From the IMG/VR virus record IMGVR_UViG_3300035158_000906, positions 1 to 39,428 of that record: a DNA stretch of 39,428 nucleotides; one strand, given 5' to 3'. The stretch is from a virus. A model generated the notes under the pieces. It saw nothing but the letters and a program-made list of their open reading frames with translations, made no database searches and was not told where the DNA came from. Below are positions 1 through 39,428 of the stretch, one piece after another. Numbering within the stretch: position 1 is the stretch's first letter; each line of letters begins with the position of its first letter. The position numbers were made by a program, and so were the translations under genes.

Positions 1-606
1 GGTTGTCATGAGGCATTGGCACCAGGCGGCTATGCCTTTGTCAATTTCGGGATGGTGTGGCCAGCGCCCTACTCCATGGAGGGCATGTATTGGGGTGCGT
101 TCAATGACGCTGGCATGCACCTCTACTGTGAGCGTATATGGCACAAGGACTTCGGCAGGATGGGGGCTCCTCGGGCTTACCACTACAAGAGCCCCCGACC
201 CGTGGCCGAGCACGAACACCTATGGACCTTCCGTAAGCCCGTGGCAGAAGGACAAGAAAAGTGGGACCCACCGCGAGACCGGAGCTTGTCCCTGCGGTCA
301 GTGTGGACTATTACCCCTGAAGATGAGCTAGAATCTGACCCATCCTACAATGACAGCAACGCGCCACTGTTGTGGCACCCAGCTGCCTACCCGATAACAC
401 TCCCCCTCAACGCATTGCGTGTACACTGCGACAGGGGAAGCGAGCAGCTAGTTGTGGACCCCTTTGGGGGCAGGGGCACCACCGCGTGGGCATGTTACCT
501 TTACGACGTGCCCTGCATAGCCATAGAATTGGATGAAGAGTATTGCTCCAGAGGGGCTTATTGGCTACAAGAGCAAATAGAGGCGGGGCAACAAGAGACA
601 TTCTGA
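1..606 (+). CDS. DNA methyltransferase, N4-cytosine/N6-adenine type (5' partial)
   Basis: The reading frame is open to the first base of the window, so the N-terminus, including the expected catalytic (D/S)PPY motif, lies outside it. What remains is the C-terminal part of an amino-methyltransferase that transfers a methyl group from SAM to a base in DNA. Visible signs are an IWHKDFGRM-like strand followed by a PVAEHEHLWTF segment, and near the end VVDPFGGRGTTAWAC, the SAM-binding motif I. This is followed by IAIELDEEY, the acidic strand that contacts SAM. With motif I at the C-terminal end, the enzyme is class beta. A TTG at 16 could be read as a start but would remove the catalytic half, so I take it as internal. 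A second DNA methyltransferase lies on the minus strand at 5096-5968. Target base and recognition site cannot be told. Confidence 0.85.
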   Translation, partial: GCHEALAPGGYAFVNFGMVWPAPYSMEGMYWGAFNDAGMHLYCERIWHKDFGRMGAPRAYHYKSPRPVAEHEHLWTFRKPVAEGQEKWDPPRDRSLSLRSVWTITPEDELESDPSYNDSNAPLLWHPAAYPITLPLNALRVHCDRGSEQLVVDPFGGRGTTAWACYLYDVPCIAIELDEEYCSRGAYWLQEQIEAGQQETF

Positions 607-617
607 GGTGACTTCCG

Positions 618-749
618 ATGGACCAACTAGTCGGCATCTTAGTAATCATTATTGTCGTGCTGCTTTTGCACCACTATGAGACCGTAGCAAATCTGCGCCT
701 TGAAATAGAAGAACTTGAGGAGCAGAATAACAATGACGAACAGGAGTGA
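618..749 (+). CDS. Small single-pass membrane protein (43 aa)
   Basis: A 43-residue protein starting at ATG with a GAGGTG ribosome site about seven bases upstream. Residues 4-17 (LVGILVIIIVVLLL) form one membrane segment with a very short N-terminus. After it comes a charged helix rich in Glu and Leu (LRLEIEELEEQ) that could form a short coiled coil. The layout of a membrane anchor plus short helix resembles many tiny phage membrane proteins. I do not recognise a family, and a holin or spanin role is not supported because no endolysin is nearby. It sits between the methyltransferase and a small zinc-binding protein with almost no spacing, so it is probably co-transcribed with them. Confidence 0.6.
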   Translation: MDQLVGILVIIIVVLLLHHYETVANLRLEIEELEEQNNNDEQE

Positions 750-758
750 GTAGGCACC

Positions 759-980
759 ATGGCCACGCCCGAACAAATTGCGCTGGACACGACCGGAACC
801 ACGAAGACTGAAGATGAGCTGGCAGAGATAGCCAGAGATAATGACTGCACTGTGGAGGCAGTTGTGGAGGTGGGGGGTATAGTAAAGTGTCCAGGGTGTG
901 GTTATTGGGTTTTTGAAGATACCATGCTAGCAGGCTACTGTGGAACTTGTGTAGCGGAGGAATACAACGATGAGTTTTAG
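759..980 (+). CDS. Small zinc-ribbon-like protein (73 aa)
   Basis: A 73-residue acidic protein with two CxxC knuckles, CPGC at residues 44-47 and CGTC at 61-64. Their spacing of 13 residues suits one zinc ion held by four cysteines. The N-terminal half (TEDELAEIARDNDC) looks helical. Its last codons overlap the start of the next gene by 11 bases, which suggests translational coupling with the P-loop NTPase. The function is unknown. Small zinc ribbons in phages often bind nucleic acid or a protein partner, but nothing here says which. Confidence 0.65.
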   Translation: MATPEQIALDTTGTTKTEDELAEIARDNDCTVEAVVEVGGIVKCPGCGYWVFEDTMLAGYCGTCVAEEYNDEF

Positions 981-1605
981 GATAGGAATATGTGGTCCAC
1001 CCAGCGCAGGCAAGACGACGCTATCGCACCGCTTGCGCAGGCTACTGGAGGGCAGCAGCGAGTGTGTGAAGGAATACGCCCGACACTACATCGAGCGCTA
1101 CGGTGTCCCGGAGCACGTTTTCGAGCAAATGTACATTCTCGATGGGCAGAAGAAGTGGGAGGAGCAGCTTAGTCGCACCTACGAGATTGTCCTCTCTGAT
1201 AGCCCCATATTCCTCAGCTATATCTACGGTAGAATGTTGGCAGATATAAAAGACCGCAAGCAGCGAGGCTATCTTGTTCGCCTCTATGAGCTAGCTATGG
1301 AGTCAGTCAATGAGTACGATGCTATTTACCTTCTCCCCCCGCGCGTGGTGCGGGAGGATGGGGTGCGAACACAGGACAGCAGTGATGCTGAGCACATACA
1401 TGGCCTTATTGAAAGCTTCTGCCACAACCACCGCGTGGACTACGCATCGGTGCCTGTGGGCAACTACGACGAACAGGCTTATGTTGTGGGCGAACACTTG
1501 AGACAACACCATGGCTTGACACTGCGCGAGGATATCCCTGAACCAGAAGACACACACCTACTTGCCTGGTTGAAAGCAGAAGGAGATGAATGTGATGGTC
1601 GGTAG
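970..1605 (+). CDS. P-loop NTPase, AAA_28/NadR-kinase-like (211 aa)
   Basis: A 211-residue nucleotide-binding protein. Residues 5-17 contain the Walker A motif GICGPPSAGKTT, and VLSDSPIFLSYIYG in the middle matches the Walker B-like strand (DSP) of small kinases. The overall plan (P-loop, a KEYARHYIERYG helix, DSP strand) is that of the AAA_28 or NadR C-terminal kinase-like group, some members of which phosphorylate nucleosides or nicotinamide riboside. The substrate cannot be assigned. It overlaps both the zinc-ribbon gene upstream (11 bases) and the next gene (11 bases from the preferred start at 1595), so it is part of a tightly coupled operon. Confidence 0.75.
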   Translation: MSFRIGICGPPSAGKTTLSHRLRRLLEGSSECVKEYARHYIERYGVPEHVFEQMYILDGQKKWEEQLSRTYEIVLSDSPIFLSYIYGRMLADIKDRKQRGYLVRLYELAMESVNEYDAIYLLPPRVVREDGVRTQDSSDAEHIHGLIESFCHNHRVDYASVPVGNYDEQAYVVGEHLRQHHGLTLREDIPEPEDTHLLAWLKAEGDECDGR

Positions 1606-2170
1606 AAAAGAGATGGACGTAGAGGGGACATCGGTCATAGAGGCAGAGCTCAACCACATGACCATTTTGGAGAACGGAGTTGTAGGCTTTAACGAGCGAG
1701 ATAATGTGGACTGCAAAATCAACTGCTCAAGAGGGCAAACGTTCATAACCTTCAACGACTACAACGACGATGGTGCTGTGGTCAGCTTCATATCCCCCAC
1801 GCAACACATGCCCCTACTCGCCTCAGTAGTAGGTAGCATAGACTACCTGGAACATGCTGGTAGTAACAGGAGAAAGGTGTGCGCTGAGGCGGAGGATTCA
1901 GATGTTGATATGAGGGTTACTGGCTACAGGTGCTCACAAACTCTGGCAGTCAATGAATACAAAGGACACCCAGGTGCCCAGGATATCAACATATTGCTTG
2001 AGTCTAGACTCAGAAGAGGTGTTGCCTTCACTGCGCTCCCTTATAGGTTTGAGCAATGGGTATCTATGCCCGCTTACTACATACCAGTTTTCCACAGTTC
2101 TCTTGCTTGCATTGTCATGGGCCTGCTCGATAAGCAGATACCAGGCACAAAACCAGTTCGGACGGATTAG
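1595..2170 (+). CDS. Hypothetical protein (191 aa)
   Basis: I do not recognise this protein. ATG at 1595 is preferred over ATG at 1586 because AGGAG at 1581-1585 touches the earlier codon but lies nine bases before the later one. The sequence has no membrane segment and no recognised motif. Several cysteines occur (CKINCSRG, RKVCAEAE, GYRCSQ) without a CxxC pair. The first half seems rich in beta strands (TILENGVVGFNERDNV, GQTFITFNDYNDDGAVVSF). It follows the NTPase with a short overlap and precedes an 84-base gap before the PhoH gene, so it may end the first small operon. Confidence 0.6.
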   Translation: MVGRKEMDVEGTSVIEAELNHMTILENGVVGFNERDNVDCKINCSRGQTFITFNDYNDDGAVVSFISPTQHMPLLASVVGSIDYLEHAGSNRRKVCAEAEDSDVDMRVTGYRCSQTLAVNEYKGHPGAQDINILLESRLRRGVAFTALPYRFEQWVSMPAYYIPVFHSSLACIVMGLLDKQIPGTKPVRTD

Positions 2171-2254
2171 AGGCATGTGCTCCGTTAAGTGGTAATACTC
2201 TAAGTAGTAGAACACCGACACCCAACACCGCACACGACAGGGGTATATGTCTTC

Positions 2255-3595
2255 ATGCGCAAATTCTTTGTAGTAGATACGAGCGTGCTCATACATGACC
2301 CAGAAGCTCTTACAAAATTCGGCGAGAACCACCTGGTCATACCTTACATAGTAGTACACGAATTGGATATGCTGAGAAAGTCACAATCGGAGAGGGGCGT
2401 AGCAGCCAGGCGTATAATGAGACAACTAGAGAGCATCAGGCTGAGGATGGTCGAATCTGCCTCACGCAAGGTGCTGGTTAGCCCTAACACAGAAGCGGGC
2501 TGCACCCTCTCGTTCGAAGACCCCCATGAGCTTGGTGTTCCCCATCACGAGTTATCAGAGGTATCATCCCATGTCCACGACGACCTGATAATTGATTGCG
2601 CTAAAGACCTCATATGGGAAGCCAAGGGGGCAAAATCAGAAGTCAAACTAATATCTAAAGATATAGGCTTGAGGGTGAAGGCGTCTCTAATGGGGGTAGC
2701 TGCTGAGGACTACCAGCAAGACAAGGTAGAGGAGGGCTATACGGGTATCCGTAGAGAGACTATTATCCTCCCACTCGACCACCCAGACGACCTGCTGGAT
2801 GGAAGCGTTAAAGCCCCCGAATACTTGCTCGAAAACCAATTCTGCTACGTGCAAGCAGAGGGATACGAGAATGTACCGGCAATTCTCATGAGGAGGAAAC
2901 GGGGGCAACTCAAGGTCGTGGGCGAGTGGTCACACGGGATAAGCGGCATCGGGGCATTGGATGATGAGCAGAGAATGGCACTTGAGGTGCTTATGGATGA
3001 AGATGTAACATGTGTGGCCTTATTGGGTGTGGCAGGTTGTGGTAAGACATTACTGAGCCTTGCCGCCGCCCTGCAGCAGCTGGACCACAGTGAGGTAGAG
3101 CGCATTGTGGCTATCAAACCTGTAGTATCGGTAAATGGCAGGGACATAGGCTACCTGAAGGGGGATAAAGAGGAGAAGCTAAGCAACTGGCACAAGCCCT
3201 TCTCCGATAATCTCAAGGTCATACAAATGTACAGTGGCAAGGGTGGCAACGGCGACCTTGGAGAAGCTATGCTGATGGATGGCAGGTTAGAGCTGGAGGC
3301 CATTACATTTATGCGTGGCAGGCACCTCCACGGGAAGTTCGTTATAGTGGACGAAACACAAAACTGCAGCATCCACGAGATGCGAACTGTGCTGACGCGA
3401 ACAGGAGAGAAGAGTCAGCTAGCCCTCCTTGCCGACACATCTCAAATAGACCTGCAGTACCTGGATGCGCAGTCATGTGGCATTGCGCAAGTGGTTGACA
3501 AACTTAAGGGCGACCCAGAATTTGCTGTGGTAAAACTGGAGCGCTCACAGCGCAGCAGCTTTGCCCAACTGGCCGCCAATAAGCTCTCTGAGTAA
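2255..3595 (+). CDS. phoH: PhoH-family ATPase with N-terminal PIN domain (PhoH2-like)
   Basis: A 446-residue two-domain protein. Residues 1 to about 150 form a PIN ribonuclease-like domain with the acidic residues of FVVDTSVLIHDP (Asp8) and VVHELDML, and a late DDLIIDCAKDL segment. From about 230 on comes a PhoH ATPase: Walker A GVAGCGKT at 258-265, Walker B FVIVDETQN with Asp366, and arginine-containing C-terminal motifs (VLTRTGEKSQ, LERSQRS). PIN-PhoH fusions in bacteria have been reported to act as RNA helicase/RNases. PhoH genes are common in phages, where their benefit is unsettled. An AGGGG site lies eleven bases before the ATG. The length is normal for the fusion and both domains look intact. 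Confidence 0.92.
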   Translation: MRKFFVVDTSVLIHDPEALTKFGENHLVIPYIVVHELDMLRKSQSERGVAARRIMRQLESIRLRMVESASRKVLVSPNTEAGCTLSFEDPHELGVPHHELSEVSSHVHDDLIIDCAKDLIWEAKGAKSEVKLISKDIGLRVKASLMGVAAEDYQQDKVEEGYTGIRRETIILPLDHPDDLLDGSVKAPEYLLENQFCYVQAEGYENVPAILMRRKRGQLKVVGEWSHGISGIGALDDEQRMALEVLMDEDVTCVALLGVAGCGKTLLSLAAALQQLDHSEVERIVAIKPVVSVNGRDIGYLKGDKEEKLSNWHKPFSDNLKVIQMYSGKGGNGDLGEAMLMDGRLELEAITFMRGRHLHGKFVIVDETQNCSIHEMRTVLTRTGEKSQLALLADTSQIDLQYLDAQSCGIAQVVDKLKGDPEFAVVKLERSQRSSFAQLAANKLSE

Positions 3596-3610
3596 CGAAG
3601 AAGGGGCATA

Positions 3611-4045
3611 ATGGAAATAGGAAGATACGCACGTAACATTGCTGAACAACTCAACAAACTGAGCATCGGGGCTCAGATTGCCATCTCTGACCAGCTGCAA
3701 AGGGTGCAATCTGCAGAGGGCAGAGATGAGGATGTCAGAAAAGCACGTGTAGATGCCCCCACCCTCCTGATTGTGGTGCTTATAATGGTGGGGGCTGCAT
3801 TTGTGTTCCCTTTCTATAATGTACGCTCAGTGCTGGTAGCGTTCATATCGCTGACGTTGACTTTGTTGGTCTATGATGGCATAGTGTGTTACACGGATTT
3901 TGCCCTGCTCAAGCCAATTGAGAAGACCAAAGCTTTGGCTGTTTTCTTACTGGTGTTTGTGCTGATGTACGTATGCGTGAGCGGGCTTGTGGAGTTTGCC
4001 GCCTACCAACAAACCAGCACTGAAGCTGACCATATGATGTGCTAA
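3611..4045 (+). CDS. Three-pass membrane protein (144 aa)
   Basis: The N-terminal 45 residues are polar and probably helical (AEQLNKLSIGAQIAISDQLQ). They are followed by three hydrophobic segments at about 51-68, 72-92 and 108-128. A short polar loop (KPIEKTK) separates the last two. The start ATG has an AAGGGG site. It lies between the PhoH gene and a methyltransferase-like gene, four bases before the latter. No family was recognised. A holin is conceivable from size and topology, but the long soluble N-terminus and the lack of a nearby endolysin argue against calling it one. Confidence 0.6.
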   Translation: MEIGRYARNIAEQLNKLSIGAQIAISDQLQRVQSAEGRDEDVRKARVDAPTLLIVVLIMVGAAFVFPFYNVRSVLVAFISLTLTLLVYDGIVCYTDFALLKPIEKTKALAVFLLVFVLMYVCVSGLVEFAAYQQTSTEADHMMC

Positions 4046-4048
4046 GCT

Positions 4049-4561
4049 ATGGGAGATACAGGTCGTTTCAAAATCTTCTCGGATTTCATAGAGAGAAACT
4101 GGCCCAACGCTCATCGTATAGCTGACATTGGGGGAGGGTCTGGCCTCCTGTCCCTTGAGCTTGCTAAAAGAGGCTACGAGCCCACCGTGTTCGAGCCCGC
4201 TAACCACAACAGTCAGGCAGCTATGAGACATGCAGCTAGCAAGCAGGAGATACCCCTCGGGGGGCTGCATGATATAGACAGAAAGCGCCTGGTCATACGT
4301 CACACTGAAGACTGCGGAGAGCTACTGGGGGACTACGACTTGCTGGTTGGCCTCCATCCAGATGAAGCCACTGAGATTATCGTGAGGCTGGGGCTGGGCC
4401 TACGTAAGCCCTTCGCGGTTGTTCCATGTTGCGTAATGCCGCTTGATGGCAGGGATATGGTAGAGAAAGAGTGGCTAGACTACCTGCAAAGGCTAGGCCC
4501 AGGCGTGCGCTCAACACGCCTTGAGTGTTCCGGTAAGAACATAGTGCTCTACAGGAGGTAG
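4049..4561 (+). CDS. SAM-dependent methyltransferase-like protein (170 aa)
   Basis: Residues 23-40 (HRIADIGGGSGLLSLELA) are a textbook Rossmann motif I for SAM binding, followed by an acidic strand end (TVFEP). Later motifs are DLLVGLHPDEATE and FAVVPCCVMP. The GLHPDEAT...PCC arrangement recalls the LHxCGxLT...CC pattern of the METTL25/TRM13-like methyltransferases, where it lies near the active site, but this is from memory and only suggestive. The substrate is unknown; it lacks the PPY motif of amino DNA methyltransferases. The gene begins three bases after the membrane protein stop with no clear ribosome site, so it is probably translated by coupling. Confidence 0.7.
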   Translation: MGDTGRFKIFSDFIERNWPNAHRIADIGGGSGLLSLELAKRGYEPTVFEPANHNSQAAMRHAASKQEIPLGGLHDIDRKRLVIRHTEDCGELLGDYDLLVGLHPDEATEIIVRLGLGLRKPFAVVPCCVMPLDGRDMVEKEWLDYLQRLGPGVRSTRLECSGKNIVLYRR

Positions 4562-4568
4562 AACAATA

Positions 4569-4739
4569 GTGGACGGCACCATCCAGCCCGGTGGGCTATC
4601 TCATATACAAGTTGAGTTGGCGAAGCTATGTAAGCAATGCAAGCACGAAGACAGCCCCCGCTGTGACGCATGCTTACATACAATACACTCGCAGATGCAC
4701 AGCGGGAGGCCTATTGAAACATTGTTCGAGGCTGATTAA
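4569..4739 (+). CDS. Small CxxC protein, GTG start (56 aa)
   Basis: A short reading frame beginning with GTG and preceded at ten bases by GGAGG (4554-4558). It encodes 56 residues with two cysteine pairs, CKQC at 21-24 and CDAC at 32-35, plus nearby histidines (KHED, CLHTIHSQMH). This is enough to bind zinc. Its stop codon overlaps the stop of the minus-strand gene that ends at 4736, so the two operons converge with no room for a separate terminator. Function unknown. It is the second small CxxC protein in this operon. Confidence 0.6.
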   Translation: MDGTIQPGGLSHIQVELAKLCKQCKHEDSPRCDACLHTIHSQMHSGRPIETLFEAD

Positions 4740-5083
4740 CCCGAGAGCCCACCAGCAATGCCAATCTTGAGGTTGCCCTCAAACCTGCCCGGGTTATCAA
4801 CAGCATCCTTGAAGATATCAAGGAACATATCCTTGAAGTCATCAACCAGCGGCGTGCGGCCACTGAAGGCACCAATCAGGGCACCACACTCCTGTGCTAC
4901 CTCCATGCAGGCCTCCTGCTCGTCTAGGTTCTTGTCCATTATATCTTCAGTGGTCTGCCCTACTGCGGCCACTAACTCCTGTATGACCTTCCATTCATCG
5001 TAATCTGCCAGCTTAGCCTGCAACTGCATCACCTGAATGGAAATCTGTTTGAATGCCCTTTCGAATCTTTGCCTCTGATTCAT
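4736..5083 (-). CDS. Hypothetical helical protein (115 aa)
   Basis: Last gene of the minus-strand trio. A strong AAAGGAGGAG site lies just before the ATG, in the 12-base gap after the methyltransferase. The protein appears largely helical and charged (QRQRFERAFKQISIQVMQLQAKLADYDEW), and its C-terminus is rich in glycine. No motif was recognised. The central stretch NLDEQEACMEVAQECGALIG has two cysteines but no metal-site spacing. Its position after a DNA methyltransferase suggests a shared mRNA, but gives no clear role. Confidence 0.65.
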   Translation of the reverse strand: MNQRQRFERAFKQISIQVMQLQAKLADYDEWKVIQELVAAVGQTTEDIMDKNLDEQEACMEVAQECGALIGAFSGRTPLVDDFKDMFLDIFKDAVDNPGRFEGNLKIGIAGGLSG

Positions 5084-5095
5084 CTTGCTCCTCCT

Positions 5096-5968
5096 TTAGA
5101 ACACCTGCTCGTCATCGTATCTCCAATCGCACAAGGTGCCGAAGGCATTGCTGTCGTACACTTTCTGCATGTTGTCTGACACAAGCGCTTTGTTGCTTGC
5201 GTCCACATCGTAACCTACGCCTATCCTACCATGTGACTTGGCGGCTAGGAGTGTGCTCCCGCTGCCCATGAAAGGGTCGAGCACCACATCCCCTTCGTTA
5301 CTACCGAGCAATATACACTTGCCAGCTAAGTCCACAGGAAATGGAGCTGGGTGCTCGCGACTTGCTTGCGTTGTCTCGTATGGCACGAACCAGGCATTCC
5401 CCCTGCACCTTTTGTTTCGACCCCCCTTCCAACGCTCTATGTTGCTCTCATCCGAGTAGGGCACCCCCACTTCATCCCTATTGAGCTTCACTTCGCTGGG
5501 CCCCTTGGCAAACAAAAAGACTGGCTCCCAAGTGTCATTGAGAAGCTCCCCTCGCTTTGGGCGATAATGGCCCTTTGAAAACACGCTATCACCTATGTCT
5601 AACGATATCGACTTCACCCAAGCGATAGTCTGCAGCAGAGACCACCCATCCGATTCAAGCGCCTGCTCTTCAATAAGCTGCGCTACTCTCCAAGGTTTTG
5701 AGGGGTCGCTACGGGGTATCCCCAAGTTCATGAACATAACAGCGCCTCGCTTAGCCACACGGTAACACTCCCCAATAACACCGAGCAACATGCGCTCGTA
5801 GTGTTCTTCTGGGATGTCATCGTCGTAGCCCTTGTAGTCTACACCTATATTGTAGGGGGGTGAGGTGACAATGCAAGCCACGCTTTCGTTATCGAGCTCA
5901 ACCATGCATCGTGAATCTTCAAAAATACCCTTATGCCCCCCATCAAAATCAACTACGTTACGTCCCAT
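5096..5968 (-). CDS. DNA methyltransferase, class beta, TSPPYN type (290 aa)
   Basis: A complete amino-methyltransferase for DNA. The catalytic motif IV TSPPYN is at residues 35-40 and the SAM-binding motif I DPFMGSGST at 231-239, followed by VGYDVDASN. The order IV then I defines class beta. The TSPPY form is frequent in N4-cytosine enzymes but also occurs in N6-adenine ones, so the product base is left open. The variable middle region (about 85-215) probably holds the target recognition part. I chose ATG at 5968, with GGGAG seven bases upstream, over the TTG codon just before it. The start overlaps the end of the 160-residue gene upstream. No restriction endonuclease is visible beside it, so it looks like a solitary enzyme that may protect phage DNA. 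Confidence 0.92.
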   Translation of the reverse strand: MGRNVVDFDGGHKGIFEDSRCMVELDNESVACIVTSPPYNIGVDYKGYDDDIPEEHYERMLLGVIGECYRVAKRGAVMFMNLGIPRSDPSKPWRVAQLIEEQALESDGWSLLQTIAWVKSISLDIGDSVFSKGHYRPKRGELLNDTWEPVFLFAKGPSEVKLNRDEVGVPYSDESNIERWKGGRNKRCRGNAWFVPYETTQASREHPAPFPVDLAGKCILLGSNEGDVVLDPFMGSGSTLLAAKSHGRIGVGYDVDASNKALVSDNMQKVYDSNAFGTLCDWRYDDEQVF

Positions 5969-6440
5969 CAATTAACTCCCTCGTTTCCTTTGCATTGATG
6001 GCTATGGTTTCTATGTCCCCCTGGGGAACCGCTACGCCATAAACGCCCTGCCCCATATTCCTCGTGGTCCCCATCAACACAGCCATCTCAGGGTCTGCTA
6101 CGGTTTGCTTGGCCAGCAGCAGGTTTGCCAACTGCTCATGCTTGATAAACCAAGTCACCTCTTGTGTCATAATCAAAACTGTGTCGGCCACACCTTGCAC
6201 CAATCTACTGTTCTGGTAGCCATTGCGGGTCATGGCCGTAGGCAGTAGCCACACAGCAGAGGCAAACCCCTCGGCGGGGCGCGGAAACTCTACGGCTAGT
6301 CTTCTGCCGTACATCCTCACCTTCTCCACAGGAGCATCTCGGAGTAGGATATCGAAGTCATTATGCTCAGACAACTCACACTGCCAGCCCTGGTAGCTAT
6401 TGATGGTATTCGCCACCTGGGCAATTATACCGCCATTCAC
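5958..6440 (-). CDS. Hypothetical protein, GTG start (160 aa)
   Basis: First gene of the minus-strand operon. Translation starts at GTG with AAAGGAG eight bases upstream. The product has no membrane segment and looks like a compact alpha/beta protein (VRMYGRRLAVEFPRP, ASAVWLLPTAMTRNGY, QGVADTVLIMTQEVTWFIKHEQLANLLLAKQ). I do not recognise the family. It overlaps the DNA methyltransferase by 11 bases, so the two are likely made together. It could act with that enzyme, for example as a specificity or accessory factor, but this is only inferred from gene order. Confidence 0.65.
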   Translation of the reverse strand: MNGGIIAQVANTINSYQGWQCELSEHNDFDILLRDAPVEKVRMYGRRLAVEFPRPAEGFASAVWLLPTAMTRNGYQNSRLVQGVADTVLIMTQEVTWFIKHEQLANLLLAKQTVADPEMAVLMGTTRNMGQGVYGVAVPQGDIETIAINAKETRELIDGT

Positions 6441-6505
6441 GTCCCTTGCTCCTTTTTTGCGCTATATTTAGCTACTTATAGCACTAATAGAGGTAGCTCA
6501 CCTGA

Positions 6506-6514
6506 ATTATACCA
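6506..6514 (-). promoter_or_regulatory. Candidate extended -10 promoter for the minus-strand operon
   Basis: Read on the minus strand this is TGGTATAAT, a perfect extended -10 element (TGn plus consensus TATAAT). It would start transcription about 58 bases before the GTG at 6440. No convincing -35 element lies 17 bases upstream, which is tolerated by extended -10 promoters. The same nine bases recur at 6590-6598, where they overlap a start codon, so chance or another role is possible. Confidence 0.35.
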
Positions 6515-6544
6515 TGACTTGGAGGAAACGACAGGCGGTTTAGT

Positions 6545-6562
6545 CAATACTATAGTTGAAGA
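6545..6562 (+). repeat. 18-base direct repeat, copy 1 (upstream of small terminase)
   Basis: The sequence CAATACTATAGTTGAAGA is found here, 35 bases before the small-terminase start, and again identically at 13628-13645, 25 bases before the internal scaffold start. Both copies have the same orientation relative to the downstream gene. An exact 18-base match by chance in a window of this size is unlikely (roughly one percent by simple base counting). It may be a phage-specific promoter or regulator site. No sigma-70 -35 box is seen at the right distance. Confidence 0.5.
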
Positions 6563-6597
6563 CAACAACAATCGCACCCGTGCAGGGTGATTATACC

Positions 6598-7299
6598 ATG
6601 TCAGACGATATACCTCACAACCTATCTCAGAAGGAAGTCAAGTGGCTCAAGCGCATCCGAGCGGCCAGGGCGAGTGGCAATATATCGCAGTGGTGCAGGG
6701 ACAACAATGTCGCCAGGCAGGACTTATATACCTGGGAAAGGCGCATCACAAAGAAGGGTGCAGCCACAGAGCCTGGTGTGGAAAATGACGATGTGATTGG
6801 CCCCTCGATAGCAGAGGATGGGGGGCTTGGCTACCTTGAGAACTTGACTAAGCCAGAGAGAGAGTTCGTAACAAGGCGCAAGGAGGAGTACCTGGAGGAC
6901 TACCCCGACCTGAATAATTCAGTTGACATGATGTCTTTGCACATACTTCTTATGCAAGAGATAGACATCGCCAGGTTGCTCAAGCAGCAGGCAAAAGGCT
7001 CTGACGTGAGCGAGCGGCTGGAGAGAGCCCAGAAGATATTCCAGAACACCGCCAATAAGCTGGGTATAGACCGTGAGGACAGACTTAAGCGTGGGGAGAC
7101 GGGTAACGAGGGTGACATTGCCAGTTTCGCCCTGGAGATGCAGTCTGATATGCCTGATATTCTCAAGACATTGGAGCGAGAAGAGGAAGAGGAAGAGGAG
7201 CTCCTGCGGGAGCGAAGGGCAGAAGGTAGAGATGCGACAGCTATCCGCACTGAGGCCCCCGACGAGGAGGAGGTGCTGGTAGATGGCTCAGCGGATTAG
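6598..7299 (+). CDS. terS: Terminase small subunit (putative, 233 aa)
   Basis: Its place directly before the large terminase (17-base overlap) and its build suggest the DNA-recognition subunit of the packaging motor. Residues about 8-50 (LSQKEVKWLKRIRAARAS..., ISQWCRDNNVARQDLYTWERRI) look like a helix-turn-helix for DNA binding. The middle (MMSLHILLMQEIDIARLLKQQ, RLERAQKIFQNTANKLG) is a helical oligomerisation-like region, and the C-terminal part is very acidic (EREEEEEEELLRERR). I use ATG at 6598; a TTG at 6556 would add 14 residues without a ribosome site. Sequence of small terminases is poorly conserved, so the call leans on position. Confidence 0.75.
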   Translation: MSDDIPHNLSQKEVKWLKRIRAARASGNISQWCRDNNVARQDLYTWERRITKKGAATEPGVENDDVIGPSIAEDGGLGYLENLTKPEREFVTRRKEEYLEDYPDLNNSVDMMSLHILLMQEIDIARLLKQQAKGSDVSERLERAQKIFQNTANKLGIDREDRLKRGETGNEGDIASFALEMQSDMPDILKTLEREEEEEEELLRERRAEGRDATAIRTEAPDEEEVLVDGSAD

Positions 7300-10249
7300 T
7301 TATGACCAAATGCGGAAGACATTTGGCTTCCTCAAACAAAATCCCGTGGAAGCGGTTCGAAGAATACTTAACGTGGACATGCCACCACACCAAAGGATGG
7401 CAATCAGGCAAGCGTGGGAGAAGCCATACAACCTGTGGGTCTGGGGGAGGGGCTGCGGGAAGTGCACTTGCGGTGACACTATTGTATTTACTGACAATGG
7501 AATGTTGCAAATAGGTAACGAGCTCGGTGTCACTTCCCAGGAGCAAATGCTTGTGCCACTCAAGCGTAAGTTGTGGGGATTCAGCGAAGAAGCAGAGAGC
7601 TCACACTGGTACTGCGATGGTCATGGGCCAACCAAAAAAATCACCACCAGCATAGGCATAGAGCTTGAGGGCACACTAGAACATCCCGTTTTAGTCATGT
7701 GCGAAGACGGCTACATGAGGATGAGAAGACTTGAGAATATCAAGCCCGGTGACTATGTAGTTGTAGAGCATGGTCAGAACTACTTCGGTTCGTCAACTAA
7801 GCTGCTCTCTGTAGCTGCTACTGGCAAACGTGTCAAACTCCCTTCGCACATGACACCAGCATTGGCTTACTGGATAGGCCTAACGTTGGGTGACGGCTGC
7901 TTTACTGAATCCTCCAATACCATCGCCTTCACTGGTCTAGAGAGCACTCAATCCACATGGCGCTCACTGACAAAAGAAGTTTTCGATATCGAGCCCCGCC
8001 TATCAGAGCAAAGAGGAGACACGACCACCTATGCAATTTCCCGCCAACAACTAAACAACTGGCTTGAGCAGTCGGTGGGGATGGGGCGTAGTCTTTCTAT
8101 CAACAAATCAGTTCCCATCAGTATCCGCAAAGCACCAAAGGAGTGCGTGGCTGCCTTCCTTCGCGGCTTGTTTGACACAGATGGTGGAGTAGAGCATGGA
8201 GGAGCACAGCTTTACACCTCCTCGAAGGAACTAGCAAGACAAGTGCAGATAATCCTGCTCAACTTCGGCATCGTATCCTCGATACAGAGTCAGGAGACCG
8301 ACTGCAATGAGGCTTACCGTGTCGTTGTCCTGTCGGGCTTCAATGAGGTATTCGAGCAGGAGATTGGCTTCGACCACCCTGAAAAGAAGGCAAAGCTCAG
8401 AGAGCACAACCTAAAGGGAGAAAGCAATGGGCGTAATCATAATCTGTTCTGTGTTCCACACCTCGGGGAGATAGTCAAGCGCCTTCGTGCCAAAACCCGC
8501 GAGACTATGGATTGTGGATTCAGTCGTGAGGACAACTACTTTATCAAGAGCTTCTATCGCAAGGGTGAAAATCAAAGCTACGATAGAATAGCCAAACTGC
8601 CTGACATACTGCACGTAGACTGCCCCGAACGCCGTTACTTGCAGTCGCTGCTTGCACAGCGTTACTTCTTCGCAGAGGTTACTTCTGTAGAAGACAGCGA
8701 AGCAGTTACTTATGATTTTGTGGTCCCAGAAGGGCAGATGTTCTCGGGCAATGGCTTGGTCAATCATAATACATATTGCCTTGCTCTGATATCCTGCATA
8801 ACTGCCATCCTCCGCCCCAGAACTAGAGTCGTTATGGTCGGGAGTAGCTTCCGACAGAGCAAATTCGTCATGGAAGAAGTAGGCAACATATATGACCAGG
8901 CCCCCTACTTCCGAGAATGCTGCGAGAAGAAGATAATACACAACCCAGATGCTGTTACACTCAACTTCAAGAATGGTAGCTCAATCAGAGCAATGCCACT
9001 GGGCGACGGCGGTAAGATTCGTGGCGCTCGTGCTCACCTATTGGTTATTGATGAGGCTGCGCAGGTCCCGCCTGACATTATTGACAAAGTAGTCATGCCA
9101 ATGATGTCAACCGCAGTTGACCCAATGCTATCAGTAAAGATACAAAGAATGATAGACCAGGGCAAAGAAGTTCCGCAGGAATTGATGGACCAACTTAGGT
9201 CCAACCAGTTCGTCATGGCTTCATCGGCATACTATCAATTCAACCACCTATACGACAAATTCGAGACATTCAGCGAATTAACAGCTGAGACCATCGAGGG
9301 GGAGGAGAACCCCAAATATGACCCCAAATATGCCTTGCACGTCTACGATTACAGAGACCTGCCCAAGGGCTTCATGGACCAAGGCATCATAGAGCACGCG
9401 CGAGTTTCTATGCCATATTATGATTTCTTGATGGAGTGGCAAGCTGTATTCCCGCCAGACTCCGAAGGGTTCTATAAGATGTCCATGCTGGAACAGGTGT
9501 CTACCCCATCTGTCAAGATAAAGTTCCGTGGCGACAAGAACAAGGTTTACGTCATGGGAGTAGACCCAGCTCGTGTGTCTGATAATTTCGCCATTGTTAT
9601 CATTGAGCTTGGAGAAGAAGAGCACAGCGTAGTGAGGGTTATCCACCTGAACGACGAAAGCTTCCAGACCATGCGCGATAAGATACTAGAGTGCATGATT
9701 CACTACCCCAACATACAACGCATAGCTATGGACACAGGTGGTGGCGGGTTGGCTCTGATGGATATGTTGGCGGGTGAAGATGGGAATGACCTCGTGTGGA
9801 CCGACAAGACGGGCAAGGCACACACCATAGAACCCATCAGGGAGATTGACGACGATAGCAATAAACGAGGGCAGCGCATTTTGGATATGGTCAACTTCAC
9901 CCCGCAGAACAACCACGAAATGGCGACTAAGCTACGAGCCGCTTTCCAGACAGGGGCGTTGAAGCTCCCTGGGTACCAGGCGCAGCTCAACCCCAGCGAA
10001 GAAGAAGCAGCGCTTGAAATTCAAGAGATGAAGCAGGAGCTGGCTAACATAATCGCTAAGCCCACCAGAAGCGGCTGGCCCAAGTATGAAACAATTGATG
10101 CCAACAAGCAACTGAAGGACCGAGCGTCAGCCCTGTGGCTCTCCAACAAAGCAGCGGGTGACCTGACGAATACCGATGTGGAAGAGAAGAAGGAGCTTGC
10201 TGGCGGCATAGCGGGCAGTAACGTATTTGCAGTAAACATGGGAGTGTAG
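7283..10249 (+). CDS. terL: Terminase large subunit interrupted by an intein (988 aa precursor)
   Basis: The ATPase/nuclease of the DNA packaging motor. The precursor has 988 residues. Removing the intein (residues 61-496) leaves a 552-residue enzyme of normal size. Mature features are Walker A GRGCGKT (split by the intein between Lys and Thr), Walker B LLVIDEAAQ with precursor Asp590-Glu591, and the RNase H-like nuclease with Asp761 in VMGVDPARVSDN. Asp817 lies in IAMDTGGGG, and a late Asp in LKDRASALWLS. Since Walker A is cut, ATP hydrolysis and DNA packaging must depend on protein splicing. It overlaps the small subunit gene by 17 bases, and the portal gene starts three bases after its stop. 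Confidence 0.95.
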   Translation: MAQRISYDQMRKTFGFLKQNPVEAVRRILNVDMPPHQRMAIRQAWEKPYNLWVWGRGCGKCTCGDTIVFTDNGMLQIGNELGVTSQEQMLVPLKRKLWGFSEEAESSHWYCDGHGPTKKITTSIGIELEGTLEHPVLVMCEDGYMRMRRLENIKPGDYVVVEHGQNYFGSSTKLLSVAATGKRVKLPSHMTPALAYWIGLTLGDGCFTESSNTIAFTGLESTQSTWRSLTKEVFDIEPRLSEQRGDTTTYAISRQQLNNWLEQSVGMGRSLSINKSVPISIRKAPKECVAAFLRGLFDTDGGVEHGGAQLYTSSKELARQVQIILLNFGIVSSIQSQETDCNEAYRVVVLSGFNEVFEQEIGFDHPEKKAKLREHNLKGESNGRNHNLFCVPHLGEIVKRLRAKTRETMDCGFSREDNYFIKSFYRKGENQSYDRIAKLPDILHVDCPERRYLQSLLAQRYFFAEVTSVEDSEAVTYDFVVPEGQMFSGNGLVNHNTYCLALISCITAILRPRTRVVMVGSSFRQSKFVMEEVGNIYDQAPYFRECCEKKIIHNPDAVTLNFKNGSSIRAMPLGDGGKIRGARAHLLVIDEAAQVPPDIIDKVVMPMMSTAVDPMLSVKIQRMIDQGKEVPQELMDQLRSNQFVMASSAYYQFNHLYDKFETFSELTAETIEGEENPKYDPKYALHVYDYRDLPKGFMDQGIIEHARVSMPYYDFLMEWQAVFPPDSEGFYKMSMLEQVSTPSVKIKFRGDKNKVYVMGVDPARVSDNFAIVIIELGEEEHSVVRVIHLNDESFQTMRDKILECMIHYPNIQRIAMDTGGGGLALMDMLAGEDGNDLVWTDKTGKAHTIEPIREIDDDSNKRGQRILDMVNFTPQNNHEMATKLRAAFQTGALKLPGYQAQLNPSEEEAALEIQEMKQELANIIAKPTRSGWPKYETIDANKQLKDRASALWLSNKAAGDLTNTDVEEKKELAGGIAGSNVFAVNMGV
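7463..8770 (+). mobile_element. Intein with LAGLIDADG homing endonuclease in terL
   Basis: A 436-residue in-frame insertion. The N-terminal splicing block begins with Cys1 (CTCGDTIVF), block B has TLEH, block F reads VTYDFVVPEGQMF, and the C-terminus is GNGLVNHN followed by Thr as the +1 extein residue. All are canonical for a class 1 intein. Between the blocks are two LAGLIDADG-type helices, LAYWIGLTLGDGC at intein residues 134-146 and FLRGLFDTDGG at 232-242, about one hundred residues apart as usual. Their acidic residues are kept, so the endonuclease may be active. Insertion lies exactly between Lys and Thr of GxxGKT, a conserved site that favours homing into related phages. Confidence 0.95.
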
Positions 10250-10252
10250 CAA

Positions 10253-12031
10253 ATGGATAATGTGACACACGGTGATGTGGGAAAGGTCATAGACCACCAA
10301 GATGGTGCCATGTCTCTCATAGCAGAGGTAACCCCCACCAAAAGGCAACAGGTAGACAACGGCCTGAATGAAGTGGTGCAGGCCACGGGCACCGGAAGCG
10401 TACGGCAGATTGAGGGGCTTGGGGGGAGCATAGAACAAACCGCCGAACGAGCAGTTGCCAACACTATGTTCCGCAGGGACTCTCAGCTCAACCCCGCAAG
10501 GAAATCAAACACTGAGCCCTTCATGGATTTGCCAATGAGCGGGCGGGACTCCCACGATGTCTACCGCAAACAGATTGGGCTGGCGCAGGAGCTTTACTTC
10601 TGGGAGCCCATCATTGCCACAGTCATTGATATTATGGTGGAGTTTTCCATAGCTGGCATGCACCACCAAAGTAACCACCCTCGTGTCAAGAAGTGGTTTG
10701 ATGATTGGGCAGAAGAGGTGAGGCTTGAGCAGGTCATAAAGTGGGCATTGCAAGACTACTACCTGTCGGGGGCTGCTCGTATCATGCGACAGGATAACGA
10801 GCAGGGCGTCCCAGTGGGCTTCAACGTTATCAACCCAGCAGTGGTCAGAATAGAGGGCTCCCTAAACACCGCCCTTACAGGGGAGGCCCCCAAGTACGCT
10901 ATCAAAAAGAGAGACCTTACCTCCGACCAGTACCTGGATAGAAATAGCGACATACAGTGGCCCAGCTGGGTGCGGGAAAAGGAGGATATGATAATCATAC
11001 CCAGCGACCGCATGTTCTCCATTGAACGCAAGAAGATGCCATACCAACGCTATCCCACCCCACTGGTCATGCGAGTAGCCCGAGCAATCATGTTCAAGCG
11101 CAAGCTGGAGCTTATGGACTGGTCAACAGCAGACAATATGATTAACAGTCTGGTCACCGTGACTATTGGCAATGACGAATACCCAGCTACCAAGAAGCAG
11201 ATACAACAGCTCAAGAAGGTATTCCAAACTGGCGCTAAGTCCATGATTGTCTATTGGGACCACACCCTCAATGTGCAGTTTCATAGGCCAGAGGCCGACC
11301 AGGTGCTGGGCTCTGAGAAGTACGAGCGTGTTATTCAAGACATCATGACAGGCCTTGGCGTCAGCCAATCTCTCGTGTCAGGTGGCGGAGGCGGCAGCGG
11401 CGCTTACGCCAGCCAATGGATTGCAGTCCTAGCCCTAATCGAGCGGCTTGAGTGGGGCAGGCAAGATATCATACAGGCGTTTAGGCCCATATACCGCGAC
11501 ATAATGAGGTCTCGGGGCGAGTACTCCGTGGACCCGCCAGAGCTGAAGTTCGACCGCATGCGGCTCAGGCAAGAGGACCGCGTGAAGATGATTCTGATGG
11601 CCATGAGAGACCGTGGCCTGCTCTCGGCACGCACCGCTCTGGAGGAAGCTGGCTATGACGCAGAGACCGAAATGGAAAATCAAAAGGATGAAATGGAGCT
11701 TATGGAGGAGGGAATCTTCACCCCGATAGGTAATACTCCTATAAAGGGAGAGCCTGGAAGACCCAAGGGTAGGCCTGGCAATTACCCCGACATGAGACAA
11801 CCTAACGACTCTCAGCCAGACCAGCAATCAGATGGAAAAGAAAGAATGGTCATGGTTGATGGGGATATTGTCATACCTACTAACGACGACATCGTTGAGG
11901 CGGAGACAGAAAGCGAGATAGAGAAGCTAGACCGCGAGATAGAACGAGCGCAGCAGGCTGCTGAAGAGTTAGAGCAACGCAAGCAACAGTTGCTCACCCA
12001 GTCGCCTGACGATTACGAGGGAGATGATTAA
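10253..12031 (+). CDS. Portal protein (592 aa)
   Basis: The dodecameric ring through which DNA enters and leaves the capsid. Identification rests on its place after the large terminase, its length, and portal-like segments: an N-terminal QIGLAQELYFWEPIIATVIDIMVEF helix region and IPSDRMFSIERKKMPYQRYPTPLV. These are followed by helices (AIMFKRKLELMDWSTADNMINS) and the GLGVSQSLVSGGGGGSG loop typical of portals before the crown/stem helices. The C-terminal 100 residues are polar and charged, ending in a coiled-coil-like stretch (IEKLDREIERAQQAAEELEQ), perhaps a crown tail. It starts three bases after terL. Confidence 0.88.
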   Translation: MDNVTHGDVGKVIDHQDGAMSLIAEVTPTKRQQVDNGLNEVVQATGTGSVRQIEGLGGSIEQTAERAVANTMFRRDSQLNPARKSNTEPFMDLPMSGRDSHDVYRKQIGLAQELYFWEPIIATVIDIMVEFSIAGMHHQSNHPRVKKWFDDWAEEVRLEQVIKWALQDYYLSGAARIMRQDNEQGVPVGFNVINPAVVRIEGSLNTALTGEAPKYAIKKRDLTSDQYLDRNSDIQWPSWVREKEDMIIIPSDRMFSIERKKMPYQRYPTPLVMRVARAIMFKRKLELMDWSTADNMINSLVTVTIGNDEYPATKKQIQQLKKVFQTGAKSMIVYWDHTLNVQFHRPEADQVLGSEKYERVIQDIMTGLGVSQSLVSGGGGGSGAYASQWIAVLALIERLEWGRQDIIQAFRPIYRDIMRSRGEYSVDPPELKFDRMRLRQEDRVKMILMAMRDRGLLSARTALEEAGYDAETEMENQKDEMELMEEGIFTPIGNTPIKGEPGRPKGRPGNYPDMRQPNDSQPDQQSDGKERMVMVDGDIVIPTNDDIVEAETESEIEKLDREIERAQQAAEELEQRKQQLLTQSPDDYEGDD

Positions 12032-12032
12032 T

Positions 12033-14378
12033 ATGCAATCGGGAGCAAAGCAGGTGGTTAGGTTTGCCTCCTCCCCTGTTACACTGGGTGAGCCGACACC
12101 AACAAAGACCTACTTCAGCTACGTTCTGTGTCATGCTCTGCCATTCTTTAATGCCAATCGTGACACCTGGACGGAAGCTACGATGGCTAACTCGTTCAGT
12201 AGCGTCATCGACCACCCGCACAACATCGAACACGTGCAGGATAAGATTTGTGGGCATATCTACGATGCAGTGTTCGTGGAGTCCACGGAGGACACGCCAG
12301 CCTGCATCGTAGCAGCCAGCGTGCTCTATAACCATGTCTACCCTGACATTACCGAAGACCTGGCAGATGAAGACAACCCATGGGCGGTATCCATGGAGTG
12401 TATGTTTGGCAATATAGCCATCTGGTACGATGGGGAGCTCTACACCGATGCCAGTGAGCCTATTGTTGACGATTTGCTTGATAATCTTCATGGTACATAC
12501 GAAGGCAAGCCTGTAGTCAGGGTTTGCGGTGGAGAAGATGGGGAGGTAATTTTCTCTGGTGCGGCACTCACAGAATGCCCAGCAGACGAAGGGGCTGTTA
12601 TACAGGATGTAGCTACGGCATCTCAGGTGAAGAGCCTTACACAACACCTCAATGATATGGATATGCCCGTGGGGCAAAGCGGCCCAGAGCCCATCATCCT
12701 ACCTGGCAGCCAAAAGTTCAACTCAACCGACCAGCTTGAGGAGGTTGTTGCTCACCTTGAAGAGGGGGTAGACGAGGTGGTGGTAGACCGAGGCAGCCAA
12801 AAGCGCCGCGTTGTTTGCCGCCTAGAGTGTAATTCCGAGGAGGAGGGACAGGCACAGATGGACCCAGTAGAGATGTTTGATATCGAAGACCCATCTAAGA
12901 CCCCAGAAGAGGAGCAGCTGCGCCCCACACTTTGTATGGTTGGGAAAAGCGATTGCATGAACTTTGACCCCACAGAACCCAAGGACGGTTGCGCCAACGC
13001 TATTGCCACCGATGATGGCAGCTGCGCCAACTACAACCCAGGCTTCCCCCTGCTATTCGGCAGCATCGAAGATGCAGCTGAAGGGCAGCACATCAGGGAG
13101 GTCTACCCGCTATTTACCCGAGCATTCTTCGACTACGATGTTGTGGTATACGTAGATGGCGATGCCGAAGATGAGGCCGAATTCGTAGCTGTCATATACC
13201 ACTGGAAGACTATAGAGGTATACGCCAGAGAGACTTTCACCAGCCTGTCATCGCTCAAAGAGTGGCTAGAGGAAGCGCTCGACGAATTGGCGACAGAGAT
13301 AGATGAAGAGATAGATGAAATGTACAAGGACGAATCCGAGCTCATAGCCGCCGTATCCAAACTTGACATGCATGTTGTAGCTGAGTGCATAGGTTTGTGT
13401 GAAGATGAATTCAACGAATTCATCGACGAGAACAGCGAGCTAACCGATGCGGCTATCACCTACAAGCTCATCAAGGCACAGGATGCAACTGGTGAGGGGG
13501 AAAATGACGAAAAAGACGAGGGCACAAGCCTCCTCGTGAGGGGCATGCAACTCCTTGAAGAGGGGGTGCGTAGGATAGGAATTCCATATTCTTCCGAGAG
13601 TAGGGAGGAAATCGATGCTCAGGAAGACAATACTATAGTTGAAGATACATCCGAAGGAGGTGAGTCTAATATGCCTGAGGAACTTGAAGAGCAAGTTGCT
13701 GAGCTCAGAGAAGAGCTCGCAGAGACCGAAGCTACCGCCGCACAGCAGCAGGAAGAGATTTCTGAGCTGTCTGGTCGTGTAGAAGAGCTGACAACCGCTA
13801 ACGATGAGCTCCAGACTGAGGTCGAGGAGCTGACCGAGGCGAACGAGGCTCTGGAGGCCGAAAAGGGAGAAGTCGAGCAGGAGTTTGCCGACTTCAAGGC
13901 CGAGGTCGAACAGCGCGAGCACGAGCGCGTCGTAGCAGAGCGCAAGGAGGCGCGATGGGCAGAGCTGCGCGAGGCTGGTCTTTATGCCAACGCAGACGAA
14001 GATGTCCAGGAGCGCGTCCAGAGTCGCATCGCTGAGATGGAGGACGACGAGTTCGAGGACTACCTCACTGAACTCAAGGCAGCAATGCCCGCCTCTGACT
14101 CGGATGATGCTGAAGAAGATGAGGGCGAAGAGGCCTCTGCCGAAGAAGAAGCAGAGGAGGAGGAAGAGGTAGCTCAGGAGGATGCAGAAGCCCAAGAGGC
14201 CGAGCAGGCCGAGGACTTCGAGCCTTCCCGTGCTGCCGACCATGATACCGCTGATGTAGCTGGCACTGACCCACTGGGCAACCAGCGCACCGGTATGGGG
14301 ATGAACGTCGAGCAGCGAAGCGCCGACGACCTCCACTCACAATTTGAGCGGCTGCACGGAGCACGCGCCGCCAAGTAA
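12033..14378 (+). CDS. Prohead maturation protease fused to scaffold (781 aa)
   Basis: Residues 1 to about 200 resemble phage prohead serine proteases. A histidine in VIDHPHNIEH and a serine in PWAVSMECMFG are in the order and spacing of that fold and are the likely catalytic pair. Residues about 307-338 hold a cysteine-rich DDGSC-type stretch. Beyond about 350 the chain is acidic, and from residue 547 it is a heptad-rich coiled coil with a long Glu tract, as in scaffolds. ATG at 12033 lies one base after the portal stop, with GAGGGAG at 12017-12023; an ATG at 12024 touches that site and is less likely. An in-frame internal start yields scaffold alone, as in the lambda C/Nu3 arrangement. Protease assignment is by pattern, not search. 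Confidence 0.75.
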   Translation: MQSGAKQVVRFASSPVTLGEPTPTKTYFSYVLCHALPFFNANRDTWTEATMANSFSSVIDHPHNIEHVQDKICGHIYDAVFVESTEDTPACIVAASVLYNHVYPDITEDLADEDNPWAVSMECMFGNIAIWYDGELYTDASEPIVDDLLDNLHGTYEGKPVVRVCGGEDGEVIFSGAALTECPADEGAVIQDVATASQVKSLTQHLNDMDMPVGQSGPEPIILPGSQKFNSTDQLEEVVAHLEEGVDEVVVDRGSQKRRVVCRLECNSEEEGQAQMDPVEMFDIEDPSKTPEEEQLRPTLCMVGKSDCMNFDPTEPKDGCANAIATDDGSCANYNPGFPLLFGSIEDAAEGQHIREVYPLFTRAFFDYDVVVYVDGDAEDEAEFVAVIYHWKTIEVYARETFTSLSSLKEWLEEALDELATEIDEEIDEMYKDESELIAAVSKLDMHVVAECIGLCEDEFNEFIDENSELTDAAITYKLIKAQDATGEGENDEKDEGTSLLVRGMQLLEEGVRRIGIPYSSESREEIDAQEDNTIVEDTSEGGESNMPEELEEQVAELREELAETEATAAQQQEEISELSGRVEELTTANDELQTEVEELTEANEALEAEKGEVEQEFADFKAEVEQREHERVVAERKEARWAELREAGLYANADEDVQERVQSRIAEMEDDEFEDYLTELKAAMPASDSDDAEEDEGEEASAEEEAEEEEEVAQEDAEAQEAEQAEDFEPSRAADHDTADVAGTDPLGNQRTGMGMNVEQRSADDLHSQFERLHGARAAK
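13628..13645 (+). repeat. 18-base direct repeat, copy 2 (upstream of internal scaffold start)
   Basis: Identical to 6545-6562. It lies inside the protease-scaffold reading frame (encoding DNTIVED) just before the strong internal ribosome site, a suitable place for an internal promoter that would raise scaffold and capsid expression. Confidence 0.45.
13654..13663 (+). promoter_or_regulatory. Strong internal Shine-Dalgarno site
   Basis: AAGGAGGTGA matches the 16S rRNA anti-SD sequence over ten bases and sits seven bases before the in-frame ATG at 13671. Such a match inside a gene at the domain boundary is best explained by an internal translation start. Confidence 0.8.
13671..14378 (+). CDS. 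Scaffold protein from an internal in-frame start (235 aa)
   Basis: ATG at 13671 is in the frame of the protease gene and is preceded by AAGGAGGTGA (13654-13663), an almost perfect ribosome binding site seven bases away. The product begins MPEELEEQVAELREELAETE and continues as a long coiled coil with Leu/Val heptads to about residue 110. A second helical region follows, then a Glu/Ala-rich tract, and a basic-ended C-terminus (LHSQFERLHGARAAK) of the kind that binds capsid protein. Known head-assembly systems make scaffold this way so that it outnumbers protease. One copy of the 18-base repeat lies 25 bases upstream. Confidence 0.8.
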   Translation: MPEELEEQVAELREELAETEATAAQQQEEISELSGRVEELTTANDELQTEVEELTEANEALEAEKGEVEQEFADFKAEVEQREHERVVAERKEARWAELREAGLYANADEDVQERVQSRIAEMEDDEFEDYLTELKAAMPASDSDDAEEDEGEEASAEEEAEEEEEVAQEDAEAQEAEQAEDFEPSRAADHDTADVAGTDPLGNQRTGMGMNVEQRSADDLHSQFERLHGARAAK

Positions 14379-14413
14379 TCCACAACCACCAGTAGCAAGG
14401 AGGTGCAAAACCG

Positions 14414-14944
14414 ATGATTGATGCACGATACGAAACAATCACCACGATTTTCTGTGACACAGCAGAAGATATCGCGGATTCCGCGAATATCTCGGCGGGT
14501 ATTGTCGTCATGTTGGATGACTCCGACACCAACGATGAGCCCGAGGACCCTACAAACGTTGTGGTCAGCGATGGCACAGCGGCTTACGGTCTGCTGGCAC
14601 AGCAAATCATCGCGCCGCCATCCGACGCCAGCTATGACTCGATGGAGCAGGTGGTCGTGGATTACGAACTCACACCACTCTCTGTCTCAAAGAAGGCCTA
14701 CGCTGGCAAGCCTGTCGGTGTGTTCGTAAACGGTGGCGTGTTTATCACAGACATGTATGTCGCTGATGTCGTTCCAGGCGACACCCTGTATGTGACCACC
14801 GAGGGGAAGCTTACCCCCACCTACGCCACAACCGCAACCACCTCAGCCGGTAATGTTGCCGTTGCTGTCGCCGAAACTGTTGGCGATGCTGACGGAGCCG
14901 ATGACGGTGGAGCCACGAAGATACGCATTAAGTTGCTTGTGTAA
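14414..14944 (+). CDS. Putative head decoration protein (176 aa)
   Basis: A small beta-rich protein between scaffold and major capsid genes, the usual place of a decoration protein that stabilises the expanded shell. The pattern AGKPVGVFVNGGVFITDMY...GDTLYVTTEGKLTP...NVAVAVAETVGD recalls decoration/DUF2190-like proteins, which have a similar GDxVYVxxDGKLT...VAxAxE line. An AAGGAGGTG site precedes the ATG. Assignment is by pattern and gene order. A clear alternative is another head-surface protein. Confidence 0.65.
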   Translation: MIDARYETITTIFCDTAEDIADSANISAGIVVMLDDSDTNDEPEDPTNVVVSDGTAAYGLLAQQIIAPPSDASYDSMEQVVVDYELTPLSVSKKAYAGKPVGVFVNGGVFITDMYVADVVPGDTLYVTTEGKLTPTYATTATTSAGNVAVAVAETVGDADGADDGGATKIRIKLLV

Positions 14945-14974
14945 TGAAAACCACACCTGAGGAGGTGAACTAGC

Positions 14975-15991
14975 ATGCCTGGACAAATCGATTTGCGAGA
15001 GTTCGCTCGTCAGATTCTCGAACAGACTGAGGGCGAAGACAACCTGGTAACAACCAAGAGCGGTCGTCGCGCTGAGATGCTCGGCGACATGCCACGGGAT
15101 GAGAAGATTGAGGCGACAAAGGCCTCTATCGAGTCTCCCGAAGCGTTCGGTGAGTGGGCGCAAGCCCTAAGCCTTCCTTTGGAGGTTATGCTCGACCGCG
15201 AGAGCACGGTGCGCAATATCTATCAGGTCATTCCACTAGACCACAATAGCCCGCCCACCTTCCCGGTGCTTGGCACCGAGGAGCAGCAGGGCTCGGCCTG
15301 GGTAGTCCCGGGGCTTATGCTTCAGCCCACGCAGCGCATCGTGGCCGATACGGTCACCGTGAACACCTTCGAGGTCACCAGCTCTATTGAGTGGAAGCGA
15401 CAGTTCCAGCGGGACGGTCGTTTTGACGTGGCCGAGAAGTGCACGAGCCTCATGAAGCAGTGGGTGCTCATCACCGAGGAGGAAAAGGGTTGGGAACTCC
15501 TGAAGACTGCCAGCACCGCGATGAACTCTGCTCAGTCCATCTCTGATGGCGAGCCGGGTGCAAGCTACCTCTCCAAGGAGCTTATCAACCTACTTGACGT
15601 GCGTATGTCACGTCACCCCTCCAATATCAGGCAGCAGCGCGGTCGCCGCTTGACCAACCTGTATGCCAACAACGAGCGCCTCGCCGATATCCGGGAGTGG
15701 ACGACGACCACCATCGACCCCGTGACCCAGCGCGAAATCTTCCAGAATGCCGGTCTGAATGGCATCTGGGATATCGCACTTGAGGAGTACTACTTCCTTG
15801 AGAACACTGAGGTTTACGGGTTCGACCTCCGCGACCAGAGCAACCTCGGCGTCATGCCTATTGCCGAGTCGCTCATCACGGAGCCACTGTACGCCTCCTT
15901 GGATAGGTGGCGAGTGGGCGTCAAGTGCCTTGAAGAGATTGGCTTCGCCGTCCTGGACGCGAGGTCCATCATCAAGGGCACCATCAGCTAA
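14975..15991 (+). CDS. Major capsid protein (338 aa)
   Basis: Predicted HK97-fold shell protein, chosen for its size, its place after scaffold and decoration genes, and its very strong GAGGAGGTG ribosome site. The N-terminal 75 residues are charged and helical. The middle has TVNTFEVTSSIEWKRQFQRDGRFDV, as in the shell-forming core with an extended loop. A long helix (VAEKCTSLMKQWVLITEEEKGWELLKTAS) resembles the spine helix. The C-terminal part RWRVGVKCLEEIGFAVLDARSIIKGTI is typical of capsid P-domain endings. A perfect hairpin follows the gene. No maturation cleavage site can be named. Confidence 0.8.
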   Translation: MPGQIDLREFARQILEQTEGEDNLVTTKSGRRAEMLGDMPRDEKIEATKASIESPEAFGEWAQALSLPLEVMLDRESTVRNIYQVIPLDHNSPPTFPVLGTEEQQGSAWVVPGLMLQPTQRIVADTVTVNTFEVTSSIEWKRQFQRDGRFDVAEKCTSLMKQWVLITEEEKGWELLKTASTAMNSAQSISDGEPGASYLSKELINLLDVRMSRHPSNIRQQRGRRLTNLYANNERLADIREWTTTTIDPVTQREIFQNAGLNGIWDIALEEYYFLENTEVYGFDLRDQSNLGVMPIAESLITEPLYASLDRWRVGVKCLEEIGFAVLDARSIIKGTIS

Positions 15992-16025
15992 GCGCTGTGG
16001 TGTGAAACCCGAGACCAGCAAACTC

Positions 16026-16058
16026 CAGCGGCAGCGCTCTCTAATGGCGCTGCCGCTG
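16026..16058 (+). terminator. Perfect 12-bp hairpin after the capsid gene
   Basis: CAGCGGCAGCGC at 16026-16037 pairs with GCGCTGCCGCTG at 16047-16058 around a nine-base loop. It is GC-rich and followed by a short T-rich stretch (TTTGCATT), so it may stop or slow transcription after the capsid gene or protect the capsid mRNA 3' end. The T run is weak for a full terminator. Confidence 0.65.
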
Positions 16059-16135
16059 TTTGCATTAGAGGAAATCTTGTCTCTCTTTGACAAGACTAAG
16101 TGTACACAACAAGCCGTGAGAGGAGGCGTACCACT

Positions 16136-16390
16136 ATGGCTAACAACCAACGCACATACTTTGACTATGCCAAGGCCAAGGTCATGGAGTTTATTGGCGA
16201 CTGCATCATCAAGGCGGTATCCGGTAACGACCTTACCCTTGAGGTCGATGCAGACAAGCATGTCATCGTCAGTGGTGGCGAGGTTCAAATCACCAAGGAC
16301 GGTGGTGGCATCACTATGAACTCCCCTGACGGCACCGCCTACAAGCTGACTATCGCCAATGGCGGCTCCACTGATGTCTCTGAGGCATAG
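16136..16390 (+). CDS. Small structural-like protein (84 aa)
   Basis: A short protein between two hairpins, with AGGAGG nine bases before the ATG at 16136. The N-terminal 25 residues look helical (YFDYAKAKVMEFIGDCIIKAV). The rest consists of short beta strands (NDLTLEVDADKHVIVSGGEVQITKDGGG) and ends in MNSPDGTAYKLTIANGGS. A similar SPDGTxYxLTV ending is common in phage virion proteins. It may be a head-associated or fibre-attachment protein, but I cannot assign a family. The flanking hairpins suggest its level is set apart from the capsid gene. Confidence 0.65.
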   Translation: MANNQRTYFDYAKAKVMEFIGDCIIKAVSGNDLTLEVDADKHVIVSGGEVQITKDGGGITMNSPDGTAYKLTIANGGSTDVSEA

Positions 16391-16430
16391 AAATCCCAGT
16401 AGCACTTAGTGGGGTCAAAACCAGCAGCGA

Positions 16431-16462
16431 GAAGGGGAGGGCGAGAACGTCTCCTCCCCTTC
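16431..16462. repeat. Inverted repeat (10-bp hairpin) in the gap before the connector gene
   Basis: GAAGGGGAGG at 16431-16440 pairs with CCTCCCCTTC at 16453-16462 around a 12-base loop. No T run follows, so it is not a standard terminator. It may act as an mRNA stability or processing element between the small structural gene and the connector gene. Confidence 0.5.
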
Positions 16463-16496
16463 ACCGTTACTACGTCTGTGAAAGGGGTCTACCAGT

Positions 16497-17552
16497 ATGG
16501 CTAAGACATTTCTACAGGGACACAACCTCACGCTCACCGTCTACTGGCAAGACGGTGCCGGTAACCTAGTAGACGTGTACGACCCCTCCAACCCCAGCGA
16601 AGTAGGCACTCGCGTGACCATTACTCACAACGATGATGTAGTCGTAGACGCCGTGCTGATGAATCACCCCAGCACAGGGACATTTACCTACTCCATCACC
16701 CTACACCAATCCTCTTGGCCAGCTGGTATGTACGAAGTGGAGTACTCAGCCGTGTCGGCAGAAGGCGACCCTCTTTCCGTTGCCGAGACATTCGAGGTGT
16801 TGGAGTCGGAGACCTACACAGCTACAGAAGAAGGTAGCTACGTTTTGTCTGACTTGCTGCCAGCACTAGAAAGACACCTTGACAATGGCCCATTTACCGC
16901 CATGAGCGAAGTCATGAATGGCGTGGCTGATGGGGCCAACAAAATCTTCGGCATACCCACTACCCCGGTAGTCTACGAGAGTGAAACCATCATAGTTAAT
17001 GATGGTGGGAGCGCCGAGGAGCAGGTGCGCAATTCCGACTACTCCATCGACTACGACACAGGGTTGGTCACATTCTCTTCCGCTCCAAACGCTGGGGCTT
17101 ATGTTACAGTCACCTACCAGTACAAACGTCACAGCACTGAAGAGCTCATAGACTTTCTCGTAAGTAGCATACAACAGGTTAGTAGGAGAGCGGGACTCAA
17201 TTGGGATGTAACTCCAGGTGACCAGGGTTACATGTTGGACTTCGACCCAGGCCCCTACACGGATATCATATTCCTCGGAGCACGCATGGCGCGAGAGCTC
17301 GGTGCCCTGAGCGACGATGCAGCCAACGCCATAGACTGGTCGGAGCTGGGGACCTCTGTGAGAAGAAGCCGCATGGCAGATGCCAGGTCCACTGCTATAG
17401 CGAACCTAAAAGACAAGTTTGACCAGGAGCTCAAGTCGCTCATATACGACAACAGAGTAGGCGGCAGATTAGAGAGCGGCAAGGTAGACCACGCCAATGG
17501 TGCCGATTACAAACTGGAGAGCCGCTCCGACTCGTTCGTGGCTGGGTGGTAA
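16497..17552 (+). CDS. Putative head-tail connector/adaptor with Ig-like N-terminus (351 aa)
   Basis: Two parts are visible. Residues 1-100 resemble an immunoglobulin-like beta sandwich (NLTLTVYWQDGAGNLVDVYDPSNP..., GTFTYSITLHQSSWPAGMYEVEYSAV). The rest includes a central beta segment (IFGIPTTPVVYESETIIVND, DYDTGLVTFSSAPNAGAYVTVTYQY). It ends in helices (STEELIDFLVSSIQQVSRRAG, DIIFLGARMARELGALSDDAAN), the latter like head-completion adaptor proteins. The YSIDYDTGLVTFSSAP line is a motif seen in many phage structural proteins. Position right after the capsid genes supports a connector role. Exact class is inferred. Confidence 0.6.
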   Translation: MAKTFLQGHNLTLTVYWQDGAGNLVDVYDPSNPSEVGTRVTITHNDDVVVDAVLMNHPSTGTFTYSITLHQSSWPAGMYEVEYSAVSAEGDPLSVAETFEVLESETYTATEEGSYVLSDLLPALERHLDNGPFTAMSEVMNGVADGANKIFGIPTTPVVYESETIIVNDGGSAEEQVRNSDYSIDYDTGLVTFSSAPNAGAYVTVTYQYKRHSTEELIDFLVSSIQQVSRRAGLNWDVTPGDQGYMLDFDPGPYTDIIFLGARMARELGALSDDAANAIDWSELGTSVRRSRMADARSTAIANLKDKFDQELKSLIYDNRVGGRLESGKVDHANGADYKLESRSDSFVAGW

Positions 17553-17554
17553 CC

Positions 17555-18013
17555 ATGGACATTGGCTTGACCCCACAACAAAAGCAGCAAATTGCGCGAG
17601 ATGTCCATGACATACACAGGGCGCTTGACCGCAATGCCATCATATTCAAGAAACGCAGCGAAGAGGATTGCCCAGATTGCGACATAAACCCAAGGACAGG
17701 GGAATCCACCGACCCGATGTGCCCCACGTGCGATGGGGAGGGCAAGGTATACAGCTGGAAACAGAGCCAGGTGGTGGGGGTTATCAAGTGGATTACCACT
17801 ACTGACATATACCGAGACCGCGCTGGTATCCTCGAAAAGGGAGACTGTCGCCTCAGTATGCACCCGGCTTATGCTACTCAGTTCGAGGTGGGCGACCACC
17901 TGCTAGTAGACGACATACCAGTAGAGGTCAAGGAGATAACCAAGGCTGGCATAGGGCAGGTGAACCGCATATTTGTTGAGTGTAAAAGAATCACTGACCA
18001 AGAGGTGTCTTAG
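17555..18013 (+). CDS. Putative head-closure protein with zinc ribbon (152 aa)
   Basis: A small protein whose middle holds two CxxC pairs, CPDC at 39-42 and CPTC at 56-59, with a GEG turn, so it likely binds one zinc. The C-terminal half is beta-rich (GVIKWITTTDIYRDRAGILEKGDCRLS, FEVGDHLLVDDIPVEVKEITK). A zinc ribbon followed by such a beta domain is seen in head-closure/neck proteins of many phages. Position after the adaptor and before the tail-completion gene agrees. ATG at 17555 is preferred; a GTG at 17546 would overlap the previous gene. Confidence 0.6.
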   Translation: MDIGLTPQQKQQIARDVHDIHRALDRNAIIFKKRSEEDCPDCDINPRTGESTDPMCPTCDGEGKVYSWKQSQVVGVIKWITTTDIYRDRAGILEKGDCRLSMHPAYATQFEVGDHLLVDDIPVEVKEITKAGIGQVNRIFVECKRITDQEVS

Positions 18014-18015
18014 AG

Positions 18016-18852
18016 ATGCCACAAAACAGATGGAGACCGGTTAGTGATTTTCTGCATCACCTGAGAGCAGAGTTGCAAGATGGTCAAGAAATCACACAAG
18101 CTCTCAATGAGATAGTGCTTCACATAACCCAACAAGTCAAAGAGCGCTCCAACTGGGCCACGACATCCAGTAAGAGCGGAGAACCCTACGACCTTGTGGA
18201 CACTGGTCAGTTTCTTGATGCCATTAAACCAGGCGCTGTCACAGGTAAGGGCAGCAGTTGGATAGCGGGCGTGGCCTCGATACAGGAGCTCGACTCCCTC
18301 AGGAGACCCGCGTTCACGCTACCAGATGGCACCAACATACCGGCTGGGAAGCAATCTTATTGGAGATATCTTGAGTGGGGTTTGCCCCCAAACCCTGCTT
18401 ACCGATTTGTTCCAGTAGGGCTAAGTCCCTATGAGCGTAAGAGGCGCAACTTAAAGGTTCCAAAAGAGGGACAATCGCAGAGCGCTTACACTAGCACGAG
18501 AGTTGAAAGGCACACCAAGACCGCCCCAGGTGGAAGGCGGGGTGGCAAGTCTTACCTGGTAGAGTCTCACAAGAAGGGCGATAAGCGCACTACCTGGGAA
18601 GTAGGCAGCATGCAGGGGTACAAAGCCAAGGGACCCAAGGTAACCAATCGCGGTAAAGAGATGATGCAGGCGCGTTTCAAAGTGCGAGGGTTCATGGTGA
18701 AGAATACAACAGGGGGGCCTGGTCATAGTGGCATAGCTCCCACCTACTTATTCAGGAGAGGCCTGCAGACCTCAGAGACGTTCATAACACAGCGGATGAC
18801 CATCGCCATACAACATGTCATTGCCGCTGCGGAAAAAAAGACCAGCAAATAG
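18016..18852 (+). CDS. Putative tail-completion/neck protein, HK97 gp10-like (278 aa)
   Basis: The pattern DLVDTGQFLDAIKPGA, then YWRYLEWGLPPNPAYRFVP, ending in an APTYLFRRGL helix, matches the HK97 gp10-like group. In that group DTGxLxxSI and YxxxxEYGT...PxxFLRPAL motifs are typical. The middle (about 140-230) is a basic, Gly/Lys-rich insertion (PGGRRGGKSYLVESHKKGDKR) that makes it longer than the usual 110-160 residues. It starts two bases after the previous stop. I infer it helps join tail to head. Confidence 0.65.
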   Translation: MPQNRWRPVSDFLHHLRAELQDGQEITQALNEIVLHITQQVKERSNWATTSSKSGEPYDLVDTGQFLDAIKPGAVTGKGSSWIAGVASIQELDSLRRPAFTLPDGTNIPAGKQSYWRYLEWGLPPNPAYRFVPVGLSPYERKRRNLKVPKEGQSQSAYTSTRVERHTKTAPGGRRGGKSYLVESHKKGDKRTTWEVGSMQGYKAKGPKVTNRGKEMMQARFKVRGFMVKNTTGGPGHSGIAPTYLFRRGLQTSETFITQRMTIAIQHVIAAAEKKTSK

Positions 18853-18926
18853 AGGAAATACCCCCGCCTATGGGTAAGACTATGTTTGAAGAGAAGGGGA
18901 TTGAATCATGACGGAGGTAGCTGCTT

Positions 18927-19406
18927 ATGCAAAAGACTAACCTAATCTACCTCTCCGTCTGGCAGGCTATACGGGATGGCCTTGACGCCGTTGGGTTTGA
19001 TGAAGAGCTGGTGCCAATCACAGATACTTACCCAGAGAGCAGCGTCAAGCTGCCGTTGATAGTGTTGGGCACAGCGCCATTTGATGAGTTTGGCGTAGAG
19101 CTCGGCAGCATCAGGCAGGGGCTCACGATACGCTTTGACATTGAAATATTGGCCCGTTCAGATGCTGGGGCCAGAGACCTATTTGACATCATCAGAGAAT
19201 CTCTGAGGCCCATATCTACTCATGGGGACATACCCATATACGACTACAATGAGGGATTTCCCGAAGACGGGATTTCACCCTCCAAGGTCGGGGTGATCCA
19301 GACTGAGGATATAACGGGCGAAGAAGTATACGATGAAGAGGTCGGGGAAATTGCCCGACATCAATGGAGCGTTCAAGTTGTAGCGCTGGCCATCTTGTGG
19401 TCATAA
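18927..19406 (+). CDS. Putative tail terminator protein (159 aa)
   Basis: A 159-residue alpha/beta protein: an N-terminal helix (YLSVWQAIRDGLDAVGF), strand SVKLPLIVLGTAPFDEFG, strand GLTIRFDIEILARSD, helix ARDLFDIIRESLRPI, and a last strand HQWSVQVVALAILW. This is the order in tail terminators of the lambda gpU type, which cap the tail tube. GGAGG lies nine bases before the ATG at 18927. It stands between the gp10-like gene and the tail tube, the standard place. Confidence 0.72.
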   Translation: MQKTNLIYLSVWQAIRDGLDAVGFDEELVPITDTYPESSVKLPLIVLGTAPFDEFGVELGSIRQGLTIRFDIEILARSDAGARDLFDIIRESLRPISTHGDIPIYDYNEGFPEDGISPSKVGVIQTEDITGEEVYDEEVGEIARHQWSVQVVALAILWS

Positions 19407-19434
19407 CGCCATAAAGCAAAGGAGGTAACTAGCT

Positions 19435-20493
19435 ATGGGAGAAGACCAGTTCTTTGGAGGCGACGAGTCAGACGACATCACTAGGGAGCCCAACGGCGAT
19501 GCCCCACAAGCTGCCGAAGAGGGTGGCGTCGGGGCGCGAGCCGACCTACAGAATGTCGCAGCTAATGTGCCTTACTACAAGGTACAGCTGAGCGGTGCCC
19601 GCACGGCGGATGATGAGACGCTTGAATTCGGCGGCGCACAAACCGCTAACTTCACCTACCGAGCCACGCAAGATGAGGTCAAGGCGTTGGGCACTACCAC
19701 GCTATGGGTACAGTACGACGTGCCTACCGTGGACGCCACCATCACGCAGAACCTTGGCTTTGGCGACCCTGCTCCACTTCTGTTGGGGCAAGACTTCGCT
19801 GGCGCTGTGGCCGCACAGACCACTCCGGACGCTGAATTCGACTTGCCACAATACGAGTTGCAGGTTGATGCAGGCGGTGCTGTCATGAATCTACCACGCG
19901 CATACTTCTCTGGCGTAGACATCACTGCCAGAGTCGGAGCGTTTGCGACAGCAGACTGGCGTTTCGAGGGGTTTGCTGGCTCACTAACCAACACCGCTCT
20001 ATCGCCATTCACCTGGGACCAGCCGCAAGTCACATCACAGGCTGCTTTCGTTCGTCACGGTGGAGTCCATGCTGATATGGCGGGTCTTACGCTCCGTGTT
20101 CAGTCCGTGAGAATCACGATGAACATGGGCAGAGAGCCGCTGAAGCAGTTGGGGACCTATGAGCCGTTCGTGCTCATACCAACGTTCCCCATCACTGTGA
20201 ACGCCACAGTTGAGGCGTTCCCCGTGCAGGACTCAGCTGAGGTGTCTTACACCACTACGGGTAACGTGGACCCAGCCGTGTATGGCAGGCCCACCGAAGC
20301 CGGTGACGCAGACATCATCATGCGCACCAGCGAGGGCCATTTCGGCAGCAACGCTGCGCACGATAAGTGCACATTCAGGCTGCCGGATTGTCAGATTATC
20401 GACGTAAGCCAGGCTGGCAACGTAGGCGGTAGTGCCACTATCACCTACACGCTCAGGGCTTACGACCTGCAGTACAAGAGCGAGACTGCATAA
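19435..20493 (+). CDS. Major tail (tube) protein (352 aa)
   Basis: A beta-rich protein with an AAAGGAGGTAA ribosome site. Its N-terminal 45 residues are acidic and disordered-looking. It follows the terminator gene and precedes the chaperone pair, where the tail tube gene normally lies. Segments such as LTLRVQSVRITMNMGREPLKQLGTYEPF and FPITVNATVEAFPV resemble tube proteins that bind neighbours through a beta hairpin and a helix. At 352 residues it is somewhat longer than many tubes, so it may carry an extra domain on the tail surface. No sheath gene is near it. Confidence 0.75.
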   Translation: MGEDQFFGGDESDDITREPNGDAPQAAEEGGVGARADLQNVAANVPYYKVQLSGARTADDETLEFGGAQTANFTYRATQDEVKALGTTTLWVQYDVPTVDATITQNLGFGDPAPLLLGQDFAGAVAAQTTPDAEFDLPQYELQVDAGGAVMNLPRAYFSGVDITARVGAFATADWRFEGFAGSLTNTALSPFTWDQPQVTSQAAFVRHGGVHADMAGLTLRVQSVRITMNMGREPLKQLGTYEPFVLIPTFPITVNATVEAFPVQDSAEVSYTTTGNVDPAVYGRPTEAGDADIIMRTSEGHFGSNAAHDKCTFRLPDCQIIDVSQAGNVGGSATITYTLRAYDLQYKSETA

Positions 20494-20526
20494 AAGGCGC
20501 ACCTGAAAAATGGTGCAATTAAGTCT

Positions 20527-20549
20527 AGGGGGCAGAAACCCTGCCCCCT
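20527..20549. terminator. Hairpin after the tail tube gene
   Basis: AGGGGGCAG (20527-20535) and CTGCCCCCT (20541-20549) form a perfect 9-bp GC-rich hairpin with a five-base loop, in the gap between the tube gene and the next gene. There is no T run after it, so partial termination or mRNA protection is more likely than full termination. Confidence 0.5.
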
Positions 20550-20571
20550 GGACAAGGAAAGGAAGGTTACA

Positions 20572-20925
20572 ATGGATACTAGCCCAGCCCCCCAAGGCCC
20601 CCCTGAGGAACGGGACAATACGGTAGCTAAAGAAAGACTTGAGCAGATGGAAGCCAAGTCTAAACTCCTCAAGGAATGTCATGATGCTGTTATTGGCACC
20701 ATGGCCGCCGCTCTCTCCCACGCTGAGCACCGAGACTGTTCCGACCCAGAGGTTTGGGACGGCGTTCGCAGCAAGATTCTGGATGCAGGGAACGACCATT
20801 GGAGAGACCTGCAGGCCAAGCTGGATATGTTCGATATTCGACACGTCCCGCGCAAGCAGGTCGTGTTCGAAATCAACGACAGGAGTCGCATGGAAGTTAC
20901 ATCATCAGAAGAAGGGACGGAGTAA
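20572..20925 (+). CDS. Hypothetical protein in the tail module (117 aa)
   Basis: A small, charged and largely helical protein (RLEQMEAKSKLLKECHDAVIG, DPEVWDGVRSKILDAGNDHW). The start has AAGGAAGG upstream. It ends two bases before the chaperone gene. I do not recognise it. Its position suggests a tail assembly helper. Confidence 0.6.
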   Translation: MDTSPAPQGPPEERDNTVAKERLEQMEAKSKLLKECHDAVIGTMAAALSHAEHRDCSDPEVWDGVRSKILDAGNDHWRDLQAKLDMFDIRHVPRKQVVFEINDRSRMEVTSSEEGTE

Positions 20926-20927
20926 CA

Positions 20928-21668
20928 ATGGCTGAGGACACAGTAGTGCAGGAAGAGAACGAGGAACTCACAGAGGAACAGCGACGCGAGGCCTTGAATC
21001 AGATTATGCAAGGTCTGAAGACAATGGATACGGAGCGATGGGGAACTGTCGTATTCCGTCATCCCACAATTGACGAAAGCGCAAAGGCAGACATGGAGTA
21101 CTCCAAGAACTTCCAAGAGCTCGTTGAGGAAGGCGTCCGTACCAACGCACAATGGCGCAAGTGGATGCGGGAGCAGGGTGTATTCACAAAGGAGGACGAG
21201 GCGCGTGTGCGCACCCTACAACAGAAGCTCCAGGCTCTTTCTACCGCACTGGCAGACACAGAAGAGGGTCAGGCCAGCGAGGCTATAGAAGAGCAGATGG
21301 AAGAAATCACAGAAGAGCTCCAGGACCTATACGAAGAGCAGCAGGCATTCCTGCAACACTCTGCCGAGTCTAAGGCGGAAGAGGGTAGGCTCATGCAGCT
21401 TATGCTCTGCTGCGTAGAGGACGAAGAGGGCAACCCCGTGTGGGAGGACAAGGCTGCTCTGCTGGGTGAACCCAACGATGACGAGATGGTAGAGGTCACC
21501 TCTGGCCTGATGCAGTTTCTAAGGGGCATCCCTTTAGAGTTATCAGAAGCCTTGCAAGAGGGGACGGCGAGTCCGGAAGTGATTGGAGAAGCCGATGGCA
21601 AATCGCCAACCGAACCGGAACAGCCGTCTTCCGAGGGCCAGTCTCCGAATGGGACCGAAACCAAGTAG
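20928..21668 (+). CDS. Tail assembly chaperone, short form (246 aa, gpG-like)
   Basis: The zero-frame product of a chaperone gene pair that coats the tape measure protein during tail assembly. It is strongly acidic and helical (NEELTEEQRREALNQIMQGLKTMD, QAFLQHSAESKAEEGRLMQLMLCC). I start it at ATG 20928, with GGGACGGAG upstream, not at any codon inside the previous gene. A slippery heptamer lies at 21530-21536. After it the zero frame becomes low-complexity (EGTASPEVIGEADGKSPTEP) and stops at 21668, while the -1 frame carries conserved-looking sequence. Confidence 0.8.
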   Translation: MAEDTVVQEENEELTEEQRREALNQIMQGLKTMDTERWGTVVFRHPTIDESAKADMEYSKNFQELVEEGVRTNAQWRKWMREQGVFTKEDEARVRTLQQKLQALSTALADTEEGQASEAIEEQMEEITEELQDLYEEQQAFLQHSAESKAEEGRLMQLMLCCVEDEEGNPVWEDKAALLGEPNDDEMVEVTSGLMQFLRGIPLELSEALQEGTASPEVIGEADGKSPTEPEQPSSEGQSPNGTETK

Positions 21669-21964
21669 CCCTCTGCATCTGGAGCTCGTTCTACGATAAT
21701 GTGTTTGAGCACCCAGAGAGGCCACCTCAACACACTATCGAAAACGACTCGGCTCTGGATATATGGGTAGAAGAACAACAACGCAAAGACAGAGAGCGTC
21801 GAGCAGAATATATTGCCAGCCAGGACGGGAGCAGTCATGGCAAGCAAGGGAAGCTCGACGGTAGAGAAGCAACGCAAGCAGACTTTGAAGGAGGCAAGAC
21901 TATCGAGTTGAGTAACCCGAATCCTCAGAAGTTCGTTATTAGTGAGGACCCGGACCTAATCTAA
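20928..21964 (+). CDS. Tail assembly chaperone, frameshifted long form (345 aa, gpGT-like)
   Basis: Made if ribosomes slip back one base at CCCTTTA (21530-21536). The -1 frame is open from 21482 to the stop at 21962-21964. After the slip it encodes a 142-residue extension with an ending typical of T-type chaperone domains: GPVSEWDRNQVALCIW, SSFYDNVFEHPERPP, and ENDSALDIWVEEQQRKDRER. In lambda and many phages the G-T form is needed for tail assembly in a fixed ratio to the G form. The tape measure gene follows after 77 bases. The product joins residues 1-203 to the extension. Confidence 0.82.
21530..21536 (+). promoter_or_regulatory. -1 programmed frameshift site CCCTTTA
   Basis: The heptamer fits X XXY YYZ and is in the right register: zero-frame codons are CCT (21531-21533) and TTA (21534-21536), slipping to CCC and TTT. 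It lies inside the region where both frames are open (21482-21668), which supports use. Confidence 0.8.
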
Positions 21965-22041
21965 CTCGTAGACTTGGACAATACAACAGGCCGCTCCACC
22001 TGCTCCTTCTATTTTCCTCTTACCACGAGAGGTGACGACAC

Positions 22042-25000
22042 ATGCCACAAGCAGGCGGACACACACCGTACCAACATGTCATCAACCTCAGGGTTGATGC
22101 AAGTAAGGCCATACAACAGCTCAACGCGCTTAAGGGCGAAGCGGAGACTGCTGAAACCTCCATCAAGGAATCGATGGAGAGCATCCGCTCCGCCCTTTCG
22201 CTTGGTGGTCAAAAGGGTCAAAATGCCAAGGGGCTCTTTGCTAACATAGAGTCCCAAGCTGGCGCACTTGGCAAGGCGTTACAGACCTCCGTGTCAAGCT
22301 CCGTCAGAGAGGGCTTGACTACGGGCACCAGAGAGGGTCTCTCCAACATGGAGCGGACCATCACCACCAGCGTGCAGACTGCCGTCGAAACAGGCGTCAG
22401 GCAGGCCCTCAGGAACGTTGAGGGTATGATAAGTGAGACCATTCAGTCTGGTGCCCAGGCAACAACGCGCCCCGCCGCAGCTCGCAGAGAAACGGCTGGC
22501 GGCGGCGCTCCCTCTATGGTCGTATCTCCCACACCACAGCCAGCATCCTCACCACCTCCAGAACCACAAAAGCCACGCTATGATACTGCCAGCCCTGGTC
22601 AGGAGATTAGGGGTGGTGGTGTCATACGTCAGGTTGTAAAGACACAGGGCTCCCCAAGCGATGAACTGGTCAACTGGACCAGAGAACAGGGCTACCAGTT
22701 GCCCCCAGGCCACACTGTGCGTAAGGTGGCCGAGGTAGCCAGTCGTGGTGATGTCATAGACGTTGGCGGCACCAGGCATCAAGTGGTTGGCCTCCCCGAA
22801 GGGCAGTCCATGTCCGAGCAACAGAGAAGGGCTGCTGAACGGGCTGGTTATAGAACTCCCCCAGGCACCACTATAAGAGCCATGGAAGCCGCAAGGCAGC
22901 GCAGGGCTATGGCAGCCGCTAGGCAGCAGAGAGCACGAAGCATGAGCGGTAGTCAGCCAGACTTATTCCATGGAGATACCTCCATAGACCCAAGATACGA
23001 TAACCCTATATTTGAGAATAGCCCAATAGCTCGCCCAACGGATGTCTACCCAATCATGAGAGGTGGCAAGAGTATGCTTGCCATCTCACGAGCTAGCACA
23101 CAAACGGGAGCAGTGAACCAGGGGGTTGGGCCTAAGGTCCAGGTAAACACCTATGACGCAAATGTCAAAGAGGCTGCGCGTAGAGTAGCAGCAGAGCGAG
23201 TGGCACAAGAACGTTATGAGGAAGGATTGCGCGAGTACCAAAGGCAGCAGGCTGAGTATGAAGTAGCCAAAAAAGAATGGTCTGGAAACTTGTGGGGAGA
23301 TACAGAAGAGCCAAGGCCACCGACGCCCCCAACATTCCAAGAGGTATCCCCCAGCGAAGTAAATAACTCAGAAGTTAGTAAGGTATACTCGGAATTGAGG
23401 GGAGAAGTCGCACCGCCTTCTGAGCTCAACAAAAGCATAACTGCCGCCCATGCTTCTCGTGCAGCCAGGGTACGCTCTGGGGAGCTAGACAAGTGGTCGG
23501 TGTCACTGGTCAAAGAAGACGCTAGAGAGGCAATGCAAGGCTATACCGGAGCTAGTCATGTAAAGTTTCACCCAGATGTAGATGATGGCAGGAATGTCCC
23601 TAATAGTGAGACGGCTGAGCGCTTTATGGCTCATCTCAACCAGTTGCCTGGCTCAAAGACAGCGCAGTACAACGATGTTTTTCAAGCTACACTAGCCGAA
23701 GAGGACGTAGCTGGCGTGTTGCTTGATACAGTGCTCAGGAAAGAGATGGGCTCAAAGACACATCAGATATTCGACCAGCCTAATGTTCCAATGTACGGCA
23801 AGGGGCGTAGCACACAAGGAACAGCTGATTGGCTCATAAGAAACTTTATGGGCAACAAGAGCTTCTTCCTAGAAGACGCAGGTCCAGCTCACCAACCAGC
23901 TGGCATTATGGGACTAGCGCCAGACAAAACAGCAAAAGAAGGCCCTGGGCAGTACCCAGGGATTGTAACGCCGACAGATGCAACTGTGTGGCAAATGCTA
24001 CAAACAGTCATGGGCGACATAACGCAGATGTCTGGTGTGATGGACCACGAGCTTGCCTTGTCTCAAATGTTCCCAGAGCAAGGGTTTGGGCGGCCCGTAT
24101 CAGCTATAAGTGGTAGGTTGGGCCTGGAGGGCTTCACAGAAGCAATCTCCAGCACTGAGATGCTGACGCCTGAAAACTTCGAGCAAGTCAAGAGAAACAT
24201 GTTGCTTAACCACATCACCGCCACCATGACAGGCGGTACTCGCCCTGAGTATGGCTTAGGGCTAAGCCCAGGTGTTGCGCACAGAGCAAGGAATGTCACT
24301 GAGCTTGAGGGCCGGGGTTGGACCGAGCCTATTGGTGGTAATAAGAGGCAAAGAACCAGGCCAATGTACATTGGCAATGTAGCTGAAACTATAGAAAACC
24401 TCATGAGAAGAGGTGCTCCCTATAGTGTGGAGCACCATGCTGGCAATTTGCTTAATTTCCTGCAAGAAATGGATGCCACCCGCATACCTGGCACTGGAAT
24501 GCGCGAAACAGTTGGCATCGAAAATGTGCCAGTTAGCAAAGAGCTATTTACTAACTTAGCAAGGATGCAGGCAAATCAAGTAATGGGCAGTGGTTCGCAG
24601 CCATTCTCATTTGACTATCTAATTAGCGAAGCAGCTAGGCGTCAGGGTAACCCTAAACTTGCAGAAGACTATTACCACCCAGACATCCATGGCATGCCAG
24701 AAAAAGACTGGATGCGCTCTGGGCGAATGGTTGTACCAGCGGGCAGGGGAATGCAATCAACCTCCGCTATATCCCGTGGAATAAAAGACTTATCTGGCAG
24801 CGATGCATTTCACCTCGGCTCGGGTGTTATGGGCAAAATCCCATTTGGCATGCGAGGGGACCAGGGCCTCATAAATGAACTTGGCGTAGGTGTGGGCGAC
24901 ATTACAATGGGCACCACCCTTTACTCGGGCACGGGAGGCATTGGGTCGGTGGGGGCCTATGCTATGGACCCAGATACTGCGGCACAAGCGCAGGCAGCTA

Positions 25001-28000
25001 TGCAAGAAATACTTGGCCCAGCTGCTCAGATGAGTCGCGTCCTCCCCGAGGGTATGATGGAACTCAATATACCAGGGGAGTATGGTGAGGATAGCACTCG
25101 AATCAACGCGGCCACCCGAATGGAAGCTGTCAGGCAGGCGCTGCCGCTCTTCCAGGGTCAGCCATTTATCAACCAAGGCATAGGTACATGGTACGAGGGA
25201 GAAGAGCTGCCTTGGACCGAGCCCGTGACCACTATGAGGGGCATGCCTCGCGGACATGAAGGTGTGCAAGGCGGTATCGGCTTTATACAAGCCTTGCAAG
25301 AAAGATTTGCACAGCAAGCTACACTCATAGGACTTGGGGGCAAGAGGCAACCTCAAGCTTGGACCACGACAGGTGAATTCAAGGACGTAATGGGCAGTGA
25401 TGCGCAATCTGCCTACCAGCGTTACATGCGCACGCTGCCAGATGCCACCGCACAACAGCTCCTGCCACCAACCTACAGGTCAGACGAATTTGGGCGTGGC
25501 ATGGAGGGCAGCTCAGCTGCAATGCAGGCCTTCATGAAGAACATGGGGGTCAACTACAACCCTGATATATACAGCGAGCTCATGCCAGATGCTGGTCGGC
25601 AGGAGAAGAAATCACTAGAGCCCTGGATGCAAAGTGGGGTCCCCGGGGAATACCCACGAATGGATTGGCTGCACAACGCAGCACGCACCATACCTCAAGA
25701 ATGGTGGCCCCACCTTGGCTCCCTACACGTTATGGGGGCAAAGGATGCGGGGCACGCTAACAGATTAAACATAGCAGAGACCATATCCACCGGTCAGGGC
25801 GTTCTCTCAACTGGGCCAGTGAGCCGTCACGTATTTATGGGTCCCAAGTCGGCTAACAGCCCCAGCGATACGCTATCCACTTTGTGGCACGAAATGGGCC
25901 ACGTTATGGACTTCGAGGCGCAGGCTGGCAATGTGCCATTTGACCCAGAGCAGCAGGCCATGTGGGACCGCTACAGAGAGGTATTCCAGAAGGCCAAAAG
26001 CTCCAGGGCAGGTTTTGGTGCTTATGCGAGAGATTATGCTTGGGATTTCAAGCATGAAGATGTATCAACCATAATGGAGGGACTTGTCACATCTCCCAAC
26101 GTTAGAGCAGAGCGCGGCTTCATCAGCCGCCCAGCCCTGCTTGCCAAAGCACAAGAGAATCCACTTCTCAGACAGAGAATAGGCCTTCTATCTGGCGCAT
26201 TCAATCTACCACGTGGTGTGGCAGCATTTGAAGATGAGGCCCGCAGGGGCATGGGGAGCAGTCCAAGACAGTCGCCGTTCAATATAGGCCAAGAGCATAT
26301 ACAGAACCTCTTGCAGTTCCCTTATGTTGGCGGTCTACATGGCGAAAAGTCTATGAGCCAAAGCGACCTCAAGCACCTGAGAGAAGCGCAAGAGGTTGGA
26401 AGAGAAAGGCTTAGGCTTCGACAGGAAAGTGGTCGCCACGTACGGTTCGGGGAATTCCCTTACGTAGGGACCTCTCAGGCCGTCATCCCATTCAGGCCCG
26501 GTGCTTCGGGGTACGAATCCACCCTTAACCTCGCCCGAGAGCAGTTGCAGCGCATACAACAAGAGTCTGGCGTCAACCTCGACCTCCCCGAAGATGCTGG
26601 GGCGCAACAGGTGGCAAGAGCATTTGAGCAACTCACCCCGGGCCAAGACGTGGGAACAGGCACATTCAAGCAGGCCATGACTCAAGCGTATGGCATGCCA
26701 GAAGAGGTTTTCGGGAAGATATTTGACCCAGAGTGGAGACACTCCCGCCGCAGAATCGGTGAGCTTGGTGTCAAAGACATCTCCCACTGGCACCCGCAGG
26801 CTACTACGGCAAGTGGCAGGCCAGCAGCTGCACATAGTATATCTGACCTTGAGTTGGCTCTTGATGAGTTCGCCCAGACCGGCAGTTTCTACGGAGCGGA
26901 AAGCTTCGAGGCTGGCGGCATAGAGGGCATGTACCGCCTGACACCCCCCAAGCCCGAGAGTGACAGAGACAGCGAGCTCTATCGCCGCAAGGCGCGGGAT
27001 ATACACAAGAGAATACAGGCCGTAAGACAGGCTGCACAAGACCCAGAGACTGACTTCACAATGGCGGATGTGGAGCGCTCTGGCATGGTCTACCGCCTCA
27101 TGCAAAACGCTGGTTGGGGCGTAGAGCCCATGAAGATGGCCCCGCAGATGATGGGGCCAATGGCAGCGGTAAAGACCGCTGGCACGTCGCCTGGGCCGAC
27201 CGAAACCACAGGTAGAGCCCCCACCTCCTATGCCTACATCAATGAGATGAAACTGGGGCAAAGCACCAAGCAGCTTGCCGATGCTGATGAGCAACTCGTG
27301 CCAGTCATGCAGCGAGTAAGCAATGCTATGGCACGGCAGACCACAGCAGTGCTTGAGAAGTACGAGGCTATGCAGAAGCTCCTCACATCTGTGAGGGAGC
27401 TGTCACAACACGAGGGCACACTTGCCAAGTCGTTGACAGGTGCTGCCACTGTTACTGAGGGAACGCACGCAATCCCTCTCAAGGAATCGCTGACGGGTGA
27501 CCTGGGTCGCCTATTCAGACCCCAGCAGCTTGACAGACTAAAGCAAGAATTTGGCAAGAGCATGGGGCTGGAGGGCACAGCCCTTGACAAAGAGTGGAGC
27601 AGCCTGGAGAGCAGCTTCAAGCAGCGCTTCGGAAGGCGCTGGCGCGGTCCTCTCATGGAGCAAGGCGCAGAGGCCGTCACCCCACAAGCCCTTAGGGAAG
27701 GGATGATGGGCGTATTCACAGAAGCAATGGGCTCTCGCGGGGGGATGGGCAGAGCACAGGCTGAACAGCTCATTGCCAATGTCCTTGCCGGTAGAGGGGC
27801 TGGAGGCGGAGGAGGCGGCACTGCTAGCCGAGGCAGTGGCGGTGGCGGAAGAGCTAGCGTGCCACAAGGACAACAAGAGTATGTCGTTAGAACGGGACAA
27901 GAATATCGCGCCGCACTGCAAGATATCAGCCAGAATATGGGCGCTGCCTCAGACCGCATGCGTCGTTGGATTCAGGAAACTGGCCTACCAGAAAGCGCGG

Positions 28001-31000
28001 TCAGGGGGCGCATAGGGACTGAGTACGGCATCACGATGCTCGGCCCCAACGACGAGGTGATGGCACAGCAGCGAGTGCCCACCCAATGGCAGGGCAGAAG
28101 AAGTGGCTTCCAGGTCAATGCAGGCGACATGGCCGAACAGGCCACGGGCATGCAGCGACTTGGCCTCACGGTTGAGAAGGTTGGTATGTGGGGTGTGGCA
28201 ACAGGTGCTGTGTATGGCTTCCTGAGAGCTATCAGAGAAGCCATGTCAACCATGACCCAGTTCGAAGATAAGATGGCAGGGGCGAAAGTCCTTATGCCAC
28301 TTACCACGAACTGGAAGAAACTAGCAGAATTCGCTGGTGGCACAGCTAGAGAATACGGAACCTCAATCATGACGGTTATGGATGCTACCCGTCAATGGAT
28401 GAGGCAGTACAAGGACCTCAACCAAGTGCTGGATATGACACGAGAAGCAATCAAGCTATCTCGTGTAGACAACATAGACCTGGCCAAGGCCAATAAGTAT
28501 CTTGAATCAACCATCAACGAGTTCAACCTATCCGCGACAAGCGCACAGCGTATCGTGGACAGCTGGACCAATGTGACGAACAATGCCCAGGTTGCTATGA
28601 CCGACCTGGCTGGCGGTATCAGCCGAGCTGGTGCTGCCGCTAAGATTGCCGGTGTTGACTTTGATGAGCTCAATGGCATGATAGCGGCAGGCGTCAGGGC
28701 CACGGGTGAAACAGGCCAGCAAATAGGGCAGATGCTGAAGACTGTGTTCGGTAAGATGTACACAGACAAGGCAGTCAAGACCCTGCAGGACCTCGGGATA
28801 GCCGTGGGCGAGATGCGCGAGGGAGTCACACAACTGCGCCCAGCTGGAGATATACTCGAAGAGCTAGCGAATAAGTGGAACAGCCTATCAAGAGCACAGC
28901 AGCAGCAGGCAGCCATGTCAATGGCTGGTGGTGTAAGGCAGTGGTCCCGTCTGGCCGCTATGCTCGCTGAGTACCAAACAGCTGTTGATGCCACGGCTGC
29001 CTCTCAGAATGCATTTGGCACTGCCGCCCGAGAGGTTAGCATCAGAATGGACACGGTGACGGGTGCCCTGTCCAAGCTCAAGGGTGCCTGGAGCAGACTC
29101 ATAGGTGACCTGGGCTTCAGGCAGAATGTGCTCAAGCCCATCAGGGAAGCCATTGACCTCACCACCGAGCTAGTGGACGCATTCTCCGCACTCCCCGATT
29201 CCATCAAGGCGGCCACAGTCATTGTGGGGGCGTTGGCTGCTAAGATTGCTACGCTCAACCTCATGTTCCGAGCATTCGGGATGGGCAACATCGTCGATGT
29301 CGGAGGCTTGTGGTATGGCGGCATCAGCGCGGCTGGCATGGGTCCTGAGCCAGTAGCCACACCTGGTTCTGGCTCTGCTGTGCCGCTGCTAGGCGGTGGG
29401 GGAGCTGCTGCAGCTGGCGGCAGGGGCATGGCTGCCACCTCAGCCACAGGACAGGCACTTGCCGTAGCAGGTGGCGAAGTCGGCGGCAGCATGATTGCAC
29501 GCCGAATGGGGTCTACGGGCAGCAGGGTTGCTGGTGAGGTAACAGAAGAGGCAGTAGAGGGTGGCTTGTGGAGTAGAATGGGCCGCTCATTCCGCTACGG
29601 GTATTCCCCAAAGACAGGAACCACACTGTTTGGGAGCCTGAGAAGCAAGGGCGTAGCTGGCGTGATGGATGATGTGGCTACCAGTGGCAGGCAGTTCGCC
29701 GCTGGCATGAGCTCCATTGTGGGTAAGCTCGCAAGGTTCGCGAAGATTCTGGGCGTGCTCATTATTGCTGGGCTAGCTGTCTCGAAGGGCTACGAAGCCA
29801 TCAGCGACAGAATAAAGCGCATGGGCATGAGCGAGTCAGAGCTCAAGCGTGCTGATATCCAAGAGGGGTTGGAAGAAGGCGCTGTGTACCTTGAGGCCAT
29901 GGGCCAACTGAATGAGCTCAGGTCTGTAGAAAACCCATCACTGCAGCAGTTGGCTCAAATAGAGAGGTTAGAAGAGCAAGCGCAGGAAGCACAGAAGCCA
30001 AACCTGCCTGGTGGAATCAACACAGTAGCTGGCGCGAACAGCAGAATGTCGCAGCTGCTTATAGACCAATACCTTGAGCAGCTGCCAGACATGAATCTGC
30101 AAGATATCATAGAATTCAACCCCGAAGTCATAAATGCTCCTCGGGGCGTAGGGCAGATTGGTGGCACCGAGTGGGCTCAGCTTGTAGAGCGCGGCATAAT
30201 CGGCACTCAAGAGCGCCTCTCTGGCGAGGACCAGCGAGCGCAACGGGAGTATATGATACGAGAGTATCTTGCCCAGTACGCCAGCGGAGATGCCGAGTTG
30301 GATGCCCCCTGGAGAAGGCCAGGTATTTCACTTGATGAAGTTATCAAGCAAGCTACAGGTAGGGACCTACTAAGAGACCGCCAAGAGATACAAGGGGCAC
30401 TGGCGCAAGGGGTGCCAGAGGGCGGGGAGGTCCCCGTGGTGCTCGGTCAGTACCAGGGCGAAGCAACCGCTGCATTCCTGCGCCCTACGGATGAAGGATT
30501 CGAGACGCAAGTACCTGGGATGGAAGAGCCAATACAGGCCCAAACCCTGCAAGGGCTAGCAGCTAAGATGGAGGAACTAGATGTATCCATCGAGGCTCTC
30601 ATCCACCCATCGAGAGAGGTAGAGCAGGCGTTCCTCAACACATCCAGCAACCTCGATGTGCTCAACAAAGAGCTGCAAAATATAAGCAAATCCCTGTCAT
30701 TGATTCGCAACGCTGTAGATTTGACAGCTCGCATATCAGGGCCAACTGGAGTATCTGGGGCGCTTAACAGAGCACAGATGGGCGCTATGGGCAGGATGAT
30801 AGAGCCCACGGAGCGCATGCGGGGGCAGGCTTGGAACAGAGAGCGTTACGTCATAGAAGAAGTCTTCCCTAATGTTAGAGAAGAAATACAAACTGCCATA
30901 AACAACGTGATGAAGGAAGGGCAGTTTGAAAGCGAGGAGGCAGTTGTTCAGTACGCCCGCAAGCAACGGGTGTCGGGCGGGGAGGTCGGCGAGGACCTTG

Positions 31001-34000
31001 GCGAGATAGAAGATGTCGTGAAGGCCCTTGAGAAGCAAGAGAAGGCCGTGCAGTCCCTGCAGAAGGCCCAAATGGACCGCCTCAAGGCCGAGCAGCAGCT
31101 GCTTGAGATTGAGGAGCAGCTACGCAAGACTCAAGACCAAAGCCTTGAGTACTTCAATGTGTGGGACAGGCTAACCGGTTCAGTGGACAGCGCCCGCGAG
31201 GCTGCATGGGGCTACTTCAATGTCATCAAGTCAATTAGAGAGCAGCAAGCTCAGCTAAGCACACAAGCAAGCCTGGGCGCAGGTCACAGTGCCTACATAA
31301 AATCAATAGAAGAAAGAATGTCCACTAGGAATCAATACGCCGCAAGTGTGGGTGCCGCTCAAATCAATGCTGAGGCCGCTCAAGGCCTAGCACTCGGCGG
31401 CGTGCCATGGGTAGAAGCTGCAAGGCCAGGCTTCTCTCCAGCACCAGCAATCAGGGAGCTCAATGCCCAGATGCAGCAGGGCATGGATGTAGGTGGAGCC
31501 ACCACCAGCGATGTCGGGCAAGCTCTAATAATCACAACCAGAATATTCGACAACGCCGTGGCTAGATTCGAACAGGCGGTCGGTAGTTTTTCGGGTGGTA
31601 GTGGAGGGTGGGACTACACAGGGGGACTAGGGGCACCAGGTAGACTCTCTAGTGTCCCAGCTAGAGCTACCGGTGGAATGATATCTCAGTCCAGTGGCGA
31701 GGACATAACCGCACAGTCGCCGCGCGACAGCGTGCTCATTCGCGCACAGCCTGGTGAGGCTATCCTTAACAAGAAGGCTGTGCAGGCCATAGGCCACCGG
31801 GGTGTTGATGAGCTCAATAAGCTCCCTGGCTATCAGGGCGGTGGTATAATTGGAGACCCTGTTACACAAAGACTGTGGTCTCAAGTCCAAGAGCCCTCCA
31901 TTGTAGAAAGAATATCTGCCTGGATGAGTGGCGGCAAATCTATAGGGTCAATAGACCCAAGGGTTACAAGAGAGCTAGAAGCTGCCGGTATAGAGCCAAG
32001 AACTTTCTTGGAGAGACTGCGTAACCCATCCCCACAAAGTGATGAGATTATTGAGTTTTTGCACAGGGGGAGCCTGGGGCGACCAGAACACTTAAACTTC
32101 CCTGAAGCCACCTCAGAGCAACTTGCACAACTGCGTCGCACCATATACAAAGATGAATTGTCGCGTGTCGGAGGCAATACATCATTCCGCCAAGCATCGC
32201 GAGCCTCTGATGCTGTTGTGGAAAGCATACACCCGAGAACGGGTGGCTCTAATCGCTTGCGTACAGCTATTGAGCGCGGACAAGAAGCCCTCGAACAAGA
32301 GTGGGCACGTGTGCGTGCCTCCGAAGCAGAGGTAGGCACCAAGATAGAAGTCGGCAGAGCCAGAGCTGCCCGGGTAGAGGCTGGCAGAAGCGCATTGCGA
32401 CAGCCATTATCCGAAATAGGGGAAGACCTATCAAGGGGTAGAGTGAGCGACCCCCTTGGTGGCATGGCACCCAGACAAAGGGCATTGCCATTCAACAGAG
32501 TGTCTGCAGAAGAGGGGCAAAGGATATACGAGATTGCCAGAAGACAGGCTGCGGAAGATGGAGCCACAGAAGGTCAGAGAGCTATCGCCGATGCAGTTGA
32601 AGAGTGGAGAAATGCGCATCCGGAAGGGGCCACAGGCACCCCTGCTGATGATGTTGCTGAATCGGCGGCAAGAACTGCCAGCAGAGAGGCTGCTGGTGAA
32701 GCGAGCTCATCTGGTGGTAGGCTAGCCTCTGCCTGGCAAGGGACCAAACGAAGAACTGGCGCAACGATGCGGTGGCTAGCAGAGCCAATGACACAAGGCA
32801 TGGGGAGACTAGCAGCTACAGAAGGGTCGAGTTGGGGCTCTAGCGCACTCAGGGGAATAGGCCGCAGTGCTAGCAGGGCAGAAATCTTTAGCATACTAGC
32901 TGGTGGCTACTTCGGCTACACAGGCGCTAGAGACAAAGGCATCGGTGCAGAAATGCGCGAAGGCGCTATTGAGGCTGGTACACTAGGGCTCTCAAATGTA
33001 GCTGATTGGTTTGGCGGTGGCGCACTTGGTTGGGGGCTTGCTGGCGCTGGGGCATTGGGCGCATTGTTGTTAGCCCCCGAATTCGCCATTCCACTTCTAT
33101 TGGGAGCTGGGCTATACGGCGTTGGACGCATGGCCGGTGCTGGAGTGTACTCATGGCAACAACACCTGGGCGCATGGCGTCAAGGCGAGACTTCGCTATT
33201 CAGCTCAGAAGGTTGGTTTAGTGAGGGTGAACTAGGTAGTATTATAGAAAGAGAGCAGCTTGAACGCCGTGCTGGGGTAAGCCTCGAAGGTCTACAGAAG
33301 TTCGCTCAGGGCGGCGAGGTCAAACCCAGCAGTGGCGTATACGATGCTACACAAACACAGGACAAAGTGCTCACCGCGCTCAGCCCCGGTGAGTATGTAG
33401 TCAATAGAGAAGCATCAGAAAAGATTGGAAGAGCTGGGCTGGATGCCATCAACAGAGGTGATATGGAGACGGCCTTCAACGTTGCGCTGAAGCGACAAGG
33501 TGGAGGCCCGATAGATGAAAGGTATAGAGACAGAATGCACGAAGGCGGCTTCTACTTCAGGCACCCCTGGGAAGAGGGCGGAGAGTCTGGCGAATATGTA
33601 CGTATGAAGCCAAATGACCCAAGGATGATGCTGCACGACCCAAGGCAAATGGGTCGTTATACAGAAAGAACAGATAGCGGAGACTACCGCTTTTCCGTTG
33701 AACAACTCAATCGCCAACATCATAATGTAGGCATAGGAGGGTTGAGTTGGTGGAATCGGCTAATCAGGACAAAGGACCAAGAAAGAGCGTTGCTCAGGAA
33801 TAGGTGGGTAGAAGCCACGCGCGACCTGGGGCAAACTCCAATACATCCATCTAATATACCAGGTTCTGGATGGGAATCCACAGAAAACGACCCATTCGTA
33901 GAAGAGCATAGTGGATTTGACGCTGGGCGACAAGCGCCTCCAAGGCGCAGGAATATGCTCGCACAGATACAGGCTCAGGAACTTGAGCGAGCTATGGTCG

Positions 34001-35643
34001 CTGCTCTAACGGAATGGGACAGAGCAAGGCCGCAAGCAAGATTAGACCAATTCAAAGACACTCTAAACCTTACAGTAGAAAGAATGAACCAGACATTCTC
34101 AGGCCTCCAACTGCCTGGCATAAATGTTAGTCAAAATCTAGGCACAGGAGAGCATGCATTCACTGGGCTCGGTAGCGCACAGCGCACAGCTACCATAAAT
34201 AGAATGCTTGTTCGCTCCGGTGCTGAAGGGCTTGCTAAGGGGCCAGCTGAAGTGAGGGCAGAGCAAGCCCAGCAACTCAGGAGCAACTACCTGCAAGGAC
34301 TAGAAAAGGCAGCTCAACAAGCTAACGAGTGGGCTACATCCACCGACGAGAGAACATCTAGGTATGGCAGGGCTTGGTCAAACGCCATAGCCAACCTTGA
34401 TAAATTTGGCACTGGAAGATGGAAAGAAGTAGTCGAGCAAATGCCCCAAGAAATAAGGGGGGCAGTAAATAACTTTGCTCAGACTATGAGGCGCAATCAA
34501 GAAATTGCAAATCAAGTACAGGCCAGAGCAGAGGTAGCAGAGACCTACGAGAAAGCTGGGGCACAGGCACGTGAGCTCGTAGGCGGAGTGTCGTCCACAG
34601 GCCAAAGGCAGGTTGGCAGATTCCAGGCAGAGCATGTAGCCAACCGCCTGATGGGCCAACTTGCGCCAACAACTGTTGAGAGCCCATTTGAGATGATGAG
34701 CAAGCAAAGCGAGCAAGCCGCAGGAGCTTTGCGCGAAATCATACAGAACATAGCTATGGAAGCACAACAAGAAGGGCGAGCAGGGCAACAGGCTCGCATG
34801 GGGCTTAGGGCATTTGGCGCTGCTGGTCGCGGCGACACCGAGGCATTCCAGCAGACTATGGCTGCCCTTGACCCCGAGAAGCAGCGTAGCGTTCAGCAGG
34901 CACTGCAGCTAAGGCGATTGGCGCAGCGTAAGCCACCAAGAGAAGGTGAAATTGAAGAATCAATAATCAGCGGAGCCTACGGAGGCCCTGGTCAGCAGTG
35001 GCAGAGCTATATGGAAGGCGCATTCATGACTATGATGATGAGTGGTGCCTCCACTATCATTAGCCCGCTGACATCTATGATAGACCAGCCCTCCATGAGC
35101 AGGGCTCACAGGGCTACCGACCCAAGGCTTATACAACAACATGCTACCCCAGCTGGGCGTAACGTATATGGCTACCCGCAGGGTGTCACCTACAGAGAGG
35201 GCGGTCAACTGGGCGGCGCGCCAGAAGTTGGCTACGGCCCCACCAGAAGAGGTGATAGGGGAGAGCAAGAACCAATAAGTCAATCGCCGATATCGCCCGA
35301 GACAGAAGTGCCCGACTTCGTGTCTGCGCCTGAAAAAGTGCCTACCGAAGAGTGGATGAGAGCCGTTGATAGCATAAACGCTAGGCCAGGCTCTGACCAA
35401 TACATGTTGTTGTTAGATGAGCTGAGAGAAAGTAAAGAAATACAGTACGAGATGATGCAAGAGACCAGAATGCACCGTGAGGCCTATGAGAAGGGCGTTG
35501 GCGGAAGTTCAAGGATTCAAATAGACACCAAGGTAAGTGTAGACAAGGATGCTCATGCGGAAACTCAAATAGAAGGCGCGGACAACCCGCAGGCAGCACA
35601 AAGAAATTCTGACAGAGAAAACACGCCCACAAGTGAGGAATAA
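22042..35643 (+). CDS. Giant tape measure protein with embedded zincin-like motif (4533 aa)
   Basis: Sets tail length and probably enters the cell with the DNA. Residues 15-130 are coiled-coil-like. At 1283-1287 is HEMGH, with the later Glu in EDVSTIME (about 1339-1346) a possible third zinc ligand, as in metallopeptidases. Residues about 2040-2410 look like the conserved tape-measure region (TMTQFEDKMAGAKV, ISRAGAAAKIAGVDFDEL, GQQIGQMLKTVFGKM). Membrane-like segments lie near 2390-2413, 2566-2580 and 3663-3695. Two copies of a C-terminal tape-measure motif occur, SVLIRAQPGEAILN (from 3230) and KVLTALSPGEYVVN (from 3775). GAGGTGA precedes the ATG. Using about 1.5 angstrom per residue it predicts a tail near 680 nm, less if domains do not extend. 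Confidence 0.95.
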   Translation: MPQAGGHTPYQHVINLRVDASKAIQQLNALKGEAETAETSIKESMESIRSALSLGGQKGQNAKGLFANIESQAGALGKALQTSVSSSVREGLTTGTREGLSNMERTITTSVQTAVETGVRQALRNVEGMISETIQSGAQATTRPAAARRETAGGGAPSMVVSPTPQPASSPPPEPQKPRYDTASPGQEIRGGGVIRQVVKTQGSPSDELVNWTREQGYQLPPGHTVRKVAEVASRGDVIDVGGTRHQVVGLPEGQSMSEQQRRAAERAGYRTPPGTTIRAMEAARQRRAMAAARQQRARSMSGSQPDLFHGDTSIDPRYDNPIFENSPIARPTDVYPIMRGGKSMLAISRASTQTGAVNQGVGPKVQVNTYDANVKEAARRVAAERVAQERYEEGLREYQRQQAEYEVAKKEWSGNLWGDTEEPRPPTPPTFQEVSPSEVNNSEVSKVYSELRGEVAPPSELNKSITAAHASRAARVRSGELDKWSVSLVKEDAREAMQGYTGASHVKFHPDVDDGRNVPNSETAERFMAHLNQLPGSKTAQYNDVFQATLAEEDVAGVLLDTVLRKEMGSKTHQIFDQPNVPMYGKGRSTQGTADWLIRNFMGNKSFFLEDAGPAHQPAGIMGLAPDKTAKEGPGQYPGIVTPTDATVWQMLQTVMGDITQMSGVMDHELALSQMFPEQGFGRPVSAISGRLGLEGFTEAISSTEMLTPENFEQVKRNMLLNHITATMTGGTRPEYGLGLSPGVAHRARNVTELEGRGWTEPIGGNKRQRTRPMYIGNVAETIENLMRRGAPYSVEHHAGNLLNFLQEMDATRIPGTGMRETVGIENVPVSKELFTNLARMQANQVMGSGSQPFSFDYLISEAARRQGNPKLAEDYYHPDIHGMPEKDWMRSGRMVVPAGRGMQSTSAISRGIKDLSGSDAFHLGSGVMGKIPFGMRGDQGLINELGVGVGDITMGTTLYSGTGGIGSVGAYAMDPDTAAQAQAAMQEILGPAAQMSRVLPEGMMELNIPGEYGEDSTRINAATRMEAVRQALPLFQGQPFINQGIGTWYEGEELPWTEPVTTMRGMPRGHEGVQGGIGFIQALQERFAQQATLIGLGGKRQPQAWTTTGEFKDVMGSDAQSAYQRYMRTLPDATAQQLLPPTYRSDEFGRGMEGSSAAMQAFMKNMGVNYNPDIYSELMPDAGRQEKKSLEPWMQSGVPGEYPRMDWLHNAARTIPQEWWPHLGSLHVMGAKDAGHANRLNIAETISTGQGVLSTGPVSRHVFMGPKSANSPSDTLSTLWHEMGHVMDFEAQAGNVPFDPEQQAMWDRYREVFQKAKSSRAGFGAYARDYAWDFKHEDVSTIMEGLVTSPNVRAERGFISRPALLAKAQENPLLRQRIGLLSGAFNLPRGVAAFEDEARRGMGSSPRQSPFNIGQEHIQNLLQFPYVGGLHGEKSMSQSDLKHLREAQEVGRERLRLRQESGRHVRFGEFPYVGTSQAVIPFRPGASGYESTLNLAREQLQRIQQESGVNLDLPEDAGAQQVARAFEQLTPGQDVGTGTFKQAMTQAYGMPEEVFGKIFDPEWRHSRRRIGELGVKDISHWHPQATTASGRPAAAHSISDLELALDEFAQTGSFYGAESFEAGGIEGMYRLTPPKPESDRDSELYRRKARDIHKRIQAVRQAAQDPETDFTMADVERSGMVYRLMQNAGWGVEPMKMAPQMMGPMAAVKTAGTSPGPTETTGRAPTSYAYINEMKLGQSTKQLADADEQLVPVMQRVSNAMARQTTAVLEKYEAMQKLLTSVRELSQHEGTLAKSLTGAATVTEGTHAIPLKESLTGDLGRLFRPQQLDRLKQEFGKSMGLEGTALDKEWSSLESSFKQRFGRRWRGPLMEQGAEAVTPQALREGMMGVFTEAMGSRGGMGRAQAEQLIANVLAGRGAGGGGGGTASRGSGGGGRASVPQGQQEYVVRTGQEYRAALQDISQNMGAASDRMRRWIQETGLPESAVRGRIGTEYGITMLGPNDEVMAQQRVPTQWQGRRSGFQVNAGDMAEQATGMQRLGLTVEKVGMWGVATGAVYGFLRAIREAMSTMTQFEDKMAGAKVLMPLTTNWKKLAEFAGGTAREYGTSIMTVMDATRQWMRQYKDLNQVLDMTREAIKLSRVDNIDLAKANKYLESTINEFNLSATSAQRIVDSWTNVTNNAQVAMTDLAGGISRAGAAAKIAGVDFDELNGMIAAGVRATGETGQQIGQMLKTVFGKMYTDKAVKTLQDLGIAVGEMREGVTQLRPAGDILEELANKWNSLSRAQQQQAAMSMAGGVRQWSRLAAMLAEYQTAVDATAASQNAFGTAAREVSIRMDTVTGALSKLKGAWSRLIGDLGFRQNVLKPIREAIDLTTELVDAFSALPDSIKAATVIVGALAAKIATLNLMFRAFGMGNIVDVGGLWYGGISAAGMGPEPVATPGSGSAVPLLGGGGAAAAGGRGMAATSATGQALAVAGGEVGGSMIARRMGSTGSRVAGEVTEEAVEGGLWSRMGRSFRYGYSPKTGTTLFGSLRSKGVAGVMDDVATSGRQFAAGMSSIVGKLARFAKILGVLIIAGLAVSKGYEAISDRIKRMGMSESELKRADIQEGLEEGAVYLEAMGQLNELRSVENPSLQQLAQIERLEEQAQEAQKPNLPGGINTVAGANSRMSQLLIDQYLEQLPDMNLQDIIEFNPEVINAPRGVGQIGGTEWAQLVERGIIGTQERLSGEDQRAQREYMIREYLAQYASGDAELDAPWRRPGISLDEVIKQATGRDLLRDRQEIQGALAQGVPEGGEVPVVLGQYQGEATAAFLRPTDEGFETQVPGMEEPIQAQTLQGLAAKMEELDVSIEALIHPSREVEQAFLNTSSNLDVLNKELQNISKSLSLIRNAVDLTARISGPTGVSGALNRAQMGAMGRMIEPTERMRGQAWNRERYVIEEVFPNVREEIQTAINNVMKEGQFESEEAVVQYARKQRVSGGEVGEDLGEIEDVVKALEKQEKAVQSLQKAQMDRLKAEQQLLEIEEQLRKTQDQSLEYFNVWDRLTGSVDSAREAAWGYFNVIKSIREQQAQLSTQASLGAGHSAYIKSIEERMSTRNQYAASVGAAQINAEAAQGLALGGVPWVEAARPGFSPAPAIRELNAQMQQGMDVGGATTSDVGQALIITTRIFDNAVARFEQAVGSFSGGSGGWDYTGGLGAPGRLSSVPARATGGMISQSSGEDITAQSPRDSVLIRAQPGEAILNKKAVQAIGHRGVDELNKLPGYQGGGIIGDPVTQRLWSQVQEPSIVERISAWMSGGKSIGSIDPRVTRELEAAGIEPRTFLERLRNPSPQSDEIIEFLHRGSLGRPEHLNFPEATSEQLAQLRRTIYKDELSRVGGNTSFRQASRASDAVVESIHPRTGGSNRLRTAIERGQEALEQEWARVRASEAEVGTKIEVGRARAARVEAGRSALRQPLSEIGEDLSRGRVSDPLGGMAPRQRALPFNRVSAEEGQRIYEIARRQAAEDGATEGQRAIADAVEEWRNAHPEGATGTPADDVAESAARTASREAAGEASSSGGRLASAWQGTKRRTGATMRWLAEPMTQGMGRLAATEGSSWGSSALRGIGRSASRAEIFSILAGGYFGYTGARDKGIGAEMREGAIEAGTLGLSNVADWFGGGALGWGLAGAGALGALLLAPEFAIPLLLGAGLYGVGRMAGAGVYSWQQHLGAWRQGETSLFSSEGWFSEGELGSIIEREQLERRAGVSLEGLQKFAQGGEVKPSSGVYDATQTQDKVLTALSPGEYVVNREASEKIGRAGLDAINRGDMETAFNVALKRQGGGPIDERYRDRMHEGGFYFRHPWEEGGESGEYVRMKPNDPRMMLHDPRQMGRYTERTDSGDYRFSVEQLNRQHHNVGIGGLSWWNRLIRTKDQERALLRNRWVEATRDLGQTPIHPSNIPGSGWESTENDPFVEEHSGFDAGRQAPPRRRNMLAQIQAQELERAMVAALTEWDRARPQARLDQFKDTLNLTVERMNQTFSGLQLPGINVSQNLGTGEHAFTGLGSAQRTATINRMLVRSGAEGLAKGPAEVRAEQAQQLRSNYLQGLEKAAQQANEWATSTDERTSRYGRAWSNAIANLDKFGTGRWKEVVEQMPQEIRGAVNNFAQTMRRNQEIANQVQARAEVAETYEKAGAQARELVGGVSSTGQRQVGRFQAEHVANRLMGQLAPTTVESPFEMMSKQSEQAAGALREIIQNIAMEAQQEGRAGQQARMGLRAFGAAGRGDTEAFQQTMAALDPEKQRSVQQALQLRRLAQRKPPREGEIEESIISGAYGGPGQQWQSYMEGAFMTMMMSGASTIISPLTSMIDQPSMSRAHRATDPRLIQQHATPAGRNVYGYPQGVTYREGGQLGGAPEVGYGPTRRGDRGEQEPISQSPISPETEVPDFVSAPEKVPTEEWMRAVDSINARPGSDQYMLLLDELRESKEIQYEMMQETRMHREAYEKGVGGSSRIQIDTKVSVDKDAHAETQIEGADNPQAAQRNSDRENTPTSEE

Positions 35644-35648
35644 AGGCA

Positions 35649-38600
35649 ATGGAAAGATGGTCGGCTTGGAGAGAGGTCCCGCTCACTATAACAGAGGAGG
35701 GGGATGGATATAAGGTCTCTCTACCCAACGGAATGGATGCGCGTGGGAAGGAAGAGATAAGAGTGCGCGTGGTAATGTGGCCCTCGTGGCCTCATTACCA
35801 GCACTCGCCTGTTGTGGATGCTGTCAGGGCAAAGTGTTACCCAGATGAAGAAGAGGTTCAGCTACTACCAGGCTCAAAGAGATTCATAGAAAGCACCATT
35901 GCTACGCACACGGGCTACGGAGCCGAAAACAGCCAGGGTGGCCGCGCACAAATAGTGCGGGACCGCACTGTGCTCGGTAGTTACAGCTACCCCATCGAAA
36001 ACGGCAATAAGGCCCGACAGGAAGGGATGTACTTCGACACAGCTGCAGGGTTCAAGGTGGGCGTTTTCGGTGATGACGCCGCTGATGTGGATTGGGATTT
36101 CGAACGTGGCGACGAGTTCGTGTTCCAGTTTGACAGCGGCGTTCCTATTAGCTGGACAGGCGACAGTATATGGGACCTGTCTATAGGGTGGATAATAGCC
36201 ACACCTCACCCTGAAGGCGGTGTCTCGTTCGTGAGGATGATGGAGCCCCAGTGGGGACCCGACCGAAACAAGGAGTTCTGGTATTGCGACGCCCCCCGCG
36301 CCATATTCGGCCTCACAGGCAGCCCTGTACCAGGCGAGGAGGACATGGAGGAGGGTAACTATGTACCAGGCCATCAGCCAACCGCATTCATATATGGGGG
36401 CTCCTCAGATGTACCACCACAGCCCTATGGCCCAGTCTACATGTGTGAGGCTTGCAGGAAATACGCCCGAGAGCACGGCTACGAAGATGTTGGTTTTGGG
36501 GGAGCTGACTCGCCCAACCGCTTCATCAAACTCAAGACCAATGGCCCCGTCATATATGCAACTCAATACTCGCGGCCAGCTGCCGTGAGCGGACATGCGC
36601 AGGAGTTCTACTTCAACCATCACCCCCTACACAACACACGGGCAGATATGAACTGGCGGGGTATTATAGTTGACAATGAAGATGTAGCTCTAAACGAGGA
36701 AACGAGCGAGCGGGGGTGGGGCAGAAACACAGAGATGCGAGGCCTACACGGGGGGCAGCTCAACCATGATGCACCCAACAGCCAGGTGTTTCTCGACCCA
36801 TGGTTCTCTGACGAAAGACCTACCCCCACATTGGCTGAGGGCGACTTCATGCAGCCGCCTCAATACCAGCAGTCAAAGCAACGCCTGAGCATAGCATATC
36901 CCATAGGGGATTATGACTTCCCCGTCGAGACAATATTCAAGTGGAAGACTGCCACGGACTGGCTTGACCCTTTCAGCGAGCCATACCCCGTAGACGAGCC
37001 ACTCAATATGCGGTGCTTCGACCTGGCCTACAACAACCAACACCCCTGCATATACACCCTTAACGTAACCACAGACCACTTCTACATCGGCAGCAACAGC
37101 CGCACTGTGTCAACCGATTCAGCCTACACCAAACAGCCACACAACGACCAATTTGCTATGTTCTTCAAGTGGACCATGATGGCTGGGGGTATGGGGGGTT
37201 TAGCTGGTACGCTAACAGGCATAGGAATCGGTGCTAGTTACCTTAATCAACCCTGGCAGTTTCCTGAGGAGAGCGAGAAAAAAGGCGGAGGGGGCACTAA
37301 AGAGAAGCCCACGCGATACTTGCGCAAAGGCTGGGACTTCACCCCTTGGCAACAGCTCATCAAGCCACCACATAATCGAAGTGACCATGACTTCAATACC
37401 CGTTTACCCAACGGGGACACGATGCCATGGAAGGAGCACCACTTCAACCATGTATTCGGTTCGGTCCCCAGCATCAACGCTTTTGTGGACTACGATGGAC
37501 ATATTGTGTTGGTCTGGAATCACTCGAAGAGATGGCACCCAGGGCCCAGCATCATTATGCACAAAATGGGACAAGAAACGCAGATGCGAGAGGTAGTCGT
37601 TCCAGAAAGCGACGTTGCCAGAGTGACCCCCAAGGAGGGGCGCTACAGCTACGCCGCCAACCCCAATCGTGTCCTCCATATAGGAAACGGCACATCTCCC
37701 AATATATTCTTTGACCCAACTACTGGGTCGGCATGGTGCTTGTGGAATAGTTGGGTTGGACCCCCGTTGGGCTATAACACCCACATAAAACAATTCAACA
37801 TACATGACGCCATGTCTCCACAAGGCACACTATACAAGGCCTCTGGCGACATAGGATTCTTTGCGGGGGAGGGTGCATTGACAGAAAGGCAAGACACCCA
37901 CATAGCGCCTGAAGAGTTGAGTGACATTTTCATCCCTAACGTAAACAGGGAAAATCCTCAGCAGCTGCACCTGCAGCACGCTCGACACCCTCAGGTCAAG
38001 TTCCACGATGAGCTTCCCGTAGCTTACCTGACTTATGATAGGGAGATTCTATACACACACAAAGATGGGGTTCTAACCCCAGCAGATGGTAGTGAAGAAT
38101 ACAACTTCACCGTGTCTCAGGTCTATCTGGAGCGCACACTGATAGACCCATGGGGCAAGATATTAACCGCAACCACTGACGGGGACATAGAGCCACTGCT
38201 CAACAAACAGGGTGCTATGCAGGTATCAGACACCCCCATAGCTATGGGGAGAAACCCGGCAGTCACCTTTGCCAGGGATAATGTTTTTGTCTTCTACAAC
38301 AGAGATGACAATCAGATACATGATAAAGTGTACCATGGAGGCGGCTACCAGGATTACCGCGCATCTATCCCGCCCTCAAACGAGATTGAGCTCAAAATTG
38401 ATGGAGCCCCCATTGAGCCTGACCCAATGGGGCAAAGACCTTACGTGGCAGCTTATGTATCTGTCTGGCCCGTGAAAGAAGATGTTTATTTCAGAGCTGC
38501 CGACATCGCCATGCTAGAAAAAGAAGCCAACAAATTCGTAGAAGGTAAAATCGGAGATGGAGAATCTCTATCCAGCACCAAAGAGTGGAACGCCTATATC

Positions 38601-39428
38601 CAAGAGCGCAGACAACAACTTATGGATTACATGTCGTCAGAGGCTCTTGGGGAAGAGACACGTGTAGTTATGCGAGACTGCGCCATGCCCTCACCTGAAT
38701 TGCTAGGGGAGGTCATATCTCGGTTACGCACAAAGGCAGAAGAGTTGAGGTCGAAACCGGCTTTCTCCAGTAGCCCAAAAGATGTGTCGCTTGAGGAGAT
38801 GGAAGCTGCCTACCTGGAGGTCTACAAAGCCTACCCTCAGGTATCCCACGCTCTGCTCTATGCTCTGCTCGGTGGGATTATACAGGGCTGGAGCGACAAG
38901 CAACTCAAATACATGGCATGGACACGCTCCTACTTACAAGAGGAGGCAGACATCAGGTGCCCAGAGTGTGGGGATTACGACATATGGTGGGACAACAGCA
39001 CTTGGGGGAGGCTCCCAGGGCAGGATGACACCTACCCGGAGAGAGAAATAGCCACGTTCAACTGCAATGGGTGCGGAAACCGCTGGGTGGAACAATGTCA
39101 CGGATTCCCAGGTGCGAACGTGGATGCAGCTTACGAAGATGCCAAGAATAGAATCTGGCTGGTAGGTGGACGGTGGCGGGAGAACCTATCCCTCGGTGCT
39201 GTAGACGGCGAGCTGATGTTCACTTGGACTGTTAATAACGGAGGCATCTGGAAGGCTGAGCGTTGGTTGCCCACCGACCAAGTTAACTACAGGCACATAG
39301 CGAACAAGAACCCAGGACCAGACGACGAAGACCAAAAGCCCTATCTCTGGGATTCTTCAGACACATTCCAACACGAAAGTGTAGTTGAGACAGATTTCAA
39401 CACCACTGAGACTGAAATGGAAGATGAC
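35649..39428 (+). CDS. Large tail protein after the tape measure (3' partial, at least 1260 aa)
   Basis: ATG at 35649, five bases after the tape measure stop, opens a frame that runs 1260 codons to the window edge without a stop. I do not recognise the family. The first 500 residues look beta-rich, with one CxxC pair (CEAC, 266-269). Residues about 504-535 are a Gly-rich hydrophobic segment (MAGGMGGLAGTLTGIGIGAS). About 590-930 shows repeated short strands (SPNIFFDPTTGSAWCLWNSW, LPVAYLTYDREILYTH, NPAVTFARDNVFVFYNRDDN) that suggest a beta-propeller. Two CxxC pairs, CPEC (1104-1107) and CNGC (1139-1142), make a zinc ribbon. Position suggests a distal tail or host-contact protein. Confidence 0.85.
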   Translation, partial: MERWSAWREVPLTITEEGDGYKVSLPNGMDARGKEEIRVRVVMWPSWPHYQHSPVVDAVRAKCYPDEEEVQLLPGSKRFIESTIATHTGYGAENSQGGRAQIVRDRTVLGSYSYPIENGNKARQEGMYFDTAAGFKVGVFGDDAADVDWDFERGDEFVFQFDSGVPISWTGDSIWDLSIGWIIATPHPEGGVSFVRMMEPQWGPDRNKEFWYCDAPRAIFGLTGSPVPGEEDMEEGNYVPGHQPTAFIYGGSSDVPPQPYGPVYMCEACRKYAREHGYEDVGFGGADSPNRFIKLKTNGPVIYATQYSRPAAVSGHAQEFYFNHHPLHNTRADMNWRGIIVDNEDVALNEETSERGWGRNTEMRGLHGGQLNHDAPNSQVFLDPWFSDERPTPTLAEGDFMQPPQYQQSKQRLSIAYPIGDYDFPVETIFKWKTATDWLDPFSEPYPVDEPLNMRCFDLAYNNQHPCIYTLNVTTDHFYIGSNSRTVSTDSAYTKQPHNDQFAMFFKWTMMAGGMGGLAGTLTGIGIGASYLNQPWQFPEESEKKGGGGTKEKPTRYLRKGWDFTPWQQLIKPPHNRSDHDFNTRLPNGDTMPWKEHHFNHVFGSVPSINAFVDYDGHIVLVWNHSKRWHPGPSIIMHKMGQETQMREVVVPESDVARVTPKEGRYSYAANPNRVLHIGNGTSPNIFFDPTTGSAWCLWNSWVGPPLGYNTHIKQFNIHDAMSPQGTLYKASGDIGFFAGEGALTERQDTHIAPEELSDIFIPNVNRENPQQLHLQHARHPQVKFHDELPVAYLTYDREILYTHKDGVLTPADGSEEYNFTVSQVYLERTLIDPWGKILTATTDGDIEPLLNKQGAMQVSDTPIAMGRNPAVTFARDNVFVFYNRDDNQIHDKVYHGGGYQDYRASIPPSNEIELKIDGAPIEPDPMGQRPYVAAYVSVWPVKEDVYFRAADIAMLEKEANKFVEGKIGDGESLSSTKEWNAYIQERRQQLMDYMSSEALGEETRVVMRDCAMPSPELLGEVISRLRTKAEELRSKPAFSSSPKDVSLEEMEAAYLEVYKAYPQVSHALLYALLGGIIQGWSDKQLKYMAWTRSYLQEEADIRCPECGDYDIWWDNSTWGRLPGQDDTYPEREIATFNCNGCGNRWVEQCHGFPGANVDAAYEDAKNRIWLVGGRWRENLSLGAVDGELMFTWTVNNGGIWKAERWLPTDQVNYRHIANKNPGPDDEDQKPYLWDSSDTFQHESVVETDFNTTETEMEDD

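Follow-up and report, generated by a model that had tools for sequence, protein, structure and literature searches.

Inteins at P-loops and in phage terminases

The mechanism of class 1 protein splicing is established knowledge (PMC10663303). Among the terminase inteins described from phages, the TerL1-a inteins of mycobacteriophages lie within the Walker A motif of the terminase large subunit (TerL), a position termed the 'classic' P-loop insertion (PMC5050341). According to the same account, terminase inteins at sites b, c, e, f and g were shown to splice, with those at sites b and c also cutting DNA. TerL inteins have also been reported from crAss-like phages, with one TerL containing two (PMC7886860), and the P-loop intein of P. 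horikoshii RadA is cited as disrupting ATPase function (PMC6195587). Here, a viral IMG/VR record of 39,428 bases was analysed over its whole length (the window). As explained below, it almost certainly encodes a class 1 intein, with a LAGLIDADG endonuclease nested inside it, at the P-loop site GxGK/T of a Terminase_6-type TerL (a slash marks the splice junction throughout).

The intein and its host gene

The features of the locus are given in Table 1. Neither a stop nor a frameshift interrupts the 988-aa ORF, which was recognised as a Terminase_6 (T4-type) terminase large subunit by its Walker A ATPase, its nuclease domain and its portal and capsid neighbours. Terminase_6N was matched over its cut-off (Pfam, 1.8e-5, residues 497-604), and Terminase_6C narrowly under it (21.4 bits, cut-off 22.6, residues 758-834). 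A search of PHROGs with the C-extein returned terminase large subunit (2e-19) and the downstream genes were assigned as portal and major head protein. The ORF overlapping the start of terL is a possible small terminase, judging from its position and a weak HTH match.

Elsewhere in the window, a 4,533-residue ORF (22042-35643, + strand) occupies about one third of the record and matches PhageMin_Tail (5.5e-24); it is probably the tape-measure protein. A PhoH-like ATPase fused with a PIN domain is encoded at 2255-3595 (+), and a DNA methylase (N6_N4_Mtase, 1.9e-42) is found on the opposite strand at 5096-5971 (-), just upstream of the packaging genes.

Table 1. Positions of the terminase gene, its intein and neighbouring features within the window.
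Feature	Position	Strand	Basis or remark
Possible small terminase, overlaps terL start	6556..7299	+	Position and weak HTH_29 match (0.0057, under cut-off)
Terminase large subunit gene (terL), intein-bearing precursor	7283..10249	+	988 codons without interruption; Terminase_6N; PHROG
N-extein, 60 aa, ends ...VWGRGCGK	7283..7462	+	Translation
Walker A, first part, GRGCGK	7445..7462	+	Alignment with intein-free TerLs; Thr497 codon (8771-8773) completes the motif
Cys58 (position -3)	7454..7456	+	With Cys1 (7463-7465) gives C-G-K-C (CXXC) across the N-terminal splice junction
Class 1 intein with LAGLIDADG homing endonuclease	7463..8770	+	436 aa, residues 61-496
Block A, CTCGDT, nucleophile Cys1	7463..7480	+	Intein alignment
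Block B, TLEH (TxxH), T71-L-E-H74	7673..7684	+	H74 invariant in 8/8 aligned inteins
LAGLIDADG helix 1, WIGLTLGDG, acidic D144	7871..7897	+	Intein alignment
LAGLIDADG_3 domain match	8141..8368	+	Pfam, 5.3e-20, over cut-off
LAGLIDADG helix 2, LRGLFDTDG, acidic D240	8159..8185	+	Inside the LAGLIDADG_3 match
Block F, Asp418	8714..8716	+	D418 invariant in 8/8 aligned inteins
Block G, NGLVNHN, intein residues 430-436; penultimate His435, terminal Asn436	8750..8770	+	Intein alignment
C-extein, 492 aa, begins TYCLAL; remaining ATPase and nuclease domain	8771..10246	+	Pfam
Portal protein gene, adjoins terL	10253..12031	+	PHROG 2739, 1.1e-16

The original prediction had placed a 436-residue intein here, splitting the Walker A motif of the packaging ATPase between Lys and Thr. 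This was borne out, with coordinates and lengths exact: the intein separates Lys60 from Thr497, so that the +1 residue is Thr, and joining the exteins (60 + 492 = 552 aa) gives ...VWGRGCGK-TYCLAL... with the Walker A motif GRGCGKT. The individual motifs that had been named (Cys1, TLEH, a block G ending NHN, Thr+1 and two LAGLIDADG helices) were likewise all recovered, and the Pfam search proposed at the time returned both LAGLIDADG_3 and Intein_splicing over their cut-offs. For the latter (PF14890), the protein search gave 36.7 bits against a cut-off of 35.8 (4.6e-9), and a six-frame search gave two pieces of 22.3 and 14.7 bits, each under the cut-off. The best NCBIfam match was GyrA_w_intein (1.3e-22, residues 102-499). 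The intein matches are far beyond chance.

Residues C1, T71LEH74, H435, N436 and T+1 are those of a class 1 intein and are accompanied by the splicing profile and a predicted Hint fold; class 1 splicing follows from this anatomy (PMC10663303). Moreover, C1, H74, D97, K215, P218, D418, H435 and N436 are invariant in all eight aligned inteins. The GC content of the intein (0.494) is close to that of the C-extein (0.501), and composition therefore gives no sign of recent import. Cys63 was considered as the start of the intein and ruled out, because the K/C..GDT alignment of relatives places Cys1 at Cys61. A class 3 intein was set aside, since Cys occupies position 1.

The terL gene would be translated as a single 988-aa precursor. 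T71/H74 and D418 would assist Cys1 in its attack on the Lys60-Cys61 bond. The acyl group would pass to Thr+1, and Asn436 would cyclise with the assistance of His435. Joining of the exteins would restore GRGCGKT and yield the active packaging ATPase of 552 aa. Before splicing, ATP binding is very unlikely, given that the precursor has 436 residues between the Walker A Lys and Thr. The packaging motor probably works only after the intein has removed itself, and it would be reasonable to suppose that the precursor is without ATPase and that virion assembly is tied to splicing. The freed 436-aa intein is probably still a DNA endonuclease, which would cut intein-free terL alleles at the Walker A codons; repair of a cut allele would then copy the intein in (homing). 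Splicing, DNA cleavage, homing and any effect on the timing of assembly are, for the present intein, what we infer from its sequence.

The endonuclease and the predicted fold

Two LAGLIDADG helices are present with one acidic residue in each (D144 and D240). The endonuclease had been described beforehand as intact-looking, a description that still holds: it looks intact because neither acidic residue has been lost and Lys215, which is conserved, is retained. LAGLIDADG_3 is matched at 5.3e-20. The intein was modelled in AlphaFold2 with 10 residues of flank on its N side and 5 on its C side, from an eight-row alignment (mean pLDDT 74, pTM 0.83), the flanks being poorly modelled. The model matches the TliVMA intein structures 7qsu (Z 29.9, 321 residues, 3.4 Å) and 7qss (Z 29.2, 390 residues, 4.3 Å), and these matches span model residues 9-446, which is the whole length of the splicing and endonuclease domains. 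A third whole-length match was to 2cw7 (Z 27.1). Further matches were to the Pho RadA intein 4e2t (Z 14.4) and, over about residues 138-324 (the endonuclease), to I-DmoI. A Foldseek search with the model gave a match at 3.6e-24.

Intein-free relatives of the terminase

When IMG/VR was scanned by alignment for relatives of the C-extein, 63 TerL loci were obtained. An unsplit Walker A motif is readable in 55 of these, the Lys being followed by Thr in 30 and by Ser in 25. The remaining eight comprise one locus interrupted by an intein at the present position (L032, C-junction GFISHN/T, N-junction beyond the contig end) and seven without a visible Walker A stretch. The TerLs of phages MaeS and Slash are also intein-free at Walker A. 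The insert is in-frame and absent from these homologous host proteins, and the objection anticipated in the original prediction, that intein-free relatives might contain the 436 residues, fails on the 55 unsplit TerLs. Single-protein scans of IMG/VR with the C-extein or the intein found no close relatives. A two-row intein alignment gave no matches when scanned against IMG/VR viral contigs; against genome contigs it gave 40 loci, of which nine were read. A TerL tree was built from 33 of the 63 loci, the present TerL, MaeS and Slash, leaving out near copies, incomplete rows, L068-L071 (inteins at other sites) and L041. The closest TerL in this set is 41% identical to the present one.

Inteins at other sites were also seen in this terminase family. 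Three members, L068 (1463-5878), L069 and L071 (4656-9131), contain two inteins each and a Walker A motif that is intein-free, and are counted among the 55. Their first intein lies directly after the Walker B-like stretch (DEFSC or DEFAC) and ends HN/S; their second lies between the ATPase and nuclease halves (EAC or NAC) and ends HN/C. Only the site between the two halves is visible in L070. There are at least three intein sites in this TerL family, Walker A included, and possibly a fourth in L065 (2-1579), whose frame opens on a stretch resembling an intein tail, DSHSFMGNSIKNRN/C, a short way upstream of the Walker B-like GDEFS.

Inteins at the same P-loop position

The same Lys/Thr boundary is occupied by inteins in the terminases of Psychrobacillus phage Perkons (MT325768), Paenibacillus L076, Chengkuizengella L077 and IMG/VR L032, in phage helicases (Staphylococcus S25-3, Enterococcus 156, Listeria VEfB7) and in RecA-like proteins (Bacillus fHSPT3, Escherichia PhiR41_1). 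It is also occupied in a protein of the uncultured phage LR745208 and, with the N-junction only, in the protein of L078; on our own reading these are helicase-like and FtsH-like, respectively. Lys is found at -1 in all 11 P-loop inteins with a visible N-junction, and among the 11 with a visible C-junction the +1 residue is Thr in 10 and Ser in one. The expectation that Thr+1 would be less common does not, therefore, apply at this site. The claim that the insertion marks a conserved site stands, with the qualification that it is the classic insertion point already documented in PMC5050341.

The nearest intein to the present one is about 30-35% identical. The present intein scores 446-482 when compared with the three inteins from TerL Walker A motifs, and 260-370 with six from other proteins. 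Although longer than the intein, the joined exteins reach just 40-82 with the TerLs of those three. High intein scores combined with low extein scores fit, without proving, a transfer of inteins from one distant terminase to another at a single site. In two intein trees, the second of which left out L078 and L032 (partial) and L092 (far, long-branched), the present intein has no supported sister and the base is unresolved. The Perkons-type TerL inteins lie nearest to it both by tree path and by score. A single clade of TerL Walker A inteins is absent from the free tree and was not rejected by the AU test (p = 0.091).

Inteins related to the present one were also found in S-adenosylmethionine synthetase-like genes (L079-L082, our own reading) of an Omnitrophota bacterium and three archaeal MAGs, at one common site, GGG[CA]F/C ... 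CHN/SGKD. In L079, too, a Cys lies close to the junction, at -2.

Alternative explanations

It is possible, though rather unlikely, that the element now only splices, its endonuclease being already dead and the intein being kept only because its loss must be precise. Consistent with this, the IMG/VR scans returned no close relatives, so that no trace of recent homing is visible, and altered motifs are seen in some of the P-loop inteins from herelleviruses that were aligned with it (e.g. ADSY, LECES in S25-3). However, D144, D240 and Lys215 are all kept here, the reading frame is unbroken, and the helices agree with those of the Perkons-type inteins (IGDGG, FDTDGG). That the insert, free as it is of stops and frameshifts, is instead a permanent, unspliced domain of the terminase is extremely improbable: 436 residues would part the Walker A Lys from its Thr, every class 1 splicing residue is kept, and there are relatives without the insert.

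A closer inspection of the N-terminal junction of the class 1 intein revealed that Walker A and the first intein residue read G-R-G-C58-G-K60/C61, with both cysteines of a MoaA-like redox trap, Cys(-3) and Cys1, present. The C-G-K-C junction is a new observation, additional to the original prediction. A Cys(-3)-Cys1 disulfide might block the first step of splicing until the cytoplasm is reducing, and the packaging motor would then sense redox state. The native P. abyssi MoaA intein is described as being under such control (PMC3922620), and an N-junction CXXC of a Cys1 intein as able to confer a redox switch (PMC11766414). We nevertheless consider redox gating improbable here, and it was demoted as the main reading because the same Cys is found in 4/55 TerLs without an intein there (L022, L025, L026 and L028, of which L025 and L028 are near copies). 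Moreover, the GCGK label must have changed two or more times on the TerL tree, judging from its starred branches, and Cys(-3) occurs in only one of the 11 P-loop inteins with a visible N-junction, the present one. The bacterial cytoplasm is normally reducing, which also counts against redox-gated splicing. The default reading is that Cys58 belongs to the terminase and that the CXXC would be a coincidence.

Comparison with known systems

With the class 1 intein described here, the hosts of P-loop inteins come to include a phage lineage whose TerL is of the Terminase_6 type. That TerLs so distant from one another are interrupted at exactly the same codon boundary fits homing that is site-specific and directed at the most strongly conserved codons. 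Were the CXXC junction functional, virion assembly would here be redox-gated, with splicing turning the packaging motor on only while the cell is reducing. Cys at -3 and Cys1 are likewise found in the P. abyssi MoaA intein, but its host protein is different and the disulfide was demonstrated there (PMC3922620).

In fold, the TliVMA and PhoVMA inteins (7qss, 7qsu, 7qst) share the whole-length arrangement of splicing and endonuclease domains at about 20% identity, their host being a V-type ATPase subunit. The helicase and RecA-like inteins of S25-3, Enterococcus 156, VEfB7, fHSPT3 and PhiR41_1 have the same overall architecture and the same GK/C...HN/T or S pattern at the P-loop (22-25% identity), but the proteins that carry them are different, their endonuclease motifs are altered in some cases, and they form their own supported cluster in the tree. 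The mycobacteriophage TerL1-a inteins, likened here by their description, are hosted by Terminase_1 rather than by a Terminase_6-type protein, while the TerL6 inteins of the same account sit in the C-motif (site f), unlike the present Walker A site (PMC5050341). Perkons, L076 and L077 share with the present intein the TerL gene, the Lys/Thr site, the length class (442-446 aa) and the form of both LAGLIDADG motifs; their inteins are 29-34% and their exteins 24-27% identical to those described here, and they have Phe or Tyr at -3 where the present intein has Cys. Inteins at the Walker A Lys/Thr boundary of TerL are therefore already known, and the present one adds a member.

Follow-up and report, generated by a model that had tools for sequence, protein, structure and literature searches.

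A 4,533-residue TP901-type tape measure protein in a metagenomic virus fragment and the long tail that it predicts

The window analyzed here, a 39,428-base virus fragment listed as linear in IMG/VR, carries a 13.6-kb gene whose product is, by its profile matches, a TP901-type phage tape measure protein of 4,533 residues. The kind of protein is familiar; its size is unusual, rare yet not unique. The reading that we favor, with reasonable though far from full confidence, is that this protein would specify a non-contractile tail of about 690 nm (617–755 nm), with a large segment inserted ahead of its core both counting toward that length and being injected. Under this proposal, the virus would be a tailed phage, its tail most likely being non-contractile, and the tape measure protein would be threaded through the tail lumen in a mostly extended and helical form. 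Chaperones would coat the protein, one of these being produced through the −1 frameshift immediately upstream, and the tube would polymerize around it until its end, giving a tail of ~690 nm. Between a normal N-terminus and the TP901 core, ~1,900 residues would form an inserted segment carried in the tail, adding to tail length and passing into the cell together with the DNA. Should the ruler rule apply, the tail of this phage would rank among the longest of any virus; if the whole proposal is true, this would be the second case, after the Thermus phage P23-45, of a very large N-terminal passenger on a tape measure, and such a passenger could be used to test tape measures as general carriers of proteins into cells.

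The preliminary description of this DNA had reported a frame of 4,533 residues and 13.6 kb, which was borne out by the open frame, the lack of stops, and codon usage. The gene is as follows:

22042–35643, + strand: tape measure protein gene, 4,533 aa (open frame and profile matches)

The frame is initiated by ATG and contains no internal stop codon, and GAGAGG, a ribosome-binding-like sequence, lies 9 bases 5' of the start. Codon log-odds, for which six other genes of the window served as the training set, preferred this frame in 43 of 45 segments of 300 bases (the remaining two being near ties with an antisense frame), and G+C was highest at codon position 1 in nearly all 900-base segments. 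Because codon usage supports the frame nearly throughout, a frameshift artifact is unlikely, and the long frame is confirmed as genuine. A mistaken fusion of two tape measure genes was likewise rejected, since the core occurs once and no internal self-match of the protein was found. Although this metagenomic fragment is known from its assembled sequence, it is very improbable that the 13.6-kb frame arose in assembly or sequencing, given codon usage that is consistent from end to end without stops, one core free of internal duplication, plausible neighboring genes joined at both ends, and a homolog of 4,639 residues in another IMG/VR record.

Its identity as a tape measure protein, also put forward in the preliminary description, was upheld by TIGR01760 and PF10145 matches above cut-offs and by PHROG matches. 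TIGR01760 (tape_meas_TP901) matches residues 2058–2406 over profile positions 2–348 of 349 (E 2.7e-32; 112.1 bits, curated cut-off 28.8), PF10145 matches residues 2101–2296 (E 5.5e-24; 85.6 bits, cut-off 33.2), and more than 10 PHROG tape-measure families match residues ~1994–2535. Two tape measure traits, namely hydrophobic segments and a C-terminal PGE.V.N motif, are both present, and the gene sits between the tail chaperone and a probable tail-tip gene, neighbors whose own family matches are weak or none. The protein can be divided as follows:

22042–22491, + strand: putative tape-measure-like N-terminus (INLRVDASKAIQQLNALKGE...), residues 1–150, low in proline (composition)
22492–28131, + strand: extra region ahead of the core, residues ~151–2030, proline plus glycine 17.4%, no detectable relatives (composition)
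28213–29259, + strand: TP901 core, residues 2058–2406 (TIGR01760)
29212–29268, + strand: hydrophobic, transmembrane-like segment, residues 2391–2409 (hydropathy)
29716–29772, + strand: hydrophobic, transmembrane-like segment, residues 2559–2577 (hydropathy)
31660–31845, + strand: C-terminal motif GG..D.V...PGE.ILN..A...G...L, copy 1, residues 3207–3268
33034–33123, + strand: hydrophobic segments, residues 3665–3694 (hydropathy)
33295–33480, + strand: C-terminal motif GG..D.V...PGE.ILN..A...G...L, copy 2, residues 3752–3813

Residues 1–150 gave weak profile matches only. The motif shared by the two copies also occurs toward the C-terminus in other tape measures, and copy 2 is 42–46% identical to tape measures of the Mycobacterium phage LeBron type.

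The surrounding genes run in the order small terminase, intein-split large terminase, portal, protease/scaffold-like, decoration, HK97-fold capsid, connector-type genes, tube, chaperone, tape measure, and tail-tip, with several of these names assigned by position. The features that bear on the tail and head are listed below:

7283–10249, + strand: terminase large subunit with an intein (profile matches)
10253–12031, + strand: portal protein (profile match)
14975–15991, + strand: HK97-fold major capsid protein, related to Bacillus phage G gp27 (sequence matches)
18927–19406, + strand: probable tail terminator (position)
19435–20493, + strand: probable tail tube protein, 352 aa (PF18906 Phage_tube_2, E 0.0013, under the curated cut-off)
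20928–21668, + strand: tail assembly chaperone, zero-frame product (weak PHROG match; position before the tape measure)
21530–21536, + strand: candidate −1 slippery heptamer C CCT TTA, in phase
21537–21964, + strand: extension of the chaperone in the −1 frame, giving a predicted shifted product of ~345 aa
35649–39428, + strand: probable tail-tip protein, at least 1,260 aa, running off the record (position)

CCCTTTA is the sole slippery heptamer in the chaperone frame and has the right phase for a −1 shift into the frame ending at 21964; a chaperone pair with a −1 slippery site is the usual layout ahead of a tape measure. The capsid protein matches PDB 6wkk, and its sole phage relative by tblastn is the distant gp27 of the giant Bacillus phage G (26% identity). 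For the probable tail-tip gene, database and IMG/VR searches gave no relative; its product has zinc-ribbon-like CxxC pairs. No match to a sheath gene was found from the terminase to the tape measure, in a record that is a fragment and where divergent genes may escape, and the failure to recognize a sheath points, short of proof, to a non-contractile tail. Elsewhere in the window, the terminase intein, located at the Walker A region (residues ~62–497), has a LAGLIDADG-type endonuclease domain, a PIN domain is fused to a PhoH-like ATPase at 2255–3595 (Pfam PIN_4, PhoH), and two N6/N4-type DNA methylase genes (PF01555) occupy 1–606 and 5096–5971, one being cut by the record start.

The TP901 core shares 25–30% identity with its counterparts in the Lactococcus 949 group, the Bacillus phages vB_BcoS-136, FADO, and Slash, and others. 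Scanning IMG/VR and bacterial genomes with an alignment of cores yielded 75 loci, and the median length of their tape measure frames, some of them incomplete at the ends, is 2,229 residues. The longest of these homologs, in IMGVR_UViG_3300035204_001665 (G001, loci L057/L090), has 4,639 residues when its contig is followed further and is thus slightly longer than the protein of the window. It resembles the present protein in its TP901 core, its paired C-terminal motifs, and a weak similarity between the tube proteins (the probable tube protein of the window matches L090 weakly); however, its core lies at the N-terminus (PF10145 at residues 125–312; L090, 2507–16426), and the additional residues come after it. 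Single-protein scans of IMG/VR with the core, capsid, terminase, N-terminal region, and tail-tip gene as queries yielded no close relative; such scans depend on short exact peptide matches and reach close relatives only.

Tail length was calibrated on nine phages with published tails (TP901-1, Abouo, Emery, phiCbK, Colossus, Tsamsa, 949, phiL47, and Hotorobo), with pairs of tape measure and tail lengths drawn from the literature (PMC5099701, PMC4168068, PMC3556154, PMC3903500, PMC3888941, PMC4982279). The linear fit has a slope of 0.1513 nm per residue, an intercept of 0.4 nm, and a residual SD of 22.5 nm; the value of 1.5 angstrom per residue assumed in the preliminary description therefore agrees with nine measured phages. 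Because these phages give 0.151 nm per residue, a tail of ~686 nm is predicted for 4,533 residues (95% prediction interval 617–755 nm), although a protein of this length is outside the range of the fit. With P23-45 included at 800 nm, which is a lower bound, the prediction becomes 704 nm (640–767 nm). The predicted 686 nm is longer than all nine calibration tails, but not longer than those of the Thermus phages P23-45 and P74-26, which exceed 800 nm; the preliminary description had credited P74-26 with about 5000 residues, and its record indeed holds 5,006, next to 5,002 for P23-45 (PMC10770324). A tail of ~690 nm is inferred here from the gene sequence, and the earlier expectation of several hundred nanometers would follow on any reading, with a predicted length of at least ~380 nm. 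One contrary datum is vB_BcoS-136, for which a tail of 145 nm is listed beside a tape measure protein of 2,792 residues; this entry is possibly mislabeled, because the listed head of 59 nm looks too small for 160 kb.

The ranking among the longest tails known holds only if the ~1,400–1,900 residues ahead of the core count as ruler. The core starts ~2,000 residues into the protein, compared with ~0–608 residues in nearly all of the 75 homologs (the offset is 1,306 in L075), leaving a surplus of ~1,400–1,900 residues relative to nearly all of them. Two published cases suggest that enzyme inserts in tape measures do count. In TM4, a 114-residue deletion that included an enzyme motif cost the tail 20 nm, the amount expected from the ruler rule (PMC1796659). 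The 5,002-residue tape measure of P23-45 includes an RNA polymerase at residues 327–1124 (PMC10770324), and the tail exceeds 800 nm (PMC9022992); were its first 1,124 residues left out, 2.06 angstrom per residue would be required, more than an alpha helix provides. The P23-45 insert thus seems to be counted, because the remaining residues are too few for more than 800 nm at helix spacing. The phiCbK tape measure contains a CHAP domain, yet its length still falls on the line (PMC3556154). By analogy with TM4 and P23-45, all 4,533 residues would likely act as ruler.

The main competing explanation, which we consider unlikely but worth serious attention, is that the N-terminal 1,400–1,900 residues do not contribute to the ruler, being either folded into domains or removed by cleavage, giving a tail of ~405–475 nm; without 1,400–1,850 residues (2,683–3,133 left), the fit gives 406–474 nm. 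Some tape measures, such as lambda gpH, are cleaved before the tail is completed. The core offset far beyond that of the homologs, the composition rich in proline and glycine, the zinc protease signature described below, and the lack of relatives of the N-terminal region by any search run all speak for this explanation. It is opposed by TM4 and P23-45, in which enzyme segments within the tape measure do count, and by the dimensions of the tube, since a domain several hundred residues long would, once folded, hardly fit into a lumen of ~4 nm (PMC9022992). The two readings differ sharply in outcome, at ~690 nm if the insert counts and ~405–475 nm if it does not, and we continue to favor the former.

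The extra region itself has few recognizable traits. A tblastn search of residues 1–1989 against 50,697 phage records returned no match, and Pfam and PHROG scans of pieces of the N-terminal region returned nothing convincing. Proline plus glycine make up 17.4% of residues 150–2000, compared with 11.4% in the corresponding part of P74-26 and 7–9% in the tape measures of Firmicute phages; therefore, much of the stretch may be non-helical. AlphaFold2 models of single sequences without an alignment (residues 1097–1500 and 1784–2933) had mean pLDDT values of 37 and 39, too low to inform. One motif stands out:

25879–25908, + strand: zinc protease signature TLWHEMGHVM, residues 1280–1289 (extended HExxH pattern)

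The pattern matched by TLWHEMGHVM is PROSITE PS00142. A match to the signature appeared in 3 of 3000 shuffles, and a zinc-motif DNA pattern search found WHEMGHVI in two other, otherwise unrelated, viral proteins. No peptidase family among the Pfam and PHROG profiles matched the N-terminal region, and TLWHEMGHVM is accordingly described as a zinc protease signature only, without a family or fold match.

An RNA polymerase at this end of the protein was considered because P23-45 carries such a fusion at the same end in a protein of similar total size (PMC10770324). We give almost no credence to a virion RNA polymerase here, and the candidate was dropped: DxDxD is absent from all 4,533 residues, whereas P74-26 has DFDGD at 779, and a search of solved structures gave no match at E up to 1. 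The missing catalytic motif largely refutes this assignment. A more tentative idea, to which we lend some weight but short of belief, is that the ~1,900 residues constitute a new kind of passenger, perhaps with a zinc protease, that would be carried unfolded in the tail and delivered with the DNA, taking the slot of the RNA polymerase of P23-45.

Several known systems can be set beside the present one. P23-45 and P74-26 (gp96/gp95) have tape measures of ~5,000 residues, a similar gene order between the terminase and the tape measure, a segment close to the N-terminus that is not tape, and an annotated metallopeptidase domain; however, tblastn shows no similarity between their tape measures and the present protein, which lacks their DxDxD RNA polymerase motif and has a higher proline plus glycine content. 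Kinship with P74-26 on the basis of gene order is unsupported by tblastn beyond a marginal terminase match (E 0.012). The Lactococcus 949 group (949, phiL47, WRP3, and P1048) has a homologous TP901 core (27–29% identity) and long non-contractile tails of 480–500 nm, but its tape measures comprise 3,275–3,334 residues, with the core ~600 residues from the N-terminus and without a large insert, and its other structural genes have no detectable relation to those of the present phage. The Bacillus phage Tsamsa also combines a large tape measure (3,123 aa) with a 440-nm tail (PMC3903500), although the protein is shorter and lacks the N-terminal insert; one of the 75 loci (L034), the core of which is 31% identical to the present core, is probably Tsamsa, judging from a tape measure frame of equal length. 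Finally, the Gordonia phages Hotorobo, Monty, and Woes, likened here by gene and tail length, have long tape measure genes (9,969–9,984 bp), which nevertheless encode shorter proteins than that of the window, and tails of ~540 nm (PMC4982279).
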